Assembly: GCF_014217215.1 (NCBI RefSeq)
Contig: NZ_CP056080.1
Coordinates: 1,550,001-1,614,000, forward strand
DNA from: Rothia nasimurium
GTDB taxonomy: Bacteria; Actinomycetota; Actinomycetes; Actinomycetales; Micrococcaceae
DNA length: 64,000 nt
Reading direction: 5' to 3'
Below are positions 1 to 64,000 of the stretch, piece by piece. The notes under the pieces were generated by a model. It did not search any database, was not told the DNA's origin, and saw only the letters and a list, made by a program, of their open reading frames with translations. How positions within the stretch are numbered: the stretch's first letter is position 1; the number at the start of each line of letters is the position of its first letter. The translations under genes were made by a program, and so were the position numbers.

Positions 1-471
1 GGACAGCCAATAGTCACGAGCAAGGAACCCGGCACAGGCGCCTAATACAATCAGGAGGATTCCGGGCACAAGGTTTACTTTTCCCTGGGCAAGTCCCACA
101 GCTACCAGACAGATACAGGACGCTGTAGCCACGAGACTCCACAAAACCTGTTGTACCCGATACTCAACAACCGTCAGATGCCCACCTAACTGGGTAAGGC
201 GTTTTTCAAGTGATACCGTATCAAAGCTAGCCCTACCCAACCCACGGTAAACTTTTTCGACCCAGGGGGCGAGAAGGGCCGCACTTGCGCCGTACACACC
301 CTCAGGCAGCGTGCTATACGGCGTATCTGGGCGGTTCTTCTTAAGCTCCGCGGCACGAAGCTGGGGCGCTATACGGTCAGCAAAGCTCTCGCGGCGCTGG
401 GTCCAGATACTCGAAAGCACCAGCCAGACTCCTGCCGCTAGGAAAAGGCCGAGGAGAAGGGAAAAGTTCAT
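1..471 (-). CDS. TadC-like type II secretion F-domain membrane protein (partial, 3' end outside window)
   Basis: Inner-membrane platform protein of a Tad/Flp-type pilus or secretion machine, expected to pair with TadB and be driven by the TadA ATPase. The frame opens with ATG at 471 and runs to the window edge without a stop (157 codons seen). It shows an N-terminal membrane helix (residues about 2-20), a soluble Arg-rich stretch, and two hydrophobic segments near the end of the visible part. Its ATG overlaps the TGA of the upstream tadB-like gene (ATGA), which indicates translational coupling. The TadC assignment rests mainly on position after TadA-TadB and on the membrane profile; the conserved F domain would lie in the missing part. 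Confidence 0.7.
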   Translation of the reverse strand, partial: MNFSLLLGLFLAAGVWLVLSSIWTQRRESFADRIAPQLRAAELKKNRPDTPYSTLPEGVYGASAALLAPWVEKVYRGLGRASFDTVSLEKRLTQLGGHLTVVEYRVQQVLWSLVATASCICLVAVGLAQGKVNLVPGILLIVLGACAGFLARDYWLS

Positions 472-1322
472 GCCAGTACCCTCTTCTCTTCTGGTAGGGC
501 CCCAATACGCATCATCAGCCTGTATGCAATAACGGTCAGGGCTAGGCCACTTGCGAGCACCACAAAACCTGCAAAGCTGTTGTAAATTCTGATAGTACTC
601 GGCTGGGTAGCCATAAGGCCCAAGACCACCCAGGGGGCGACACAGGCAAGACGGGCGGCGTTGACCGTCCATGACTGTCTAGCCTCAAGTTCAGATCGCG
701 TTCTGCTGTTTTCACGCAAGAAAGTACTTAACGTTCCTAACAGGCGACCTAAATCAGTTCCGCCTACCTCGCGAGTGACTTTGAGAGCTTCAATGATGTT
801 GTCAGCGGTGGGGTCGCTCAAACGGTCCTTGAGACGGTTGAGGGCTGGAAGGAACTCACCGCTAGCACGGTAATCTGAAGCAAAGCTGGAAAAAGCCGGA
901 CGCAGGGGCTCAGGCCCCCGGTACTGAAGCTGCATGAGGGCGTCCGGAAGCGATAACCCTGCACGGATTGCTGACCGCAGGTGGTCCACCGCATCGGGCC
1001 ATAAATCCCGCAGCTGAGCCTGCCGCTGAGTAGCCCGGTGTTTGACCACCAGGCGGGGGCCAAAGAACCCAACACCCGCAGCGAGTACAGCCAGAGGAAC
1101 CAGTGAAGTCAGCGCAAAGGTCAGTACCATGGCGACAAAAGCAGCTACAGCGGAAACCATATAAAACATAGATACCGTGAACTTTTCTAGGTCTGCCTGG
1201 CGCAGCAACTGTTGTATCGCCGGAACTTTTCGTTCTTTTTTCTCCCTGGCGGGGAGCTCCCAAAAGGACATATAGATTAAGAGGGCACCAATACCGAACA
1301 TCAGCCCGAATAAAGCACTCAT
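468..1322 (-). CDS. TadB-like type II secretion system F family protein
   Basis: Membrane scaffold of a Tad-type pilus/secretion apparatus. It is 284 aa, with N-terminal hydrophobic helices (about 1-20 and 55-95), a cytoplasmic F-domain with the typical LPDALMQL and EVGGTDLGRLL pattern (about 110-215), and two C-terminal membrane segments (about 225-275). Length and layout fit TadB. The start ATG at 1322 overlaps the stop of tadA (ATGA), and the stop overlaps the start of the next tadC-like gene in the same way, so all three are probably made from one mRNA in fixed ratio. Confidence 0.82.
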   Translation of the reverse strand: MSALFGLMFGIGALLIYMSFWELPAREKKERKVPAIQQLLRQADLEKFTVSMFYMVSAVAAFVAMVLTFALTSLVPLAVLAAGVGFFGPRLVVKHRATQRQAQLRDLWPDAVDHLRSAIRAGLSLPDALMQLQYRGPEPLRPAFSSFASDYRASGEFLPALNRLKDRLSDPTADNIIEALKVTREVGGTDLGRLLGTLSTFLRENSRTRSELEARQSWTVNAARLACVAPWVVLGLMATQPSTIRIYNSFAGFVVLASGLALTVIAYRLMMRIGALPEEKRVLA

Positions 1323-2563
1323 GCCAGCGCCCCATCACAATTGAGAAGGGTCTCAGGGGCGAAGCCAGCGCGAATGAATTTCTCGGGTGATGGCACTTCT
1401 GAGGCCACACATACTAGTTGGTCTCCCTCTCGCCTAAATAGGGTACTGGTTTCAATCACCCCGTTTTCGACTCGGTTGCCGACAGCGAGGATTTCTCGCA
1501 CCTGCCGTTTACCGCGCAGATTACGATCGCAGTGAACTACCAGGTCAAAGCAAGAAGCTACCGTGGGAACAACAAACGAACTTGAAATGTTATCGCCCGC
1601 CAAGAGGGGAAGGGTACACATCTTAGTAACTGCATCGCGGGCAGAGTTAGCGTGGATAGTGCAGAGCCCTGGGAGCCCGGAATTGAGCGCAATGAGCATA
1701 TCGAGGGATTCAGCCTCACGCACCTCACCGATGATTAAACGGTCCGGGCGCATTCGTAAGGCTTCTTTCACCAAACGTCGAAGGGGAATCTCGCCGTGGC
1801 CCTCTAAGTTTGGCTGACGACACTGCAAATTCACTACATCACGAAGCGGAATTTTCAACTCAAAGATCTCCTCGCAGGTGATAACGCGTTCTCTCATCCC
1901 GATCGATGCCGATAGGCAGTTCAACATAGTTGTTTTGCCTGCCTGAGTAGCTCCGGAAATCAGGCAGTTGAGCCCGCTGGCCACTGCCGCATCTAAAAAC
2001 TTTGCAGCATCCGCACTCAGGGAACCTAGCTTCACCAGGTCACTGAGCCTAGTAGCTCTAGCGATAAACTTGCGGATATTGATAGCCCAGTGACGGCGGG
2101 TAACATCCGGTATAGCGACGTGAAGCCTAGAACCATCAGGCAAGGAACTATCGACAAAAGGCGTACTCAAATCAAGGCGCCGCCCCGAAGTCTTGAGCAT
2201 ACGCTCTACCAGAGCACGAATTTGTTCTTCGCTGAGGGTCAGCCCGGTTAGTTCAGATTCCCCAGCGCGAGCCACAAATATCTCATCCGGCGCATTGATC
2301 CAGATTTCTTCAACAGAGCTATCATCTAGATACTGCTGAATCTCACCGAAACCGCACACCTTATCGAATAGAGAGCTGATTAGGGCATCAGCATTCTCAA
2401 GCCGTGGAACTGCTCCACGCAGCATCTGACGTTCATAGTCCGCGATTGCCTGCTGAATCAGTTCTTTAGCTTCCCCCTGCTGTACGAGCGGGTCAATACT
2501 GCTTCGACGAATCAAATCACGAACGTCCGCCTCAATTAAAGCCTCCGCTTGCATCTCAGGCAT
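1319..2563 (-). CDS. TadA/CpaF-family secretion ATPase
   Basis: Cytoplasmic hexameric ATPase that powers Tad/Flp pilus assembly or a related type II/IV export process. The N-terminal part carries the CpaF-type pattern ending in VEEIWINAPDEIFVA. Walker A is GATQAGKTTMLN, the Asp/Glu box and Walker B lie around RPDRLIIGEVREAE, and the His box follows (GLCTIHANSARDA). The frame is open up to 2608, but the ATG at 2563 is preferred because a strong purine-rich ribosome site (AAGGGGGGACAG) sits directly before it, giving 414 aa. It is the first gene of the tadABC operon. A CpaE-like and a CpaB-like gene of the same kind of machine lie 12-14 kb away (14398-16427). Confidence 0.88.
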   Translation of the reverse strand: MPEMQAEALIEADVRDLIRRSSIDPLVQQGEAKELIQQAIADYERQMLRGAVPRLENADALISSLFDKVCGFGEIQQYLDDSSVEEIWINAPDEIFVARAGESELTGLTLSEEQIRALVERMLKTSGRRLDLSTPFVDSSLPDGSRLHVAIPDVTRRHWAINIRKFIARATRLSDLVKLGSLSADAAKFLDAAVASGLNCLISGATQAGKTTMLNCLSASIGMRERVITCEEIFELKIPLRDVVNLQCRQPNLEGHGEIPLRRLVKEALRMRPDRLIIGEVREAESLDMLIALNSGLPGLCTIHANSARDAVTKMCTLPLLAGDNISSSFVVPTVASCFDLVVHCDRNLRGKRQVREILAVGNRVENGVIETSTLFRREGDQLVCVASEVPSPEKFIRAGFAPETLLNCDGALA

Positions 2564-2829
2564 CTGTCCCCCCTTACGCTCCGTTGCGACTGGTCGTTGA
2601 ATTACCAAACAAGATACAGATGATTAGGCAAAACAATCAACCATACTCAACGCATCCTGTGGATAACCCACGCACAATCACCGCCGCTGCCCCCAGCTCT
2701 TTCATGCAATTCCCTCTCTGATAAGGGAGAATATTTAGAGGCCCTCATTTCATCCACAGACTTTCAACCCACCCCCTCAAAACCGTAATGTTTTGACACA
2801 CAACTAGTTACTGACTAGTAACAACACAC
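2564..2829. other. intergenic region upstream of tadABC
   Basis: About 270 bases with no convincing gene. The part near 2640-2830 is AT-rich compared with its surroundings and should hold the tadABC promoter (minus strand). I cannot single out -35/-10 elements with confidence. Confidence 0.4.
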
Positions 2830-2867
2830 AAAAATACCCACAAGCTATCTAGCTTGTGGGTATTTTT
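2830..2867 (-). terminator. bidirectional intrinsic terminator after the galactan operon
   Basis: Perfect inverted repeat with arms ACCCACAAGCTA (2836-2847) and TAGCTTGTGGGT (2850-2861), flanked by AAAAAT on the left and ATTTTT on the right. The structure therefore reads as hairpin plus U-tract on both strands. It lies 14 bases beyond the stop of the wzt-like gene and is the natural end of the minus-strand galactan operon. Confidence 0.88.
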
Positions 2868-2880
2868 GGGGAAGGCTCCC

Positions 2881-3657
2881 CTAGTGGGATTTTGCCCTCA
2901 TGAATTCAATCGCTTCGTCGATAGGACCATCGAACTGCTTAGAGCCATGGTCCAGGACCACTCCGCGTTCACAGATCTTTGCCACCAAATTAAGGTCATG
3001 GCTCACCACAACCAGGGTTTTCCCTTCAGCGCTCAGATCTCGAATCTTAGCGATGCATTTCTTCTGGAAGGGTTCATCGCCCACAGCCAGAATCTCATCC
3101 ACTAAGAAAATCTCCGGATCAGTATGAACAGCTACAGCAAAAGCCAGTCGCAGGTACATACCCGACGAGTAGAACTTAACCTCGGTATCGATAAAGTTGC
3201 CGATTTCGGAGAATTCAACAATTTCATCAAATTTTGCTTCAATCTGTTCCCTGCTCATACCAAGGATGGCAGCGTTCAGGTATACGTTGTCACGCCCGGT
3301 CAAATCGGGGTGGAAACCTGCTCCAACCTCGATAAGCCCAGCGATGCGTCCGCCGGTCAACACCCTGCCCTCATCCGGGTGCATCACACCCGAAATCAGC
3401 TTGAGCAGGGTGGACTTGCCTGAGCCGTTATACCCCAGCAGGGCAACGCGCTCGCCTTCGCGGATATCTAAAGAAACTCCGTTAAGGGCGTTGAACTTCT
3501 CGTTCAAATCTCCCTTACGGCCCTTCATCAGCCAGACAAAGGCCTCTTTCATCGAGCGAGTATGCCTCAGCACGAATCGCTTGACCAGTGACTCAACCTT
3601 GATGACCACAGGAGCATTATCTGCTACGGGCGGTAAATCAAACTTTTTGATATCCAC
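2881..3657 (-). CDS. Wzt-like ABC transporter ATP-binding protein (polysaccharide/galactan export)
   Basis: ATPase subunit of an ABC-2 exporter for lipid-linked polysaccharide; with the permease upstream it would move a lipid-linked galactan across the membrane. 258 aa. Walker A is GYNGSGKST, followed by the Q-loop region GLIEVGAGFHPDLTGRDNVY typical of Wzt/TagH proteins, signature YSSGMYLRLAFAVA, Walker B IFLVDEILAVGDE and the H-loop VVSHD. It lacks the C-terminal carbohydrate-binding extension of some Wzt proteins, as does mycobacterial Rv3781. It starts with GTG at 3657, five bases after the permease stop. It is the last gene of the four-gene operon and is followed by a strong terminator. 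Confidence 0.88.
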   Translation of the reverse strand: MDIKKFDLPPVADNAPVVIKVESLVKRFVLRHTRSMKEAFVWLMKGRKGDLNEKFNALNGVSLDIREGERVALLGYNGSGKSTLLKLISGVMHPDEGRVLTGGRIAGLIEVGAGFHPDLTGRDNVYLNAAILGMSREQIEAKFDEIVEFSEIGNFIDTEVKFYSSGMYLRLAFAVAVHTDPEIFLVDEILAVGDEPFQKKCIAKIRDLSAEGKTLVVVSHDLNLVAKICERGVVLDHGSKQFDGPIDEAIEFMRAKSH

Positions 3658-3662
3658 ACTTA

Positions 3663-4544
3663 TCAGAGCTCCTGGGCAAAGTTGCCCTCAAGCTTACGGA
3701 AAAGTAAGTCGCCGAGGAACAGGGTCACGAGAGAAACGCCCAGCGCAACAGGTACCCACAGGGTAAGAAGATGCGGAGGAATCTGCGAGGTAGGTAGAGC
3801 CAAAGCCTCTTCAGGCAGGGTAGGAATCCAGAATGCGTAATGGAAGAGCTCAACAGCAACTGTAAGCGGGTTCATCAGATAAACAGTGATAACCCACGAG
3901 TACAGGGTATCGCGCACCATAGTCCATGAATACAGCACAGGAGAAAACCATGTGGCAACCATCAAGAGCATATCCACAATGTTTTCCGAGTCTCGGAAGA
4001 ACACATTGGCTACGCCGAAAATGAGTCCAAGCCCTGCAGAAAAAATCATAATGATTACCATGGCCACGAGTGCAGCACCCAGCTGCTTCAAATCCGGGCT
4101 CCACCCTGCAAAGAAACAAGCCACTAAAAGCACCGCGATCTGGGGCACAAAGTGAATTAAAGCTACCCAAATTGTAGAGACTGAAAAAAGTTCTCTCGGA
4201 AGATAAATCTTCTTAATAAGAGCCCCATTGACGACCATTGCCTTGGCACCGTTACTAAACCCTTCAGAGAAGAAATTAATAACAATCATTCCCGAGAACA
4301 GATAGATAGCGTAGTTCTGCATACCTCGTTCAAGGCCCAGGAACAGACCCATCGCAATATAGAAGACGCCAAACTGCACACCAGGCTTGATATAGGACCA
4401 CAGGATACCTAGCACAGATCCGCGGTAGCGGACCTGAATTTCCTTGTCGACAAGCAGCTTTAGAAGGTAACGATTTTGAAAGACATCACGGAGCCCTCTG
4501 CCATGCCCCGGAGGGGAGAGAGGATGAGTTACTTGTTTATTCAT
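3663..4544 (-). CDS. Wzm-like ABC-2 permease (polysaccharide/galactan export)
   Basis: Membrane subunit of the polysaccharide exporter. 293 aa, with a short cytoplasmic N-terminus carrying the usual amphipathic entry helix (FQNRYLLKLLVDKEIQVRYRGSVLG) and then about six membrane segments, as in Wzm/TagG/Rv3783. Its ATG overlaps the stop of the galactosyltransferase gene (ATGA at 4541-4544), tying its synthesis to the enzyme that makes the cargo. Substrate assignment to galactan is inferred from the neighbouring glf and glfT2-like genes. Confidence 0.87.
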   Translation of the reverse strand: MNKQVTHPLSPPGHGRGLRDVFQNRYLLKLLVDKEIQVRYRGSVLGILWSYIKPGVQFGVFYIAMGLFLGLERGMQNYAIYLFSGMIVINFFSEGFSNGAKAMVVNGALIKKIYLPRELFSVSTIWVALIHFVPQIAVLLVACFFAGWSPDLKQLGAALVAMVIIMIFSAGLGLIFGVANVFFRDSENIVDMLLMVATWFSPVLYSWTMVRDTLYSWVITVYLMNPLTVAVELFHYAFWIPTLPEEALALPTSQIPPHLLTLWVPVALGVSLVTLFLGDLLFRKLEGNFAQEL

Positions 4545-6559
4545 CGGGTCAGCTCAGACTCCGTATGCTTCTGGAAGGTTTTAGCCCAGGCATCATAGGA
4601 TGCTACTTCTGCAGCAGCAGAGCGGTACTGGTTTCGCAAATCAGCCCAGTTTTTAAACAGCTGTGCATGCAGTTTCGAAGCACGAGCCAAATTTTCGCGC
4701 AGCTTCTTGGGGTCACGCTGATACCAGAAAACACCGGTACCTTCTGCGTTAGTAACAAGAAGCGAATCGAACTTAGAAACAGTCCACCAACGGTTCTCTG
4801 AGTAGTTCAGCTGAATCTGAGGATGTGTTTTCGCTAGATCATCCACCGGCTTAAAGAGCTGACGGCCCACCGTAGAAATAGTCCACGGAATCAGCTTCTG
4901 GTAGCCAGGCGAGCTGAAGTTACGACGCCCCTTAAAGGGAGGTTTACTTGTCTTAGGCTGGGGGTAGTCATCGAGGTTCGATTTCAGCTGGGCGTCCTGG
5001 AATTCCTTCACCTTACCGCGAATTACGGGCAAACGTTCGCTGAGCGAAGGGTGCAGGTGATCGGGACCAGAGAGAAGGTCCTCGATAGCCATGAGACGAC
5101 CTTCTTCGGTGTAGTACTGCATAGAAAGAGCGTGCTTAACATCTAGGAAGAGAGACTCACGTAGAACTGATCCGCCCTTTTCAAAGGGAGAATGAATCAA
5201 AGCTGTAATGAGTCGGTTACGCTCATGGAAGTAAGCCTGCCAGCCGACGGAATCGTCCTTATCCTGCCACGACACGTGCCACAAAGCTGCTCCAGGGAAC
5301 GACACCGTAGCAACTCCTGCTTCCTTAGCACGAAGACCGTACTCAGCGTCATCCCACTTCAAGAACAGGGGAAGGGATAGCCCAATCTTATTGATAACTT
5401 CAGTCGGGATAAGGCACATCCACCAGCCGTTATAGTCGACATCTACTCGACGGTGCATCCAGTGGGTGCTACGCAGGTTATTTCGACCGAGGTCATGACC
5501 AAGCGACATGTCTTCGTGCGGTTTATCGTAAAAGGTACGCCAGGGGTTTACAACTTCGCCAAAGGCGTGCAGAACCGAACGATCGTACATATCGAACATA
5601 TGACCGCCCACAATAGTGGGGTTCTTACAGTAATCCGCAAAAGTGATGAGACGCAAAATTGACTCGGGCTCAACGACTACGTCGTCATCTAGCAGCATGA
5701 CATAATCTGAACCATTGTTTACTGACTCAAACATGCCGCGAGCGAAGCCACCAGAACCACCCAGATTTGCCTGGTTAATGATACGGAACTTACCCGCGAG
5801 AGGAGCAACAACCTCTTCAAAGTCCGGATGATCCTGGACCTTCTCGGTACCCTGGTCAACGATCAGAATCTCTTTTACGGTCTCAAGGGCATCAAGGTTA
5901 TTACCCAGAGAACGAATGTTGTCGATGCAGTACTGCACCTTATTCATAGTTGTAATCTGTACGGTGGCTTTACCGCCTGCCTCCCCCAGACGCGGCTGAA
6001 TATCACCGAGCCAGTCAGCTTCTACCAGGGTAAGGTCACTCTTGGTTGCCGTAAGGTCAAACCAGTACCAACCGCCATCACCAAAAGGAGCAAGCGTCAA
6101 ATCGAAGGTTACGGTTTCTGCACCTTCAAGCACTTTGGCATCAACACGTTGAATTACACCGCGGGCATTCGATTTATACACCACAACCATGCCTGCGCCC
6201 TCGGTGGTGATTCTAAGGGTTACTGACTTCAGCTCGGTCCACCGTCTCCAGTAGGAGGCAGGGAAAGCGTTGAAGTAGGTTCCAAATGAAACAGTTTTAC
6301 CCGCGTCTAGATGAGTTGACCGGCGCCCAAGCAGGTCGGTGCTCACCGTTGCAGGCCCCATTGAATTTTCATTCTTCAGCTCTTGTTGTGCAGCTGCCTT
6401 CTCAATAGTTTTAGCTGCGTCTCCGTCTAAACGGGTAGGGAGCTGCACGCCAGTAGCACTACCGCTGTCAATGTACAAAGGTATAACATCGGTTTGAACT
6501 GCTTCGGGGAGGATGACCCGCTGAAGGGTTTTCATTTCAGACATATTTTTTACGCTCAT
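4541..6559 (-). CDS. glfT2: GlfT2-like galactofuranosyltransferase
   Basis: Polymerising galactofuranosyltransferase that extends a lipid-linked galactan from UDP-galactofuranose. 672 aa (M. tuberculosis GlfT2, Rv3808c, is 637 aa). Layout: N-terminal beta-rich domain (about 70-200), GT-A fold (about 205-480) and a C-terminal helical domain. The metal-binding DDD is at residues 291-293 (LLDDDVVVEP), the acceptor-site WDDAEYG at about 402-408, and a WH followed by DSVGWQAYFHERNR further on. These are the hallmarks of GlfT2. It begins two bases after the glf stop and overlaps the wzm start. An N-terminal extension of roughly 60 residues is poorly conserved in character. Confidence 0.87.
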   Translation of the reverse strand: MSVKNMSEMKTLQRVILPEAVQTDVIPLYIDSGSATGVQLPTRLDGDAAKTIEKAAAQQELKNENSMGPATVSTDLLGRRSTHLDAGKTVSFGTYFNAFPASYWRRWTELKSVTLRITTEGAGMVVVYKSNARGVIQRVDAKVLEGAETVTFDLTLAPFGDGGWYWFDLTATKSDLTLVEADWLGDIQPRLGEAGGKATVQITTMNKVQYCIDNIRSLGNNLDALETVKEILIVDQGTEKVQDHPDFEEVVAPLAGKFRIINQANLGGSGGFARGMFESVNNGSDYVMLLDDDVVVEPESILRLITFADYCKNPTIVGGHMFDMYDRSVLHAFGEVVNPWRTFYDKPHEDMSLGHDLGRNNLRSTHWMHRRVDVDYNGWWMCLIPTEVINKIGLSLPLFLKWDDAEYGLRAKEAGVATVSFPGAALWHVSWQDKDDSVGWQAYFHERNRLITALIHSPFEKGGSVLRESLFLDVKHALSMQYYTEEGRLMAIEDLLSGPDHLHPSLSERLPVIRGKVKEFQDAQLKSNLDDYPQPKTSKPPFKGRRNFSSPGYQKLIPWTISTVGRQLFKPVDDLAKTHPQIQLNYSENRWWTVSKFDSLLVTNAEGTGVFWYQRDPKKLRENLARASKLHAQLFKNWADLRNQYRSAAAEVASYDAWAKTFQKHTESELTR

Positions 6560-6561
6560 CT

Positions 6562-7749
<1,188 letters not shown>

Positions 7750-8072
7750 TTAACTTACTCCTTGTTAGGGGTTGCACAGCTATCGTGGGGAGTCTGGCAA
7801 CCGTGCTCTGCTACTACAGCGTAGAAGCTTAACTTCGGTGTGTCCCTTACTCGAAGGGTAAACACAGTTAATAACAAAAGTACCGGATATAGTCGATCAC
7901 CACCCGCTAACAGGCTGGAAAGATCGTGTGATTATTCCCCGGTCTCGATATCAATAGCGAAATCAAGAAGAGAAACTTGATTTTTCCACAATGAGACCCA
8001 AAACAACTTCCAAAGTTTGTTTTTTCGTTTTGTGCCCTTGCATTGGCAGGTTTCCAGGTCTTTGCTGGCCTT
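7750..8072. other. divergent intergenic region between glf and the FtsK-like gene
   Basis: Roughly 320 bases without a gene, AT-richer than its flanks, that must hold promoters in both directions. Two plus-strand hairpins followed by T-runs lie near the FtsK-like start. The first is a perfect 8-bp stem AAATCAAG/CTTGATTT (7960-7983) followed by two more T. The second is AAAACAACTT/AAGTTTGTTTT (8000-8023, one bulge) running into a T-run. They look like intrinsic terminators or a leader attenuator just before the FtsK-like gene. Confidence 0.5.
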
Positions 8073-11000
8073 ATGAAGCTTTTAACATACGTCCAGCAGC
8101 CACCGGCGGGGCCTTATCGAACAGTGGAGTTTGAGTATTCGCCTGGCACGACAGGAGTAGACGTCCACAAAGAACTCTGCAGTACGTGGGGTAATGCTAA
8201 TTTCAGTTGGGGTATTCAGGGCCAAGACATCAGGGAGCTTATTCCCGGCGATAGTCCTTGGGTTAGTGGCGCTCAGCTCACACTTCTATCTTCTTTACCC
8301 GGTCTGACAAATCCTTCTTTACCTGATGAGAAGGCCCTGTTTACCTTACGTGTGGTGCATGGCCCGGATTCTCATTCTCATTTCCCACTATCGCGAGGTA
8401 GCTGGGAACTTGGTAGGCAGGCTCCCCTGCTCACAATCGATGACCCTGCTCTTGCACCTGTTGAGGGCTTCTTAGAGGTGACAGGTAGCGGTGTTTCTTT
8501 CGTAGGTGAGGGGTATCGCAACAAGCTTGAAATAGGTGAAAAATTTATAGTGGGTGGGAGCATCCTTGTCGTTGATCGGCCGGGGTACAGTTCTTCTCCC
8601 TACTGTGACCCTGTTGTTCAAGAGGTTGAAGTTCCTGCACCTAAATCTAAGCTGCTGCTGGCAGCGACAGTGGCTCTTCCTCTCCTTTTGGGCTGTGTGA
8701 TTGCCTGGTTCACCCAGCTATGGCTTGTTCTTCTCATGGCGTGTGGATCTTCGCTCTTAATGAGCCTTCACGCTTTTTCTCAGGGGCGCGAAAGATCCTC
8801 TGTGCGCCGTCAGATAACGCAGCTTGCTCGGGAGGAAGAGGAAGCTATAGCCCGTTACCGCGGAGCTAACCAAGTACATGCTGAGACAGGTCTTGTGATA
8901 GGACGAGGCACCCGGCCAGTACGAATTAGGGGCAAGCAACGTGAGCTAGGTAGCCTCCCTGAAGTCCAGGGAGCCCCTTATGTCATAAGCACAGAAGAAC
9001 TTACGCAGATACTGCCGGGGCTTCCTCTCCCGACCCAACGTTTGGCCCTCTGCCAGCTCTTAGCTCAGAATCAGCCGGTCTACCTTCTTGTTCATGAGCA
9101 GGAGGCTACTTGGTTTTTGCGTCTCATGGACCCGCTTCTTGCATCAGCAAACGTGTGCACGGTGTCTCTTGCAGAGCTCAGTAGTTTAGAAACAGGTTTT
9201 TTGGTGTGCTCCTATCTGCCACCGTCCTTACCTCCACAGCTTCTCCCCTTTCCCTTAGCCAACAAAGTGCATCATAAAGAGCCTGCAGAGCTCTTTTCTC
9301 AGTCAACGAGCTGGCACGACGTCGTTTTAGACGGAATCAGCGAAGAGCGTTACTGTGCTCTCCTGGCGAGTTGGGGAAGAGTCACTACATCCTCTCTTCT
9401 CCAGAGAGTTAGCGTTGCAGCAACGAATACTTCTCAGCTACCTGCTTATGCTCTCCCTGAGCTATCGGAGGGTACCCAACCGGGGAACCTATGGGCAGAA
9501 GAGATCTTTCTGTATGCGGGGCTAGCCTGTGAAAGTAACGATGACCTAAAACTCGGCCTTGTGCATCATGGCCCGCATTTTCTCTGTGCAGGGACTACAG
9601 GTTCAGGTAAATCCCAACTTCTTCGCTCTCTACTGTGGTCTGCGGCTCTTAGCTACCCACCTCAGCGTCTTTCTTTCATCCTTATAGATTTCAAAGGTGG
9701 TGCTGGTTTAGGCCCTCTAGCACCTCTGCCCCATTGTGTTTCGCTCATCTCTGACCTTGACGCGTCTCAGCTAATGCGCACCATGAAGTTCTTGCGGGCA
9801 GACCTCACCCACCGCAAGCAGGTCTGGAAACAGCTGGGCGTCAGTTCCTATGACGATTACATCGGCCTCTGCAGAAACGCCCGCACAGCTCCTGATTTTC
9901 CGGAACTAATTATCTGCATCGATGAGTTTCGCATGCTTGTCGATGATTACCCAGACATCATGAGCGAAATGATGAAGATAGCTACAATTGGCAGGTCGCT
10001 GGGGTACCACCTCATCCTAGCTACCCAGCGCCCGCAGGGAGCAATTTCTCCCGATATCAGGGCAAATATCTCAACGGTGCTGTGTCTTAGGGTCAGTTCT
10101 GCTCAGGAATCTTATAACGTTCTAGGCTCGGAAGAAGCTTCTCATATCTCCGCCCGTTTCCCAGGGCGGGGTCTCCTGCGAAGTGCCGATAATGAGATGG
10201 TTGAGTTTCAAGCTCCGTCAATCACAGGTCTTTACAGGCAAGATCCCCAAGGATATTGTCGAGTACGTTTTATGCTCGACTTATCTGATTCGCAGCAGTC
10301 CACTAGCCATCAGCCGCTCAGCGATACAGAACTTGACGCCACCAACACCGCTATCTATCGAGCTTACCGGGAGGCACATCAGCTACCTACGTATCAGCCG
10401 GTTCCGGCTGTGCTTGCTTCTCCTGACTACACGGAATTACCAGCGTCCGCTGGTCCTTTTGCCCTCTTACTGGGTCAGTACGAGATAGCAGAGCTAGGGC
10501 TTCAGGCCCCCTTAATCTGGTCAGCTGAGGACGGCCCGATTCTAGTGCAGGGAGCCAGCAATGAATGGATGCGTGTGCTTCGAGTGTCTCTTCTGCAAGC
10601 TCTTGCTCAAGGGTATGCTGTATTATGCCTGACACCGTCAGAACAGCGTGCACGAGAGATAGAAAACTGGGGTAAAGAATACACGGAGCAATTTGAAGTC
10701 TTTACCTACCAGGATTTCAACTATATACAGCACCTTCTAGGTTGCTGTGCAGATGCCTCGGAACCGGGCCAACTTCTCGTCATAGATACACTAGAAACGT
10801 TGCTAGACGCGCTCCAGCGGCACCCTATAGCAGAGCCCCACCTACAACAGCTCCTTACCCTCGGTAATCAACCAACGATTCAGGTTTTGTGCACTTCGGT
10901 AACAGGCGTGCGAGGTAAGTACCAGCAGTTTTTTGAGCACACCTTCATGACTCGGTCTGCTGTTGAAAATGATCCCTTACGCTCCCATAACAGGGACTAC

Positions 11001-11834
11001 ACCCTACCAGGCAGTGGACAGTTTGCGGTGGAGGGAAAAGTTATCTATGACTCTTCAAAAGGAGAGGTGCAGGAAGGCACGCTTGCGTGGGCAGAACTCG
11101 GCACTCCGCCAGCGCCTCCAAAAGTCTGTACCCCGGAAGGTATTGATCACCAGGTAAACAGATCCTACCAGCAATCACGTTCCTGGCGCCCACTCCCCTT
11201 GCTCTGCCCTGTAGGCGCGCTCCCGCCATCGTTCAAGCCCCATGCCGGCGCACTCGCCTGCGGTGTTCTCAGGGATGGCTCAGTGGCCTTCACCCCACCT
11301 TTACGAGGAGGGTTTATCAGTATCAGCGGCCCACGGGGGTCTGGAAAAACAACTCTGCTCAATACATTCGTCCACGCTAACCCAGAGTATTTCTTTATTA
11401 TTATTTCATCGGGCGCTGGCACCACATCAGAAGATATCAATCAAGCTATCGGCAGGAGCGAAAACCTAAGAATCCGTCCCATTCTGCTCATCGACGACCT
11501 CGATAAACTCAGCCACGATATACAGCAGACAATACTGACCCAGAAAGACAAATTTGAATCTGTTGTCGTGGCCTACACCCCCTGGCCGCGGTGGAGCAGC
11601 TCACCGATTCTTGCCGCTCTCAACGGTACATCTACCGGTATCGTCCTTACCCCGCACAGCCCCGCAGATCTGTCGTTCTACCCGGGTGTAGGCCTCCCCC
11701 TCGACCTTAAAACTCACGGTCAACTCCCGCCAGGGCGGGGAATCATCATTGACCACGCCGACGTCGTGGCTTTTCAGGCCGCCTCCCTAGACAAACCTGT
11801 TACCGGGAGGAAGGAGCCAAATATCCAAGAGTAG
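8073..11834 (+). CDS. FtsK/SpoIIIE family ATPase of EccC/EssC type with FHA-like N-terminus
   Basis: Large membrane-anchored motor, 1253 aa from ATG 8073; the frame opens at a TTG at 8043, but neither start has a clear ribosome site. The ATG gives an N-terminus MKLLTYVQQP. An FHA-like beta domain spans about 95-170, two membrane helices lie at about 193-235, then a linker. The first FtsK ATPase has Walker A GTTGSGKS (507-514) and Walker B with D617-E618. The second ATPase-like domain has a degenerate P-loop (GASNEWMR). The third has GPRGSGKTT (about 1086-1094) and ILLIDDLDKL. Membrane anchor plus tandem ATPases is the architecture of type VII secretion EccC/EssC. No WXG100 or other ESX gene lies in the window, so secretion is inference; DNA translocation is the alternative. 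Confidence 0.8.
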   Translation: MKLLTYVQQPPAGPYRTVEFEYSPGTTGVDVHKELCSTWGNANFSWGIQGQDIRELIPGDSPWVSGAQLTLLSSLPGLTNPSLPDEKALFTLRVVHGPDSHSHFPLSRGSWELGRQAPLLTIDDPALAPVEGFLEVTGSGVSFVGEGYRNKLEIGEKFIVGGSILVVDRPGYSSSPYCDPVVQEVEVPAPKSKLLLAATVALPLLLGCVIAWFTQLWLVLLMACGSSLLMSLHAFSQGRERSSVRRQITQLAREEEEAIARYRGANQVHAETGLVIGRGTRPVRIRGKQRELGSLPEVQGAPYVISTEELTQILPGLPLPTQRLALCQLLAQNQPVYLLVHEQEATWFLRLMDPLLASANVCTVSLAELSSLETGFLVCSYLPPSLPPQLLPFPLANKVHHKEPAELFSQSTSWHDVVLDGISEERYCALLASWGRVTTSSLLQRVSVAATNTSQLPAYALPELSEGTQPGNLWAEEIFLYAGLACESNDDLKLGLVHHGPHFLCAGTTGSGKSQLLRSLLWSAALSYPPQRLSFILIDFKGGAGLGPLAPLPHCVSLISDLDASQLMRTMKFLRADLTHRKQVWKQLGVSSYDDYIGLCRNARTAPDFPELIICIDEFRMLVDDYPDIMSEMMKIATIGRSLGYHLILATQRPQGAISPDIRANISTVLCLRVSSAQESYNVLGSEEASHISARFPGRGLLRSADNEMVEFQAPSITGLYRQDPQGYCRVRFMLDLSDSQQSTSHQPLSDTELDATNTAIYRAYREAHQLPTYQPVPAVLASPDYTELPASAGPFALLLGQYEIAELGLQAPLIWSAEDGPILVQGASNEWMRVLRVSLLQALAQGYAVLCLTPSEQRAREIENWGKEYTEQFEVFTYQDFNYIQHLLGCCADASEPGQLLVIDTLETLLDALQRHPIAEPHLQQLLTLGNQPTIQVLCTSVTGVRGKYQQFFEHTFMTRSAVENDPLRSHNRDYTLPGSGQFAVEGKVIYDSSKGEVQEGTLAWAELGTPPAPPKVCTPEGIDHQVNRSYQQSRSWRPLPLLCPVGALPPSFKPHAGALACGVLRDGSVAFTPPLRGGFISISGPRGSGKTTLLNTFVHANPEYFFIIISSGAGTTSEDINQAIGRSENLRIRPILLIDDLDKLSHDIQQTILTQKDKFESVVVAYTPWPRWSSSPILAALNGTSTGIVLTPHSPADLSFYPGVGLPLDLKTHGQLPPGRGIIIDHADVVAFQAASLDKPVTGRKEPNIQE

Positions 11835-12261
11835 AGCGAGTAAAAAGTAGCATAATGACCGCTCCACTGATAACTACCGTCGTTAGGCCTACTAGGTAAT
11901 CTCCTCCCAGGGCAGTTTGAACACCGATGATCACAGCAAAGAGCTGCCAGACAAGCACAAGCGGCTGCCCAAACCGCTGGGCCTTCCACACTGCAACAGC
12001 GCCGACAGCAAGAGCCAGAGCAATGATGAAGTAGAAGGATGCGATAACTGATGCTCCCCCGATATCAGCCGAAGAGAAAGTCCCCACGAGAGCAGTGACT
12101 ACCAGATACAGGGCCTGAAGGAGGCTTAGCCCAACCAAAATTTTCACAGGAACAGGAACAGGAACAGGAACAGGAACAGGAACGGCTGAAATGCGGGAAG
12201 AAGCCACGTCTATCTCATTTCTCTTTGCGCTAAGAAAGGGTCTCCTATCTAGAATAGGCAC
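11800..12261 (-). CDS. small membrane protein with a Val-Pro repeat, unknown function
   Basis: About 153 aa from a GTG start at 12261 (weak ribosome site; a start a little further in is possible). A short polar N-terminus is followed by a (Val-Pro)6-Val run encoded by a hexanucleotide tandem repeat, then four hydrophobic segments. I do not recognise the family. Its last 35 bases overlap the 3' end of the convergent FtsK-like gene. Because the repeat unit is six bases, copy-number change would lengthen or shorten the dipeptide run without breaking the frame. Confidence 0.65.
   Translation of the reverse strand: MPILDRRPFLSAKRNEIDVASSRISAVPVPVPVPVPVPVKILVGLSLLQALYLVVTALVGTFSSADIGGASVIASFYFIIALALAVGAVAVWKAQRFGQPLVLVWQLFAVIIGVQTALGGDYLVGLTTVVISGAVIMLLFTRSTLGYLAPSSR
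12146..12181. repeat. hexanucleotide microsatellite (ACAGGA)6
   Basis: Six perfect tandem copies of ACAGGA on the plus strand, with no interruption. On the coding (minus) strand this reads as alternating Val and Pro codons within the membrane-protein gene 11800-12261, just before its first hydrophobic segment. Perfect short tandem repeats of this length are prone to slipped-strand copy change. Confidence 0.95.
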
Positions 12262-12494
12262 CCGGGAGTGTCACCTCTCACCCCGGCACCCCTTTACACT
12301 CCCACCTGTGACATTTACCTCAGGCCTGCGCATAGATTTTCGCTCACACCCCCCTTGTATGACGCTCCATATCGTGGGAAAGTTATTGAGGTTCAAGTTT
12401 GGCTCCTTCGAGGAAAGGGGCCAGATTTTTTTGTTAGTTGCTGAGCCGTTTTGCCTCAGCTTTAATCCGGTAAACCCTATAGGAGAGCATGCTA

Positions 12495-12743
12495 ATGGAT
12501 TGGCGTAGCCGTGCTGCTTGTCTTGAGAAAGACCCTGAACTCTTTTTCCCCGTAGGAAACACCGGGCCCGCCCTTCTTCAGATTGAAGAAGCTAAGAATG
12601 TCTGCCGCAGCTGCACTGTGATGGATACCTGCCTGCAGTGGGCTATCGAAACAGGCCAGGATTCTGGCGTGTGGGGCGGTATGAGTGAAGATGAACGTCG
12701 CGCTATGAAGCGACGTGCCGCTCGAGCCCGCAGGGCTTCGTAG
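12495..12743 (+). CDS. whiB1: WhiB1-type iron-sulfur transcription factor
   Basis: Small [4Fe-4S] regulator that acts with the principal sigma factor; WhiB1 of mycobacteria senses nitric oxide. 82 aa with the four cluster cysteines (one in the AACLE segment, then CRSC and MDTC), the GVWGGMSEDERR turn, and a basic C-terminal tail (KRRAARARRAS). The second ATG (12495) is chosen because AGGAG at 12481-12485 is 9 bases before it; the first ATG (12489) would leave only 3. The N-terminus MDWR also matches WhiB1. It neighbours the convergent pdtaS-like gene, as whiB1 (Rv3219) and Rv3220c do in M. tuberculosis. Confidence 0.92.
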   Translation: MDWRSRAACLEKDPELFFPVGNTGPALLQIEEAKNVCRSCTVMDTCLQWAIETGQDSGVWGGMSEDERRAMKRRAARARRAS

Positions 12744-12767
12744 CAGCAATCTCACGTAAGTGTTCTT

Positions 12768-12810
12768 GATGAGGGGCGGACCTGTTTATCGGTTCGCCTC
12801 TCATCTTTAT
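12768..12810 (+). terminator. intrinsic terminator after whiB1
   Basis: Stem GATGAGGGGCG (12768-12778) with CGCCTCTCATC (12795-12805), one G-U pair, followed by TTTAT. It lies between the convergent whiB1 and pdtaS-like genes and can serve whiB1. Confidence 0.75.
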
Positions 12811-12825
12811 GTGATGCTCCTTGAG

Positions 12826-14367
12826 CTACAGAATGGCGGCTTCAATCGTCACCAAAGTTCCACCTTCTGGGGCAAGACTCCAGTGGATAGTGCCGTTGAG
12901 CTCACTAGCAACCAGGGTCTTAACGATTTGAGTCCCTAGCCCGGTTCCGGTGCCAGCTCCCTCTAGTTCTCTGATTTTTTCTGCGCTGATTCCCGTGCCG
13001 CTATCATGGACCGTCACGATAATGCTGTGCTCTTGCCCCTCTGAGTAGCAATGTTGGCAACCGAGAGTAACAGTGCCTGTTTCCCCCGCTAGACCGTGCT
13101 CTACTGCGTTAGCCACAACCTCATTGATTACGAGGGCAAGAGGGGTGGCTATCTGACTGGGCAGCTTTCCGAAAGATCCTTTGATTCGGGTAGCAACGTG
13201 CTGCCCGGGTGACGCAAGCTCAGCAGCAAGCCTAAACTGTCGGCTAATCAGATCATCGAAGTCTACGTCCTGAGTTAGCCCCTGAGAGAGAGCATCATGT
13301 ACTAGTGCGATGGTGGAGACGCGGCGCATCGCCTGCTCCAGCCCTTCCTTTGCCTCTGGTGTGGTCATACGTCTGGATTGCAGGCGGAGCAGGGCTGAAA
13401 CAGTTTGAAGGTTGTTTTTGACCCGATGATGGATTTCGCGGATAGTAGCGTCTTTCGACATCATCTCCTGCTCTCGCCGACGCAGCTCGGTGACGTCGCG
13501 GCAGAGTAGCAGGGCGCCGTAGCGTTCCTCTCCCAGCCTAGAGAAGTGTCGTAGCGGAATCGCCCGGAAGGTAACGTTCTTGCGGTTAGCTTTAATTTCT
13601 GCACGCCAGGGCATCCGACCGGTGAGAACCAGGGGTAGGGTTTCGTCCGCCTTCTCGCTCGCTGGTAGCAGAGCCCGGGTGATATCGAGTAGGCTCGCGC
13701 CGAGCATGTCTCCCGAATAGTTGAGACGTTTGTAGATAGACAGAGCATTGGGCGAGGCGTAAGTGACCCGCCCGTCTGTATCGAGCATGACCAGGCCGTC
13801 GCTCACCCGGGGGTTACCGTGGGCTGTTCCTACCGGAGCAGAAAACTCGGGCCAGGCGCCGCGTGACACCATCTGCAGAAGGTGGTGGGAAACATCGCGG
13901 TAGACCCGTTCCGCTTTTTGGCGCTTGCGGGTTCCCAGGCTCTCTCGGTGTACCGACAGCAGGGCTACGGGGCGGTCATTGCGTATCAGCGGAATAAATT
14001 CTGTATCAAGGACGATATCGGTGAGGTTGTGCTCGTCGTTGAGGGTCTTGGGGGTTTGGCTGTTCCAGCTTGCAACCGCCCGCTCGCAGAGGGCCGGGTT
14101 GAGTTCTTTACCCACCCAGTCAGTGTGAAAAACGGTGTGGGTAGTTGAGGGGCGAATTTGAGCAAGGTTGATAAATCCAGCGGACGCCGGCAGCGGCTGG
14201 GACAGGGAAAAGTAGCCCTCGATGGTGTCGGGGTGGGGAGCCCAGAGCATAAGGTCGCAATAACCGGTGTCTGCAATAATTTGCCACTCATTGGTGAGCA
14301 GATGGAGCCACTCAATATCGCCCGGTCCGTAGGCACCTGTGCGCATGAGGATTTCGGTGAGGGACAT
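12826..14367 (-). CDS. pdtaS: PdtaS-like sensor histidine kinase
   Basis: Cytosolic histidine kinase; in actinobacteria PdtaS signals to the RNA-binding antiterminator PdtaR. 513 aa. N-terminal GAF-like domain (about 1-150), PAS domain (about 165-290), HisKA_2 phosphoacceptor region with IREIHHRVKNNLQTVSALLRL (His at about 312), and a C-terminal HATPase with N box INEVVANAVEHGL and G box TGLGTQIVKTL. Ribosome site AGGAGG four bases before the ATG. It follows the CpaE-like gene by only 30 bases and could share its transcript. The adjacency to whiB1 is conserved with M. tuberculosis Rv3219-Rv3220c. No response regulator is seen here. Confidence 0.88.
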   Translation of the reverse strand: MSLTEILMRTGAYGPGDIEWLHLLTNEWQIIADTGYCDLMLWAPHPDTIEGYFSLSQPLPASAGFINLAQIRPSTTHTVFHTDWVGKELNPALCERAVASWNSQTPKTLNDEHNLTDIVLDTEFIPLIRNDRPVALLSVHRESLGTRKRQKAERVYRDVSHHLLQMVSRGAWPEFSAPVGTAHGNPRVSDGLVMLDTDGRVTYASPNALSIYKRLNYSGDMLGASLLDITRALLPASEKADETLPLVLTGRMPWRAEIKANRKNVTFRAIPLRHFSRLGEERYGALLLCRDVTELRRREQEMMSKDATIREIHHRVKNNLQTVSALLRLQSRRMTTPEAKEGLEQAMRRVSTIALVHDALSQGLTQDVDFDDLISRQFRLAAELASPGQHVATRIKGSFGKLPSQIATPLALVINEVVANAVEHGLAGETGTVTLGCQHCYSEGQEHSIIVTVHDSGTGISAEKIRELEGAGTGTGLGTQIVKTLVASELNGTIHWSLAPEGGTLVTIEAAIL

Positions 14368-14397
14368 GGTGCCTCCTGAGGGTATAAACAGAGCAGA

Positions 14398-15780
14398 TTA
14401 GGATCTGTGGCGGCGGGTAAAGCGCGCCCAGGGCTTCTTCTTTTCTACCATGCTTAGACTCTGTTCGGGGCCTAGCGACGAGGCTGGTTTTCCTAGCCCA
14501 AGAGCCTCTAGAGTCGTTTGAGCTAGTTTATATAGCTGATGGGCTAGCTCTGTTTGTGGGCCCACCTCAAAGACTGTTGTTCCCTGTAGTCGAGCTTTAT
14601 CTGCGGTTGCAGTGTCTTCTGGCAGCTGAACTGCTATGGGTAGGCTGGGGCCGAACCGTTCCCAGGAGTGTTCAAGGGCGGCCTGAGCTGAGTTGCCCAG
14701 GGCCTCGGTTCGGATACGGTTGAAGACGATGCTGATTTTCTCTTCAGAGGATGCAGCAAAAGCTGCCTTGAGGGCATCGTAGGCTTTGATCAGTCGTGGT
14801 ACGCCTACCACATCTGCTAAACCTACAGTTATCAGGTGGTCGGCTCGTGTCAAGCTGGTAAGAGTTGCATCATTTCGCTGTGGAGTAAGACCGTCAAAGC
14901 TCAAGGCTGGGTCTTCTTCTAGGCAAAATGAGGTATCAATTACCACCAGGTCGTACGTTGCCACCAGTGTATTGAGCACAAGGTCGAGAGCACTTGAACG
15001 CACCTCGACCCAGCGGTCTGGCCGGTTGATGCCGGTAACGATATCGAAGTAGTGGGAACGGTGCGAGACGGTATGGGTGAGCTCTTTAAGCTGTTGCCGG
15101 TTTAGACCGCCGCGATCTGCGTGGTGACAGAGCTGAGCCAGGCTTGAATAGTCATCGGTAAGACCTAACGCCGCTCCGACGGATGCACCGTAGGTATCTG
15201 CATCTACCAGGCAGACTGAGTGCCCTGTTTCTGCATAGGCTGCTGCCAGATTGATAGCTAAGGTGGTGCGTCCAGGGGAACCGTAGGGACCCCACACCGC
15301 AACTATTTTCCCTTCCGTATGAGAGTGGGCAGGTGCGTCCTGCTCCTCTTCAGTCCTTGTCTGGGGAGTTTTGATCTGGGCGGAGGACGCAGGGCTTTCG
15401 TACTGTGTCTGGCTGCCCTGCTCGCTGTCTGGCTCTGAGGTCAGTAGAGTATCAAGTGCCTTTTCTATCTCGCTCACAATCTCTGCGGTATCGGCTAGAG
15501 AATCAATCGGGTGGACGCCTTCGATACCAGGATATTCTCCCCGATCCGTGACAAGGCAAACTGCGACCTCGAGGTGATGCAGAGATTTGACCATGGAAAA
15601 AGTGAGTTCTTCTCCCCCGGTCACAATAAGCGCGGCGCGGGCAAGACCACTTTGTGCTAACCCCAGCATCTCACCTATATCGTGCACATGCCGAACCACA
15701 CTCACCTGTCCACGTTGAGATTCAATTGCAGAGATGAAACGTCCGCCTTCATCGCCAACAACAACAATTGGAATCTGCAT
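14398..15780 (-). CDS. CpaE/MinD-like P-loop ATPase (Tad pilus localisation type)
   Basis: 460 aa. An N-terminal receiver-like domain without obvious phosphorylation residues (about 1-110) is followed by an acidic linker and a ParA/MinD-type ATPase domain. The phosphate loop reads WGPYGSPGRTTLAINLA: the usual invariant lysine before Thr is arginine, and the deviant-Walker signature lysine is also absent. Switch-like VCLVDADTYGAS follows. CpaE proteins position Tad pili. The ATG overlaps the TAA of the CpaB-like gene (TAATG), so the two are coupled. The C-terminus is basic (KKKPWARFTRRHRS) and may touch the membrane. Confidence 0.78.
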   Translation of the reverse strand: MQIPIVVVGDEGGRFISAIESQRGQVSVVRHVHDIGEMLGLAQSGLARAALIVTGGEELTFSMVKSLHHLEVAVCLVTDRGEYPGIEGVHPIDSLADTAEIVSEIEKALDTLLTSEPDSEQGSQTQYESPASSAQIKTPQTRTEEEQDAPAHSHTEGKIVAVWGPYGSPGRTTLAINLAAAYAETGHSVCLVDADTYGASVGAALGLTDDYSSLAQLCHHADRGGLNRQQLKELTHTVSHRSHYFDIVTGINRPDRWVEVRSSALDLVLNTLVATYDLVVIDTSFCLEEDPALSFDGLTPQRNDATLTSLTRADHLITVGLADVVGVPRLIKAYDALKAAFAASSEEKISIVFNRIRTEALGNSAQAALEHSWERFGPSLPIAVQLPEDTATADKARLQGTTVFEVGPQTELAHQLYKLAQTTLEALGLGKPASSLGPEQSLSMVEKKKPWARFTRRHRS

Positions 15781-16427
15781 TAGTTCCCTCCTGCCGCGTA
15801 AGCCGATGGGACCAGGTTAATCACGGCTCCCTTGCTTGTTGCGCCCAGTACAGTGGGTAGGACCTCCTGGTGTACCCATAGTTCTACAGCTGAACGCCCT
15901 GTACCTCCGATGACCGACTCCTGAGCGGTAACAGAATGGATTTCAGCTGACTCGGCTATCGCGGTGGGATCGCCGTAAGTGTTAGTTCCCTCTGTTTTGT
16001 AGGCAACCCAAATATCTACCCGGTCACCGGGAACGTACTCTGCAACCGCATACTGATCGAGAAGTAAAGTAACAAGTCTACGACCATCGCTCACCTCGTT
16101 GGACAGTGAATGAGATGAGAGAAGTTCACCTGCAGCTATGGGGCGGGTAGCGACTGATCCGTCAGCAATTACCTGTTCAGCTGAAAGGTACATACCGGCT
16201 GAATCCCCGAGCTTAATCTGTGCAACTGTAACGTTCTCGGTCGTGATCTTCTCGCCAATACCAATATCTTTACTAGCAACGTAGTAGGGCTGGGTCTGGT
16301 TGGTAGCTCGGACGAGGCCAACGACACCCAGAACCGAGAGAAGAATAATTAGGACGCCCGCCAGCAGCTTAGGGTCGCGGAACCCAGGCTTTCTGAAACG
16401 GGGAGAAAGATTTTCTTGAGCCATCAT
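15780..16427 (-). CDS. CpaB/RcpC-like SAF-domain protein
   Basis: 215 aa. One N-terminal membrane helix (about 20-42), then a SAF domain (VASKDIGIGEKITTENV) and a beta-rich C-terminal part, exported outside the membrane. This is the layout of CpaB/RcpC, a periplasmic-side component of Flp/Tad pilus systems. Two adjacent ATGs are possible (16427, 16424); GAGGTG is better spaced for the second. It forms a coupled pair with the CpaE-like gene and belongs functionally with the tadABC genes at 1-2563. Confidence 0.78.
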   Translation of the reverse strand: MMAQENLSPRFRKPGFRDPKLLAGVLIILLSVLGVVGLVRATNQTQPYYVASKDIGIGEKITTENVTVAQIKLGDSAGMYLSAEQVIADGSVATRPIAAGELLSSHSLSNEVSDGRRLVTLLLDQYAVAEYVPGDRVDIWVAYKTEGTNTYGDPTAIAESAEIHSVTAQESVIGGTGRSAVELWVHQEVLPTVLGATSKGAVINLVPSAYAAGGN

Positions 16428-16639
16428 GACACCTCTTTGAGTCAGGAAGTTTTCCTCGTTGACAGCAGTTTCCCTAATCAGAGCATTAAATTCAAAGATT
16501 CGGCATAATTTATGTCAAGGTTACGTAAAATCTAGCAAGTTATCCACAGGTCTTGATTCTTCTATCAAGGTGGTTCAAAATGCACTAAACTAAAGCAAAG
16601 AGTCCCCCACTTACTCCCCCGTTTCAGAAGGAACCAGAC

Positions 16640-16870
16640 ATGGTTGAACAGCGCTTTCTCACCCTGACCGACGTTGGTGAAATTCTTAATATATCTCCCA
16701 GCCAGACTCGTGCCCTGGTACGCTCGGGGGAACTGAAGGCCATTCAGATTGGCGGTAGAAATCAGTGGCGGGTTGAAAAAAGCATGCTCGAGGCATATAT
16801 CAGCGAGCGCTATGCAATGACTGAAGAAGCTATCCGCGCCGAGCAAGTCGAGCGAGCCGAAACCTCCTAA
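16640..16870 (+). CDS. small excisionase/MerR-type helix-turn-helix protein
   Basis: 76 aa. Winged-HTH of the excisionase family (LTLTDVGEILNISPSQTRALVRSGELKAIQIGG...QWRVEKSMLEAYI), followed by an acidic C-terminal helix. Ribosome site GAAGGA before the ATG. Such stand-alone proteins are common chromosomal regulators in actinobacteria. No integrase or other phage gene is nearby, so it is not called an excisionase in function. It stands alone between divergent and convergent neighbours. Target unknown. Confidence 0.8.
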   Translation: MVEQRFLTLTDVGEILNISPSQTRALVRSGELKAIQIGGRNQWRVEKSMLEAYISERYAMTEEAIRAEQVERAETS

Positions 16871-16879
16871 ACAGACTAT

Positions 16880-17458
16880 CTATCCCGCTACCCTGATAGC
16901 GGCAATTGAAGCGAAGAGGACGCTGCGTGGAGACCCCTGGGTTCCGCGTGCGTCTTCTTTTTGTGCCTTAACGCCCACAATTTCGCAGTAATCAGCACCA
17001 ACTGCCCACACTTTACCTGCACTGGTGAGACCGCTTCCTCCTGCATGATAAATGTGGATATCACGCTGGGCAGCGCTGAGAGCTCGTAGGGCAGACCCCA
17101 GCGTGAGCTTGCGAGACACTTCATGGGCTTCGCCCACGGCCTGGTGGTTTCCACCTTCCCAGTAAAGAAGGTGCGCAAGCGGAAGAATGAGACCGCCGGC
17201 GTCCGTTTCTAGCTGAAGCCAGCCCAGCCCTAAAGTCTCCAGTCTCCCTCGCCAAATATCTCCGGTAGACCCGTGAACCGTCAGCTGCTGTCCGAGCTGG
17301 GCAGCTAAACGATCAGCTGCAGTAACTCGAGAAAGCTCTATCTGACGTAACTCTCGAGCATCTATCTCGTAGTCACGGTGCTTTTGTGCTTCCATCTGGA
17401 TTTCGTAGTCCCGGAAGAGCAAATCTAAGTGTGCCATGCACTGAGGATACCTCGTCAA
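16880..17458 (-). CDS. conserved actinobacterial protein of unknown function
   Basis: Up to 192 aa from TTG 17458; an ATG at 17437 (185 aa, N-terminus MAHLDLLFRDYE) with GAGG 12 bases upstream is an equally plausible start. A charged helical N-terminus (about 10-55) is followed by a small beta-rich domain (GRLETLGLGWLQLETDAGG, IVGVKAQ), somewhat like Sm/SH3-type barrels. There is no membrane segment or signal peptide. It is convergent with the HTH gene, ten bases apart, and divergent from the LysM gene. I do not recognise the family. Confidence 0.65.
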   Translation of the reverse strand: MTRYPQCMAHLDLLFRDYEIQMEAQKHRDYEIDARELRQIELSRVTAADRLAAQLGQQLTVHGSTGDIWRGRLETLGLGWLQLETDAGGLILPLAHLLYWEGGNHQAVGEAHEVSRKLTLGSALRALSAAQRDIHIYHAGGSGLTSAGKVWAVGADYCEIVGVKAQKEDARGTQGSPRSVLFASIAAIRVAG

Positions 17459-17570
17459 CGAAAATTTATTGAAAAATTCGCTACAACCCTCTTGAATACA
17501 TCACAAAGAGAAGTAATATGATTCATAAATCATCAAACTACATCAAATGACATGATTTGAGGTGAAAGAA

Positions 17571-18389
17571 GTGAACTCACGGGCGTTTGCTCTATGCGTA
17601 GCTAATCTGGTCCCCCTCCTAGCACTGGGCGGAGCTGGCATATCTGGTGTGCTACTTCACCTACTTCTAGTAAAAGACCATCAGAGCTTAGGGATAATTT
17701 CTCATGATCCCGGAACCTGGATCAGTCTGCTGGCCTGCGCTATTGCCGGTCTGCTGTGTCTCGGTATCGCCCTCTGGTGGATTGCAGGACTGGTCTACTA
17801 CTACGGTGCCCTAGTTCATGCCCGGCGCTCTACCATGCACTTACGACTTCCAGCGTGGGCGCCAGGGCTCCTTAAAACACTTGCTGGCGCTTCTTTAGGT
17901 TTAGGAGCTTTAGCTCCCACGCAGGCATACGCTCTGCCACTTGAGCAATCGATCTCAGCAACGGTTCGTAGCGGTGAGGCAAGCTCACCCCTGTTCACCC
18001 GGACCTCTCAAGCCGCTTACAACGTCGATGCACTATCAGCCAGTTCTACCCTAACGTCTACAACGTCACCCCTCTTTTCCCAGAGCCAGGCTCAGGAACA
18101 AACAACGCTTACAGTTCTTCCGGTCTCTACTACGAGCTACCAGCCCATTTCGCCCCTCTTTTCAGGTAGCACTCGCACGCTCCCGGATTTTTCAGAACGC
18201 ACAGCAGTCACTTACACGGTAACCCCGGGTGACTCGCTGTGGAGCATTGCAGAAAACCAGCTTGCCCCCGATGCGTCAGGAGCTGAAGTACTAGCACTCG
18301 TGCACGCGATCTGGCAGCTTAATCAAGACTCAATCCCCACCCTAGAAACCCTTATTTTCCCAGGTCAAACCATCACCCTACCCCAATAG
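17571..18389 (+). CDS. membrane-anchored LysM-domain protein
   Basis: About 272 aa from GTG 17571, chosen because GAGGTG lies six bases upstream; the frame also has a GTG at 17562. Two N-terminal membrane helices (about 5-33 and 45-80), a Ser/Thr-rich extracellular spacer, and a C-terminal LysM domain (YTVTPGDSLWSIAENQL ... IFPGQTITLPQ) that would bind peptidoglycan. It is followed by the Rv3235-like gene 20 bases later, probably in one operon. Role in envelope maintenance is inferred. Confidence 0.82.
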   Translation: MNSRAFALCVANLVPLLALGGAGISGVLLHLLLVKDHQSLGIISHDPGTWISLLACAIAGLLCLGIALWWIAGLVYYYGALVHARRSTMHLRLPAWAPGLLKTLAGASLGLGALAPTQAYALPLEQSISATVRSGEASSPLFTRTSQAAYNVDALSASSTLTSTTSPLFSQSQAQEQTTLTVLPVSTTSYQPISPLFSGSTRTLPDFSERTAVTYTVTPGDSLWSIAENQLAPDASGAEVLALVHAIWQLNQDSIPTLETLIFPGQTITLPQ

Positions 18390-18409
18390 TTATGCGAAGG
18401 AGCATCACC

Positions 18410-18913
18410 GTGAAAACCGCTTTCCCAGAACGAGACGACCACAAATTTATCATTGTAGAAGCAACTGAATACGCTGAAAAATATGCTCCCTACTTTGAAA
18501 AAGGCCACCCGGAAGAGCCCGAGGTAAGCATCTCCTTCCTCAACCATGAAGAGCAAGCGGTAGAGCAGCTAGGTGTTCGAATCGGAACTGCCGCTATCGA
18601 AGTCTTTATGGGGCGGCGCCCCAAGCACCATCTGGCCCCCTGGATGACTCCTGCTTGCTACCGCACCTTAGAGAAACAACTAGAACACGCTAAAGCCGCG
18701 ATACTGTACCGCAAACGTCACTACCCTGAATCCATGTACCCCAGCAAGCCTCCAGCCAGGATTCGGCCTCGACGCGTCATCGTGCAGAAAGTATCGGCTT
18801 CAGCCTACGAGCTAAGTCTCTTAGTCACCGATGAATGTCGAACTCGCGCGGTAGCTCTTCGAGCTGAACGCCGACGCAGCGAATGGAAAATTGCAACACT
18901 TGCTATCGCCTAA
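18410..18913 (+). CDS. Rv3235-family protein
   Basis: 167 aa from GTG 18410, preferred because AAGGAG sits seven bases before it; the frame also opens at ATG 18392. The C-terminal domain ends in TRAVALRAERRRSEWKIATLAIA, the basic Arg-rich/Trp ending that marks the Rv3235 (DUF6459) family of actinobacteria, for which no biochemical role is established as far as I know. Downstream of the LysM gene and convergent with sigA, with a strong shared terminator between. Confidence 0.75.
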   Translation: MKTAFPERDDHKFIIVEATEYAEKYAPYFEKGHPEEPEVSISFLNHEEQAVEQLGVRIGTAAIEVFMGRRPKHHLAPWMTPACYRTLEKQLEHAKAAILYRKRHYPESMYPSKPPARIRPRRVIVQKVSASAYELSLLVTDECRTRAVALRAERRRSEWKIATLAIA

Positions 18914-18967
18914 AGTTACGCTCCGCGCTCGCTCGTCCAATAAGAGTATTTCAACCGGTGATAGTAA

Positions 18968-18997
18968 GGGCCCCTGAGCCTGGTAGCTCAGGGGCCC
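18968..18997. terminator. bidirectional terminator between Rv3235-like gene and sigA
   Basis: Perfect 12-bp stem GGGCCCCTGAGC (18968-18979) / GCTCAGGGGCCC (18986-18997) with a six-base loop. It lies between two convergent genes and can stop both, though no long T-run follows. Confidence 0.8.
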
Positions 18998-19027
18998 TCT
19001 AGTGTGGCATCAATGCGACTGGACTTA

Positions 19028-20371
19028 TTAGTCTAGGTAGTCACGCAGAACCTGGGAACGGCTGGGGTGACGGAGCTTAGACATAGTCTTTGATTCAATC
19101 TGGCGAATGCGCTCTCGGGTAACGCCGTAGACCTTGCCGATTTCATCAAGAGTCTTGGGCTGACCGTCGGTCATACCAAAGCGCATAGCGACAACGCCTG
19201 CTTCACGCTCAGAGAGGGTATCAAGAACCGAATGCAGCTGCTCCTGGAGAAGGGTGAATGAGACAGCATCAGCAGGTACTACTGCTTCGGAGTCCTCAAT
19301 CAGGTCGCCAAACTCAGAGTCGCCGTCCTCGCCCAGAGGAGTGTGCAGGGAAATCGGCTCGCGGCCGTACTTCTGAACCTCGATGACCTTTTCGGGGGTC
19401 ATATCGAGTTCCTTAGCGAGCTCTTCAGGGGTGGGTTCGCGACCCAAATCCTGCAGCATCTGACGCTGGACGCGGGCCAACTTATTGATAACTTCAACCA
19501 TGTGCACGGGGATGCGGATGGTACGGGCCTGGTCAGCCATTGCACGGGTGATAGCCTGACGGATCCACCAGGTTGCGTAGGTTGAGAACTTGAAGCCCTT
19601 TGAGTAGTCGAACTTCTCAACGGCACGAATCAGCCCCAGGTTACCTTCCTGAATGAGGTCGAGGAAAAGCATACCGCGGCCGGTGTAACGCTTGGCCAGG
19701 GAGACCACCAGACGCAGGTTCGCTTCCAGTAGGTGGTTCTTTGCACGACGACCGTCGTGGATAACCCAGCGCAGTTCTTTCTTGAGCTGCGGATCCATGT
19801 CGGGGTTCTCTTTGAGCTTGTGCTCAGCGTAAAGGCCTGCCTCAATACGCATAGCTAGGTCGACTTCCTGCTCAGCGTTCAGCAGGGCAACCTTACCGAT
19901 CTGCTTGAGGTAGTCCTTGACGGGGTCTGCGGTAGCACCGGGGGTCACAACGCGGACGGCGGGGGCATCGTCTTCATCGTTGTTGGTCAGGACGAAGCCA
20001 GAACCCTTAGCTGCTACAGCTTCGGCCTCTTTCTTCTCTTCCTTGGTGACAGAATCTGCCTCGTCTTCGTCGTCATCTTCATCGACATCTTCGATGTCGT
20101 CGGCGTCGAGACCTTCGTCGTTCAGGTCAATATCGTCGTCGGCGAAATCGTCGCCCTCGTCCTTAGCCTTGCGGCTCTTCTTGGGGGCAGCCTTCTTAGC
20201 TGCGGTCTTCTTAGGGGCTCGCCGAGGTGCGGCGCTTTCTTCGTCGTCTGCTTCTACGGCGTCTGCTGCCTCGTCAGCCTTTTTTGCTTTGGCGCGAGTT
20301 GAGGTTTTTTTAGCGGTGGCTTTGGTTGCAGCGGTTTCGCTGGCTGCTTTCTTGCGTGCGGCTGGTGACAC
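19028..20371 (-). CDS. sigA: principal RNA polymerase sigma factor (SigA/HrdB/RpoD)
   Basis: Housekeeping sigma factor. The frame opens at TTG 20428, but GTG 20371 (447 aa) has GAAAGG seven bases upstream and starts directly at the Lys/Ala-rich tail, so it is preferred. Residues 1-60 are Ala/Lys rich and about 65-120 very acidic, as usual in actinobacterial SigA. Region 1.2 starts at [11 protein letters not shown], region 2 contains [19 protein letters not shown] and [14 protein letters not shown], and region 4 ends with [20 protein letters not shown]. It is a single-gene unit between sharp terminator and promoter regions. Confidence 0.97.
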
Positions 20372-20616
20372 AGAAAACCTTTCTGAGCTAGTTGACCGTA
20401 GCGAGTGTGATGCGGTGTTCGCGGTCAAAACACCTAAGACCCTGTCAAGTGATCAATTCACACAATACAGTTTCCAGGGCATCTTTCGGGGAGTATAACG
20501 CCCGAGTGGGGGCTTCTATTCCCGATAGGAAGCTGTAATTTTGAGAGACACTTAGAGCGGGGTCAATAGTCAAGTATGACATGTTTTAGGTTTTCTAGCG
20601 AAGAAGGCACGGCCGC

Positions 20617-22023
20617 TTATCTGCTGTTCTTGGTCACGTAGGTCTCCGGGGCTCCGCCGGGCAGGGTAAGCCAGGCAGGGAAGGCGCTGACGCTCAAGAG
20701 ATAGTTCAGGGGCAGGGAGCCCCCATCACGATAGGTGGTATCGATAGTTTCCAGCAGGTGGAAAGCCTCCGTGGAGCTTCCTCGCATCCACCTTATCCAT
20801 GATTGTGTGGCCAGCAGGGCAGCCTCGGCTTTTCCTGTAGCGGAACTTTCCATCACCGCTGCAAGGTAACCCAAAGCTTCCAGGCGTCTCCAGTCTGGTG
20901 GGGTGGGGACTACACCAAAGATGGTTTCGGCCATCTCTTTCAGGCTATCTTCCACATTGTTTATCTGCTCGCGTACATACGATTCAGGCTGACTGAGATG
21001 GTCAAGCCTATAGCGGTGCAGAGTCGACGGTAGAGGCAGAACTCTATCGCCTGCGGGCAGCTTACTCAGCCCCAATTCTTCGCTGCCCTCTTCTAGAGCC
21101 TTCAGAGCCGCTAGGGAGTCCTGGAGAGTACGGCAGGCCTGAAAAATCACGAGCTGAAGGGTAGCAAAGCTATCGAGAGAAGCGATAAGGAAGCCGGCAG
21201 CATCGGGAATCACCTCAGCTCGTATAGTGTCGGCTAGCGTCCCGGCATATAGTCCCTTACCGCTAGTCACCCCATCGAACAAAGACGAGACAGCACTTAT
21301 AGCCTGCTCCCACAGCTCTAGTTCAGCAGCGATTTGGTGGGCTTCTTGGGGGCTTTGTTTTTGCTTCTCTTCTATGTAGAAGGCGTTATAGGCTTCTGCA
21401 TAAACCTGCCAGTGTTCTTGGCTTTCAGGGTCCGCAGTTTCCAGTGCTGTGCGGCTCTTTAGTACCTGCGCTTCATGGGAATTGCCCGCAACAAGCGACC
21501 CACGAGCTACCAGTTCGGTATACAGCGGGCTTGTGAGCACCTCTTCTAAGAAACCTGCGGGTGCCAGCTTCCCCTCAGCCGGATTTACAGCCCAGTAGGC
21601 TTCCTGCCCAACAGCAAGTACATCGAGTAGGTTCAGCCCGTGGCTCGTTGCGTAGATTGGCGCTGCCTGTGTGTAGAGCTGGGCTGCATCGAGGAAAGTT
21701 CTTTCAGTCGAGATATCAACCTCTCCTGAAGCTGCCCCCTCTGAAAAGAGCAGTAAGAAGGCACTGGTAATAGGGTCACCGGTAGGGGTGTGGGTAGGGA
21801 AAGCGTCGAAGAGGTAGGTGAGAAAATCGTCCGGGGCTACGTCGGAAACCTCCGGCATATCAACGCGTAGCAGGGGCCCTGCTCCCCCGCTGCTCAGGGC
21901 CAAGAGCATGATGGACTTTTCAGGCCAGTAGCCTAAAAGGTGCAGGGCAAGGGCAAGGACGTCACGCTCCGAGCTGAGGTAGGCAACGGTGGGTTCTTCT
22001 GGGGTGTGGTGAATCTCTGTCAT
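20617..22023 (-). CDS. DUF4192 domain protein
   Basis: 468 aa, cytosolic, no signal or membrane segment. The N-terminal block VAYLSSERDVLALALHLLGYWPEKSIMLLALS is the DUF4192 signature of actinobacteria. The remainder is Ala/Leu-rich helical and looks like TPR-type repeats near the C-terminus (GYLAAVMESSATGKAEAALLATQSWIRWM). Function is not known. It sits upstream of sigA on the same strand. Confidence 0.82.
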   Translation of the reverse strand: MTEIHHTPEEPTVAYLSSERDVLALALHLLGYWPEKSIMLLALSSGGAGPLLRVDMPEVSDVAPDDFLTYLFDAFPTHTPTGDPITSAFLLLFSEGAASGEVDISTERTFLDAAQLYTQAAPIYATSHGLNLLDVLAVGQEAYWAVNPAEGKLAPAGFLEEVLTSPLYTELVARGSLVAGNSHEAQVLKSRTALETADPESQEHWQVYAEAYNAFYIEEKQKQSPQEAHQIAAELELWEQAISAVSSLFDGVTSGKGLYAGTLADTIRAEVIPDAAGFLIASLDSFATLQLVIFQACRTLQDSLAALKALEEGSEELGLSKLPAGDRVLPLPSTLHRYRLDHLSQPESYVREQINNVEDSLKEMAETIFGVVPTPPDWRRLEALGYLAAVMESSATGKAEAALLATQSWIRWMRGSSTEAFHLLETIDTTYRDGGSLPLNYLLSVSAFPAWLTLPGGAPETYVTKNSR

Positions 22024-22244
22024 ACCTACCAGGCTGATAGAGAAGAGTACCTAAGACGAGCTCAACCAGATCTGTGGATATTCTCCATCCACCGGGCACC
22101 CGGCGTCCGCCCATGTCAAAAGAAATAATCAAGCCCTTACGGAGCGCATGCTTCCCATAAATCGGTGAACCCGTGACGCATCCATGACGCCCTTAAAGCG
22201 GGTTTCCACAGGTAGCTTCACCGCGGGGCCAGGCCCGGGCCGGT

Positions 22245-23210
22245 TTAGGAACCAGAGGGGCCCAGGCCGCGGGGGCCGTCGCCGTCCGTATCCCGAGTGT
22301 TGTGATTGAGCTGGGCCAAGAATGCCTCTACCTCATCACCGATTTCATCCCGACTCGGCACCCGACCAGCGGCACGCTCAGAGAGGGGGAGGCTACCGAA
22401 CCCCTGGGCGGCGTTCGCGTCGTAGGACTCTTCGAGGCGCTGAATCATCATCTGAATTTCAGGGCTAGCGCTAGCCTGCTCGTCAATCTGCAGCTGAACA
22501 TTCTCAGACAGCTCACGCAAACGGTCTGAAGGCAGGCTCAGCTTGGCTGCCAACGACAGGTGCTCCATAGCGACAAGAGCGGTCTGAGGCAGCTCTGACT
22601 CCGACAGGTACTGCGGCACGTTCACTGCGAAACCGGCCGTTCCAATACCTGCCTCGGTCAAGCGCACCTCCAGCAGGCTCGATACCGACCCTGGCACCAG
22701 AGCCTCGGGCTGGAAAGAAGAAATACCGACCGTCAGGTCCTTACGGGACCCGTGCGCCGTTACGGGGATAGGGCGGGTATGCGGTACAGGCATAGGGAAA
22801 CCGGTCACAGATAGGGCTACCGATACCTCAAGACGCTGGGCAATATCCACCACATCAGCTGTAAACCGCTGCCACAGCAAATCAGGCTCGGCTCCGGTCA
22901 ACAATAAGAAAGGCTTGCCCAGGCGATCTTCTACCGCGTACAGCTTGAGTTCGGGAAGCACCGGGTTGGTGTAGTGGTCTTTTTTGAAGGTAATACGAGG
23001 TTTGCGTGACCGGTAGTCGTGCAGGCGGTCAGCATCAAACTCGATGACCGGCACATTATCAAGTTCATGCAGAAGCACTTCACCCAGGTGCCCCGCGGTG
23101 CCACCGGCGTCCTGGGGGTGCGAGAGAGCAATGACGAGGGGCAGACCTCTCAATCGGTCGTTTTCAAACGCCCCGGCGTGAGCTATATACAACCGTTCTT
23201 CGTGCGTCAT
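22245..23210 (-). CDS. PAC2 family protein (proteasome assembly chaperone-like fold)
   Basis: 321 aa from ATG 23210, where a purine-rich GAAGGGGG tract precedes; the longer frame to 23345 has a non-protein-like N-terminus. The PAC2 domain (about 15-250) includes GLPLVIALSHPQDAGGTAGH and the DLTVGISSF block. The C-terminal part is helical and acidic. PAC2 proteins are widespread in actinobacteria but their function is not settled. It is divergent from pepA over a 294-base gap. Confidence 0.85.
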   Translation of the reverse strand: MTHEERLYIAHAGAFENDRLRGLPLVIALSHPQDAGGTAGHLGEVLLHELDNVPVIEFDADRLHDYRSRKPRITFKKDHYTNPVLPELKLYAVEDRLGKPFLLLTGAEPDLLWQRFTADVVDIAQRLEVSVALSVTGFPMPVPHTRPIPVTAHGSRKDLTVGISSFQPEALVPGSVSSLLEVRLTEAGIGTAGFAVNVPQYLSESELPQTALVAMEHLSLAAKLSLPSDRLRELSENVQLQIDEQASASPEIQMMIQRLEESYDANAAQGFGSLPLSERAAGRVPSRDEIGDEVEAFLAQLNHNTRDTDGDGPRGLGPSGS

Positions 23211-23504
23211 CTTCCTAGCCCCCTTCTTATTTCCCGTCCTCTGTGAGTCTCTATAGTACTCCAGGGTGTAGCCGCTGTGTAGCCTAATGTCGCAGGTGTA
23301 ACGCTGAGAATATGCAGAACTATTCCCGGTAACCCCACAGGCCACCGGTTACTACCGTTCCCCTGTTCGCTCTGCGGTGATTTAGCGGTCAGAGGCGTTG
23401 CGCAGATTACATTCGCGGGGCTTTTATGCCTAGGCTTATAGACGATACTGCAGCCGCACCGTAGCGACTGCCTTCTATAGCTCTAATGTGAAGGGAGATT
23501 TTTT

Positions 23505-25019
23505 GTGAGCGATTCTCACGATTTGGCATTCTCTGTAACTACCCCCGACCTTGAGGCCCTCGAAGCTGATGTGCTGGTTCTCGGTGTGTATTCCGGCAAG
23601 GAGGGCCCTTCCCTGGCCAATACTCCCCTCGATGCCGAAACCGCCGAGGGCCTTGAGGCTATTTTGGAGGACCTAGGGGTTAGCGGCGGGCAGGACGAGC
23701 TCGTTCGGCTTCCCGGCTTCGATGAAGCGGGCGCCGACGTTGTTGCCCTCATCGGCCTAGGCTCTCAGAAGGAAGACGCCGCCGCCCACCGTGTTGCCCT
23801 GCGCTACGCAGCGGGCTCAGCCGTCCGCCAGCTTGCCGGTGTAGAAACCGTAGCCCTCGCCCTGGGCGCAGAGTCCGTTGAGGAAGTAGCAGCTATCGCA
23901 GAAGGCGCCGCCTACGGCGCTTTTGCCGATACCCAGCTGCGGGCTAAGACTGCCGAATCGGTCAAGGCTCCTGTCGCCGAGGTTCTCATTGTCACCGATG
24001 TAGCCCCCGCTGAGGCAGAAGGCGCTCTGACCCGAGCTCTCATCCTGGGTGAAGCCGTTGACCATACCCGCCGCCTGGTCAACACTCCTCCTTCTCATCT
24101 CTACCCCGAAACCTTCGCAGAGCGTGCCCTTTCCCGTGTAGAGGGCCTTGAAAACGTTGAAACCAAGGTCTGGGACTACGAAGAACTCGTTGCCGAAGGC
24201 TTCGGCGGCATCGCGGGTGTAGGTCAGGGCTCAGAGCGCAAGCCCCGCCTGGTAGAGGTCAAGTACACCCCCCAAAAGGCTGAAAAGACCGTTGCCATCG
24301 TGGGCAAGGGCATCACCTTCGATACCGGTGGCATTTCGCTCAAGCCCGCCGGATCCATGACCACCATGAAGTCCGATATGGCAGGTGCCGCAACCGTCCT
24401 CAACGTCGTGGCAGCAGCTTCTGAGCTCAACCTGCCGGTTGCCGTACACGGCTACCTCTGCCTGGCTGAGAACATGCCCGGTGGCAACTCCATTCGCCCC
24501 GAAGATGTGCTGACCATGCGCAGCGGTCACACCGTTGAAGTCATGAATACCGACGCCGAAGGTCGCCTGGTCATGGCGGACGGTCTAGCCCTGGCCTCCG
24601 AGGGCGAGCCCGACGTCCTTCTCGACATCGCAACCCTCACCGGTGCCCAGCTCGTCGCTCTGGGCGTGCGCACCGCAGCGGTCATGGGTGACGATACCGT
24701 CCGCCAGCAGGTTGTTGAAGCAGCTACCGAAGCCGGCGAAGACTACTGGCCCATGCCTATGCCCGAGCACCTGCGCAAGAGCCTCAAGTCCCCTGTAGCC
24801 GACCTGCAGAACATCGGCTCCCGCTACGGCGGCATGCTGGTAGCAGGCCAGTTCCTGGAGGAATTCGTGGGCGAAAAGGACGGCGCAAAGATTCCCTGGG
24901 CCCACCTGGACTTTGCAGGCCCCTCCTTCAACGAGGAAGGCCCCTACGGTTTTACCCCCAAGGAAGGCACCGGCCACTCCATCGCCACCCTGATTAAGTT
25001 CATCGAGGCCTACGCCTAA
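23505..25019 (+). CDS. pepA: leucyl aminopeptidase (M17)
   Basis: Cytosolic two-metal aminopeptidase removing N-terminal residues from peptides. 504 aa. An N-terminal macro-like domain is followed by a catalytic domain with VGKGITFDTGGISLKP, MKSDMAGA and the family signature NTDAEGRLVMADGL carrying the metal ligands. GTG start with a GAAGGGAGA ribosome site. It precedes lpd and sucB in the same order as Rv2213-Rv2215 of M. tuberculosis. Confidence 0.96.
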   Translation: MSDSHDLAFSVTTPDLEALEADVLVLGVYSGKEGPSLANTPLDAETAEGLEAILEDLGVSGGQDELVRLPGFDEAGADVVALIGLGSQKEDAAAHRVALRYAAGSAVRQLAGVETVALALGAESVEEVAAIAEGAAYGAFADTQLRAKTAESVKAPVAEVLIVTDVAPAEAEGALTRALILGEAVDHTRRLVNTPPSHLYPETFAERALSRVEGLENVETKVWDYEELVAEGFGGIAGVGQGSERKPRLVEVKYTPQKAEKTVAIVGKGITFDTGGISLKPAGSMTTMKSDMAGAATVLNVVAAASELNLPVAVHGYLCLAENMPGGNSIRPEDVLTMRSGHTVEVMNTDAEGRLVMADGLALASEGEPDVLLDIATLTGAQLVALGVRTAAVMGDDTVRQQVVEAATEAGEDYWPMPMPEHLRKSLKSPVADLQNIGSRYGGMLVAGQFLEEFVGEKDGAKIPWAHLDFAGPSFNEEGPYGFTPKEGTGHSIATLIKFIEAYA

Positions 25020-25050
25020 GCATCTTGCTTTCCAGGGAACTTTTACATTT

Positions 25051-25088
25051 GCACCCCGTTGCCCGCGTTCTAGCAGGTAACGGGGTGT
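25051..25088 (+). terminator. hairpin after pepA
   Basis: Stem CACCCCGTT (25052-25060) with AACGGGGTG (25079-25087), extendable by a few interrupted pairs. No T-run follows, so it is a probable but non-canonical terminator between pepA and lpd. Confidence 0.6.
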
Positions 25089-25216
25089 AATCATGCCCAC
25101 CCGAGCAATAAAACACCTGCCAATAGTGGCAGGTGGACGCATTCAAGGGATAAGCTAGAAAACGACAGTACATAAGGGGGCTTAGGCCTCCGCGACCCAT
25201 GCAAGGGAGCGTCAAC

Positions 25217-26593
25217 GTGGCCGATTCGGCAACAACAGAATTCGATATCCTCATCCTCGGTGGCGGTAGCGCCGGTTACTCCGCAGCTCTGCGCGCGGTA
25301 CAGCTGGGCTTCACCGTAGGTCTGATCGAAAAGAGCAACCTGGGCGGCACCTGCCTGCACACCGGTTGCATCCCCACCAAGGCTTACCTGCACGCTGCAG
25401 AACTCGCATCCGAGGCTCAGCACGCTTCAAAGTACGGTGTAAACACCACCCTCGAGTCCATCGATATGGCTAAGGTTCGTGACTACAAGGACGGCATCGT
25501 CGCCGGCAAGTTCAAGGGCCTGACCGGCCTTCTCAAGATGAAGAAGGTCACCGTCATCGAGGGCGAAGGCAAGCTCACCGGCAAGGACACCATCACCGTC
25601 GCTGGCACCGATTACAAGGGCAAGCACATCATCCTGGCATCCGGTTCTGTCTCCAAGACTTTCGGTATCGAGATTCGTGACCGTGTGCTCACCTCCACCG
25701 AAGCCCTGCAGATGGACTACCTGCCCAAGAGCGCTATCGTTCTGGGCGGCGGCGTCATCGGCTCCGAGTTCGCCTCCATGTGGAACTCCATGGGCGTAGA
25801 GGTCACCATCATCGAGGGCCTGCCCCACCTGGTCCCCAACGAAGACCCCTCCATCATCAAGGTCGTTGAGCGCGAATTCAAGAAGCGCGGCATCAAGTCC
25901 TCACTGGGCAAGTTCTTCAAGACCGTTGAACAGGACGCCAATGGCGCCAAGGTCACCCTTGAAGATGGCACCGTCTTCGAGGCAGACATCGTTCTCGTTG
26001 CTGTCGGCCGTGGCCCCAACACCGAGGGCTTTGGCTACGACGAGCAGGGCCTGACCATGGACCGTGGCTTCGTTATCACCAACGAGCGCCTACACACCGG
26101 CGTTGGCAACATCTACGCTATCGGCGACATCGTCCCCGGTGTTCAGCTGGCCCACCGCGGCTACCAGCAGGGCCGCTTCGTTGCCGAAGAAATCGCAGGC
26201 CTCAACCCCCAGATTGTTGAAGACATCAACATCCCCAAGGTCACTTTCTGCGAGCCTGAAATCGCCTCCATCGGCTACTCCCAGCCTAAGGCTGAAGAGA
26301 AGTTCGGCAAGGAAAACGTTGAGGTTGCAGAGTACAACCTGGCTGGCAACGGCAAGTCCTCCATCCTGGGCACCGGCGGCCTGGTCAAGGTCGTCCGCGA
26401 GAAGAACGGCCCCATCATCGGCGTTCACGCTGTTGGTAAGCGCATGGGCGAGCAGATTGGCGAGGCCCAGATGTGGGTTGTCTGGGAAGCCTTCCCCGAG
26501 GATGTTGCCCAGTTCATCCACGCCCACCCCACCCAGAACGAATCCCTGGGCGAGGCTGCAATGGCTCTGGCAGGCGCACCCCTGCACGGCTAA
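25217..26593 (+). CDS. lpd: dihydrolipoyl dehydrogenase (E3)
   Basis: Flavoprotein that reoxidises dihydrolipoamide with NAD+, the E3 of 2-oxoacid dehydrogenase complexes. 458 aa from GTG 25217, chosen over ATG 25199 because AAGGGAG lies seven bases upstream. FAD motif GGGSAGYSAAL, redox-active disulfide GGTCLHTGCIPTK, NAD motif VLGGGVIGSEFA, and the C-terminal catalytic HAHPTQNE. It is followed by the E2 gene about 100 bases downstream, so the pair likely form one transcription unit. Confidence 0.96.
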   Translation: MADSATTEFDILILGGGSAGYSAALRAVQLGFTVGLIEKSNLGGTCLHTGCIPTKAYLHAAELASEAQHASKYGVNTTLESIDMAKVRDYKDGIVAGKFKGLTGLLKMKKVTVIEGEGKLTGKDTITVAGTDYKGKHIILASGSVSKTFGIEIRDRVLTSTEALQMDYLPKSAIVLGGGVIGSEFASMWNSMGVEVTIIEGLPHLVPNEDPSIIKVVEREFKKRGIKSSLGKFFKTVEQDANGAKVTLEDGTVFEADIVLVAVGRGPNTEGFGYDEQGLTMDRGFVITNERLHTGVGNIYAIGDIVPGVQLAHRGYQQGRFVAEEIAGLNPQIVEDINIPKVTFCEPEIASIGYSQPKAEEKFGKENVEVAEYNLAGNGKSSILGTGGLVKVVREKNGPIIGVHAVGKRMGEQIGEAQMWVVWEAFPEDVAQFIHAHPTQNESLGEAAMALAGAPLHG

Positions 26594-26691
26594 GACAAGC
26601 CCCTGCGGTAGGCGCTAGCCCTAACCCTGGTTATAGGGTCAGCGCCTACCCCTACAAATTTTTATCACTCACAAGGAGAGCACGAAGGACT

Positions 26692-28386
26692 ATGTCCACC
26701 ACCGTAGAACTGCCCGCACTGGGCGAATCCGTAACCGAGGGTACCGTTACCCGCTGGCTCGTTGAGGTTGGCGAAACCGTTGAGGTTGACCAGCCCATCG
26801 TTGAGGTTTCCACCGACAAGGTCGACACCGAAGTTCCCTCACCCGTAGCCGGTGTTGTTGAGAAGATTCTCGTTGAAGAGGACGAGGACGTCGAGGTCGG
26901 CGCTCCCCTCATCGTTATTGGCGACGGCTCCGGCGCAGGCTCATCTGACGATGCCCCCGCTGCAGAAGCCCCCAAGGCTGAAGAGAAGGAAGAAGCTCCC
27001 GCCGCTGAGGAAAAGAAGGAAGAGGCACCCGCTGCCGCCCCCGCGTCCTCAGGCTCAGCTTCTGGCACCGAGGTTACCCTGCCCGCCCTAGGCGAGTCCG
27101 TCACCGAAGGCACCATCACCCGCTGGCTCAAGGAAGTTGGCGAAGAAGTTGCTGTTGACGAGCCCCTCGTAGAGGTTTCCACCGACAAGGTCGACACCGA
27201 AGTTCCCTCACCCGTAGCCGGTACCCTGCTCGAAATCCGCATCCAGGAAGACGAGGACGCCGAAGTCGGCCAGGTTCTGGCTATCATCGGTGACGCTTCA
27301 GCCGCTTCTGCTCCCGCAGAAGAGAAGAAGGAAGAAGCACCCGCAGCTGAGGAAAAGAAGGAAGAAGCACCCGCTGTTTCCTCCACCGACGAAGCTGCAG
27401 AGGCCCCCGCTGTTGAACTGCCCTCCGGCGAAAACGGCGAAGCCTACGTCACTCCCCTAGTCCGCAAGCTGGCCAAGCAGGAAGGCATCGACCTGTCCAC
27501 CATCAAGGGCACCGGTGTTGGCGGCCGCATCCGCAAGCAGGACGTCCTGGCTGCTGCTGAAGCTAAGAAGGGCGCTGCTCCCGTAGCATCAGCACCCGCT
27601 GCTGAAGCTCCCGCAACCGTAGCTCCTGCCAAGAAGGAAGCCCCCAAGGCTGCAGCGTCCTCAAAGCGCGGCACCACCGAAAAGGCTCCCCGCATCCGCC
27701 AGACCGTTGCTAAGCGCATGGTTGAGTCACTGGCTGTTTCAGCTCAGCTGACCACCGTCCAGGAAATCGACCTGACCCGTCTGGTTGCCCTGCGCAACAA
27801 GGCTAAGGCCGGCTTCGAGGCTCGCGAGGGCACCAAGCTCACCTTCCTGCCCTTCTTCACCAAGGCAGTCACCGAAGCTCTGCAGCAGTTCCCCCAGTTC
27901 AACTCATCCATGAGCGATGACTTCAAGGAAATCACCTACCACGGTTCCGAGAATATCGGCCTGGCAGTTGACACCCCCAAGGGTCTGCTCGTTCCCGTTG
28001 TCAAGGACGCCGGCGACCTCAACATCGCAGGTATCGCAAAGAAGATCAACGACGTTGCCAAGCGCGCTCGTGATGGTCAGGTCGGCCCCGAGGAGCTATC
28101 AGGTTCAACCTTCACCATCTCCTCCACCGGCCAGACCGGCGGTGTCTTCTTCACCCCGATTATCAACCAGCCCAACGTAGCGATCCTGGGCATCGGCTCC
28201 ACCAACAAGCGTCCTGCTGTTATCCAGGATGCCGAGGGTAACGATGTTATCGCGATCCGCTCACTGGCTTACTTCTCACTGACCTACGACCACCGCGTTG
28301 TAGACGGTGCAGATGCTGGCCGCTTCCTGGCCTTCCTCAAGCAGCGCCTTGAAGAAGCAGCTTTCGAAGCTGAGGTTGGTCTCTAA
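26692..28386 (+). CDS. sucB: dihydrolipoamide acyltransferase E2 (2-oxoglutarate dehydrogenase type)
   Basis: E2 core of a 2-oxoacid dehydrogenase complex. 564 aa from ATG 26692 with GAAGGA upstream (the frame is open further 5' but overlaps lpd). Two N-terminal lipoyl domains, each with the lipoylation motif VSTDKVDTEV, are separated and followed by Ala/Glu/Lys/Pro linkers. Then comes an E3-binding domain (VTPLVRKLAKQEGIDLSTIKGTGVGGRIRKQDV) and a catalytic domain ending in the acyltransferase motif YDHRVVDGADAGRFL. The actinobacterial SucB/DlaT family often serves both PDH and OGDH; which acyl group is used cannot be decided from sequence alone. Confidence 0.93.
   Translation: MSTTVELPALGESVTEGTVTRWLVEVGETVEVDQPIVEVSTDKVDTEVPSPVAGVVEKILVEEDEDVEVGAPLIVIGDGSGAGSSDDAPAAEAPKAEEKEEAPAAEEKKEEAPAAAPASSGSASGTEVTLPALGESVTEGTITRWLKEVGEEVAVDEPLVEVSTDKVDTEVPSPVAGTLLEIRIQEDEDAEVGQVLAIIGDASAASAPAEEKKEEAPAAEEKKEEAPAVSSTDEAAEAPAVELPSGENGEAYVTPLVRKLAKQEGIDLSTIKGTGVGGRIRKQDVLAAAEAKKGAAPVASAPAAEAPATVAPAKKEAPKAAASSKRGTTEKAPRIRQTVAKRMVESLAVSAQLTTVQEIDLTRLVALRNKAKAGFEAREGTKLTFLPFFTKAVTEALQQFPQFNSSMSDDFKEITYHGSENIGLAVDTPKGLLVPVVKDAGDLNIAGIAKKINDVAKRARDGQVGPEELSGSTFTISSTGQTGGVFFTPIINQPNVAILGIGSTNKRPAVIQDAEGNDVIAIRSLAYFSLTYDHRVVDGADAGRFLAFLKQRLEEAAFEAEVGL
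26803..27222 (+). repeat. internal duplication in sucB with two identical 51-bp blocks
   Basis: The block 26803-26853 is repeated without a single mismatch at 27172-27222. Each encodes the lipoyl-lysine segment and following strand of one lipoyl domain. The linker after each domain (Glu-Glu-Lys-Glu-Glu-Ala-Pro units, 26971-27040 and 27310-27380) is also repetitive. Identity at synonymous sites points to recent homogenisation. Confidence 0.9.
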
Positions 28387-28421
28387 ACCACAGGTCTTAG
28401 TTCTCTGAACTAGGCTCTCAG

Positions 28422-28455
28422 GTGCCCCGCTAGCAGCAGTTAGCGGGGCACTTTT
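28422..28455 (+). terminator. intrinsic terminator after sucB
   Basis: Perfect 11-bp stem GTGCCCCGCTA (28422-28432) / TAGCGGGGCAC (28441-28451), eight-base loop, followed by TTTTCT. Confidence 0.9.
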
Positions 28456-28546
28456 CTATCTACTAGGGGGCTCGCGTGGTCACCCCCACACCGGTTTTAG
28501 TGGCGAGCTGTCGCTAAATAAACAGGTATTACGTAGACTTGTCATT

Positions 28547-28930
28547 ATGGCTATCGCATTTTCAATTCTTCTTTTCTTGCACATCGTTGGTGCCGCAATG
28601 GTTTTCGGCCTGTGGCTAGGCACCTTTAAGCAGGGCATCGTTCTGCCCGGTCAGTTCCACGCGGCCCTGCTGCAGGTTGTCACCGGTTTTGCTCTCTACT
28701 TCATCCAGATGTCACAGAACATGGCTCTGAACCACATGATGATTGGCATCAAGATGGTGATTGCCCTGGTTATCGCTGTAGCGGCCTTTATGGGTCAGAA
28801 GAAGTACAAGGCTGCCCGCGCCCTGGGCACCCCTGAAAACGGTAAGAACGTAGCCCTGGCCCATACTGTTGGTGGCCTGGCTCTGATCAATATCGCTATC
28901 GCTGTTTTCATGCAGTACCCCCAGATCTAA
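28547..28930 (+). CDS. four-helix integral membrane protein, unknown function
   Basis: 127 aa with about four hydrophobic segments (about 3-25, 37-55, 63-84, 103-122) and short loops, one basic (GQKKYKAARALG). Codon use matches the neighbouring housekeeping genes, supporting a real gene. I cannot assign a family. It has its own start 160 bases after sucB, beyond that gene's terminator, and a shared terminator with the convergent pseudokinase gene. Confidence 0.72.
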   Translation: MAIAFSILLFLHIVGAAMVFGLWLGTFKQGIVLPGQFHAALLQVVTGFALYFIQMSQNMALNHMMIGIKMVIALVIAVAAFMGQKKYKAARALGTPENGKNVALAHTVGGLALINIAIAVFMQYPQI

Positions 28931-28958
28931 TAAGACGAGAACACCTAGGTTCTTACTC

Positions 28959-28995
28959 CCAGGGGCGGTGTACCGGTATGGTGCACCGCCCCTGG
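28959..28995. terminator. bidirectional terminator
   Basis: Perfect 12-bp stem CCAGGGGCGGTG (28959-28970) / CACCGCCCCTGG (28984-28995), extendable into the loop with ACC/GGT pairs. It lies between two convergent genes. Confidence 0.78.
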
Positions 28996-29021
28996 TCTAC
29001 ATAGAGGCAGGGCTGTAGGTA

Positions 29022-30677
29022 CTAGAGGGCGGACGGGTCTAGGGGCAGGGGCCGCGCCTCGGTCAGCAGGTAGGTTCCGCTTTCAAGCTGAAGGGTCAGC
29101 TCCACGCGTTGAAGTACCCTCTCATCGTGTCGGCTTATACCCTGCACTGCCAGTTCCTGGTCACTACCTGCGGGACTGTAGCCGGTCGCTTGCACCGTAG
29201 CCAGGATCCTGTAGCCGTTCTCGGTTGCCGTGATCTCGCTGATATCAACCAGTTCTGTGCTCATATCGGCTAAAGAGGCTGCACCTTCATGTGCCAGTAG
29301 CTGACTATCGGCTTCAGCTAAGGGTGAGCCTAAAACCGCGTAATCACCTATTTCCGTAGCTTCCCCAGAGGCAAGTACCCGGCTCCGGGCAGCTACGAGC
29401 TCTACTGCGAGAAGAGCTACGTCGTCATCGCTGAGTTCTAGGGTTACTACCTGGTCTTGCTCGACCTCTGTCTGCGGCTTCTCGCTAGCAGGCTGTTGAT
29501 CTGTCTCTGACGGTGCAAGTGCAGGGAGAGAGCCTGCTGCCTCAACCGCTGCCGGGGTAGCTGAATCGTGCTGGGGCTCTGATGCGAGCAGCTGATACCC
29601 GGCCCCGCCCAGGGCTAGAGCCCCTATCAGGACAGCGCCGCTCAGGGCCCAGCGCTCCCGCAGATACTGCCCCATCTGCATCTGCCCGGTTCCCACGGCC
29701 CGCCGCTTAAGGCGGGGCTTCCTCCGGTGAGGCGTCTTATTCCCCCGCGATACATCGGGCAGTTTCCCGTACATCTGACGACGTTGTTTTACCGCCCGGC
29801 GGGGCTCTATTGGCGCAGGCTGCCTGTAGGCAGGAAGGCGGGGACGCACGCTCTGGTGGGCGCTGAGATGGAGTTCGAGGGGCTCGGGGTCTGCTGCCAG
29901 TTCAATAAGTGCTAGTAGGTCAGTAAGCTGGGGCTGCTGGGCACGAGAGTCGATAGCGTCCTCAAGGGTCTGGGCAAGGGCGTCGCTGGCCTGGGGTACA
30001 GCCAGGTTCAGGGGAGCCCTCAGACGCATGGCCTTAGGCTCTTCCCCGGTGAGGCAGAGCCACAGCAGGGCAGCGCAGGCTGCGATGTCGTCTGCCTGTC
30101 GGCTCTTCTGTACCGCGGACGCCAGTGGGCGAGTATCGATATCGGGGGCAAGGAGTTTCAGCTCGCCCCTCACGGTGAAAACGCAGTGTCGGGCCGCTAG
30201 CTCAGAATAGGCAAAGCCCTGTTCGTGGAGGTAGGCCAGTGCCTGGGTGAGGGCTCTGGCAACGGTGGTTACCTGACCCAGTGGCAGTTTTCCCTTGGCT
30301 CGGCAATAGTCGGCGAGGGTGCCAGCCTCGGCAGGTTCATACCAGATATGGTAGGAGTCCTGCGATGAGGTCACCGCATCGACTCTCAGCACTGCGGGGT
30401 GAGAGGTGAGGGAACACAGCCGTTCTGCGGATTTCGCACTGGCTTCTGCATCGCCGGTGATCTGAGTCAGGGTGTAGGGGCCCGCCTGCAGCTCGAGATG
30501 GGCGGCACTTTGGTAGCCGCAGTCCACGATCCAGGTGCTGTGGTGGGCTCCGCTTTCAAGGCGGTAGCGCGGGGTTACGTCGGGTAGGTTACCGGGTATC
30601 GGCAGGGCCTGGTCGTTTTCTGGTTCAAGCGGTGCGGACGCCCGGGTCGGCTGGGGCAGGTCTGTGGGGGTAGTCAT
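29022..30677 (-). CDS. membrane-anchored pseudokinase-like protein
   Basis: 551 aa. Residues about 35-265 follow a protein-kinase fold: the hinge-like WYEPAEAGTLADYC, then VARALTQALAYLHEQGFAYSELAARHCVFTVRGELKLLAPDID where active kinases have the HRD and DFG loops. The catalytic Asp of HRD, the Asn of that loop and the DFG are not preserved, and no VAxK lysine is evident, so it is probably catalytically dead. A basic linker (RRAVKQRR ... RRKPRLKRRAVG) precedes one membrane helix (about 343-363) and an extracellular C-terminal domain (about 400-551). A signalling or scaffold role is inferred. Divergent from lipB. Confidence 0.75.
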   Translation of the reverse strand: MTTPTDLPQPTRASAPLEPENDQALPIPGNLPDVTPRYRLESGAHHSTWIVDCGYQSAAHLELQAGPYTLTQITGDAEASAKSAERLCSLTSHPAVLRVDAVTSSQDSYHIWYEPAEAGTLADYCRAKGKLPLGQVTTVARALTQALAYLHEQGFAYSELAARHCVFTVRGELKLLAPDIDTRPLASAVQKSRQADDIAACAALLWLCLTGEEPKAMRLRAPLNLAVPQASDALAQTLEDAIDSRAQQPQLTDLLALIELAADPEPLELHLSAHQSVRPRLPAYRQPAPIEPRRAVKQRRQMYGKLPDVSRGNKTPHRRKPRLKRRAVGTGQMQMGQYLRERWALSGAVLIGALALGGAGYQLLASEPQHDSATPAAVEAAGSLPALAPSETDQQPASEKPQTEVEQDQVVTLELSDDDVALLAVELVAARSRVLASGEATEIGDYAVLGSPLAEADSQLLAHEGAASLADMSTELVDISEITATENGYRILATVQATGYSPAGSDQELAVQGISRHDERVLQRVELTLQLESGTYLLTEARPLPLDPSAL

Positions 30678-30872
30678 GCTTTAGCTATACACCACCTGGC
30701 AGCGCCCCCGCCGGGAGTATCCACAGGGCCAGCATTTACGCTAGTCAACCGCATGAAGGTGCCCTGTGGATAAAAACGTCATCTAGCGTCACAACATCAC
30801 ATAGCGGGTTCAGACGACCAGAGTCTCCCTGAATATTTTCGCCCCACCGTCAAAAGGGCTACCCTAGAAGGT

Positions 30873-31550
30873 ATGGCACTTTTGTTTGAACGGGTCGGGC
30901 TTGCCCCCGACTATGTGGAATATACCTCCGCGCTGGACTACCAGCGCACCGTCCACGAAGAAGTCGCCACCGGCGTCCGGCAAAATACCGTCCTACTGCT
31001 AGAACACGAAGAAGTCATTACCGCCGGTAAGCGCACCGAAGACCACGAATACCCGACCGATAACCGCGTGCCCGTCATCAAAATTGACCGCGGTGGTAAG
31101 CTCACCTGGCACGGCCCGGGCCAGCTGGTTGGCTACCCTATCGTGCAGCTGCCCGAGCCCATCGACGTCGTCCGCTACGTGCGGGTACTCGAAGAGGTGC
31201 TCATCAACGTCCTGACCGATCTGGGCATCACCTGCCAGCGAGTCGAGGGGCGTTCAGGCGTCTGGGTGTTAGGCGATGGCGCCCTGGTGCAAGACAAAAA
31301 AATCGCAGCTATCGGCATCCGCGTTGCAAAGAACACCACCATGCACGGTTTCTCCATCAACTGCAACAACCCCACCGATCCCTTCGGCGCCTTTATCCCC
31401 TGCGGCATCACCGATGCGGGTGTCACCACCGTTAGCGAACAACTGGGGCGGAATATAACCCCCGCCGATATTGTTGACCGGGTAGAAGAAGAGCTGGCCC
31501 GTTACGCCGACCAGCTCGCCGCCGACTTCACACCGGCCCCCAGCGCATAA
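30873..31550 (+). CDS. lipB: lipoyl(octanoyl) transferase
   Basis: Transfers octanoyl from acyl carrier protein to lipoyl domains such as those of SucB. 225 aa. Conserved [18 protein letters not shown], the catalytic Lys region [18 protein letters not shown], and the catalytic Cys in [12 protein letters not shown]. Followed by lipA 68 bases downstream; the pair make the lipoyl cofactor in two steps. Confidence 0.96.
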
Positions 31551-31618
31551 ACCGCTCCCCGGCAGAAGCCGCCAGCACACCCACCACAGGTTTACCACCA
31601 AAAGGAGAACCCCACCTC

Positions 31619-32626
31619 ATGAGCGCCCAGCCAGAAGGCCGCAAGCTACTTCGCGTTGAAGCCCGCAATGCAGAGGTCCCCATCGAGAAGAAGCCCTCAT
31701 GGATCAAAACCAAGGCCAAGGTTGGCCCCGAATACAAAGAAATGGTTGACCTAGCCCGAGGCTCTGGCCTTCACACCGTGTGTGAAGAGGCCGGCTGCCC
31801 CAACATCTACGAGTGCTGGGAAGACCGCGAAGCAACCTACCTGATTGGCGGTTCAGAGTGCACCCGCCGCTGCGACTTCTGCATGATCGACACCGGTAAG
31901 CCCGTTGCTATTGACCGCACCGAGCCCCTTAAGGTGGCCCTCAACGTCAAGAAGATGGGCCTACGCTACGCCACCGTCACCGGTGTAGCCCGTGACGATC
32001 TTGAGGACGGCGGCGCCTGGCTTTATGCCGAAACCATCCGCCAGATTCACCGCGTTTCTCCCAACACCGGCGTCGAAATCTTAATCCCCGACTTCAAGGG
32101 TAAGGAAGAGGACGTGCAGCAGGTCATCGATGCAGCGCCCGAGGTCTTCGCCCACAACCTTGAGACCGTCCCGCGTATCTTCCGTCAGATTCGCCCCGCC
32201 TTCCGCTACGAGCGCTCCCTAGACGTCATCACCCAGGGTAAGGAAGCCGGTCTGATTACCAAATCCAACCTGATTCTGGGCATGGGTGAAACCAACGAAG
32301 AGGTCTACGAGGCCCTCTGCGACCTGCACGATGCCGGCTGCGACCTGATTACCCTCACCCAGTACCTGCGCCCGGGCCCCCTCTTCCACCCCATCGAGCG
32401 TTGGGTCAAGCCCGCCGAGTTCGTTGAGCTCTCAAAGATGGCCGAAGAAATTGGCTTTGCCGGCGTGATGGCAGGCCCCATGGTGCGCTCGTCCTACCGT
32501 GCAGGTAAACTCTGGGCCCGTGCCATGAAGAAGCAGGGGCGCGAAATCCCTGAGCATCTGTCGCATATCGACGACTCAGGCTTTGCTATGCAGGAAGCTA
32601 GCTCCCTGGTAGCAGCAGGGGCCTAA
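31619..32626 (+). CDS. lipA: lipoyl synthase (radical SAM)
   Basis: Inserts two sulfurs into octanoylated lipoyl domains. 335 aa. Auxiliary cluster cysteines in [12 protein letters not shown], radical-SAM cluster CTRRCDFC, and the C-terminal RSSYRAG with the conserved Arg-Ser-Ser-Tyr. AAAGGAG lies 11 bases upstream of the ATG. Same order lipB-lipA-DUF4191 as Rv2217-Rv2219. Confidence 0.97.
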
Positions 32627-32648
32627 AGGACGCTACCCCCAGGGTTTC

Positions 32649-32680
32649 AAGCGCCCACCGGTTTCATCGGTGGGCTCTTG
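32649..32680 (+). terminator. probable terminator after lipA
   Basis: Stem GCCCACCG (32653-32660) / CGGTGGGC (32668-32675) with AAG/CTT extension and a short CTTG tail; no real T-run. Confidence 0.6.
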
Positions 32681-32751
32681 CCGTATAGAATGGGTAAGTT
32701 AGGGCGCGTATCGCACCCGCCCGCCCAGAATCGACTCACGAAGGAAACACA

Positions 32752-33501
32752 GTGGCTGAATCCCGTGGCAGCACCCGCGCACAGACCCGCGAAGAAAAGA
32801 AGAAGGCTCGCGAAGAGCGCCGCGCCCAGCGCGGCCCCGGCATGTTTGCTCAGATGAAGCAGGTCTATGCCATGACCCGCAAGCAGGACCCCAACATCCC
32901 CTGGATTCTTGCTCTGGTCTTCTTTGGCACCGTCCTGGTCTTCCTGCTGATCGGCCTGCTGCTCAACAACTGGATTACCTTCCTTCTCATCGGTATCCCC
33001 CTGGGCATTCTTTTCGCTGTCATGGTGCTCTCCCGCCGGGCAGAAAAGGCAGCTTTCGCCCAGCTGGAAGGTCAGCCCGGTCGCTCCGGTGCAGCTCTTT
33101 CAACCCTGCGCCGCGGTTGGATTTTCGAGCAGCAGCCCGTTGCCGCTAACAAGTCCCAGGACGTCGTCTTCCGCGCCATCGGCCGTCCCGGCATCGTCCT
33201 GGTCACCGAAGGCCCTACCGGCCGCGTCAACGGTCTGGTCCAGAAGGAAAAGCTCAAGTACGCCAAGATTGTACCGACCGTTCCCGTAACCGTCATCAAC
33301 ACCGGGCACGCTGACGGCCAGGTTGAACTCAAGCAGCTCACCAAGACCATGAACAAGCTGCCCAAGAAGCTCACCCAGCAGGAAATGCACCAGGTAGCTA
33401 ACCGCATCGATTCGCTCTCGAAGCACAACAACATGCTGAACGCTATCCCTAAGGGTATTGACCCCATGCGTATGCGCCCCGACCGTCGAGGCATGCGCTA
33501 A
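32752..33501 (+). CDS. DUF4191 membrane protein
   Basis: 249 aa. A very basic, charged N-terminus (residues 1-30, EEKKKAREERRAQR) is followed by two close membrane helices (about 50-90), then a cytosolic domain containing RRGWIFEQQPVAANKSQDVVFRAIGRPGIVLV and a basic C-terminus. This is the DUF4191 family, always found near lipA in actinobacteria (Rv2219). GTG start with GAAGGA upstream. Function unknown; the constant company with lipA suggests but does not prove a link to lipoylation. Confidence 0.88.
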   Translation: MAESRGSTRAQTREEKKKAREERRAQRGPGMFAQMKQVYAMTRKQDPNIPWILALVFFGTVLVFLLIGLLLNNWITFLLIGIPLGILFAVMVLSRRAEKAAFAQLEGQPGRSGAALSTLRRGWIFEQQPVAANKSQDVVFRAIGRPGIVLVTEGPTGRVNGLVQKEKLKYAKIVPTVPVTVINTGHADGQVELKQLTKTMNKLPKKLTQQEMHQVANRIDSLSKHNNMLNAIPKGIDPMRMRPDRRGMR

Positions 33502-33518
33502 GCCGCAGGTTTCCCATC

Positions 33519-33560
33519 AAGAAGGGGCCCGCTCAACAGATGTTGAGCGGGCCCCTTCTT
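33519..33560. terminator. strong bidirectional terminator
   Basis: Perfect inverted repeat with arms of 20 bases (33519-33538 and 33541-33560) around a two-base centre, containing GGGGCCCGCTCAACA and its complement, and ending in CTTCTT. It is shared by the DUF4191 gene and the convergent VTT-like gene. Confidence 0.9.
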
Positions 33561-33575
33561 CATGCGTACAGGCTT

Positions 33576-34289
33576 TTACTGCACGGGCTTCTTCTTTGAA
33601 CCGCGCCACCAGTTCATGATGAAAACGTAGGCAATTAGGGCCAGGGTTATCTGCATCATGTAGCGGTCGATGGTCTCAAGAGTGGGCTGGACGCCCTCAC
33701 CGAAACGCAGCCCCAGGTAGAGGTAAAAGAGCTTATTGCCGATTGCTAGCAGGTAGATGTAGAGGCCGATAACCCAGCCCTTGAGCTTACGGATACCGGC
33801 GATAGCCACCAGAATCGTCGCCGGAATCGGTGAGAAAGGGATAAAGCCCAGCAGCAGACTCAGAAAGAGGTGCTTCTCAACAAAACCCTCAAGTTTGCGC
33901 CACCACAGGGGGGTGTGGTTAGCGAACAGCCAGGTGATGAAGTCCTGCCCCCAGTGCTTCCCCATAAAGAAGTAGACCGCCATGAACTTGATGTGGCTGG
34001 CGGCAGCAACTGCGGTCAGGGCTGCCAGCATAAGGGCAGCTCCCTGGTTCTGGGCTGCGGTAATCAGCAGACCCAGCCCTGAACCGGTCAGCAAAGAAAC
34101 CAGCCAGGGAGCGTTGACCAGCAGATTAGGTCGCAGGGGAATCATGACCATCGAGAAAATGGTCATGAAGGCGAGCAGGCTCAGCAAGACCTTGTCGATT
34201 GGTCTGGGCTGGGTCAGAAAGGACGGCAGCGCCGGGTCATTCTCTTTCGGCGGCTCTTCGCCGGTAGGGTTCGTCATATCGTCTTTCAT
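33576..34289 (-). CDS. VTT/DedA-like membrane protein
   Basis: 237 aa. A proline-rich cytosolic N-terminus is followed by about five hydrophobic segments and re-entrant-type pieces. The motif LLGFIPFSPIPATILVAIAGIRKLKGWVIG resembles the conserved core of VTT (DedA/SNARE-associated) proteins that flip phospholipids or carrier lipids. It begins immediately after the TAA of the RDD gene, with no gap, so the two are cotranscribed. The family call is moderately secure. Confidence 0.65.
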   Translation of the reverse strand: MKDDMTNPTGEEPPKENDPALPSFLTQPRPIDKVLLSLLAFMTIFSMVMIPLRPNLLVNAPWLVSLLTGSGLGLLITAAQNQGAALMLAALTAVAAASHIKFMAVYFFMGKHWGQDFITWLFANHTPLWWRKLEGFVEKHLFLSLLLGFIPFSPIPATILVAIAGIRKLKGWVIGLYIYLLAIGNKLFYLYLGLRFGEGVQPTLETIDRYMMQITLALIAYVFIMNWWRGSKKKPVQ

Positions 34290-34751
34290 TTATCGAATCA
34301 TCACCAAAATAGTATGGCGGGCCCGGTCGTGTAGGCCGCGCTGGTCGGCATCCATAATGACAACGGGCAGCACCAGCATGACCATAGACTGGCGAATCAG
34401 AGCGGTCAGCCAGCCAGCAGGCTTACCATCAAGTCGCTGTACCTGCATACCGAGGGCAAAATGCCCCACCGTATGCCCCATAAAACCGACGGCAGCAACC
34501 ATATAGAGCCAGAAAATAACCAGCTGGGCAACATCAAGCACAGCGGTATTCACGCCCGGAAAAACTGTCTGCCCCAGCACAAAAAACATGCCCTCAATGA
34601 GCAGCCAGTCAATCCAAAAGGCCAGCAAACGGCGCACCGGGCGAGCGATAGCACCCCGCCCCGACCGCGGCCTGCCCATATTCTGCCCGGGGTACTCCTG
34701 GTCGGTAGGAGCCCCCTCTATCCAAGAACCTAAATCTCTTCTCGTAACCAC
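34290..34751 (-). CDS. RDD family membrane protein
   Basis: About 153 aa from GTG 34751, chosen because the following MVTRRDLGSWIEG matches the usual N-terminus of this actinobacterial subgroup; the frame is open up to 34841. The RDD motif region ARPVRRLLAFWIDWLL is followed by three membrane helices and a C-terminal basic patch (DQRGLHDRARHT). A homologue (Rv2219A) lies beside glnA1 in M. tuberculosis. Function unknown. Confidence 0.82.
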   Translation of the reverse strand: MVTRRDLGSWIEGAPTDQEYPGQNMGRPRSGRGAIARPVRRLLAFWIDWLLIEGMFFVLGQTVFPGVNTAVLDVAQLVIFWLYMVAAVGFMGHTVGHFALGMQVQRLDGKPAGWLTALIRQSMVMLVLPVVIMDADQRGLHDRARHTILVMIR

Positions 34752-34879
34752 CCAACTAACCTTACCGGCTCCTACCCCCTTTCCGCCCAAGAAAACCGGG
34801 CGCAGGTGTCCTACCCTCTGAGAAACCTGACCCCAAACCACCTACACTAGAAAAGGGGAACCTAGCCACCCAAACCCAC

Positions 34880-34947
34880 GTAACACCAATGCAACCAAGG
34901 CGCCGGTACGTTACACACGCGAAACAAAAGCGATACTTTAGGGCAAA
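34880..34947 (+). promoter_or_regulatory. GlnR-like operator upstream of glnA1
   Basis: The actinobacterial GlnR site is built of GTNAC-N6-GAAAC pairs. Here GTTAC (34910-34914), six bases, GAAAC (34921-34925), six bases, GATAC (34932-34936), six bases and GCAAA (34943-34947) follow with exact spacing. The first pair is perfect and the second is degenerate. A further GTAAC-N6-GCAAC lies at 34880-34895. It is 90-157 bases before the glnA1 start. The GlnR gene itself is not in the window. Confidence 0.5.
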
Positions 34948-35036
34948 AAATACACCCTAGGCTAGAAACAACAGCGAGGGAGCCCACCCAACCGGGCACC
35001 CATGGGTCGAAAACAACTCAAGGAGAACAAACGACC

Positions 35037-36461
35037 ATGTTCACTACCGCACAGGAAGTCCTCGACTTCATCAAGAACGAAGACATCAAGTTCGTTGACA
35101 TCCGCTTCTGCGACCTGCCCGGCGTACAGCAGCACTTCAACCTGCCCGCTAAGGCTATCGACGAAGACTTCTTCACCGTAGGCCAGATGTTCGACGGCTC
35201 CTCAATCCGCGGCTTCCAGGGCATCGCCGAATCAGACATGCAGCTGATCCCCGACGTCGCCAGCTGCTATGTTGACCCCTTCCGCCTTGAGAAGACCCTG
35301 GTCGTTACCGGCTCCATCGTCAACCCCCGCACCGGCGAGTCCTATCACCGCGACCCCCGTGGCGTCGCCGAACGCGCCGAAGAATACCTGAAGTCAACCG
35401 GCATCGCCGACACCGCCTTCTTCGCATCAGAAGCAGAATTCTTCGTCTTCGAAAACGTCCAGCACGAAGTTACCCCCCAGTCAGTCTTCTTCAAGATCGA
35501 CTCAGACGAGGCACCCTGGAACTCCGGCCGCAAGGAAGAGGGCGGCAACCTCGGTAACAAGACCCTCACCAAGGGCGGCTACTTCCCCGTTTCCCCCGTC
35601 GACAAGCAGGCTGACCTGCGTGACGCCATGTGCGTAGCCCTCGACGAGGTAGGCCTCGAAGTAGAGCGCTCCCACCACGAAGTAGGTGCCCCCGGCCAGG
35701 CTGAGATCAACTACAAGTTCTCCACCCTCACCCAGGCAGCAGACGACCTGCTCAAGTTCAAGTACGTCATCAAGAACACCGCTGACCAGTGGGGCAAGAC
35801 CGTCACCTTCATGCCCAAGCCCGTCTTCGGCGACAACGGCTCAGGCATGCACTGCCACCAGTCACTCTGGCAGGACGGTGAGCCCCTCTTCTACGACGAG
35901 CGCGGCTACGCGGGTCTCTCAGACGTTGCCCGCTGGTACATCGGCGGTCTGATTGAGCACTCCTCATCAGTTCTGGCCTTCACCAACCCCACCGTCAACT
36001 CCTACAAGCGCCTGGTGCCCGGTTACGAAGCCCCCATCAACATGGTCTACTCCCAGGGCAACCGTTCCGCCGGCATCCGCATCCCCATCACCGGCACCAA
36101 CCCCAAGGCCAAGCGCCTCGAGTTCCGCGCACCCGACCCCTCCTCCAACCCCTACCTGGCCTTCGCAGCCCAGCTCATGGCTGGCCTGGACGGCATCCGC
36201 AACCGCATCGAACCCCCTGCACCCATCGACAAGGACCTCTACGAGCTGCCTGCCGAAGAGGCCGCAGACATCAAGAAGGCTCCCGCTAACCTGGAAGAAG
36301 CCCTGGATGCTCTGGAAGCAGACCACGACTTCCTGCTGGCAGGCGACGTCTTCACCGAAGACCTCATCTCAGCCTGGATCGACTACAAGCGCAGCAACGA
36401 GCTCGCTCCCCTGCTGCTGGTCCCCCACCCCCTCGAATACCAGATGTACTACGGCGTCTAA
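35037..36461 (+). CDS. glnA: glutamine synthetase type I (GlnA1)
   Basis: Makes glutamine from glutamate, ammonia and ATP; dodecamer in the cytosol. 474 aa. Substrate and metal motifs [29 protein letters not shown] and [17 protein letters not shown], and the adenylylation loop DLYELPAEE whose Tyr is the target of GlnE encoded nearby. Ribosome site AAGGAG upstream. Preceded by a GlnR-like operator and followed by a strong terminator. Gene order matches the lipA-glnA1-glnE-glnA2 region of M. tuberculosis. Confidence 0.97.
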
Positions 36462-36489
36462 GCCCCGGTAAACTGACATTCACAAGCAC

Positions 36490-36538
36490 AAAGCCGCGCT
36501 AGGCGTCCGCACCGCAAGGACGCCGCAGCGCGGCTTTT
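36490..36538 (+). terminator. intrinsic terminator after glnA1
   Basis: Two-part stem: AGCCGCGCT (36492-36500) with AGCGCGGCT (36527-36535), and GGCGTCC (36502-36508) with GGACGCC (36518-36524), followed by TTTTGTG. Confidence 0.88.
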
Positions 36539-36571
36539 GTGCACCACCCCCGCTTACTCAAGGAGAGACCC

Positions 36572-37324
36572 ATGAGCCCCCAAAGCTCCATTCTCGAAGG
36601 CCGCAGCACCATCTACCGCAACGAGGTCTTCCAAACCGGCCTGATGAGCCAGCTTCTCGACGGCATCTACGACGGGGATATGACCATCGGTGAGCTACTG
36701 GGTCACGGAAACTTCGGCGTGGGCACCTTCGACGGCCTCGACGGGGAAATGATCGTGCTCGACGGCACCTGCTACCAGATGCGCTACGACGGTTCCATCT
36801 CGCTCGCCTCGCTCGACCAGAAGACCCCCTTCGCCGTCATCACCAACTTTGTACCCGCCATCAAGCGCGAACTCCCCACCAACCTGCTGCGCACCTCAGC
36901 TAGCCAGGTACTGGATAACTTCACCCTGTCAGATAACTACATGTACGCCATCAAGATTGTGGGCGACTTCGAGTGGGTACGCACCCGCACGGTCAAGAAG
37001 CAGGAGAAGCCCTACCCCAAGATGGTGGACGCTGTAGAGGGTGAAGACATCGTCCAGTTCAACAATGTACCCGGCACCATCGTAGGCTTCCGCACCCCCA
37101 TCTACGAGCAGGGCATCGGTGTGCCCGGCTGCCACGCCCACTTCATCGACGACGAGCGCACCCGCGGCGGGCACGTGGTCGACTTTAAGCTGCGCAGTGC
37201 CCACGTGGAAATCTGCCCCGGCACCGGCCTGCGCCTACACCTGCCCCTGAACGAAGCGTTCTCGAACGCAGACCTATCACCCGAAGACCTGGCAGACCAG
37301 ATTTCAAAGGCTGAGAAGCACTAG
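36572..37324 (+). CDS. budA: alpha-acetolactate decarboxylase
   Basis: Converts acetolactate to acetoin, a fermentation step that drains pyruvate without acid. 250 aa from ATG 36572, which has AGGAG upstream; the earlier ATG in the glnA1 terminator is rejected. Zn-site histidines in GCHAHFIDDERTRGGHVVDF (three His), with GNFGVGTFDGLDGEM near the N-terminus. It sits between glnA1 and glnE, where related actinobacteria usually have no such gene. No acetolactate synthase or butanediol dehydrogenase gene is adjacent. Confidence 0.93.
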   Translation: MSPQSSILEGRSTIYRNEVFQTGLMSQLLDGIYDGDMTIGELLGHGNFGVGTFDGLDGEMIVLDGTCYQMRYDGSISLASLDQKTPFAVITNFVPAIKRELPTNLLRTSASQVLDNFTLSDNYMYAIKIVGDFEWVRTRTVKKQEKPYPKMVDAVEGEDIVQFNNVPGTIVGFRTPIYEQGIGVPGCHAHFIDDERTRGGHVVDFKLRSAHVEICPGTGLRLHLPLNEAFSNADLSPEDLADQISKAEKH

Positions 37325-37377
37325 TGAGTTAGGCTGTTGCCTCCCAAGTAGCGCTACCTAGAGTGGTAAACCGTCTT

Positions 37378-40300
37378 CTACCCCGGGTAGAACAGCTTTT
37401 CGTAGACGGCCCGGGCCTGGCGGGTGATGCGCAGGTAGTCATCTTCGAGGACGCGTGCAGAGTTGGGGGCATACCCGCACCAGCGGGCGATAGCTTCAAG
37501 GTCTGAGCGGGTGGTCGTCAGGGTATCCGAGGCACGGCCGGTACGGAGCACGTTTAGGCCGCGTATCTTGGAGGCCAGTTTCCAGGCTGATGAGAGCAGG
37601 GTGGCGTCCCGTTCATCGACCAGCCCTGCCTGCACGGCGGCGTCCAGGGCCTTGAGGGTGGAGGTGGTGCGCATGCCCTCGACCCGGTGCGCGTGCTGGA
37701 GCTGTAGGAGCTGGACCAGCCACTCTACATCCGTCAGCCCGCCTCTACCCAGTTTGAGCTGGCGGGTCTTATCGGCGCCGCGGGGCATGCGTTCGGTTTC
37801 GACCCGGGCCTTCATCCGGCGGATTTCGGTAACCTTCTCAGCGGAGAAGGTGGTGGGGTACCGGTAGGGGTCGATGAGCTCAATAAAAGCTGCCCCTACG
37901 TATTCGGAGCCCGCGAAGGGACGGGCCCGCAACAGGGCCTGGAACTCCCAGGTATCGGCCCAGCGCTCGTAGTATTCGCGGAAAGATTCCAGCGAGCGGA
38001 CCATGGCGCCTGCCTTGCCTTCGGGGCGCAGGTCAGCGTCGATTTCGAGCACTTTTTCGGCGCGGATCGGCGGGGTGGTGGGTTGTTTGAGCAGGGCGAC
38101 CATGCGGTTGATCAGGTCGGTGGCTTCGGTTTGGGCGGCTTTTTCGTCGGCCCCGTCGCGCGGTATGTGCACGTACATGAGGTCGGAGTCTGAGCCGTAG
38201 CCAATTTCGGCCCCGCCCTGGCGGCCCATGGCGATGACCGCTACGTCGGTGAGCGGGGTGCGGCCATCGATGTAGGTTTCTCGTTCGGCGATGGCAAGAG
38301 CCGACTGGATGGCACCTCGGTCGATGTCGGATAGGCTGTGGGCTACTTCTGCGTTGCTGTTGATACCGAGCGCTTCGCCCATGGCGAGGCGGAGAATTTC
38401 GCGGCGGCGCATCATGCGGACTGCGCGGATGGCTTCGGCTGAGTCGGTGTGGCGGGTGAGCTGGGAGCGCAGTTCGCCGATGATGACGTCGGTGGCGCGG
38501 GGTTTGAGGTCTTCGGTGCGGTCGAGCCAGGCGATAGGTTCGGGGGTATCTTCGAGCAGGTCGGTGATGAAGCGGGAGGACGCCAGCAGGGTGCAGAGGC
38601 GCTCTGCTGCGGCCGGTGAGTCGCGGAGCATTCGCAGGTACCAAGGGGTGCCGCCCAGGGACTCGCTGATGCGGCGGAAGCCGAGCAGGCCGGCGTCCGG
38701 GTCCACGCCTTTGGCGAACCAGCCGAGAAGTACGGGCATGAGGGTGCGCTGGATTTCGGCTGAGCGGCGTAGGCCCTTGGTGAGGGCTTCGATGTGGCCC
38801 ATGGCGCGGCGGGGATCCTTGTAGCCCAGGGCTGCCAGGCGGTCTTGCGCTGCCTGCGGGGTGAGGGCCACTTCGTCTTTGGAGAGGTGGGCAACGGCGG
38901 CTAGCAGCGGACGGAAGAAGAGGCGCTCGTGCAGGGATTTCACGGCGCGTTTGATACCGGCCCACTGTTTGAGCATCTCTGGCTCGGTCAGCTGGGTGGG
39001 AGCCAGGGGGGAGTTCATGGCGCGCGCTAGCGAGCGCCGGTCGTTTTCTTTGGCCGGCATCAGGTGGGTACGGCGCATATAGAGCAGCTGGATGCGGTGT
39101 TCCATCACACGCAGGGTTGCGTAGTTATCTGCGAAGTCGTGGGCGTCCTTGCGGCCGATGTAGCTGGCTTTTGCGAGGGCCGCGATGGAGTCGGTGGTGC
39201 TCTGGGTGCGGACGCTCTCATCGGTGCGGCCGTGCACGAGCTGCAGAAGCTGAACGGTGAATTCTACGTCGCGTAGGCCTCCGGGGCCGAGCTTGATTTG
39301 TCGGTCGACGTCGGCGGCGGGGATGTTGTCGGTGACGCGTTGGCGCATGGCCTGCACTGACTCTACAAAGGAATCGCGGGCGGCAGATTCCCAGATGAAG
39401 GGGCGCATAGCTCGGGCCCAGCGGACGCCCAGCTCGGGGGTACCTGCGATGGGGCGGGCTTTGAGCAGGGCCTGGAATTCCCAGTTTTCGGCCCACCGCT
39501 TGTAGTAGGTGGTGTAGGACTCCACGGTGCGTACCAGGGCGCCGTCCTTACCTTCGGGGCGCAGGTTGGCGTCAACCTCCCAGAGGGCCGGTTCGGGGGC
39601 CGGGGCCATGATGGCCTTGGAGAGGGCCATGACCAGCTCGGTACCGATCTGGGTCAGGGTATTTTCGTCGAGGGGGGCAAAATCTTCGGGCAGGTCCGCC
39701 AGGGGCTTATGGGCGACAGCGTAGACCACATCGACATCTGAAATGTAGTTGAGTTCGCGGGCGCCGCATTTACCCATGCCGATAATGGCAAGTTCTACAG
39801 CGGCTACGGTCTGTTCACTGCGGTTCTGGGCTACTTCGGCGCGGGCAATTGCCAGGGCCCCTTCGAGGGCGGCTGCGGCCAGGTCTGCCAGAAGACGGCC
39901 AACGGTGGGCATGAACTGTACCGGTGCAAAGCTGGTGAGGTCGTAGATCGCGAGTTCGGTCAGGTGACGGCGGTAGGCAACGCGCAGGGCGGTGTAGGCT
40001 ACTTTGCCGGTGAGGTGGGCGACCGGGGCGGACGCAGCCGGGTCGGCTCCCACAGCCGTTAGCAGGTCGCGGCGGTAGACGGTATCAAGCGGAGCGATAG
40101 GGGTGAGGTATTCTTCGTCGGTCTCGGGCAGCAGAGAGACGGGAAAATCTTGGCCATCAAAAGCCCTAGGGTCAATCTCTAGCAGGTCTGCGTGCTCGGG
40201 GTGGCGAACCAAGAACTCCCCCAGCGCCTCGGACCCGCCCAGTAAGCGGTAGAGGGCCTCGGCGTCCGCCCCCAGCTCTGCTAGCTGCACCACCTTGGGG

Positions 40301-40548
40301 GCGCGTTCAATGAGTCTGACCAGGGCAGGAAGCGCGATATCGGGAGAAGGGGCTAGGCGCAGGCCCTCAAACAGTTTGGCGCGGTCTAGACCTTCGAGTT
40401 CCCGGGAGTTGAGCCAGCGGGCGCTTTTAGCCGCATCGTAGAACCCCAGCGATGCCATCTCGCTCAGCAGACGCACCTGTGCCTTGCGTTCTTCTTCGGC
40501 GCGGCGGGCGGCTTCTTCGGGGGTTTCGTTCTGCGGGGTCTGGGTCAC
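37378..40548 (-). CDS. glnE: glutamine synthetase adenylyltransferase/adenylyl-removing enzyme
   Basis: Bifunctional regulator adding or removing AMP on the GlnA1 loop tyrosine. 1056 aa. Two nucleotidyltransferase halves: IGMGKCGARELNYISDVDVVY (about 270) and MGRQGGAEIGYGSDSDLMYVH (about 790), each with its metal-binding Asp-x-Asp, plus the linking helical domains and two LRPEGK(D/A)G motifs. GTG start with AAGGAG six bases before. It lies 70 bases downstream of glnA2 on the same strand and is convergent with budA. Confidence 0.96.
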   Translation of the reverse strand: MTQTPQNETPEEAARRAEEERKAQVRLLSEMASLGFYDAAKSARWLNSRELEGLDRAKLFEGLRLAPSPDIALPALVRLIERAPKVVQLAELGADAEALYRLLGGSEALGEFLVRHPEHADLLEIDPRAFDGQDFPVSLLPETDEEYLTPIAPLDTVYRRDLLTAVGADPAASAPVAHLTGKVAYTALRVAYRRHLTELAIYDLTSFAPVQFMPTVGRLLADLAAAALEGALAIARAEVAQNRSEQTVAAVELAIIGMGKCGARELNYISDVDVVYAVAHKPLADLPEDFAPLDENTLTQIGTELVMALSKAIMAPAPEPALWEVDANLRPEGKDGALVRTVESYTTYYKRWAENWEFQALLKARPIAGTPELGVRWARAMRPFIWESAARDSFVESVQAMRQRVTDNIPAADVDRQIKLGPGGLRDVEFTVQLLQLVHGRTDESVRTQSTTDSIAALAKASYIGRKDAHDFADNYATLRVMEHRIQLLYMRRTHLMPAKENDRRSLARAMNSPLAPTQLTEPEMLKQWAGIKRAVKSLHERLFFRPLLAAVAHLSKDEVALTPQAAQDRLAALGYKDPRRAMGHIEALTKGLRRSAEIQRTLMPVLLGWFAKGVDPDAGLLGFRRISESLGGTPWYLRMLRDSPAAAERLCTLLASSRFITDLLEDTPEPIAWLDRTEDLKPRATDVIIGELRSQLTRHTDSAEAIRAVRMMRRREILRLAMGEALGINSNAEVAHSLSDIDRGAIQSALAIAERETYIDGRTPLTDVAVIAMGRQGGAEIGYGSDSDLMYVHIPRDGADEKAAQTEATDLINRMVALLKQPTTPPIRAEKVLEIDADLRPEGKAGAMVRSLESFREYYERWADTWEFQALLRARPFAGSEYVGAAFIELIDPYRYPTTFSAEKVTEIRRMKARVETERMPRGADKTRQLKLGRGGLTDVEWLVQLLQLQHAHRVEGMRTTSTLKALDAAVQAGLVDERDATLLSSAWKLASKIRGLNVLRTGRASDTLTTTRSDLEAIARWCGYAPNSARVLEDDYLRITRQARAVYEKLFYPG

Positions 40549-40574
40549 CGCTGTCTCCTTAGGTATTAATCACA

Positions 40575-40608
40575 GCAGGCGCAACACCGCCTGTGGTGTT
40601 GCGCCTGC
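40575..40608 (-). terminator. hairpin between glnA2 and glnE
   Basis: Perfect 14-bp stem GCAGGCGCAACACC (40575-40588) / GGTGTTGCGCCTGC (40595-40608), six-base loop. It follows the glnA2 stop by 9 bases. No T-run on the minus strand, so it may be a partial terminator or an mRNA processing/stability element between the two genes. Confidence 0.7.
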
Positions 40609-40617
40609 ATACGGGCA

Positions 40618-41961
40618 CTAGAGGATACCGAGATTGTTCTTGAGTTCGTAGGGGGTTACTTCGGCGCGGAAGGCGTTCCAGTCGCGGCGCTTGTTGCGCA
40701 GGAACTGGTCAAAGACCTGCTCGCCGAGGGTTTCGGCCATGAACTCTGATTCTTCGGTGCGGTGGATAGCGTCGTGGAGAGAGGACGGCAGGGCGTGGTA
40801 GCCCATGGCGCGGCGTTCTGCGCTGGTCATTGCCGAGATGTCTTCGGTGACGGCGGCGCTGGGCAGCTCGTACTCGTTTTCGATGCCCTTCAGACCGGCT
40901 GCCAGGATGACGGCGTAGGCCAGGTAGGGGTTGGTAGCTGAGTCGATACCGCGGTACTCCATGCGGGCTGACTGCATCTTGTTGGGCTTATAAAGGGGAA
41001 CCCGCACCAGGGCGGAGCGGTTGTTGTGCCCCCAGGAGACGTAGGAGGGGGCCTCGCCGCCGCCCCACAGGCGCTTGTAGGAGTTGACGAACTGGTTGGT
41101 GACCGAGGTGAACTCGGGAGCGTGGCGCAGGACGCCGGCGATAAAGTGCTTGGCGGTGCGAGAGAGCTGGTACTCAGCCCCTGCCTCAAAGAAAGCGTTG
41201 GTGTCGCCCTCGAAGAGGGAGAAGTGAGTGTGCATGCCGGAGCCTGCGTGCTCGGTGAAGGGCTTGGGCATGAAGGTGGCGTAGATACCCTGGGAGAGGG
41301 CAACTTCTTTGATCACGGTGCGGAAACTCATGATGTTATCGGCGGTCTGCAGGGCATCGGCGTGGCGCAGGTCGATTTCGTTCTGACCGGGGCCGGTCTC
41401 GTGGTGGGAGAACTCCACCGAGATGCCGATTTCTTCCAGGGTGGTCACTGCCTTACGGCGGAAGTCCTGCACCACGCCGCCGGGAGTATGGTCGAAGTAG
41501 CTTTCGGAGTCAACCGGTTCGGGGAAGCCGCTGGGGCCCAGTTCCTTTGACTTGAGCAGGTAAAACTCAATCTCGGGTGAGGTGTAGCAGGTAAAGCCCA
41601 TACCCGCTGCCTTAGACAGCACGTTCTTGAGCACACCACGGGTATCTGAGGCACTAGGCTCCCCGTCGGGGGTGAGAATATCGCAGAACATACGGGAGGT
41701 CGGCTCTTCATCCCCTCGCCAGGGCAGCACCTGGAAGGTAGAGGGATCAGGCTGCAGCAGCATATCTGACTCGTACACGCGAGACAGGCCCTCAATCGAT
41801 GAACCGTCAAAACCGATACCCTCGTCAAAGGCGCTCTCAACCTCCGCCGGTGCAATAGCAACAGACTTAAGCTGGCCCACCACATCGGTAAACCAGAGGC
41901 GGACGAAACGCACGTTGCGCTCTTCGATGGTGCGCAAAACGAATTCTTGCTGACGATCCAT
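40618..41961 (-). CDS. glnA2: glutamine synthetase, second type I paralogue (GlnA2)
   Basis: 447 aa from ATG 41961 (frame open to 42063 but the N-terminus MDRQQEFVLRTIEERNVRFVRLWFTDV is the family start). GS motifs FDGSSIEGLSRVYESD, MPKPFTEHAGSGMHTHFSLF and NQFVNSYKRLWGGGEAP. Shorter than GlnA1 and lacks its 25-residue insertion. The loop at the adenylylation position reads NEYELPSAAVTED: a Tyr is present but the surrounding acidic residues differ from GlnA1, so control by GlnE is uncertain. Orthologue of the glnA2 next to glnE in M. tuberculosis. Confidence 0.93.
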   Translation of the reverse strand: MDRQQEFVLRTIEERNVRFVRLWFTDVVGQLKSVAIAPAEVESAFDEGIGFDGSSIEGLSRVYESDMLLQPDPSTFQVLPWRGDEEPTSRMFCDILTPDGEPSASDTRGVLKNVLSKAAGMGFTCYTSPEIEFYLLKSKELGPSGFPEPVDSESYFDHTPGGVVQDFRRKAVTTLEEIGISVEFSHHETGPGQNEIDLRHADALQTADNIMSFRTVIKEVALSQGIYATFMPKPFTEHAGSGMHTHFSLFEGDTNAFFEAGAEYQLSRTAKHFIAGVLRHAPEFTSVTNQFVNSYKRLWGGGEAPSYVSWGHNNRSALVRVPLYKPNKMQSARMEYRGIDSATNPYLAYAVILAAGLKGIENEYELPSAAVTEDISAMTSAERRAMGYHALPSSLHDAIHRTEESEFMAETLGEQVFDQFLRNKRRDWNAFRAEVTPYELKNNLGIL

Positions 41962-42053
41962 GTAACCTATCCGTTCATGTCTAAAGGTGGCGCCCGCACC
42001 CCGGTGGGCGGGCAAACGAATCCTTAGCATCAACTCTAGAACGTAACCGCCTT

Positions 42054-42104
42054 GCGTGCCCACCTGGCACGCTCTGCCCCCGGTAACAGTAACGTGTTTT
42101 AAAC
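42054..42104. promoter_or_regulatory. palindrome and weak GlnR-like half site between glnA2 and panB
   Basis: Perfect inverted repeat GCGTGCC/GGCACGC (42054-42060, 42066-42072), then GTAAC-N6-TAAAC (42089-42104), a near match to a GlnR pair. In the divergent promoter region of glnA2 and panB. Suggestive only. Confidence 0.3.
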
Positions 42105-42177
42105 ATTTCTTTCACCGACTGAGATAAAGCGGGCCCGCTCCGGTTGCGGTGCGCCTGCAGGCTACTAGAGTTAAAGC

Positions 42178-43062
42178 ATGCTCAACGAAGAAACAGCACC
42201 CTACGGGTCCTCAACCCCCACCCCCGTCAACCCCCCTCAGGAAGGTGAGGCAAGCGTCCTCGCCGTCAAAAAGGTGCGCACCGTGCACCTGCAACAGGCC
42301 AAGGACGCCGGTGAAAAGTTCGCCATGCTCACCAGCTACGACGCCCTGACCGCCACCATCTTCGACCGGGCCGGTATCGAACTGCTACTCATTGGCGACT
42401 CTGCAGGCAACAATGTGCTGGGGCACGAATCAACCCTCACCATTACCGTTGACGAGATGATTCCCCTGGTCAAAGCTGTTTCTACCGCAGCCAAGCGAGC
42501 TATGGTCGTCGCTGACCTGCCCTTTGGCTCCTACGAGCAGTCCCCCGCCCAGGCCGTAGCAACCGCCGTGCGCTTCATGAAGGAAGGCGGAGCGCACGCG
42601 GTCAAGATGGAAGCCACCGCCCACCACGTAGACCACGTGCGCGCCATGGTTGCAGCGGGCATACCCGTGATGGCTCACATCGGCTTCACACCCCAGTCTG
42701 AACACGCCCTCGGCGGCTACCGGGTGCAGGGCCGCGACGGCGGTCAGGCACTCAAAGACACAGCCCTGGCCCTCGAAGAAGCCGGCACCTTCTGCCTGCT
42801 CATGGAAATGACCCGCTCCGATGTTGCCGCCGACATCGACGCCTCAGTGCGCATCCCCATCATCGGTATCGGGGCTGGCGCGGACGTCAGTGGGCAGGTG
42901 CTCGTCTGGCAGGACGCCTTCGGCCTGCGGCAGGGCAAGATGGCTCGCTTCGTCAAGCAGTACGCCAACCTCTACGACGCTCTGCTCGAAGGAGCAGCTG
43001 CCTACCGGGCAGACGTGCGCTCAGGCGCCTACCCGGCAGAAGAGCACCGATTCGACAGTTAA
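42178..43062 (+). CDS. panB: 3-methyl-2-oxobutanoate hydroxymethyltransferase
   Basis: First committed step of pantothenate synthesis, adding a hydroxymethyl group from methylene-THF to ketoisovalerate. 294 aa with a roughly 30-residue Pro-rich N-terminal extension before the TIM barrel. Motifs FAMLTSYDALTATIFDRAGI, IGDSAGNNVLGH, PFGSYEQSP, KMEA, GHIGFTPQ-type segment AHIGFTPQSEHALGGYRVQGR, and IIGIGAGADVSGQVLVWQD. Stand-alone, divergent from glnA2 (position matches panB Rv2225). Confidence 0.96.
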   Translation: MLNEETAPYGSSTPTPVNPPQEGEASVLAVKKVRTVHLQQAKDAGEKFAMLTSYDALTATIFDRAGIELLLIGDSAGNNVLGHESTLTITVDEMIPLVKAVSTAAKRAMVVADLPFGSYEQSPAQAVATAVRFMKEGGAHAVKMEATAHHVDHVRAMVAAGIPVMAHIGFTPQSEHALGGYRVQGRDGGQALKDTALALEEAGTFCLLMEMTRSDVAADIDASVRIPIIGIGAGADVSGQVLVWQDAFGLRQGKMARFVKQYANLYDALLEGAAAYRADVRSGAYPAEEHRFDS

Positions 43063-43070
43063 AAATTCTG

Positions 43071-43331
43071 CGTTGCCAAAAGTTAGGGAGGTAGCTAACC
43101 CGGGGCTCGCGCTCGCTACCGACCCTCTCACGGGTTCGCAAGCTGGCTCGCAAGCTCGCCAGATTCGCACCGAGATTTATTTTCCTCGCGCGCTCGGAAT
43201 CTCGGTGCTCATCACCGACGATTCACGCCCCGCCTTACGGCGGATTCCGTTCGCTCGTATGTGCTGACGCACCCGCTCACTCCATCGAGCCAGCAGCTTC
43301 GCTGCGAGCCCGGGTCAGCTTTCTCAACGCT
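43071..43331. repeat. intergenic palindromic repeat, copy A (long form)
   Basis: Non-coding, about 260 bases. Imperfect terminal inverted repeats lie around 43093-43110 (AGCTAACCCGGGGCTCGC) and 43303-43320. An inner perfect 11-bp inverted repeat, GCACCGAGATT ... AATCTCGGTGC, lies around 43167-43209, with a small CCGCC/GGCGG hairpin at about 43231. The 26-base core at 43104-43129 recurs with few changes at 57154-57179 and, inverted, at 61373-61398. The other end (GAGCCAGCAGCTTCGCTG, 43286-43303) recurs inverted in copy C at 61312-61329. No open frame of interest. Confidence 0.75.
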
Positions 43332-43348
43332 AGTGAAAAATTCCTTCC

Positions 43349-43549
43349 TTACCAGGTGTCCTTGCCCTCGTCCCATTCTTCGTTGCGCTTCTTCGCCTTC
43401 TCCATGGCCTGCTCTGCTTCTTCGCGGGTACTGAAGGGGCCCCAGAGCTCGGTGATTTTGGACTGCTGGCCCTCTTCGACCTGGCCAGTGCTCAGGTTAT
43501 ACCAGTACTGGGTGTCGTGGGGGCCGGGGGTGTAGTCGTTAAGTGACAT
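43349..43549 (-). CDS. small SPOR-like protein
   Basis: 66 aa from ATG 43549 with AGAAGG upstream. Sequence contains QYWYNLSTGQVEEGQQSKITELWGPFSTREEAEQAMEKAKKRNEEWDE, the pattern of a short SPOR-type protein common in actinobacteria beside map or panB. No signal peptide, so it would be cytosolic, unlike true septal SPOR proteins. Function unknown. Confidence 0.78.
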   Translation of the reverse strand: MSLNDYTPGPHDTQYWYNLSTGQVEEGQQSKITELWGPFSTREEAEQAMEKAKKRNEEWDEGKDTW

Positions 43550-43672
43550 TGTGCTGCCTTCTCTCTTATAGAATGTTGCACGCACCACTTTACGCCCGGT
43601 TAGGCAAAAGATACAGCTTTTGGCAACGCTCCTAGACGGGCCAGCCGGTGTGCAGCGGATAAGCTAGAAGGC

Positions 43673-44578
43673 ATGTCGACATCATCTAACAGCCACAACC
43701 TCCCCGCTGAGCCGGGTAAAGCCCCCGTGGGCAACCTAACGCCCGGCGTCGTAGCCCCCATGCGCCCGGTACCAGCGCACATCGTCCGCCCCGAATACGT
43801 GGGCAAGCCCGAAGCCAACGAGGGTCAGGGTTCAAACTTCTACACCCCCGAAGAAGTAGAAAAGGTGCGGGCGGCCGGCAAAATTGCCGCTGGTGCCATC
43901 GTTGAAGCTGAAAAGATTGCTGTTCCCGGCACCACCACCAACGACATCGACGTCTTGGTGCACGAATACATCTGCGACCACGGGGCCTACCCCTCAACCG
44001 TTGACTACCGCGGCTTCACCAAGAGCGTGTGCACCTCGCTGAATGAGGTCATCTGCCACGGTATCCCCGACTCCACTGTGCTTGAAGACGGCGATATTCT
44101 CAACCTCGACGTGACCGCCTACCTGCACGATATGCACGGTGACACCAACCGCACCCTGCTCGTTGGGGATGTGGACGAAGAGTCCCGTCTGCTGGTTGAG
44201 CGCACCGAAGAGGCCCTGAACCGCGCCATGAAGGCGGTACGCCCCGGCCGTGAAATCAACGTCATCGGGCGCGTCATCGAAAAGTACGCCGCCCGCTTTG
44301 GTTACGGCGTGGTGCGTGACTTTACCGGTCACGGTGTGGGCCGTGAATTCCACTCCGGCCTGATTATCCCCCACTACGATGCGGCCCCTGCCTACAACAC
44401 CGTCATCGAAGACGGCATGATTTTCACCATTGAACCCATGCTCACCCTGGGCACCATCGAATGGGATATGTGGGAGGACGACTGGACCGTCGTCACCCGC
44501 GATCGCAAGCGTACCGCCCAGTTTGAACACACCATGGTTGTCACCGCCGACGGCGTGGACATCCTTACCCTGCCCTAA
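43673..44578 (+). CDS. map: methionine aminopeptidase
   Basis: Removes initiator methionine from nascent proteins. 301 aa: an N-terminal extension of about 45 residues with the actinobacterial [18 protein letters not shown] motif, then the pita-bread domain with metal ligands in [35 protein letters not shown] and the final QFEHTMVV. It is 26 bases upstream of ppgK; probable operon. Confidence 0.95.
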
Positions 44579-44604
44579 ACACCATCACTCTCAAAGGAGC
44601 GCTC

Positions 44605-45450
44605 ATGACTGACGCAGTCACCCCCGAGGTCCCGGCACCTACCGCAGCTGACCTGGTTATCGGTATCGATATCGGAGGCACCGGCATGAAGGGCGGTATC
44701 GTTGATATCCGCACCGGCCAGCTGGTGGGCGAGCGCTTCCGCATCCCCACCCCACAGCCTGCCACCCCCGAGGCCTGCGCATCTGTGGTTCGTGAAATCG
44801 TTGATGAGCTGCAGGGCCGTGAGCTTGCTCCCCTGCCCGATGCGGCTATCGGTATCGACTTCCCCGCTATCGTGAAGAACGGTGTTACTCTATCTGCTGC
44901 GAATGTGCACGAGTCCTGGATTGGTGCTGACCTTGAGGGCATCATGAGCGAGGCCCTGGGCGGACGTACCGTCTACGCCCTGAACGACGCGGACGCTGCC
45001 GGCCTGGCTGAGGCTACCTACGGCCAGGGTAAGGACAAGGACGGCCTGATTGCCGTGATTACCCTGGGCACCGGTATCGGTTCAGCCCTCATTATCAACG
45101 GCCAGCTGATTCCGAACACCGAGCTGGGTCACCTTGAGATTGACGGCCACAACGCCGAATCTCGTGCATCAGCCCGTGCCCGTGAAATTCACGAGCTGTC
45201 CTGGAAGAAGTACGGTAAGCGTCTGCAGCGCTACTTCTCCCACGTGGAGTTCCTCTTCTCCCCCGACCTGTTCATCATCGGTGGTGGCATCTCGAAGAAC
45301 CCCGAGAAGTTTATGCCCTATTTTGAGGATGAGATCCGCACCCCCATGGTCATGGCCCAGCTGCGGAACAACGCTGGCATTGTGGGTGCTGCCCTGTGGG
45401 CTGCTGGCCATCCCAGCGAACACGAGCGCCGCGCCGCCGCCCAGGGCTAG
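44605..45450 (+). CDS. ppgK: polyphosphate glucokinase
   Basis: ROK-fold kinase phosphorylating glucose with polyphosphate (and often ATP) to feed glycolysis and the adjacent glycogen genes. 281 aa. Phosphate motif [32 protein letters not shown], and [27 protein letters not shown]. The ROK zinc-site cysteines are absent, as usual for PpgK. Ribosome site AAAGGAG. Convergent with glgX. Confidence 0.92.
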
Positions 45451-45472
45451 GCCCTACTAGCTCCCCATGATA

Positions 45473-45530
45473 AGGACGCCGCCCGCGCACCTTTCGTGCC
45501 GTAAGGCAGAAGGTGGGTGGGCGGCGTCCT
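45473..45530. terminator. bidirectional terminator between ppgK and glgX
   Basis: Outer perfect 12-bp stem AGGACGCCGCCC (45473-45484) / GGGCGGCGTCCT (45519-45530), inner CACCTT/AAGGTG and TGCC/GGCA pairs with a GTAA tetraloop. A long stacked hairpin serving convergent genes. Confidence 0.85.
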
Positions 45531-45540
45531 CGCATATCCG

Positions 45541-47466
45541 CTATACCTGTGCTGAAAACACCTTGACCGTCTGAGCGCCCAGGGGGTGCTCAATCTCAGG
45601 GTCTGACGAGAGCTCAAATGCCCACTCAAGGCCCTGAGGGTGCTCAGGCAGTACAAGGTCGCGCTGGTCCCCTACGTTTACAACGACCAGCAGGTAGCCT
45701 AAGTCCTCATCTCCCAGCATCATCTGGAAGCCATCGAACCCTTCGCTGTGCCAGTCGGCTCCCTGGACAGGGCTGCCGTCAGTATGCCACCAGGTTACTC
45801 GGTCATCGTGTATAAAGGTGTTTTGCCGGAGCTGGACGAAGCGGCGACGCAGTTCGGTCAGGGCGGCAACGTAGGCGGTCAGGTCAGTATCTGCCTGCTG
45901 CCAGTCCAACCAGGTGATCTCGTTATCTTGGCAGTAGGCATTGTTGTTACCCAGCTGGCTGTTGCCAAGTTCGTCGCCCGCCAGTAGCATCGGCACGCCC
46001 TGGGCAAGCAGGAGCGTTGCCAGCAGAGCTCTGACGCGGCGGTCTCGGCGGCCGAGAAGAACGGGGTCATCGGTAGGGCCTTCGACGCCCAGGTTGTCAC
46101 TGTGGTTATCGTTGTGCCCGTCCCGGTTATCTTCCCCGTTAGCCTCGTTGTGCTTATGGGCGTAGCTCACAAGGTCTTGCAGGGTAAAGCCGTCGTGAGC
46201 TGTGAGGAAGTTGATGGAGGCCGTAGCCGGACGGCCGTTATGGTCGAACCGGCCAGCGGTGCCCAAGAGGGCAGAAGCCAACAGCCCCATCGTGTCGGTG
46301 TCTTTGCGCCAAGCCCGGCGCACCCCATCGCGGAAGGAGTCGTTCCATTCCCGCCAGGGGTGGGGGAAGTGGCCCAGCTGGTAGCCACCGGGGCCGATAT
46401 CCCAGGGCTCAGCAATCATCTTGAGAGAACGGAGCACGGGATCCTGGCTAACGGCCTGGAAGAAAGCCGCCTGCGCACTAAAGCCGGTCTCGGTTCTGCC
46501 CAGGGTGGTGGCCAGGTCAAAACGGAACCCGTCCACACCGTAGCGGGTGGCGAAATGACGGAGGGAGTCAAGCACCAGACGCAGGACGTGAGGGTTACGG
46601 ACGGCTAGGGTGTTCCCGGTGCCGGTGTCGTTGGTGTAGCCGCCGTCGGTGTTGCGCAGGTAATAGCCTGCGTCGTTGAGACCCCTCATCGAAAGAATCG
46701 GCCCTTCGTCCCCGCCTTCGCCGCTGTGGTTGAAGACCACATCGAGGATTACCTCAATACCGTGTTCGTGCAGGGTGTGCACTGCCTCTCGAAATTCGAT
46801 ATCGGCTCGTTCACCGGCGCTGAGATTCCCTTCTTCCCGGTGGGAAGCGTAGCGGGGTTCAAGAGCTGAGAAACCGATGGGCTGGTAGCCCCAGTAGTTC
46901 GTGAGGTCTCGCTGCACCAGGTGCTGGTCGTCGATAAAGGCCTGCACCGGGAGCAGTTCAAGGGTGGTAATGCCCAGTGTGCGCAGGTGCTGGATGAGAG
47001 CAGGCTCTGCGAGAGCAGCGTAGCTGCCGCGCAGGTCGGGGGCGATATCGGGGTGCAGCTGAGTGAGCCCCTTGACGTGGGCCTCGTAGATAACGGTCTC
47101 GTCCCAGGGTACGGATGGTCGGTTGGACGCCGGGTCCGGGCCCTGGGGGTTATCGTCAAGAACGATTCCCTTAGGTACGACCGGGGCACTATCGCCCGGC
47201 GTATCTGCACTCATCAGGGGATCCCAGCGCAGCGGGGCCTCTAAGAGGCGGGCACTGGGGTAGATCAATAGTTTTTCTTCAGCAAAAGCAGGCGAATCGC
47301 CGGTAGCTCGGAAACCATAGCGGTCTCCCGGGTGTACACCGGCGATATCGCCTACCCAGTATTCGCCATCTTTACTGGTGAGCTCATGGCGGGTTTCGTG
47401 ATTCTGGTTATCGAAAAGACAGAGCCAGACCCGGTGAGCTCCGGGTGCCCATACTTCAATTCTCAT
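45541..47466 (-). CDS. glgX: glycogen debranching enzyme GlgX
   Basis: Hydrolyses alpha-1,6 branches trimmed by the phosphorylase. 641 aa. N-terminal CBM48 (MRIEVWAPGAHRVWLCLF), GH13 barrel with YEAHVKGLT, DVVFNHSGEG, the nucleophile region GVDGFRFDLATTLGR, acid MIAEPWDIGPGGY and FLTAHDGFTLQDLVSY. ATG at 47466 overlaps the glgA stop (ATGA). Last gene of the glg operon. Confidence 0.95.
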   Translation of the reverse strand: MRIEVWAPGAHRVWLCLFDNQNHETRHELTSKDGEYWVGDIAGVHPGDRYGFRATGDSPAFAEEKLLIYPSARLLEAPLRWDPLMSADTPGDSAPVVPKGIVLDDNPQGPDPASNRPSVPWDETVIYEAHVKGLTQLHPDIAPDLRGSYAALAEPALIQHLRTLGITTLELLPVQAFIDDQHLVQRDLTNYWGYQPIGFSALEPRYASHREEGNLSAGERADIEFREAVHTLHEHGIEVILDVVFNHSGEGGDEGPILSMRGLNDAGYYLRNTDGGYTNDTGTGNTLAVRNPHVLRLVLDSLRHFATRYGVDGFRFDLATTLGRTETGFSAQAAFFQAVSQDPVLRSLKMIAEPWDIGPGGYQLGHFPHPWREWNDSFRDGVRRAWRKDTDTMGLLASALLGTAGRFDHNGRPATASINFLTAHDGFTLQDLVSYAHKHNEANGEDNRDGHNDNHSDNLGVEGPTDDPVLLGRRDRRVRALLATLLLAQGVPMLLAGDELGNSQLGNNNAYCQDNEITWLDWQQADTDLTAYVAALTELRRRFVQLRQNTFIHDDRVTWWHTDGSPVQGADWHSEGFDGFQMMLGDEDLGYLLVVVNVGDQRDLVLPEHPQGLEWAFELSSDPEIEHPLGAQTVKVFSAQV

Positions 47467-48929
47467 TCAATGAGAGTATCAAACATCCTTGCGTACTCGG
47501 CTGCTGATTTTTCCCAGCTGACCGTGGTGCTCATCGCTGTATGACGTAGCTTAAGCCAGGCTTCGGTATCAGCATAAAGGTCGATGGCACGGCCTAGAGC
47601 GAAGCTCAGGGCACCTACATCGATGACCCCTCCCAGACGGGCATCACCGAAGGTAAAACCGGTGGCGGTGCCGTTTTCTAGGTTCTCGGGGGTTGCGTCG
47701 GTGACGGTGTCCCGCAAGCCACCCGTAGCGGCCACCAGCGGAACTGCGCCGTAGCGCATACCGTACATCTGGGTGAGACCGCTAGGCTCAAAGCGGGAGG
47801 GCACCAGCACCACATCGCCGCCGGCGTACATACGGTGGCTCAGCCCCTCGTCGTACCCTAGACGCAGCCCAACGGCTCCCGGGTATCGGGCAGCAAGCTG
47901 GGTGAGCTCGTACTCGTAATGAGCATCGCCGGACCCGAGAATAGCTACTGCTCCTCCCCGATCGAGGAAGCCAGGCAGAGCATCAACCAGCAGGTCTATT
48001 CCCTTCTGGTGGGTCAAGCGGGTTACTACTACCGCCAGAGGCCCCGACGGAGCGTCAAGATCGAATTCATCGAGGAGACGTTGACGGTTAACGTCCTTAT
48101 CAGCAGGGTTTGCCGCCGTGTAGGGTACGATAGCCGGGTCGGTTGCGGGGTCCCACACCTCGGTATCTACCCCGTTGATAATTCCCTCTAGCTCACCTCG
48201 ATCGCGACGTGCTGCCACAACTCCCTCAAGGCCAAATCCGAAGTCGGGTGATGTGAGCTCCTGCGCGTAGCTGGGGCTCACCGTCGTCAGGCGCGACGCG
48301 TGCACCATGCCCGCCTTCAGGGTTGAGAGCAGGCCGTGGTACTCCAGGGAATCCGGGGTGAAATCCCAGGTGGGAAGGCGCAGATAATCCAGCTGATCAG
48401 CCCCTACAACCCCCTGGAAGGCAATGTTATGCACGGTCATCACGGTGGGCACCTGCGCACCGGCATACTTGAGATACGAGGGGGTTAGCCCTGCCTGCCA
48501 GTCGTGGGCATGCACCAGATCGGGCTTCCAACGGTCGCTAGTACCGTACTGGGCAATCTGAGAGGCAACCCACGAAAGAGCAGCGAAGCGGACGTGGTTA
48601 TCCGGGTAATCTCTTCCGTCGGCAGAGTACGGGCCCCCGTCCCTGTTAAAGAGGTGGGGCGCATCGAGCAGAAGCACGTTGAGACCGTCAATAGTCCCAC
48701 GAATAACGGCAGCCGGCCCGCCGAAAAGATCCTCGTCGCGCCAAACTCGGGTGCCGCGTCCTAGCCTCTCTAAGAGACCGGGGTAGGCAGGAAGCAGCAC
48801 CTTACTCTTCCACCCAAAGGGCTCCAGGGCAGCAGGCAGAGCGCCCACCACATCCGCAAGACCCCCCGTTTTAATCAGTGGGGCACATTCCGAGGCAACC
48901 GAAAGAACACGTTTAACACGTCGTGCCAT
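47463..48929 (-). CDS. glgA: glycogen synthase (ADP-glucose, GT5)
   Basis: Adds glucose from ADP-glucose to glycogen. 488 aa; N-terminal ECAPLIKTGGLADVVGALP with the KTGGL nucleotide-binding loop, HDWQAGLTPSYLKY, and the C-terminal RFEPSGLTQMYGMRYGAVPLVAATGGLRDTV signature with the catalytic Glu. Seven bases after glgC and overlapping glgX. Confidence 0.96.
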   Translation of the reverse strand: MARRVKRVLSVASECAPLIKTGGLADVVGALPAALEPFGWKSKVLLPAYPGLLERLGRGTRVWRDEDLFGGPAAVIRGTIDGLNVLLLDAPHLFNRDGGPYSADGRDYPDNHVRFAALSWVASQIAQYGTSDRWKPDLVHAHDWQAGLTPSYLKYAGAQVPTVMTVHNIAFQGVVGADQLDYLRLPTWDFTPDSLEYHGLLSTLKAGMVHASRLTTVSPSYAQELTSPDFGFGLEGVVAARRDRGELEGIINGVDTEVWDPATDPAIVPYTAANPADKDVNRQRLLDEFDLDAPSGPLAVVVTRLTHQKGIDLLVDALPGFLDRGGAVAILGSGDAHYEYELTQLAARYPGAVGLRLGYDEGLSHRMYAGGDVVLVPSRFEPSGLTQMYGMRYGAVPLVAATGGLRDTVTDATPENLENGTATGFTFGDARLGGVIDVGALSFALGRAIDLYADTEAWLKLRHTAMSTTVSWEKSAAEYARMFDTLIE

Positions 48930-48936
48930 GTCTCTT

Positions 48937-50235
48937 CTACTTTCTTAGAGCTTCTTCACGCTGGTTCAGCATTTTTTGGGTAATCAGAGTTACCCCGCCC
49001 GGTGAAACGGTAAACCACTTCGCATCTTCTTCGGGGTTCTCGCCCACAACCAGGTCCTCAGGAATCGTAACATCACTATCAACCACGCACTTGGTCAGAT
49101 GAGCGTTACGGCCGATATCGACGTGGGGCAGAATTACAGATTCAGTGACAGAAGCAAAAGAGTGAATACGGGCGCCGGTAAAGACCAGGGACTTCTCCAC
49201 GCTTGCTCCCGAAATCACGCAGTCACCCGAGATGAGTGATTGCACCGCGGTACCGCGTCTGCCTCTCTCATTGTGAATGAACTTGGCGGGAGGGGTAATT
49301 TCAGCGTAGGTCCAAATCGGCCAGTTTCGGTCGTAGAAGTCAAGCGGCGGCTCAAAGTCAGTAAGGTCGATATTTGCCTGCCAGAAAGAGTCGATGGTGC
49401 CCACGTCTCGCCAGTAGGCGCGCTTTTCTAGGCCGCTGGTGATGCAGGAATCGCAGAAGCGGTGGGCAAAGGCCTTACCGTTCTCGACAATCTGGGGGAT
49501 GATATCGTGCCCAAAGTCGTGGGATGAGGTTTCGCTAGCGGCGTCCTCAATCAGCTTCTCACGCAAGAAAGCCCAGTCAAAGATGTAGATGCCCATTGAA
49601 ACCAGCGACTCATCGGGATTCTCGGGAGTTGAGGGAGGGTCGGCAGGTTTCTCAAGGAAGTCAACGATCTGGCTGTTTTCATCAACCGCCATAACGCCAA
49701 AAGCACTGGCTTCTTCACGGGGCACGGTCAGGCAGGCGATGGTGACATCAGCATTGGTTCGAACGTGCTGCTCAAGCATGATCGAGTAGTCCATCTTGTA
49801 GATATGGTCACCGGCCAGCACCACGATGTATTCCACATCGTAGTCATCAACGATGTCGATGTTCTGGTAGATAGCGTCAGCGGTACCCAGGTACCACTGG
49901 CTCTCTGAGACTCGCTGGCTAGCAGGCAGAATATCGAGATATTCGTTGCGCTCTGCTCTAAAGAAGCTCCAGCCACGCTGCATATGGCGGATCAGCGAGT
50001 GTGCCTTGTACTGGGTTGCAACCGCCATTTTGCGGATGCCCGAGTTGTAGGCGTTCGAGAGCGGGAAGTCGATGATACGGGCTTTACCGCCGAAGTGAAC
50101 TGCGGGTTTAGACCGGCGGTCGGTGAGTTCCTCTAGTCGGGAGCCTCTGCCACCGGCTAGAACGAAGGCCATAGCCTGGCTGGCTAGGCGGTGCGGGGGT
50201 AGTGCCGTGCCCTGTGCGGTATCAGGCTGACTCAT
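48937..50235 (-). CDS. glgC: glucose-1-phosphate adenylyltransferase
   Basis: Makes ADP-glucose, the committed step of glycogen synthesis. 432 aa. [36 protein letters not shown] at the N-terminus, [13 protein letters not shown], a C-terminal left-handed beta-helix. Its first 14 bases overlap the end of glgB. Confidence 0.96.
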
Positions 50236-52369
50236 GGGTGGTGTCCTCTACAAAATAGATAACTGAAAGGGGAGGAAGTTTCAGGAGCGCAGATTGTGCT
50301 TCGGTACCCATGGGGACGGGTTCTGTTTCGATAGCACCTGCGTGCCCGCGGTCGCCGCCGTGGTAATGAGCGGAGTCTGTGTTGAGCGCTTCAAGCCAGC
50401 GCCCTGGCAGGGGGAAGGGAACTCGGTAGCCGTCGCGTTCTACCGGGGTTAGGTTCAGGACTACCACTACGTGGGGGTCGCCGTCCTCTCCCCTGCGAAG
50501 CCATGCGTAGACCTGCTCGTCAACTGCGTCGACGAGCAGCCACTGGAAGCCACGCCCGTCGCAGTCCCGCCGGTGCAGGGCGGGCTGGGAGCGGTAGAGG
50601 GAGTTGAGATCTCGAACCAGGTTCAGGACGCCCGCGTGCCCGGGGTCATCGAGCACGCCCCAGTCCAGCTCCCCCTGGTAGGCCCATTCGGAGGGCTGGC
50701 CAAATTCTTGGCCCATGAAGAGGAGCTTTTTACCGGGGTAGGCCCACATGTAGGCCAAGAAGGCTTTGAGATTACCCAGTTTTTCAGCGTGGCTACCGGG
50801 CATACGCCCGTAGAGGGAACCTTTACCGTGAACGACCTCATCGTGGCTAATGGGCAGCATGAAACGTTCGCTGAAGATATAGGTGAGCCCGAAGGTCAGC
50901 AGGTCGGAGTGATACTTACGGTAGACCGGGTCTAGACCGAAATATTTGAGTGAGTCGTTCATCCAGCCCAGGCTCCACTTGTAGTCAAAGCCCAGCCCGT
51001 TGTGTTCGGTACTGCGGGTAACCCCGGGGAAGGTCGTTGATTCTTCAGCGATCATGACGGCCCCGTCGCAGTGACGGTTGACGGCATCATTGGTGGTTTT
51101 CAGGAAGTCGATGGCCTCGTAGTTCTCTACGCCGCCGTCCTTATTCGGTACCCACTCGCCGTCCTTACGGGAGTAGTTGCGGTGAATCATCGATGCTACG
51201 GCGTCCACGCGCAGCCCGTCGAGGTGATATTCCTGCAGCCAGTACAGGGCATTAGACCGCAGATGGCCAGCCACTTCCGGTCGGCCGTAGTTATAAATCA
51301 GGGTGTTCCAGTCGGGGTGGTACCCCTCTTGAGGGTTCTGGTGTTCGTACAGGGCGGTACCGTCGAATCGAGCCAGGCCGTGGGCGTCCGCCGGGAAATG
51401 CCCGGGAACCCAGTCGGCGATGACGCCGATGCCGCGCTGGTGGGCGGCGTCCACAAAGGATTGGAAATCGCGGGGCAGGCCGTACCGCACCGTGGGGGCG
51501 TACATCCCCACAGGCTGGTAGCCCCAGGACCCGTCGAAGGGGTGCTCGGTAATCGGCAGAACCTCAATGTGGGTAAACCCTAGATCATCAACATAGTCGA
51601 TGAGCTCACTCCAGCCCTCAGCCCGCCAGGAGCCGAGGTGAACCTCGTAAACGCTCACGGGGGCGTCCGACGCACCGGCCTGCTCCCGGGTAGCCAACCA
51701 CTGAGCGTCCTGCCAGGTGTGCGCGTCGATATCGCGCACAACCGACGCCGTAGCGGGCGGAAGCTCGGCCCCGAACCCTACGGGGTCAGCTTTGAGGGGA
51801 AGGACGGTGCCATTCGCATCGACGATCTCGTACTTGTAGACTGTTCCTTCCTCAAGCCCGGGGATAAAAATTTCCCAGATGCCCGTTGAGCCGCGGGACC
51901 GCATGGGGTGGGCGGTGCCGTTCCAGTCATTGAAAGAACCTACCACCGATACCCGGAAGGCGTTCGGTGCCCAGACCGCAAAGTGCACACCGGGGACCTT
52001 CTCGTGCTCCATCAGGTGGGCTCCTAAGGCGCGCCACAGCTGCTCGTGGCGGCCTTCAGCCAGCAGGTACTCGTCCATATCGCCCAGGACGGGGCCGAAA
52101 CGGTAGGGGTCTTCCCACTCGATCTGCTGGCCGCTGGGCCACTCGATACGCAGCCGGTAGTAGGGAACAGACTCCCCCTCGAAAACCGGTAGGTCGTCAA
52201 CGACACGAAGCAACTCGCGCTGATCGGTGTCGTTGACAGCCCAGATACGCTGGGCACCGGGGACGAGGGCGACTACCAGGCTTCCATCTTCACTGGGGCC
52301 AAGAGCCCGAAAAGGATCCCGGTGCTTCCCCGCAGCTAGTGTGCGGGCTTCTGTTTCTGTGATACTCAT
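50222..52369 (-). CDS. glgB: 1,4-alpha-glucan branching enzyme
   Basis: Introduces alpha-1,6 branches. 715 aa with two N-terminal beta-sandwich domains (N1 about 1-110, CBM48 about 115-210) and GH13 catalytic barrel: [19 protein letters not shown], nucleophile in [13 protein letters not shown], acid in [13 protein letters not shown], and [14 protein letters not shown]. Located 36 bases after glgP and overlapping glgC. Confidence 0.96.
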
Positions 52370-52405
52370 ACGATTCTCTTGCCTCCAGTGAAGATCGGGT
52401 GTCAG

Positions 52406-54811
52406 CTACAGGGCTGAGTCGATGCCCCACACTTCGGTCATGTATTCACGCACTGAACGGTCAGAGCTGAAGTAACCCATACGGGCGATGTTCAGAACTG
52501 CCATGCGCTGCCAGCGTTCGGTGTCTCGGTAGGCTTCTTCGACCTCCTGCTGGGCACGGTCATAGTCGTCAAAGTCAGAGGCAACCAGGAACCAGTCGCC
52601 GTTCCACATGTTGTCGACGATATGGCCGAAACGGTAGGGCTCATCGGGGCTAAAGGTACCCTCAGCTACCGCCTGCAGGATGTCGCGCAGAGCCTGGCTC
52701 ACTTCGATAGCGGCCCGTGAGTGGCCGGGCTGGGCACGACGCTGGGCAACTTCCTCGGTGGTCAGGCCAAAGAGGAAGAAGTTTTCTGCGCCCACATGCT
52801 CACGAATCTCAACGTTCGCGCCATCGAGAGTACCGATGGTGAGGGCACCGTTGAGGGCAAACTTCATGTTGCCGGTACCGGATGCCTCCATACCTGCAGT
52901 CGAAATCTGCTCCGATAGGTCGGAGGCAGGAATCAGACGCTCCGCCATCGAAACGTTGTAGTTGGGAGGGAAGACGATGCGCAGCAGGTGGTTGGTCTCA
53001 GGGTCATTGTTGACGACCTCAGCCACATCGTTGATGAGCTTAATGATGTCCTTGGCGGTGTGGTAGCTGGGAGCTGCCTTACCACCAAAGATTTTGACGC
53101 GGGGTACCCAACCGGCATTGGGGTCACGCTTGATGCGCTGGTAGTGGGCAATAGTCCACATGATGTTCAGCAGCTGGCGCTTGTACTCGTGCATGCGCTT
53201 GACCTGCGAATCAAAAAGGGAGTCCACCGGCAGCTCAATGCCGTGTTCTTCCTGCATCCAGTCCACAAAGCGCTGTTTGGCTGCCTTCTTGCTTTCACCA
53301 AAGGCCTTGAGGAAGGCAGGATCATCGGCGTAGGGTTCCAGCTCCTTCAGGCGCTCAAGGTCGGTCTCCCAGCCCTCACCGATGGTCTCGGTGATGAGCT
53401 GTGCCAGGGCAGGGTTAGCCAGTTTGAGCCAGCGACGAGGGGTGATGCCGTTCGTGATGTTGACGATGCGATCAGGGTGCAGGGCATCGTGCACGGGGAA
53501 CAGCTCGGTACGCACCAGATCGGTGTGCAGGGCTGATACGCCGTTGACGCGGTGGCTGGTGGTAAAGGCCAGGTCACCCATATTGACCTGGTCGCCTGAA
53601 ATCAGGCGGGCAGGGTGGGGTGAGCCTGCCTGAAGCTCCACGAACTTCTGGTCAAGACGTTCGATAATTTGCAGGTGGCGGGGCAGCACATGGCGCATGA
53701 GCCCTACGGTCCAGCGCTCCAGCGCTTCGGGAAGCAGGGTGTGGTTGGTGTAGCCGAGTACCCGGGTAGCCAGGTCAGCGGCACGGTCAAAGTCGAAGCC
53801 GTGCTCATCGACCAGAATACGGATGAGCTCCGGACCAGCAATTGCCGGATGGGTATCGTTCATCTGGATAGCAACGTGGCGGTCAAGGTTCTCGAGGGAG
53901 TCATGACCCACCAGGTGGCGGCGAACGATATCTTGAACGGACGCTGAAGTCAGGAAGTATTCCTGAGATAGGCGCAGCTGCTTACCGCCGTCGGTGGTGT
54001 CGTTGGGGTAGAGCACGCGGCTGAGACTGCGGGCTAGAGCTTCGGGCTCAGCAGCGGCGGTGAAGTCACCGGCGTTGAAGCGACCGAGGTCAAAGAGATC
54101 TGCGTTGGGAGTTGCTGCCCACAGACGCAGGGTGTTGGCCCAGGTGGCTCCGTAGCCTACCACGGGGGTGTCAAAGGCCTGGGCCTGTACGTGAGTACCG
54201 GGGCTCCAGCGCAGCACACCGTTTTCTTCGTAAATCTCGCCGCCAAAGCCTACTCCGTAGACAGATTCGGGGCGGTCAAAGTCCCAGGGGTTACCGTGGG
54301 CAAGCCAGTTCTCGGGGTTTTCCTGCTGACGGCCATTCTCAAATGACTGCTCAAAGAGGCCGTGCTCATACCGCAGGCCGTAGCCGTAGGCGGGGCAACC
54401 CACCGTAGCCATGGACTCAAGGTAGCAGGCAGCAAGGCGGCCCAAGCCGCCGTTGCCGAGCGCGGCGTCCGGCTCTTCATCAGCAACCGCGTTGAAGTCG
54501 ATATCGAATTCAGCCAGAGCCTCAACGGCAATGTCGCGCACGCCGAGGTTGATAGCCAAATCCTCCATGAGCCTGCCAATGAGGAACTCCATGGAAAGGT
54601 AATAAACGCGCTTGCGATCTTCTTCCCACGTGCGGCGTGTGGAGTTGAACCAGGGTTCAACGGCAAGATCTCGCAGGGTATGCGAAAGGGCAATCCGCCA
54701 GTCGTAGGCGGTGGCATGCTTCGGGTCCTTACCAGCGGTAAACCGTAGGTGCTGCAAGAGCGAGGAGCGGAAGCTTGCTACTGATGGTTCGGGGCGATTG
54801 TGTTCTGCCAT
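52406..54811 (-). CDS. glgP: glycogen/maltodextrin phosphorylase
   Basis: Phosphorolyses glycogen to glucose-1-phosphate. 801 aa from ATG 54811 (preceded by GGGGTG; an ATG three codons earlier is possible). YYLSMEFLIGRLMEDLAINLG, GNGGLGRLAACYLESMAT, and the pyridoxal-phosphate site EASGTGNMKFALNGALTIGT with its Lys. First gene of glgP-glgB-glgC-glgA-glgX, so breakdown and synthesis enzymes are produced together. Confidence 0.95.
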   Translation of the reverse strand: MAEHNRPEPSVASFRSSLLQHLRFTAGKDPKHATAYDWRIALSHTLRDLAVEPWFNSTRRTWEEDRKRVYYLSMEFLIGRLMEDLAINLGVRDIAVEALAEFDIDFNAVADEEPDAALGNGGLGRLAACYLESMATVGCPAYGYGLRYEHGLFEQSFENGRQQENPENWLAHGNPWDFDRPESVYGVGFGGEIYEENGVLRWSPGTHVQAQAFDTPVVGYGATWANTLRLWAATPNADLFDLGRFNAGDFTAAAEPEALARSLSRVLYPNDTTDGGKQLRLSQEYFLTSASVQDIVRRHLVGHDSLENLDRHVAIQMNDTHPAIAGPELIRILVDEHGFDFDRAADLATRVLGYTNHTLLPEALERWTVGLMRHVLPRHLQIIERLDQKFVELQAGSPHPARLISGDQVNMGDLAFTTSHRVNGVSALHTDLVRTELFPVHDALHPDRIVNITNGITPRRWLKLANPALAQLITETIGEGWETDLERLKELEPYADDPAFLKAFGESKKAAKQRFVDWMQEEHGIELPVDSLFDSQVKRMHEYKRQLLNIMWTIAHYQRIKRDPNAGWVPRVKIFGGKAAPSYHTAKDIIKLINDVAEVVNNDPETNHLLRIVFPPNYNVSMAERLIPASDLSEQISTAGMEASGTGNMKFALNGALTIGTLDGANVEIREHVGAENFFLFGLTTEEVAQRRAQPGHSRAAIEVSQALRDILQAVAEGTFSPDEPYRFGHIVDNMWNGDWFLVASDFDDYDRAQQEVEEAYRDTERWQRMAVLNIARMGYFSSDRSVREYMTEVWGIDSAL

Positions 54812-55027
54812 ACACCCCATATTAGTGTTCAGTTTTTAACAACTGTGGGGTACACAACACGAAACGCCGATAATTTTAACAACCATCTCTAGCTATGAGA
54901 CACATCTACATTCAGAGTCATACACCGTAGAGATTTTTAACTATTTACGCTAGACAGACGGTGGTTTTTCGGCGCAAGCGGTCTGGAAATTTCAGACCTC
55001 CGCCTTCCCCTGTGGAGCCCCTCCTAC

Positions 55028-55504
55028 CTACAAGAGGGTGGGCTGCTCCCCCTCGTCCGCCCCCGCCTCGCGCAGCGCTGCGATAGCCCGCTCAAAGTCA
55101 TCGAGCGACTCAAAAGCCTGATAGACGCTGGCAAAACGCAGGTAGGCAACGGTATCCAGCTTCGATAGGGGCTCAAGAATAGACAGCCCTACCTCATGGG
55201 CGTCGATCTCAGCAATACCCTTCGCACGAATCGCCTCTTCGACTTCCTGCGCTAGCTTAGCCAGGTCGTCCTCCCCCACGGGGCGCCCTTGGCATGCCTT
55301 ACGCACGCCAGAGACAATCTTGGCCCGGTCAAAGGGTTCGGTCACGCCGCTTCTCTTGATGACCGAAACAGCGGTAGTTTCGACGGTGGTGAACCGTTTT
55401 CCGCAGTTGCTGCACTGGCGGCGGCGGCGAATTGCGGAATTGTCATCGGTGGTTCGCGAGTCAACTACCTTTGAGGTGGAATTACGGCAGAAGGGGCAAT
55501 TCAT
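55028..55504 (-). CDS. nrdR: transcriptional repressor NrdR
   Basis: ATP/dATP-sensing repressor of ribonucleotide reductase genes. 158 aa. Zinc ribbon CPFC ... CSNC (residues 3-34), then the ATP-cone ([24 protein letters not shown]). Ribosome site AGGAGG. Downstream of hisD by 21 bases on the same strand. No ribonucleotide reductase gene is in the window. Confidence 0.96.
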
Positions 55505-55525
55505 GTGGTTCCTCCTAGCGTGGTT

Positions 55526-56908
55526 CTAGCTGTTGTTAGCGGCGGCTGAGCCGGTACGCGCGGTGATGGCCTCACCGTGGGCGGGAAGGTCTTCGTCGTG
55601 GGCAACCGCGACAATGGCATCACCAATCTCAGCCAGGGCGCTCTGACTGTAGTTGATCAGCTGCACAGCCTTCATAAAGACGGTGGTGTTGAGCCCCGAT
55701 GCGTAGGCAGCTGAACCGCCGGTGGGCAGGACGTGGTTGGACCCTGCCGCGTAATCGCCCAGGGGCACCGGCGAATAGGGGCCGATGAAGATCGCACCGG
55801 CGTTGCGCACCCGACCGGCCACCTCTTCTGCCTTCTCGGTATGGATTTCAAGGTGCTCTGCAGCGTAGGCGTCGGCTACCGCGATTGAAGCTTCGAGGCT
55901 GTCGGTGAGCACTACGCCGGACTGGGGGCCGGTCAGGGCAGTGGCCACGCGCTCGCTGTGCTTGGTCGCAGCGGCTCGTTGATTGATGGCGTCCTGCACG
56001 GCGGCGGCGAGGGTAGGGCTGTGAGTGATGAGGACGGACCCGGCGTTGGGGTCGTGTTCGGCCTGGGAAATCAGGTCAGCGGCAACGTAGTCGGGGTTAG
56101 CGGTGTCGTCGGCAATGACGGCGATTTCGGTAGTTCCGGCTTCGCCATCCACCCCCACGACGCCCTGCAGGGATCGCTTAGCCATGGCGACAAAGATGTT
56201 GCCGGGGCCGGTGATGGTATCGACAGGTTCAAGTACTTCGCCGGCGTCGTTCAGCCCGTAGGCCATAGCGCCCAGAGCACCGGCGCCGCCGATGGCCCAG
56301 ACTTCGGTGATACCCAGCAGTCCGGCTGCACCCAGGATGGTGGGGTGGGGCAGGCCGTCGAATTCTTTCTGGGGCGGGGTGCAGAGCACGATGGAGCCGA
56401 CGCCTGCTGCCTGGGCGGGTACGGTGTTCATGATGACCGATGAGGGGTAGACGGCCAGGCCGCCGGGCACGTACACGCCGGCGCGGCGCACGGGGGTCCA
56501 GCGGTTGGTGAGGACGGCCCCGGGGGCAACTTCGATGGTCTGGTCGGCGGGGCGCTGGGCGGCTGCAAAAGCACGGGTGCGCTCGATGGCGATTTCTAGG
56601 CCCTTGCGGACGCCCGGGTCGAGGTTCTCAACCGCCCGGTCGATAGCACTCTGCGGTACGCGCAGGGCGCCCTGCGCTACTCCATCGAAACGGGCGGAGA
56701 GTTCTCGCAGGTAGTCAGCCCCGCGGTCCTGGACGTTCTCGAGGATTTCGTGCACGGTAGTGAGCGCATTGCCCACGAACTCTGTGGTCTGGCGCGGGAC
56801 GATACGGCGCAGCTCAGCGTAGGAGTGGTTGCTGCCGCGCAGGTCGATGGTGCGCAGGGTGAAGTCTGCAGGTGCAGTGGAGTTCTGGGTGTTGTCTGTT
56901 GTGCTCAC
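55526..56908 (-). CDS. hisD: histidinol dehydrogenase
   Basis: Zn-dependent, NAD-linked last two steps of histidine synthesis. 460 aa. RAGVYVPGG, GPGNIFVAMAKR, ISQAEHDPNAG with zinc ligands, and AAEHLEIH. No other his gene follows; nrdR does. A frame remnant lies just upstream, followed by the repeat copy B. Confidence 0.95.
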   Translation of the reverse strand: MSTTDNTQNSTAPADFTLRTIDLRGSNHSYAELRRIVPRQTTEFVGNALTTVHEILENVQDRGADYLRELSARFDGVAQGALRVPQSAIDRAVENLDPGVRKGLEIAIERTRAFAAAQRPADQTIEVAPGAVLTNRWTPVRRAGVYVPGGLAVYPSSVIMNTVPAQAAGVGSIVLCTPPQKEFDGLPHPTILGAAGLLGITEVWAIGGAGALGAMAYGLNDAGEVLEPVDTITGPGNIFVAMAKRSLQGVVGVDGEAGTTEIAVIADDTANPDYVAADLISQAEHDPNAGSVLITHSPTLAAAVQDAINQRAAATKHSERVATALTGPQSGVVLTDSLEASIAVADAYAAEHLEIHTEKAEEVAGRVRNAGAIFIGPYSPVPLGDYAAGSNHVLPTGGSAAYASGLNTTVFMKAVQLINYSQSALAEIGDAIVAVAHDEDLPAHGEAITARTGSAAANNS

Positions 56909-56944
56909 TCTTTGATTTTAACGCGGTCGTCAAGCCGCTGCGGG

Positions 56945-57121
56945 TTAGGCCTGTGGGTTTTCCGGCTGGTGAGATTCTGCCGCCTTGAGTTTTTCTGCTG
57001 CGGCCTGCCAGCCGGGCGGACGCTTGCGGGCGGGCAGGGACTCGACCACGGTGAGGTAGGACTCGGCGATGAGCTCGGCTAGCAGCTCGCCGGTCACATC
57101 TGGGTGGGGCACGAGGTTCAA
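56945..57121 (-). pseudogene. 3' remnant of an MmcQ/YjbR-like gene
   Basis: A reading frame of about 58 codons ending in TAA at 56945-56947. The segment GELLAELIAESYLTVVESLPARKR resembles the C-terminal helix and tail of MmcQ/YjbR (DUF419) proteins. The frame meets a stop four codons upstream of its first possible start (TTG 57121), and the rest of the domain is missing; repeat B begins about 25 bases further on. Family call is from memory of the pattern and is moderate. Confidence 0.45.
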
Positions 57122-57144
57122 GCTTAGTGGTCACTCTTCTTTAT

Positions 57145-57191
57145 GGTGAAGCAGGCTCACGCTCGCTGCCGACCCTCTCGCCTGGTTCACC
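57145..57191. repeat. intergenic palindromic repeat, copy B (short form)
   Basis: Forty-seven bases bounded by GGTGAAGCAGG and CCTGGTTCACC (inverted with one mismatch). The core 57154-57179 matches copies A and C of the same family (24 of 26 positions with A, all 26 with the complement of C). It lies directly upstream of the truncated gene at 56945. Confidence 0.75.
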
Positions 57192-57228
57192 TACCCTTAA
57201 TGAATAATCCTCACTATTTCCCAGGTGA

Positions 57229-57516
57229 TTAACTCCGGGGCGGGAGCTTGGTCAGGTCGCGGCCAGGGTCATCGCGGAGCATCCGCAGTCGTCGTGTCAT
57301 TGAGTCTTGGTCTGCAGTTTTCCGCTCAAATAGCTGTTGGATCGCAAGGTTCGTCGAGACCACCCACTGGGTGAGTGTGATGTAGAGCATGGGCCCACGC
57401 CGCACACCACGCTTGAAAGACTCCATGCCCGTAACGTGGGGGGATTTCATAATCGAAAAACGCTGCTCAGTAAGAGCACGGGCTGTCTCATAGTAGGGTG
57501 GGGCTGGTTTGGGTGT
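57229..57516 (-). pseudogene. C-terminal fragment of a DDE transposase
   Basis: Frame without its own N-terminus: about 95 codons, from just after the ATPase stop to TAG/TGA at 57229. It contains ETARALTEQRFSIMKSP followed by a Phe-x2-Gly-x-Arg-Arg-Gly stretch and a hydrophobic helix (YITLTQWVVSTNLAIQQLF). Glu-x2-Phe-x3-Lys followed by an Arg-Gly turn is the ending of many IS4/IS1182-type DDE transposases, with the last catalytic Glu. Exact IS family not determined. Confidence 0.5.
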
Positions 57517-57520
57517 GTTA

Positions 57521-59398
57521 TTAGGCGCTCAGCGCCTCCTTTGTGGCATCGGTGGCGGATACCTCTTCCGCGTTGCCCTCCTTGCGGGTGGGTCGCAGCA
57601 GGAGCATGGCTATGGCGATGACGATCAGGACGCTAGCTTCGTGGACGAGCATGCCAATCGACATGGTCACTCCGCCGAGCAGCACACCGACCAGCAGGAT
57701 CGCGACAGTCAGCAAAGCGATGGCGATATTGATCCTCATCGTGTTGACCGTGCGCTTGGCCAGGCCCAGAGCGTAGGGCAGACGCTGCAGTTTATCGGCC
57801 ATCAGCGCAATATCGGCGGTCTCGATCGCCGCAGGTGAGCCAGCGGCCCCCATGGCCACACCGATGTCGGCCTGGGCAAGTGCCGGGGTGTCGTTGACGC
57901 CGTCGCCGATCATGGCCACGGTGTGGCCCTGAGCCTGGAGTTCACGCACAATCTCGAGTTTGTCCTCGGGCATCAGTTCCGCGCGGATCTCGTCGACCCC
58001 GAGTTCCGAGCCCACGTTGCGGGCCACCCGCTCCGCGTCACCGGTGGCCATGATCACGCGCACGCCCTTGTCGTGCAACGACTGGATGGCGGCCGGGGCG
58101 TCATCACGGATGGTGTCCGCGACGGCGACGATACCGATAGCGCTACCGTTGACACCGACGTGCATAGCGGTCTTACCCTGGTCATTGAGTTCGAGGATAC
58201 GGGCGATATCCGGGGTGTGATCGAGCAGGTCGGCGGAACCGACGGCGACGGTATGGTGGTCGACCTTCGCGATGATGCCCTTGCCAGTAACCGGTGTAGC
58301 TTTCTCGACCATCTCGATGGTCAGGCCCTTGTTCTCCGCACCGCGGATGATCGCCTGGGCCAGGGGGTGCTCGGAGGCGGTTTCGGCACGCGCAGCCAGG
58401 ACCAGCACCTCATCTGCCGAGTAGGAGTCATCCAGAACATCGACGTTGGTCAGCTCGGGGCGCCCGTTAGTCAAGGTGCCGGTCTTGTCGGCAACCACAG
58501 TATCGACCTTCGCGGAGGTCTCCAGGTATTCGCCCCCCTTGATGAGTACCCCGTCCTTGGCGGAGCGTCCGATACCGGCGACAATCGAGACCGGGATGGA
58601 AATGACCAGCGCCCCGGGGCAGGCGATGACCAACAGGGTCAGGGCTAGTTCCACGTTCCAGGTGAGCAGCCCGACCACCAGCGCGGCGACCATGACACCA
58701 GGGGTGTAGTACTTCGAGAATTTCTCCAAAAACGTCTGGGTTTTCGCCTTGTCGTCCTGAGCATCCTCGACGCGGTGGATGATCTTGGCCAGGGTGGAGT
58801 CCGACCCGATACCAATGGTTTCAATCCGCAGCACCCCGGAGCGCAGCCAGGTGCCGGCGAAGACCTCCGAGGCTTGGGTCTTCTCGGCGGGCAGGGATTC
58901 ACCGGTGATGGTGGCCTCATCCACCCCGCCGTGACCGGAGATGACCCGCCCGTCGACGGGAATCTGCTCACCGTTTTTCACGAGCACAACATCACCGGGG
59001 ACCAGCTCCCAGATCTCGACGGTCTCGGTGACACCATCCTCGCCCAGCTTGGTGGCGGTTTCCGGGGCGGTGTCCACCAGATCCGACAGTGCCTTGCGGG
59101 TGCGGTTCATCGTTGCCCTCTCCAGAGCCTTGCCCAGGGCGAACAGGAAAGTGACAGCGGCTGATTCCCAGTAGTTGTTGATGAACAGCGCACCGATAGC
59201 GGCAACGATGACCAGCAGGTCAATCGAAATCATCTTAATCCGCAGGGCCTGGAACGCGGAGACGGCGATCTGCCAACCGGCGACCACCGCGGCGGCGATC
59301 ATGAATCCGTCCGAGAGCCACCCGACGGGAGTGAGCCAGGACAGGATAATCAACAGTCCTGAGACGGCGGTGACGCCCCAGGTTTTCCAGGTCTTCAT
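57521..59398 (-). CDS. heavy-metal P1B-type ATPase with CPG motif
   Basis: Metal efflux or delivery pump. 625 aa, without the N-terminal metal-binding domain most relatives have. Membrane pairs at about 5-75, 230-285 and 555-605. TGES in the actuator domain (TGESLPAEKT), metal-site helix VIACPGALVISIP with Cys260-Pro-Gly in place of the usual Cys-Pro-Cys, phosphorylation site D304 (DKTGTLTNG), HP motif SEHPLAQAI, and MIGDGVNDTPALA. The last membrane helix has HEASVLIVI where zinc/cadmium pumps have HEG. Metal specificity cannot be read safely. Ribosome site AAAGGA. It has its own promoter with an FNR-type box; the separate CopZ-like protein may replace the missing domain. Confidence 0.9.
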   Translation of the reverse strand: MKTWKTWGVTAVSGLLIILSWLTPVGWLSDGFMIAAAVVAGWQIAVSAFQALRIKMISIDLLVIVAAIGALFINNYWESAAVTFLFALGKALERATMNRTRKALSDLVDTAPETATKLGEDGVTETVEIWELVPGDVVLVKNGEQIPVDGRVISGHGGVDEATITGESLPAEKTQASEVFAGTWLRSGVLRIETIGIGSDSTLAKIIHRVEDAQDDKAKTQTFLEKFSKYYTPGVMVAALVVGLLTWNVELALTLLVIACPGALVISIPVSIVAGIGRSAKDGVLIKGGEYLETSAKVDTVVADKTGTLTNGRPELTNVDVLDDSYSADEVLVLAARAETASEHPLAQAIIRGAENKGLTIEMVEKATPVTGKGIIAKVDHHTVAVGSADLLDHTPDIARILELNDQGKTAMHVGVNGSAIGIVAVADTIRDDAPAAIQSLHDKGVRVIMATGDAERVARNVGSELGVDEIRAELMPEDKLEIVRELQAQGHTVAMIGDGVNDTPALAQADIGVAMGAAGSPAAIETADIALMADKLQRLPYALGLAKRTVNTMRINIAIALLTVAILLVGVLLGGVTMSIGMLVHEASVLIVIAIAMLLLRPTRKEGNAEEVSATDATKEALSA

Positions 59399-59447
59399 GA
59401 TGGGTATCCTTTACGTGTGAGAAGGTTGTGTTCTTGTGACACTTCTT

Positions 59448-59489
59448 AAGTTAGAAACAATCCGGGGAAGGTTCCTTGATGCGGATCAA
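59448..59489 (-). promoter_or_regulatory. FNR-type box and -10 element of the P-type ATPase gene
   Basis: TTGATGCGGATCAA (59476-59489) is a perfect TTGAT-N4-ATCAA palindrome. On the minus strand a -10-like TAACTT lies at 59453-59448, which puts the expected start point near 59441, exactly 41.5 bases from the box centre: the geometry of FNR-activated class II promoters. The ATPase start codon is at 59398. Confidence 0.72.
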
Positions 59490-59550
59490 TCAATCCTGAA
59501 AAGCCTCTGAACTGGCCGAAAGCATCTGTGATCTTTGGGGGAAGTCATTG

Positions 59551-59586
59551 AAAAGCCCGCCGGCACGGTGCTGGTGCAGGCGGGCT
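59551..59586 (-). terminator. intrinsic terminator after the CopZ-like gene
   Basis: Stem AGCCCGCC (59554-59561) / GGCGGGCT (59579-59586) and, on the minus strand, a TTTT run directly after it. It ends the chaperone transcript before the ATPase promoter, so the two genes are separate units. Confidence 0.8.
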
Positions 59587-59605
59587 GAGGGGGGGTGTGA
59601 GCAGT

Positions 59606-59842
59606 CTAGATTGCAGAGGGCTTGGCGGTGTAGCCGACCTCGGCTACCGCTGTGACCAGGTCGCGGACGGAGACCTTCTGTGAGTCGTGGGTGACCAGGA
59701 TGCGGCCGGAGGAGAACTTCACCTCGGCGGACTTCACGCCGTCCAGGCCGTTCAGCTTGTTTTCGATCTTGGCGATACAGCTCGGGCAGGTGAACTCATC
59801 GGAGCGCAACGTGGTGTTCTTAAGCGTGATCGGAGTGGTCAT
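59606..59842 (-). CDS. CopZ-like HMA-domain metallochaperone
   Basis: 78 aa, a single heavy-metal-associated domain. Metal site C19-P-S-C22 (FTCPSCIAKIENKL), then the GVKSAEVKFSSGRILVTHD strands and GYTAK ending. Would carry a soft metal ion, probably Cu(I), to the neighbouring ATPase. AAAGGA 10 bases before the ATG. Own promoter and terminator, on the same strand as the ATPase. Confidence 0.88.
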   Translation of the reverse strand: MTTPITLKNTTLRSDEFTCPSCIAKIENKLNGLDGVKSAEVKFSSGRILVTHDSQKVSVRDLVTAVAEVGYTAKPSAI

Positions 59843-59895
59843 CGCAACCAGGTCCTTTCATCTTTTATCGTCATATTCTTGTGCTTGCACCTTTT

Positions 59896-59937
59896 AAGAT
59901 ACGGCTGAACCCGAGCTAAGTCTTTGACCTGGATCAA
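59896..59937 (-). promoter_or_regulatory. FNR-type box and -10 element of the CopZ-like gene
   Basis: TTGACCTGGATCAA (59924-59937), flanked to give CTTTGA/TCAAAG arms, is a one-mismatch FNR box. A minus-strand -10-like TATCTT lies at 59901-59896, giving an expected start near 59889 and again a centre at -41.5. Same arrangement as the ATPase promoter. Confidence 0.7.
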
Positions 59938-59948
59938 AGAACGCCAAA

Positions 59949-59982
59949 GCTCTCCTGCCAGGAATTTCCTGCGCAGGAGAGC
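59949..59982 (-). terminator. hairpin after the Crp/Fnr gene
   Basis: Perfect 10-bp stem GCTCTCCTGC (59949-59958) / GCAGGAGAGC (59973-59982), with an inner CAGGAA/TTCCTG pair, and CTTT following on the minus strand. Confidence 0.72.
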
Positions 59983-59995
59983 GGGTGTGAATGCT

Positions 59996-60736
59996 TTAGG
60001 GTCCGGTAATCAGGTCGGTCAGGGCCTGGTGGTCGGTAATGGCGATCCATTCGCGGCCGGAGTCGATGACACCGGTTTTCTTCATCTTCGACAGTGCCCG
60101 GGAGGCGGACTCAACGGTGGTGCCTGCCATACCCGCAACGTCATCGCGGCGCAGGCGCACCTGCAGCAGGCGGGAACCGTCTCGTCGAGTCTCACCCAGT
60201 GTGGTGTCCAGGTGCTGGAGAACGGCAGCCACGCGCTGCTCGACAGTCAAGGTCGCTTGGGCAGTCTGACGGTTCCGGGACTGGGTCAATTGGTCTTGCT
60301 GCATCCGCATTATCGCCAACGCCACCTGGGGATAAGCCTCCACGACCTCGGCCAGGGCTTCGGCGGGCAGGTAGAGTGCGCAGGTGGTCTCCATCGCCCA
60401 GACTGAGTCCATGGCCGGGGAGCTGTGGGTGTGCAGCGGGCCGATGACATCCCCGGGAACGGCGATGTCGACGGTGATCTCCCGGCCGTCGATGGTGTCC
60501 CGGACGACCCGTGCTCGACCGGAGGCGACCATGTAGCTGCCTTGGGCCTGCTCGCCGGCCAGGATGATGGGCTCTCCCGCCGCCCAGGCCCAGGAGGTTA
60601 GATGCTGGTCAAGCTCCCTGTGCTGTTGTGGGTTTAGCTCCTTGGTCAGCGGGGAACGGGCCAGGACCTGCATGCGCACGTCCAGGGAGCAGCGGTGGGG
60701 CTGAGCACAGGTGTGTCGGACGGGATTGCGAACCAT
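59996..60736 (-). CDS. Crp/Fnr family regulator with FNR-type recognition helix
   Basis: 246 aa. Cyclic-nucleotide-like beta barrel (about 45-130), dimer helix, and winged HTH (RRDDVAGMAGTTVESASRALSKM). The recognition helix holds E209, S212 and R213, the same residues (and by chance numbers) that E. coli FNR uses to read TTGAT. N-terminal C10 and C16 and internal C119 match three of the four FNR cluster cysteines (the C-x5-C pair and the distal one); the fourth is missing. Oxygen or redox sensing is therefore plausible but not shown. Likely activator of the two FNR-box promoters just downstream. Confidence 0.85.
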   Translation of the reverse strand: MVRNPVRHTCAQPHRCSLDVRMQVLARSPLTKELNPQQHRELDQHLTSWAWAAGEPIILAGEQAQGSYMVASGRARVVRDTIDGREITVDIAVPGDVIGPLHTHSSPAMDSVWAMETTCALYLPAEALAEVVEAYPQVALAIMRMQQDQLTQSRNRQTAQATLTVEQRVAAVLQHLDTTLGETRRDGSRLLQVRLRRDDVAGMAGTTVESASRALSKMKKTGVIDSGREWIAITDHQALTDLITGP

Positions 60737-61060
60737 TCACCCCATGGTATCAAACCTGGAGAGTAATGACCGCGGAGGACACCACGAGATGTCCGAACTG
60801 CACTACCACTTCGACGGAGACTGCTCCCTCCAGGGCACTGAGGGTGGCCTGGTTCCGCCATGGCAAGCGACACCGACCTGAACAGCAAGAATGGACCTGC
60901 GCGATAAGACCCCCCATGTCAGTGGAGTCTCATCGCGATCACTACTTTCACTCATTGATCCACGTCATGGTCTCCCCGTGATCTTCTTCCTACCGTGAAG
61001 CGCGAGAGTGTCTGATGGTTTGTGTGTGGGTACCTCACCCGCATAAGGAGATAGACCTGA
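60737..61060. other. non-coding or degenerate stretch upstream of the fnr-like gene
   Basis: About 320 bases with no recognisable gene. It should contain the promoter of the fnr-like gene. A plus-strand frame with a CPNC motif (about 60765-60981) looks faintly like a zinc-ribbon transposase start but is not convincing. The right end carries the AAGGAG ribosome site of the transposase fragment at 61061. Confidence 0.35.
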
Positions 61061-61198
61061 ATGACTACTGTGGCCAGACAAGATCCGGCTGATAAGGCCA
61101 AGATTGATGCGATTGAAAAGAAGCTGCTTGCTAACCCTGAAATCGCGAAACTGATTGATGACCTAGGCACGTCGACGACGGATGCCAACGACCTATAG
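61061..61198 (+). pseudogene. N-terminal fragment of an IS256-family transposase
   Basis: 45 codons from ATG 61061 (AAGGAG upstream) to TAG 61196. The segment DPADKAKIDAIEKKLLANPE followed by IAKLI and TSTTDANDL matches the start of IS256-type transposases of actinobacteria, which continue for about 400 residues; here the frame stops at the DANDL motif. Too short to be functional. Confidence 0.7.
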
Positions 61199-61294
61199 GA
61201 CGCTGAGCCAGCACGTTGCAAATCGCTACTAGCGGATTTTCGGTAGCATGTGGAAATTCAATGATTATTTGTTCGGTGGTGTCTCGCGATGGAC

Positions 61295-61409
61295 AAGGTG
61301 ATGCAGGCTCACAGCGAAGCTGCTGGCTCGGGGCTGGCGTGAATCACCCTTGTGAGCGCCAGCGAACCGGGTGAGAGGGTCGGCAGCGAGCGTGAGCCTG
61401 CATCACCTT
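61295..61409. repeat. intergenic palindromic repeat, copy C (complete form)
   Basis: 115 bases with perfect 18-bp terminal inverted repeats: AAGGTGATGCAGGCTCAC (61295-61312) and its complement at 61392-61409. Inside is a second hairpin, CTGGCG/CGCCAG (about 61334-61363). The core 61373-61398 is the inverted match of copies A and B. It codes for nothing and has the compact fold of a MITE or REP-like element. Confidence 0.82.
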
Positions 61410-61510
61410 CCGAACAAGTTTCGATAAGACAGCTCAAGGAGCCTTAAAGGGCAACCTTGATTTCGGCTGCGCTCGGCGTCCGCGCGGGCTCCAGTTTAGT
61501 ACCCCCATTA

Positions 61511-61555
61511 AAGTGCAAGTGCCGCTGCAAAAAGCAACGGCACTTGTACTTTTCC
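61511..61555. terminator. intrinsic terminator
   Basis: Stem AAGTGCAAGTGCCG (61511-61524) / CGGCACTTGTACTT (61538-61551), one mismatch, followed by TTT. It lies beyond the end of the DsbA-like remnant (minus strand, preceded by A-rich sequence) and may act both ways. Confidence 0.8.
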
Positions 61556-61568
61556 GATGGCAACGACC

Positions 61569-61811
61569 TTACAGGGTAGCCTTGATTTCGGCTGCGCTCG
61601 CCGTCGGTGAGCCCACCTCGACCAGGCCAAGCTCGGTCACCACCAGTAGGGTGGGGTATTGGTTCACGCCCAGCCCCAGCACCTGCTGTTGCTCGGCAGC
61701 GGCGCGGGCAGCATCATTCGAGTCCATGACAGTTGACCCTTCCACCAGCATAGCCTCGTAGCCCTGCCCAAATTCCACCCCGGTCAGGGCCGAAATACGC
61801 GAGTTCGCGCA
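61569..61811 (-). pseudogene. remnant of a DsbA/FrnE-like thioredoxin-fold gene
   Basis: About 80 codons in one frame ending at 61569. ALTGVEFGQGYEAMLVEG and VMDSNDAARAA resemble the helical insert of DsbA-family proteins, and GVNQYPTLLVV resembles their cis-Pro strand. The N-terminal thioredoxin part with the CxxC motif is absent, and the two pieces are closer than in intact proteins, implying deletions. The open frame extends to 61925 into the neighbouring oxidoreductase gene, but that part is not homologous in character. Family call moderate. Confidence 0.45.
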
Positions 61812-61842
61812 TGCTACTTCCCTTCTTATCCCGAGTCTGTTC

Positions 61843-62451
61843 TTACTGACCCTGGGCAGCAGCTTCGTCGGCAGAGGTGACAGTGAAACGGGTTCCGATG
61901 TAGGCAGGGTTTTCGATTTCGTCAATGGCGGCTACAGCAAAGTCCTGGGTTGAGACGAACATGCCGGCGGGTACGTCCAACTCGGTGCGGTAGTCACCGG
62001 TGCGAGCGCCGGGGGCGATCATGGGTGAGGGGGCCAGGACGGTCCACTTCAGGTCGGTAGCTGCACGGTAGTCACCCAGAATCTCAGCAAAGGTCTTGGC
62101 TTCGGTCAGGTATTCTTCAGGGAAGTCTGGGGTCTCCAGCAGCAGGCCCTCGCCCGCGTTGAGGGAACCGGCACCGCCGACGATGAGGAAGCGGCCAGTG
62201 GGGGCTGCTGCGATGAGGGCGCGGTGGGCGGCGATGGCGGCTGAGTAGTCGTCGCGGCTAGCAACGGAAATGACGGTTGCCTCAGAAGAGTTGATGACCT
62301 CTACAAGAGCCTCGGTGTTGGCCAGGTCTAGGGCCAGGGTGCCGGCTGAGCCGCTGCGGGTGTAGCTGGTTACCTGGTGGCCGCGGTTCTGTGCTTCTGC
62401 AACGATTGCTGAGCCAACCATGCCTGCTGCGCCGATCACTGAGATGTTCAT
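61843..62451 (-). CDS. NAD(P)-binding atypical short-chain oxidoreductase
   Basis: 202 aa. Rossmann motif [42 protein letters not shown], and [13 protein letters not shown], the pattern of NmrA/biliverdin-reductase-B-like NAD(P)H-binding proteins. Divergent from an HxlR-type regulator across a 119-base gap with a palindromic operator, an arrangement typical of quinone/electrophile response pairs. Substrate unknown. Confidence 0.88.
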
Positions 62452-62515
62452 GGGGGTTCTCCTGAAGAGTTGGTTTTCTGTATCGAACAGTTCTATAGTA
62501 TTTTTTAGAAATCAA

Positions 62516-62529
62516 TTACCTCAAGGTAA
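62516..62529. promoter_or_regulatory. candidate HxlR operator
   Basis: Palindrome TTACCT-CA-AGGTAA in the AT-rich gap between the divergent oxidoreductase and HxlR genes, 42-55 bases before the hxlR start. Position and symmetry fit autoregulation. Confidence 0.5.
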
Positions 62530-62570
62530 CCATTAGAAGATTTTTAAAAAAACTTTCAGAAAGGCCCACT

Positions 62571-62999
62571 GTGGCATCATCGACCCAGGTCAGCGCGGAC
62601 GTCCTCCCCGCCTCCCAGCCGGCAGCAGAGCAGCTGCCCGCCAACGTCCTCGACCAGAACTGCCCCTCGCGCACCGTGCTGCGCCACCTCACGGACCGGT
62701 GGACTCCCCTGATTGTCACCGTGCTGGCAGACGGTGAGCCGGTACGCTTCAAGGACCTCAAAAGCACCATCCAGGGGGTATCCCCCAAAGTACTGACCGA
62801 AACCCTGCGCTCCATGGAACGCGACGGGCTGCTGACCCGCCACATTACCGCCAGTGTGCCCCCGCGCGTGGACTACCAGCTCACCGACCTGGGACTGACC
62901 ACAGTTGAGCCGCTCACCGCCGTCCGCCTCTGGGCAGAAACCCACCTGGAAGAGGTACAGGCCAACCGCGAGCGCTACGACGCCGCCCAGACTCTCTAA
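62571..62999 (+). CDS. HxlR-family transcriptional regulator
   Basis: 142 aa. Winged HTH with the N-terminal NCPSRTVLRHLTDRWTPLIV signature; Cys31 is at the redox-sensing position seen in HypR/YodB-type members. RFKDLKSTIQGVSPKVLTETLRSMERDGLLTR forms the recognition region. GTG start with GAAAGG upstream. Probably represses itself and the divergent oxidoreductase. Confidence 0.92.
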   Translation: MASSTQVSADVLPASQPAAEQLPANVLDQNCPSRTVLRHLTDRWTPLIVTVLADGEPVRFKDLKSTIQGVSPKVLTETLRSMERDGLLTRHITASVPPRVDYQLTDLGLTTVEPLTAVRLWAETHLEEVQANRERYDAAQTL

Positions 63000-63016
63000 A
63001 AACACCCTTTCAAAAG

Positions 63017-63075
63017 AAAGTGCCGCCCGATTCCGAGTGCAGGAGTCTTGCTCCCCCGCTCGACATCAGGCGGCA
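63017..63075. terminator. possible terminator between hxlR and dnaE
   Basis: GTGCCGCC (63020-63027) pairs with GGCGGCAC (63069-63076) across a loop of about 40 bases that can fold further. Lies between convergent genes. Long loop lowers confidence. Confidence 0.45.
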
Positions 63076-63096
63076 CATTCGGTGCTTCTTAGATGC

Positions 63097-64000
63097 CTAG
63101 AGGTCCAGGCAGGCCGGGCCCAACAGCACCTTGAGGTCGCCAAAGAGGGCCGGGTTGGGGTTGACCCGCAGGTCTGCACCTAGCCGGATCAGCAGGCGCT
63201 TGGTGCGGGTAGTCATCGCGATGCGTACCTCGGATTCACCCTTGTGATTCCGCAAAATATCGCGCAGCTGGCCCAGGGTCTCCTCTGTCGCCTTGTACTC
63301 GGGGATGGCGATAGTGACCGGGCCGCCGGTGCCGTCCGCTGAAATCTCGGGGATATTCAGTTCCTGGGCACTCAGGGTCACCGACCCGTCATCACGGCGC
63401 TGCAGGCGGCCCTTGATGGTACAAATCAGGTCTTCGGCCAGCACACCGGCAATCGGCTCATAGGCGCGGCCAAAGAACATGACCTCGATAGAACCGGTGC
63501 GGTCTTCCATCTCGATACGGGCGTAGGGGTTGCCCGAGTTCTTCGCGATACGGCGGGAGACGCTGGTGATCATGCCCGCAACGGTCACAATTGCGCCGTC
63601 CGGCTTGACCGAGTCCTCAGAGACCAGCCCCTGAATCGTGGAATCTGACAGCGCATCAAGGGCATCTTCGAGACCGCGCAGGGGGTGGTCAGAGACGTAG
63701 AGCCCCAGCATTTCGCGCTCAAAGTTGAGCTTATCGCGCTTCTCCCACTCGGGGACGTCCGGAATCTGTACCGCCAGCTCGTTCGCCGGGTTATCATCGT
63801 CCAGCCCCAGACCGCCAAAGAGGTCGAACTGGCCGGCAGCCTCCTGACGCTTGACCGAGACGGTCGCATCGATGGCCTCTTCGTGGATCATGGAAAGCGG
63901 ACGCCGGTCGTGCCCCAGCGAGTCAAAGGCACCGGCCTTGATGAGGGAGTCCACGGTGCGCTTGTTACAGACGACAATCGGCACCTTGGCCAGGAAGTCG
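63097..64000 (-). CDS. dnaE: DNA polymerase III alpha subunit, C-terminal part (truncated by window edge)
   Basis: Replicative polymerase. The visible 300 residues cover the end of the helix-hairpin-helix region (KRTVDSLIKAGAFDSLG), the FDLFGG segment, LGLYVSDHPL, the OB-fold domain (VTVAGMITSVSRRIAKNSGNPYARIEMEDRTGSIEV) and the C-terminal domain ending in GPACLDL. Frame continues through base 64000. Polymerase catalytic residues are outside the window. Confidence 0.95.
   Translation of the reverse strand, partial: DFLAKVPIVVCNKRTVDSLIKAGAFDSLGHDRRPLSMIHEEAIDATVSVKRQEAAGQFDLFGGLGLDDDNPANELAVQIPDVPEWEKRDKLNFEREMLGLYVSDHPLRGLEDALDALSDSTIQGLVSEDSVKPDGAIVTVAGMITSVSRRIAKNSGNPYARIEMEDRTGSIEVMFFGRAYEPIAGVLAEDLICTIKGRLQRRDDGSVTLSAQELNIPEISADGTGGPVTIAIPEYKATEETLGQLRDILRNHKGESEVRIAMTTRTKRLLIRLGADLRVNPNPALFGDLKVLLGPACLDL

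Follow-up and report, generated by a model that had tools for sequence, protein, structure and literature searches.

What kind of DNA fills the gap between panB and the small gene that converges on it, and why is it longer here than at comparable places? An earlier note on this part of the Rothia nasimurium genome had marked positions 43071-43331 as copy A of a hairpin repeat, of which copies B and C lie further along, and had proposed that variation in size around conserved ends would tell how the family spreads or decays. We analysed the whole 64,000-nucleotide stretch (the window, G000:C1:1550001-1614000, G000 being the genome that carries it) together with further copies in this genome and in its relatives. 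Copy A is flanked by panB (42178-43062), which matches Pantoate_transf at 332.5 bits, and by an open reading frame of 79 amino acids, convergent with panB, whose match to SPOR is weak (17.5 bits, cut-off 21). The three copies and the parts of copy A are as follows.

43093-43320, plus strand: copy A, element proper, 228 bp, class AB (both optional modules), terminal repeats absent
43093-43111, plus strand: left outer arm of copy A, AGCTAACCCGGGGCTCGCG, pairing with 43304-43320
43112-43129, plus strand: left core of the family in copy A, CTCGCTACCGACCCTCTC
43140-43216, plus strand: optional module A of copy A; class II copies carry its segment 43173-43202 as the reverse complement
43230-43286, plus strand: optional module B of copy A, occupying the place of a short AGCC-type joint in copy C
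43287-43303, plus strand: right core of copy A, GAGCCAGCAGCTTCGCT
43304-43320, plus strand: right outer arm of copy A, pairing with 43093-43111
57145-57212, plus strand: copy B, internally shortened, with one IS5-type terminal repeat left (right end, 57196-57212)
61295-61409, minus strand: copy C, short class S, with palindromic outer arms, terminal repeats absent

The resemblance among these copies is not a matter of chance short matches. Local alignment of copy A with copy C scored 56 (shuffle mean 19.2, maximum 32) and with copy B 43 (shuffle mean 17.7, maximum 30), and neither score was reached by any of 500 dinucleotide shuffles of copy A. The core and opposite end that A and C had been said to have in common correspond to 43112-43129 and 43287-43303, and the common inner sequence is there as well: copy A carries GATTCACGCC at 43220-43229, the reverse complement of the GGCGTGAATC reported before. 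Conservation of the ends, however, is confined to these inner parts, and the outermost arms, AGCTAACCCGGG in A and AAGGTGATGCAGG in C, are unrelated. Likewise, the marked interval contains a real element, but the paired portion, 43093-43320, is slightly smaller. Copy A is indeed of one family with the others and longer than they are, and it has additional hairpin-forming sequence inside; what had been described as inserted inverted repeats takes the form of two separate optional modules, one at 43140-43216 and the other at 43230-43286. Folded as single-stranded DNA, copy A is more stable than its shuffles (z -3.4; 1 of 200 as good). The window holds other repeats near these copies and away from them: a 13-bp inverted repeat (43070-43082, GCGTTGCCAAAAG; 43617-43629, CTTTTGGCAACGC) encloses copy A and the SPOR-like gene, a 39-base direct repeat (61442-61480 and 61567-61605, 90% identical) lies directly beside copy C, and 33515-33564 is an inverted repeat, not of the hairpin family, whose 24-bp arms match almost perfectly around a 2-base centre.

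The family is a dispersed non-coding palindromic repeat. In this Rothia genome, the core pattern at up to 2 mismatches occurs at 24 places, its reversed control at 1; the right-end pattern at up to 3 mismatches occurs at 34, its reversed control at 0. The total is 36 places, 12 of them right-end places without a left-pattern match. Consensus matches were found in 20 of 35 genomes of the genus (E 0.001; at most 24 candidates scored per genome). Among 149 genomes sampled across the bacterial family, with 5 candidates scored per genome, 5 matched and all are Rothia, and the genomes of 31 other genera in that sample gave 0 matches. Loci in relatives were drawn with one exact 23-base right-end pattern, which misses copies with altered right ends; among the matches listed there were at least 104, from eight assemblies and all (104 of 104) Rothia. 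The copies studied number at least 138 after deduplication, again among the matches listed, and are a sample rather than a census. Phages gave no match to the repeat, and plasmids one partial match (84.7%), on a Rothia plasmid; half a repeat lies at NZ_CP125945.1 2356-2427, on the 3.4-kb plasmid of Rothia sp. SD9660Na. A known RNA family was rejected as a candidate, since a search of window positions 42800-62000 against Rfam (E up to 1) gave no match.

The search for additional length classes, suggested in the earlier note, found more of them in this genome and across the genus. Measured from left arm to right core, the 138 listed copies form groups near 62, 112-120, 127-129, 141-148 and 175-185 bases, with a few others. 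We classed copies by their modules: S has neither, SB has module B, AS has module A, AB has both, as in copy A, and II has an A-type module that is reverse-complemented. The counts were S 74, SB 11, AS 5, II 21 and AB 11, with 16 of the 138 staying unclassed and L085 and L040 assigned by hand; the left arm was not located in 7 of the 138, of which L003 and L007 were later placed by hand. Segment 43173-43202 is present in forward orientation in 10 of 11 AB and 5 of 5 AS copies, is reversed in 21 of 21 II copies, and occurs in 0 of 74 S and 0 of 11 SB copies among those listed. The interior is a fixed core with two optional hairpin modules, and a copy may carry either one, both or neither. Copy A is longer because both are present.

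The edges of the repeat point to how it moves. Full-length copies are bounded by 13-bp terminal repeats, GAGGCTTATTCAT. With a terminal repeat scored as present at up to 4 mismatches of 13, 46 of the 131 listed copies with a located left arm have both, 25 have one and 60 have neither; A and C are among the 60, and copy B retains one. A 3-bp target duplication flanks 9 of 35 distinct full copies, when 1.7 would be expected (0 of 2000 permutations as high), and 26 of the 35 are without it; 2-base and 4-base duplications around full copies showed no excess. At the AGGT/ACCT ends of 14 copies lacking terminal repeats, 3-bp duplications numbered 2 (0.19 expected; 30 of 2000 permutations as high), which we do not count as evidence, 2-bp duplications numbered 1 (0.9 expected), and those of 4 and 5 bp numbered 0.

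When the terminal ends were searched in 12 genomes, end pairs about 0.9 kb apart proved to be insertion sequences encoding a transposase of 257-258 amino acids. The transposases match DDE_Tnp_4 (85.8 bits for the 257-aa protein, and 76.2 bits) and HTH_Tnp_4 (43.9 and 42.6 bits), above cut-off; the NCBIfam IS5 model is the best fit, yet falls below its own cut-off. The genome that carries copy A contains an autonomous IS5-like element of about 0.9 kb bounded by the same ends as the repeat. The first 20 bases are identical between full repeats and the IS copy L162 (GAGGCTTATTCATAAGGGGT), with divergence afterwards, and the IS copies L162, L163, L164 and L170 have 3-bp duplications too. Two IS types are represented at G000:C1:543988-544892, 1953583-1954487 and 546795-547696, with transposases about 71% identical and ends nearly alike. 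Another short element, at L165 399-556 (G000:C1:103298-103455), has IS5-type ends, GAGGCTTATTCAAAAG, a TGT duplication and an unrelated interior, and L079 and L133 are nested shells, in which an inner palindrome with GGCACCC-type arms sits inside IS5-type terminal repeats.

Empty sites were found at two loci. At L018, the element is missing from five aligned relatives. Where G000 has ATT-element-ATT, AAATATTGTG stands in four of them, and in the fifth, L184, this stretch carries point changes. At L126, G004 is without it; a further candidate, L112, was left out for poor alignment. Since L018 holds an AB-class copy and is precisely empty in relatives, copy A's class has itself moved. Of 35 genomes, 18 contain both the repeat and the transposase (E 1e-30), 2 the repeat only (G017, G032), 1 the transposase only (G005) and 14 neither (Fisher p 7e-7, a statistic that ignores shared ancestry). 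G017, despite its many repeat copies, gave no transposase match at that E value, and in G005 and G028 the match is a fragment only. Together, the ends shared with an insertion sequence, the 3-bp duplications and the empty sites make it very probable that we are dealing with a MITE, whose copies are small non-coding transposons that depend for their movement on a transposase of the IS5 family, encoded at another place in this genome. Since copy A is without terminal repeats, the best reading is that it is old, belongs to the module-rich class and has lost its ends. No convincing target duplication was found at the ends of copies A and C. The orthologues of copy A, L130 and L150, are also class AB, with arms 0.89-0.90 identical; L086, in the same gap, is class S and its edges differ.

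Orthologous sites, identified by their flanks, allow the fate of single copies to be followed between strains. Both flanks matched in 72 pairs, and 68 remained after 4 of unknown class were left out: class and orientation are the same in 25, class differs in 19, orientation is inverted in 17, and both differ in 7. The pairs are not independent events, as they represent 29 sites, with a class difference at 15, an inversion at 10 and neither at 8. In 11 of the 26 class-differing pairs (10 sites), always across assemblies, identity between the arms proper to the site is 0.90 or more. For example, L098 and L142 have an unusual arm, GCGCAGGCTCGTGCT, in common, and one is class II, the other S. The interior is flipped inside conserved arms in L028/L129 and L044/L062, and the entire element is flipped between its own terminal repeats in L083, L097 and L155 relative to L143 and L158. 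Other inverted pairs, whose arms are unrelated, look like separate insertions in one gap. The same division between interior and arms appears when S copies at non-orthologous sites are compared, with loops 93% and arms 52% identical (medians of 2666 pairs, arms taken in the better of two orientations), as against 98.6% and 88.6% in 42 orthologous pairs of the same class. Judged by these identities, the interior is common to the whole genome and the arms belong to the site. Given cassette differences at sites with conserved arms, variation in size reflects in-place cassette change and deletion as well as transposition. Decay is visible at sites of copies lacking terminal repeats, where some relatives have truncated forms (L209, L210, L211) or hairpins that have collapsed (L212, L215). 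In the gap of L064_-7596, where L064 has the repeat, L087 has a different palindrome with arms AGGTACCA/TGGTACCT.

The outer arms differ from site to site and yet match each other. In an alignment of 53 of 54 short-class site representatives (L020 left out), covariation is seen in the outer stem and in an inner stem of 5 pairs: of 22 pairs, 20 are altered on both sides, and double-change cells number 135, against 44 in shuffles (0 of 500 as high). Columns 14-16 are unpaired in 27-32 of the 53 sites, and a family pattern of GG and CAGG columns is conserved in most of them. Within orthologous sites the picture is the contrary one, with 41 single-side and 3 double changes in same-orientation pairs of arm identity above 0.7, or 34 and 3 without the doubtful L065/L157, which contributes 7 apparently misregistered single-side changes. 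This count leaves out nine pairs at 0.47 or below, some of them misregistered, as L066/L123, L105/L136 and L017/L147 have arms 0.80-0.97 identical in the arm-identity comparison. Slow compensatory selection is thus unsupported, and we rejected ongoing compensation of the arms. Matching arms particular to each site could possibly have originated by template-switch correction, arm replacement or old insertion.

Several other explanations have to be weighed against these data. A REP-like element, moved as single-stranded hairpin DNA by a Y1 (RAYT) transposase, would likewise be palindromic, numerous and outside genes. Yet Y1_Tnp (PF01797) is found in only 3 of 35 genomes of the genus and not at all in this one, and the copies have instead double-strand-type ends, 3-bp duplications and an IS5 partner; we rejected REP/REPIN with RAYT as highly improbable. 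The variation of arms by site, with complementarity inside each, might also mean that the core inserts into ready-made host hairpins and that the site-specific arms are host DNA. This seems quite improbable: what relatives have as short forms are remnants of the element, either truncated or collapsed, and none is a clean host hairpin (3 aligned of 9 sites without terminal repeats that were queried), and the arms keep to the family's column pattern. Differences between strains at one site could, finally, all be separate insertions into one gap, with no change of cassette in place, and in several orthologous gaps the copies do have arms that are unrelated and edges that differ (for example L074/L076, L016/L115, L038/L096 and L015/L071). 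As a full account we regard this as unlikely, because the 11 pairs described above differ in class within nearly identical arms, and at five of their 10 sites class II stands against another class (L098/L142, L063/L119, L071/L104, L025/L060, L044/L062), where on inspection neither interior is derivable from the other by deletion.

The position of the copies relative to genes bears on whether they are instead retained as functional RNA hairpins, as 3'-end or terminator elements, with a mobile history that is secondary. The 63 callable sites comprise 28 convergent, 34 tandem and 1 divergent gaps, compared with 75, 252 and 77 among 404 background gaps drawn from the same loci, the repeats' own gaps included; convergent gaps are commoner (Fisher p 2.5e-5) and divergent ones rarer (p 9e-5). 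Gene neighbours were called by a simple ORF rule that dropped 30 of 133 copies because they lay close to the edge of a locus or distant from any gene. Most copies stand a short way downstream of a stop codon, at a median of 20.5 nt from that of the adjacent gene. These positions and the strong covariation across sites favour such a role. Nevertheless, within a site no maintenance of pairing is visible, truncated and collapsed remnants persist at orthologous sites, the sense orientation in tandem gaps is favoured by only 23 to 11 (p 0.06), and avoidance of promoters accounts for position equally well, so that retention as RNA hairpins appears rather unlikely. A pattern scan found no U-tract terminator near copy A. 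The gene positions fit removal from promoters and leave room for a 3'-end RNA role, and copy A may have a putative side role as a 3' hairpin of the panB mRNA.

We therefore favour a MITE as the account of this family. The IS5-type transposase of the same genome would move the copies in trans, dispersed copies would recombine ectopically or serve for template switching and so alter the cassette in place, and copies without terminal repeats would be old insertions that have lost them. By inspection, the left side of two exchanged cassettes has only about 14 bases of shared DNA, which is short for ordinary homologous recombination. It could be imagined that the outer arms are fixed slots whose cassettes are swapped and flipped by a dedicated recombination and not by chance homology, with gene-free hairpin slots across the genome refilled from a common pool, though we consider this very doubtful.

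Beyond the earlier note, the analysis adds the terminal repeats, the 3-bp duplications, the IS5-type partner and the outer arms particular to each site. For Rothia, the result is a family of mobile non-coding repeats for which an enzyme partner is probable, together with a record from several species of how interior cassettes are altered and inverted while the arms around them stay fixed. How small bacterial palindromes turn over, which is usually a matter of guesswork from a single genome, can thereby be tested at individual sites. Should the hairpins terminate transcripts or make them more stable, changes of cassette would also make gene ends differ from strain to strain.

Among small repeats of other bacteria, Correia elements have length variants, internal insertions occur in ERIC, and BOX has a modular build. 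We found no description of a Rothia repeat of such a kind in the openly accessible literature searched. In the available portions of the papers cited here, bacterial MITEs are short, non-coding and numerous outside genes, with terminal repeats shared with an insertion sequence and a target duplication, as in Rothia (PMC10969869); the Rothia family differs from that description in its conserved and modular interior, in outer arms that are mostly particular to the site, and in a cassette that varies at orthologous sites. ERIC of enterobacteria is a 127-bp repeat outside genes, for which an action on mRNA stability has been proposed, but its host and ends are other (PMC2229807). BOX and RUP of pneumococcus are small repeats outside genes (PMC3049150), RUP with terminal repeats (PMC2229807); their host is unrelated, and the likeness is one of description, not of sequence. 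The Correia elements of Neisseria are, like the present repeat, inverted repeats with a conserved core (PMC10969869; PMC2649163). They are set apart, by description, by a terminal repeat of 24 bp (PMC2229807), whereas that of Rothia is 13 bp and comes with a 3-bp duplication and an IS5-type partner. A Correia element can undergo inversion, as the same accessible account of these elements reports (PMC10969869), and this is the nearest precedent for the Rothia family.
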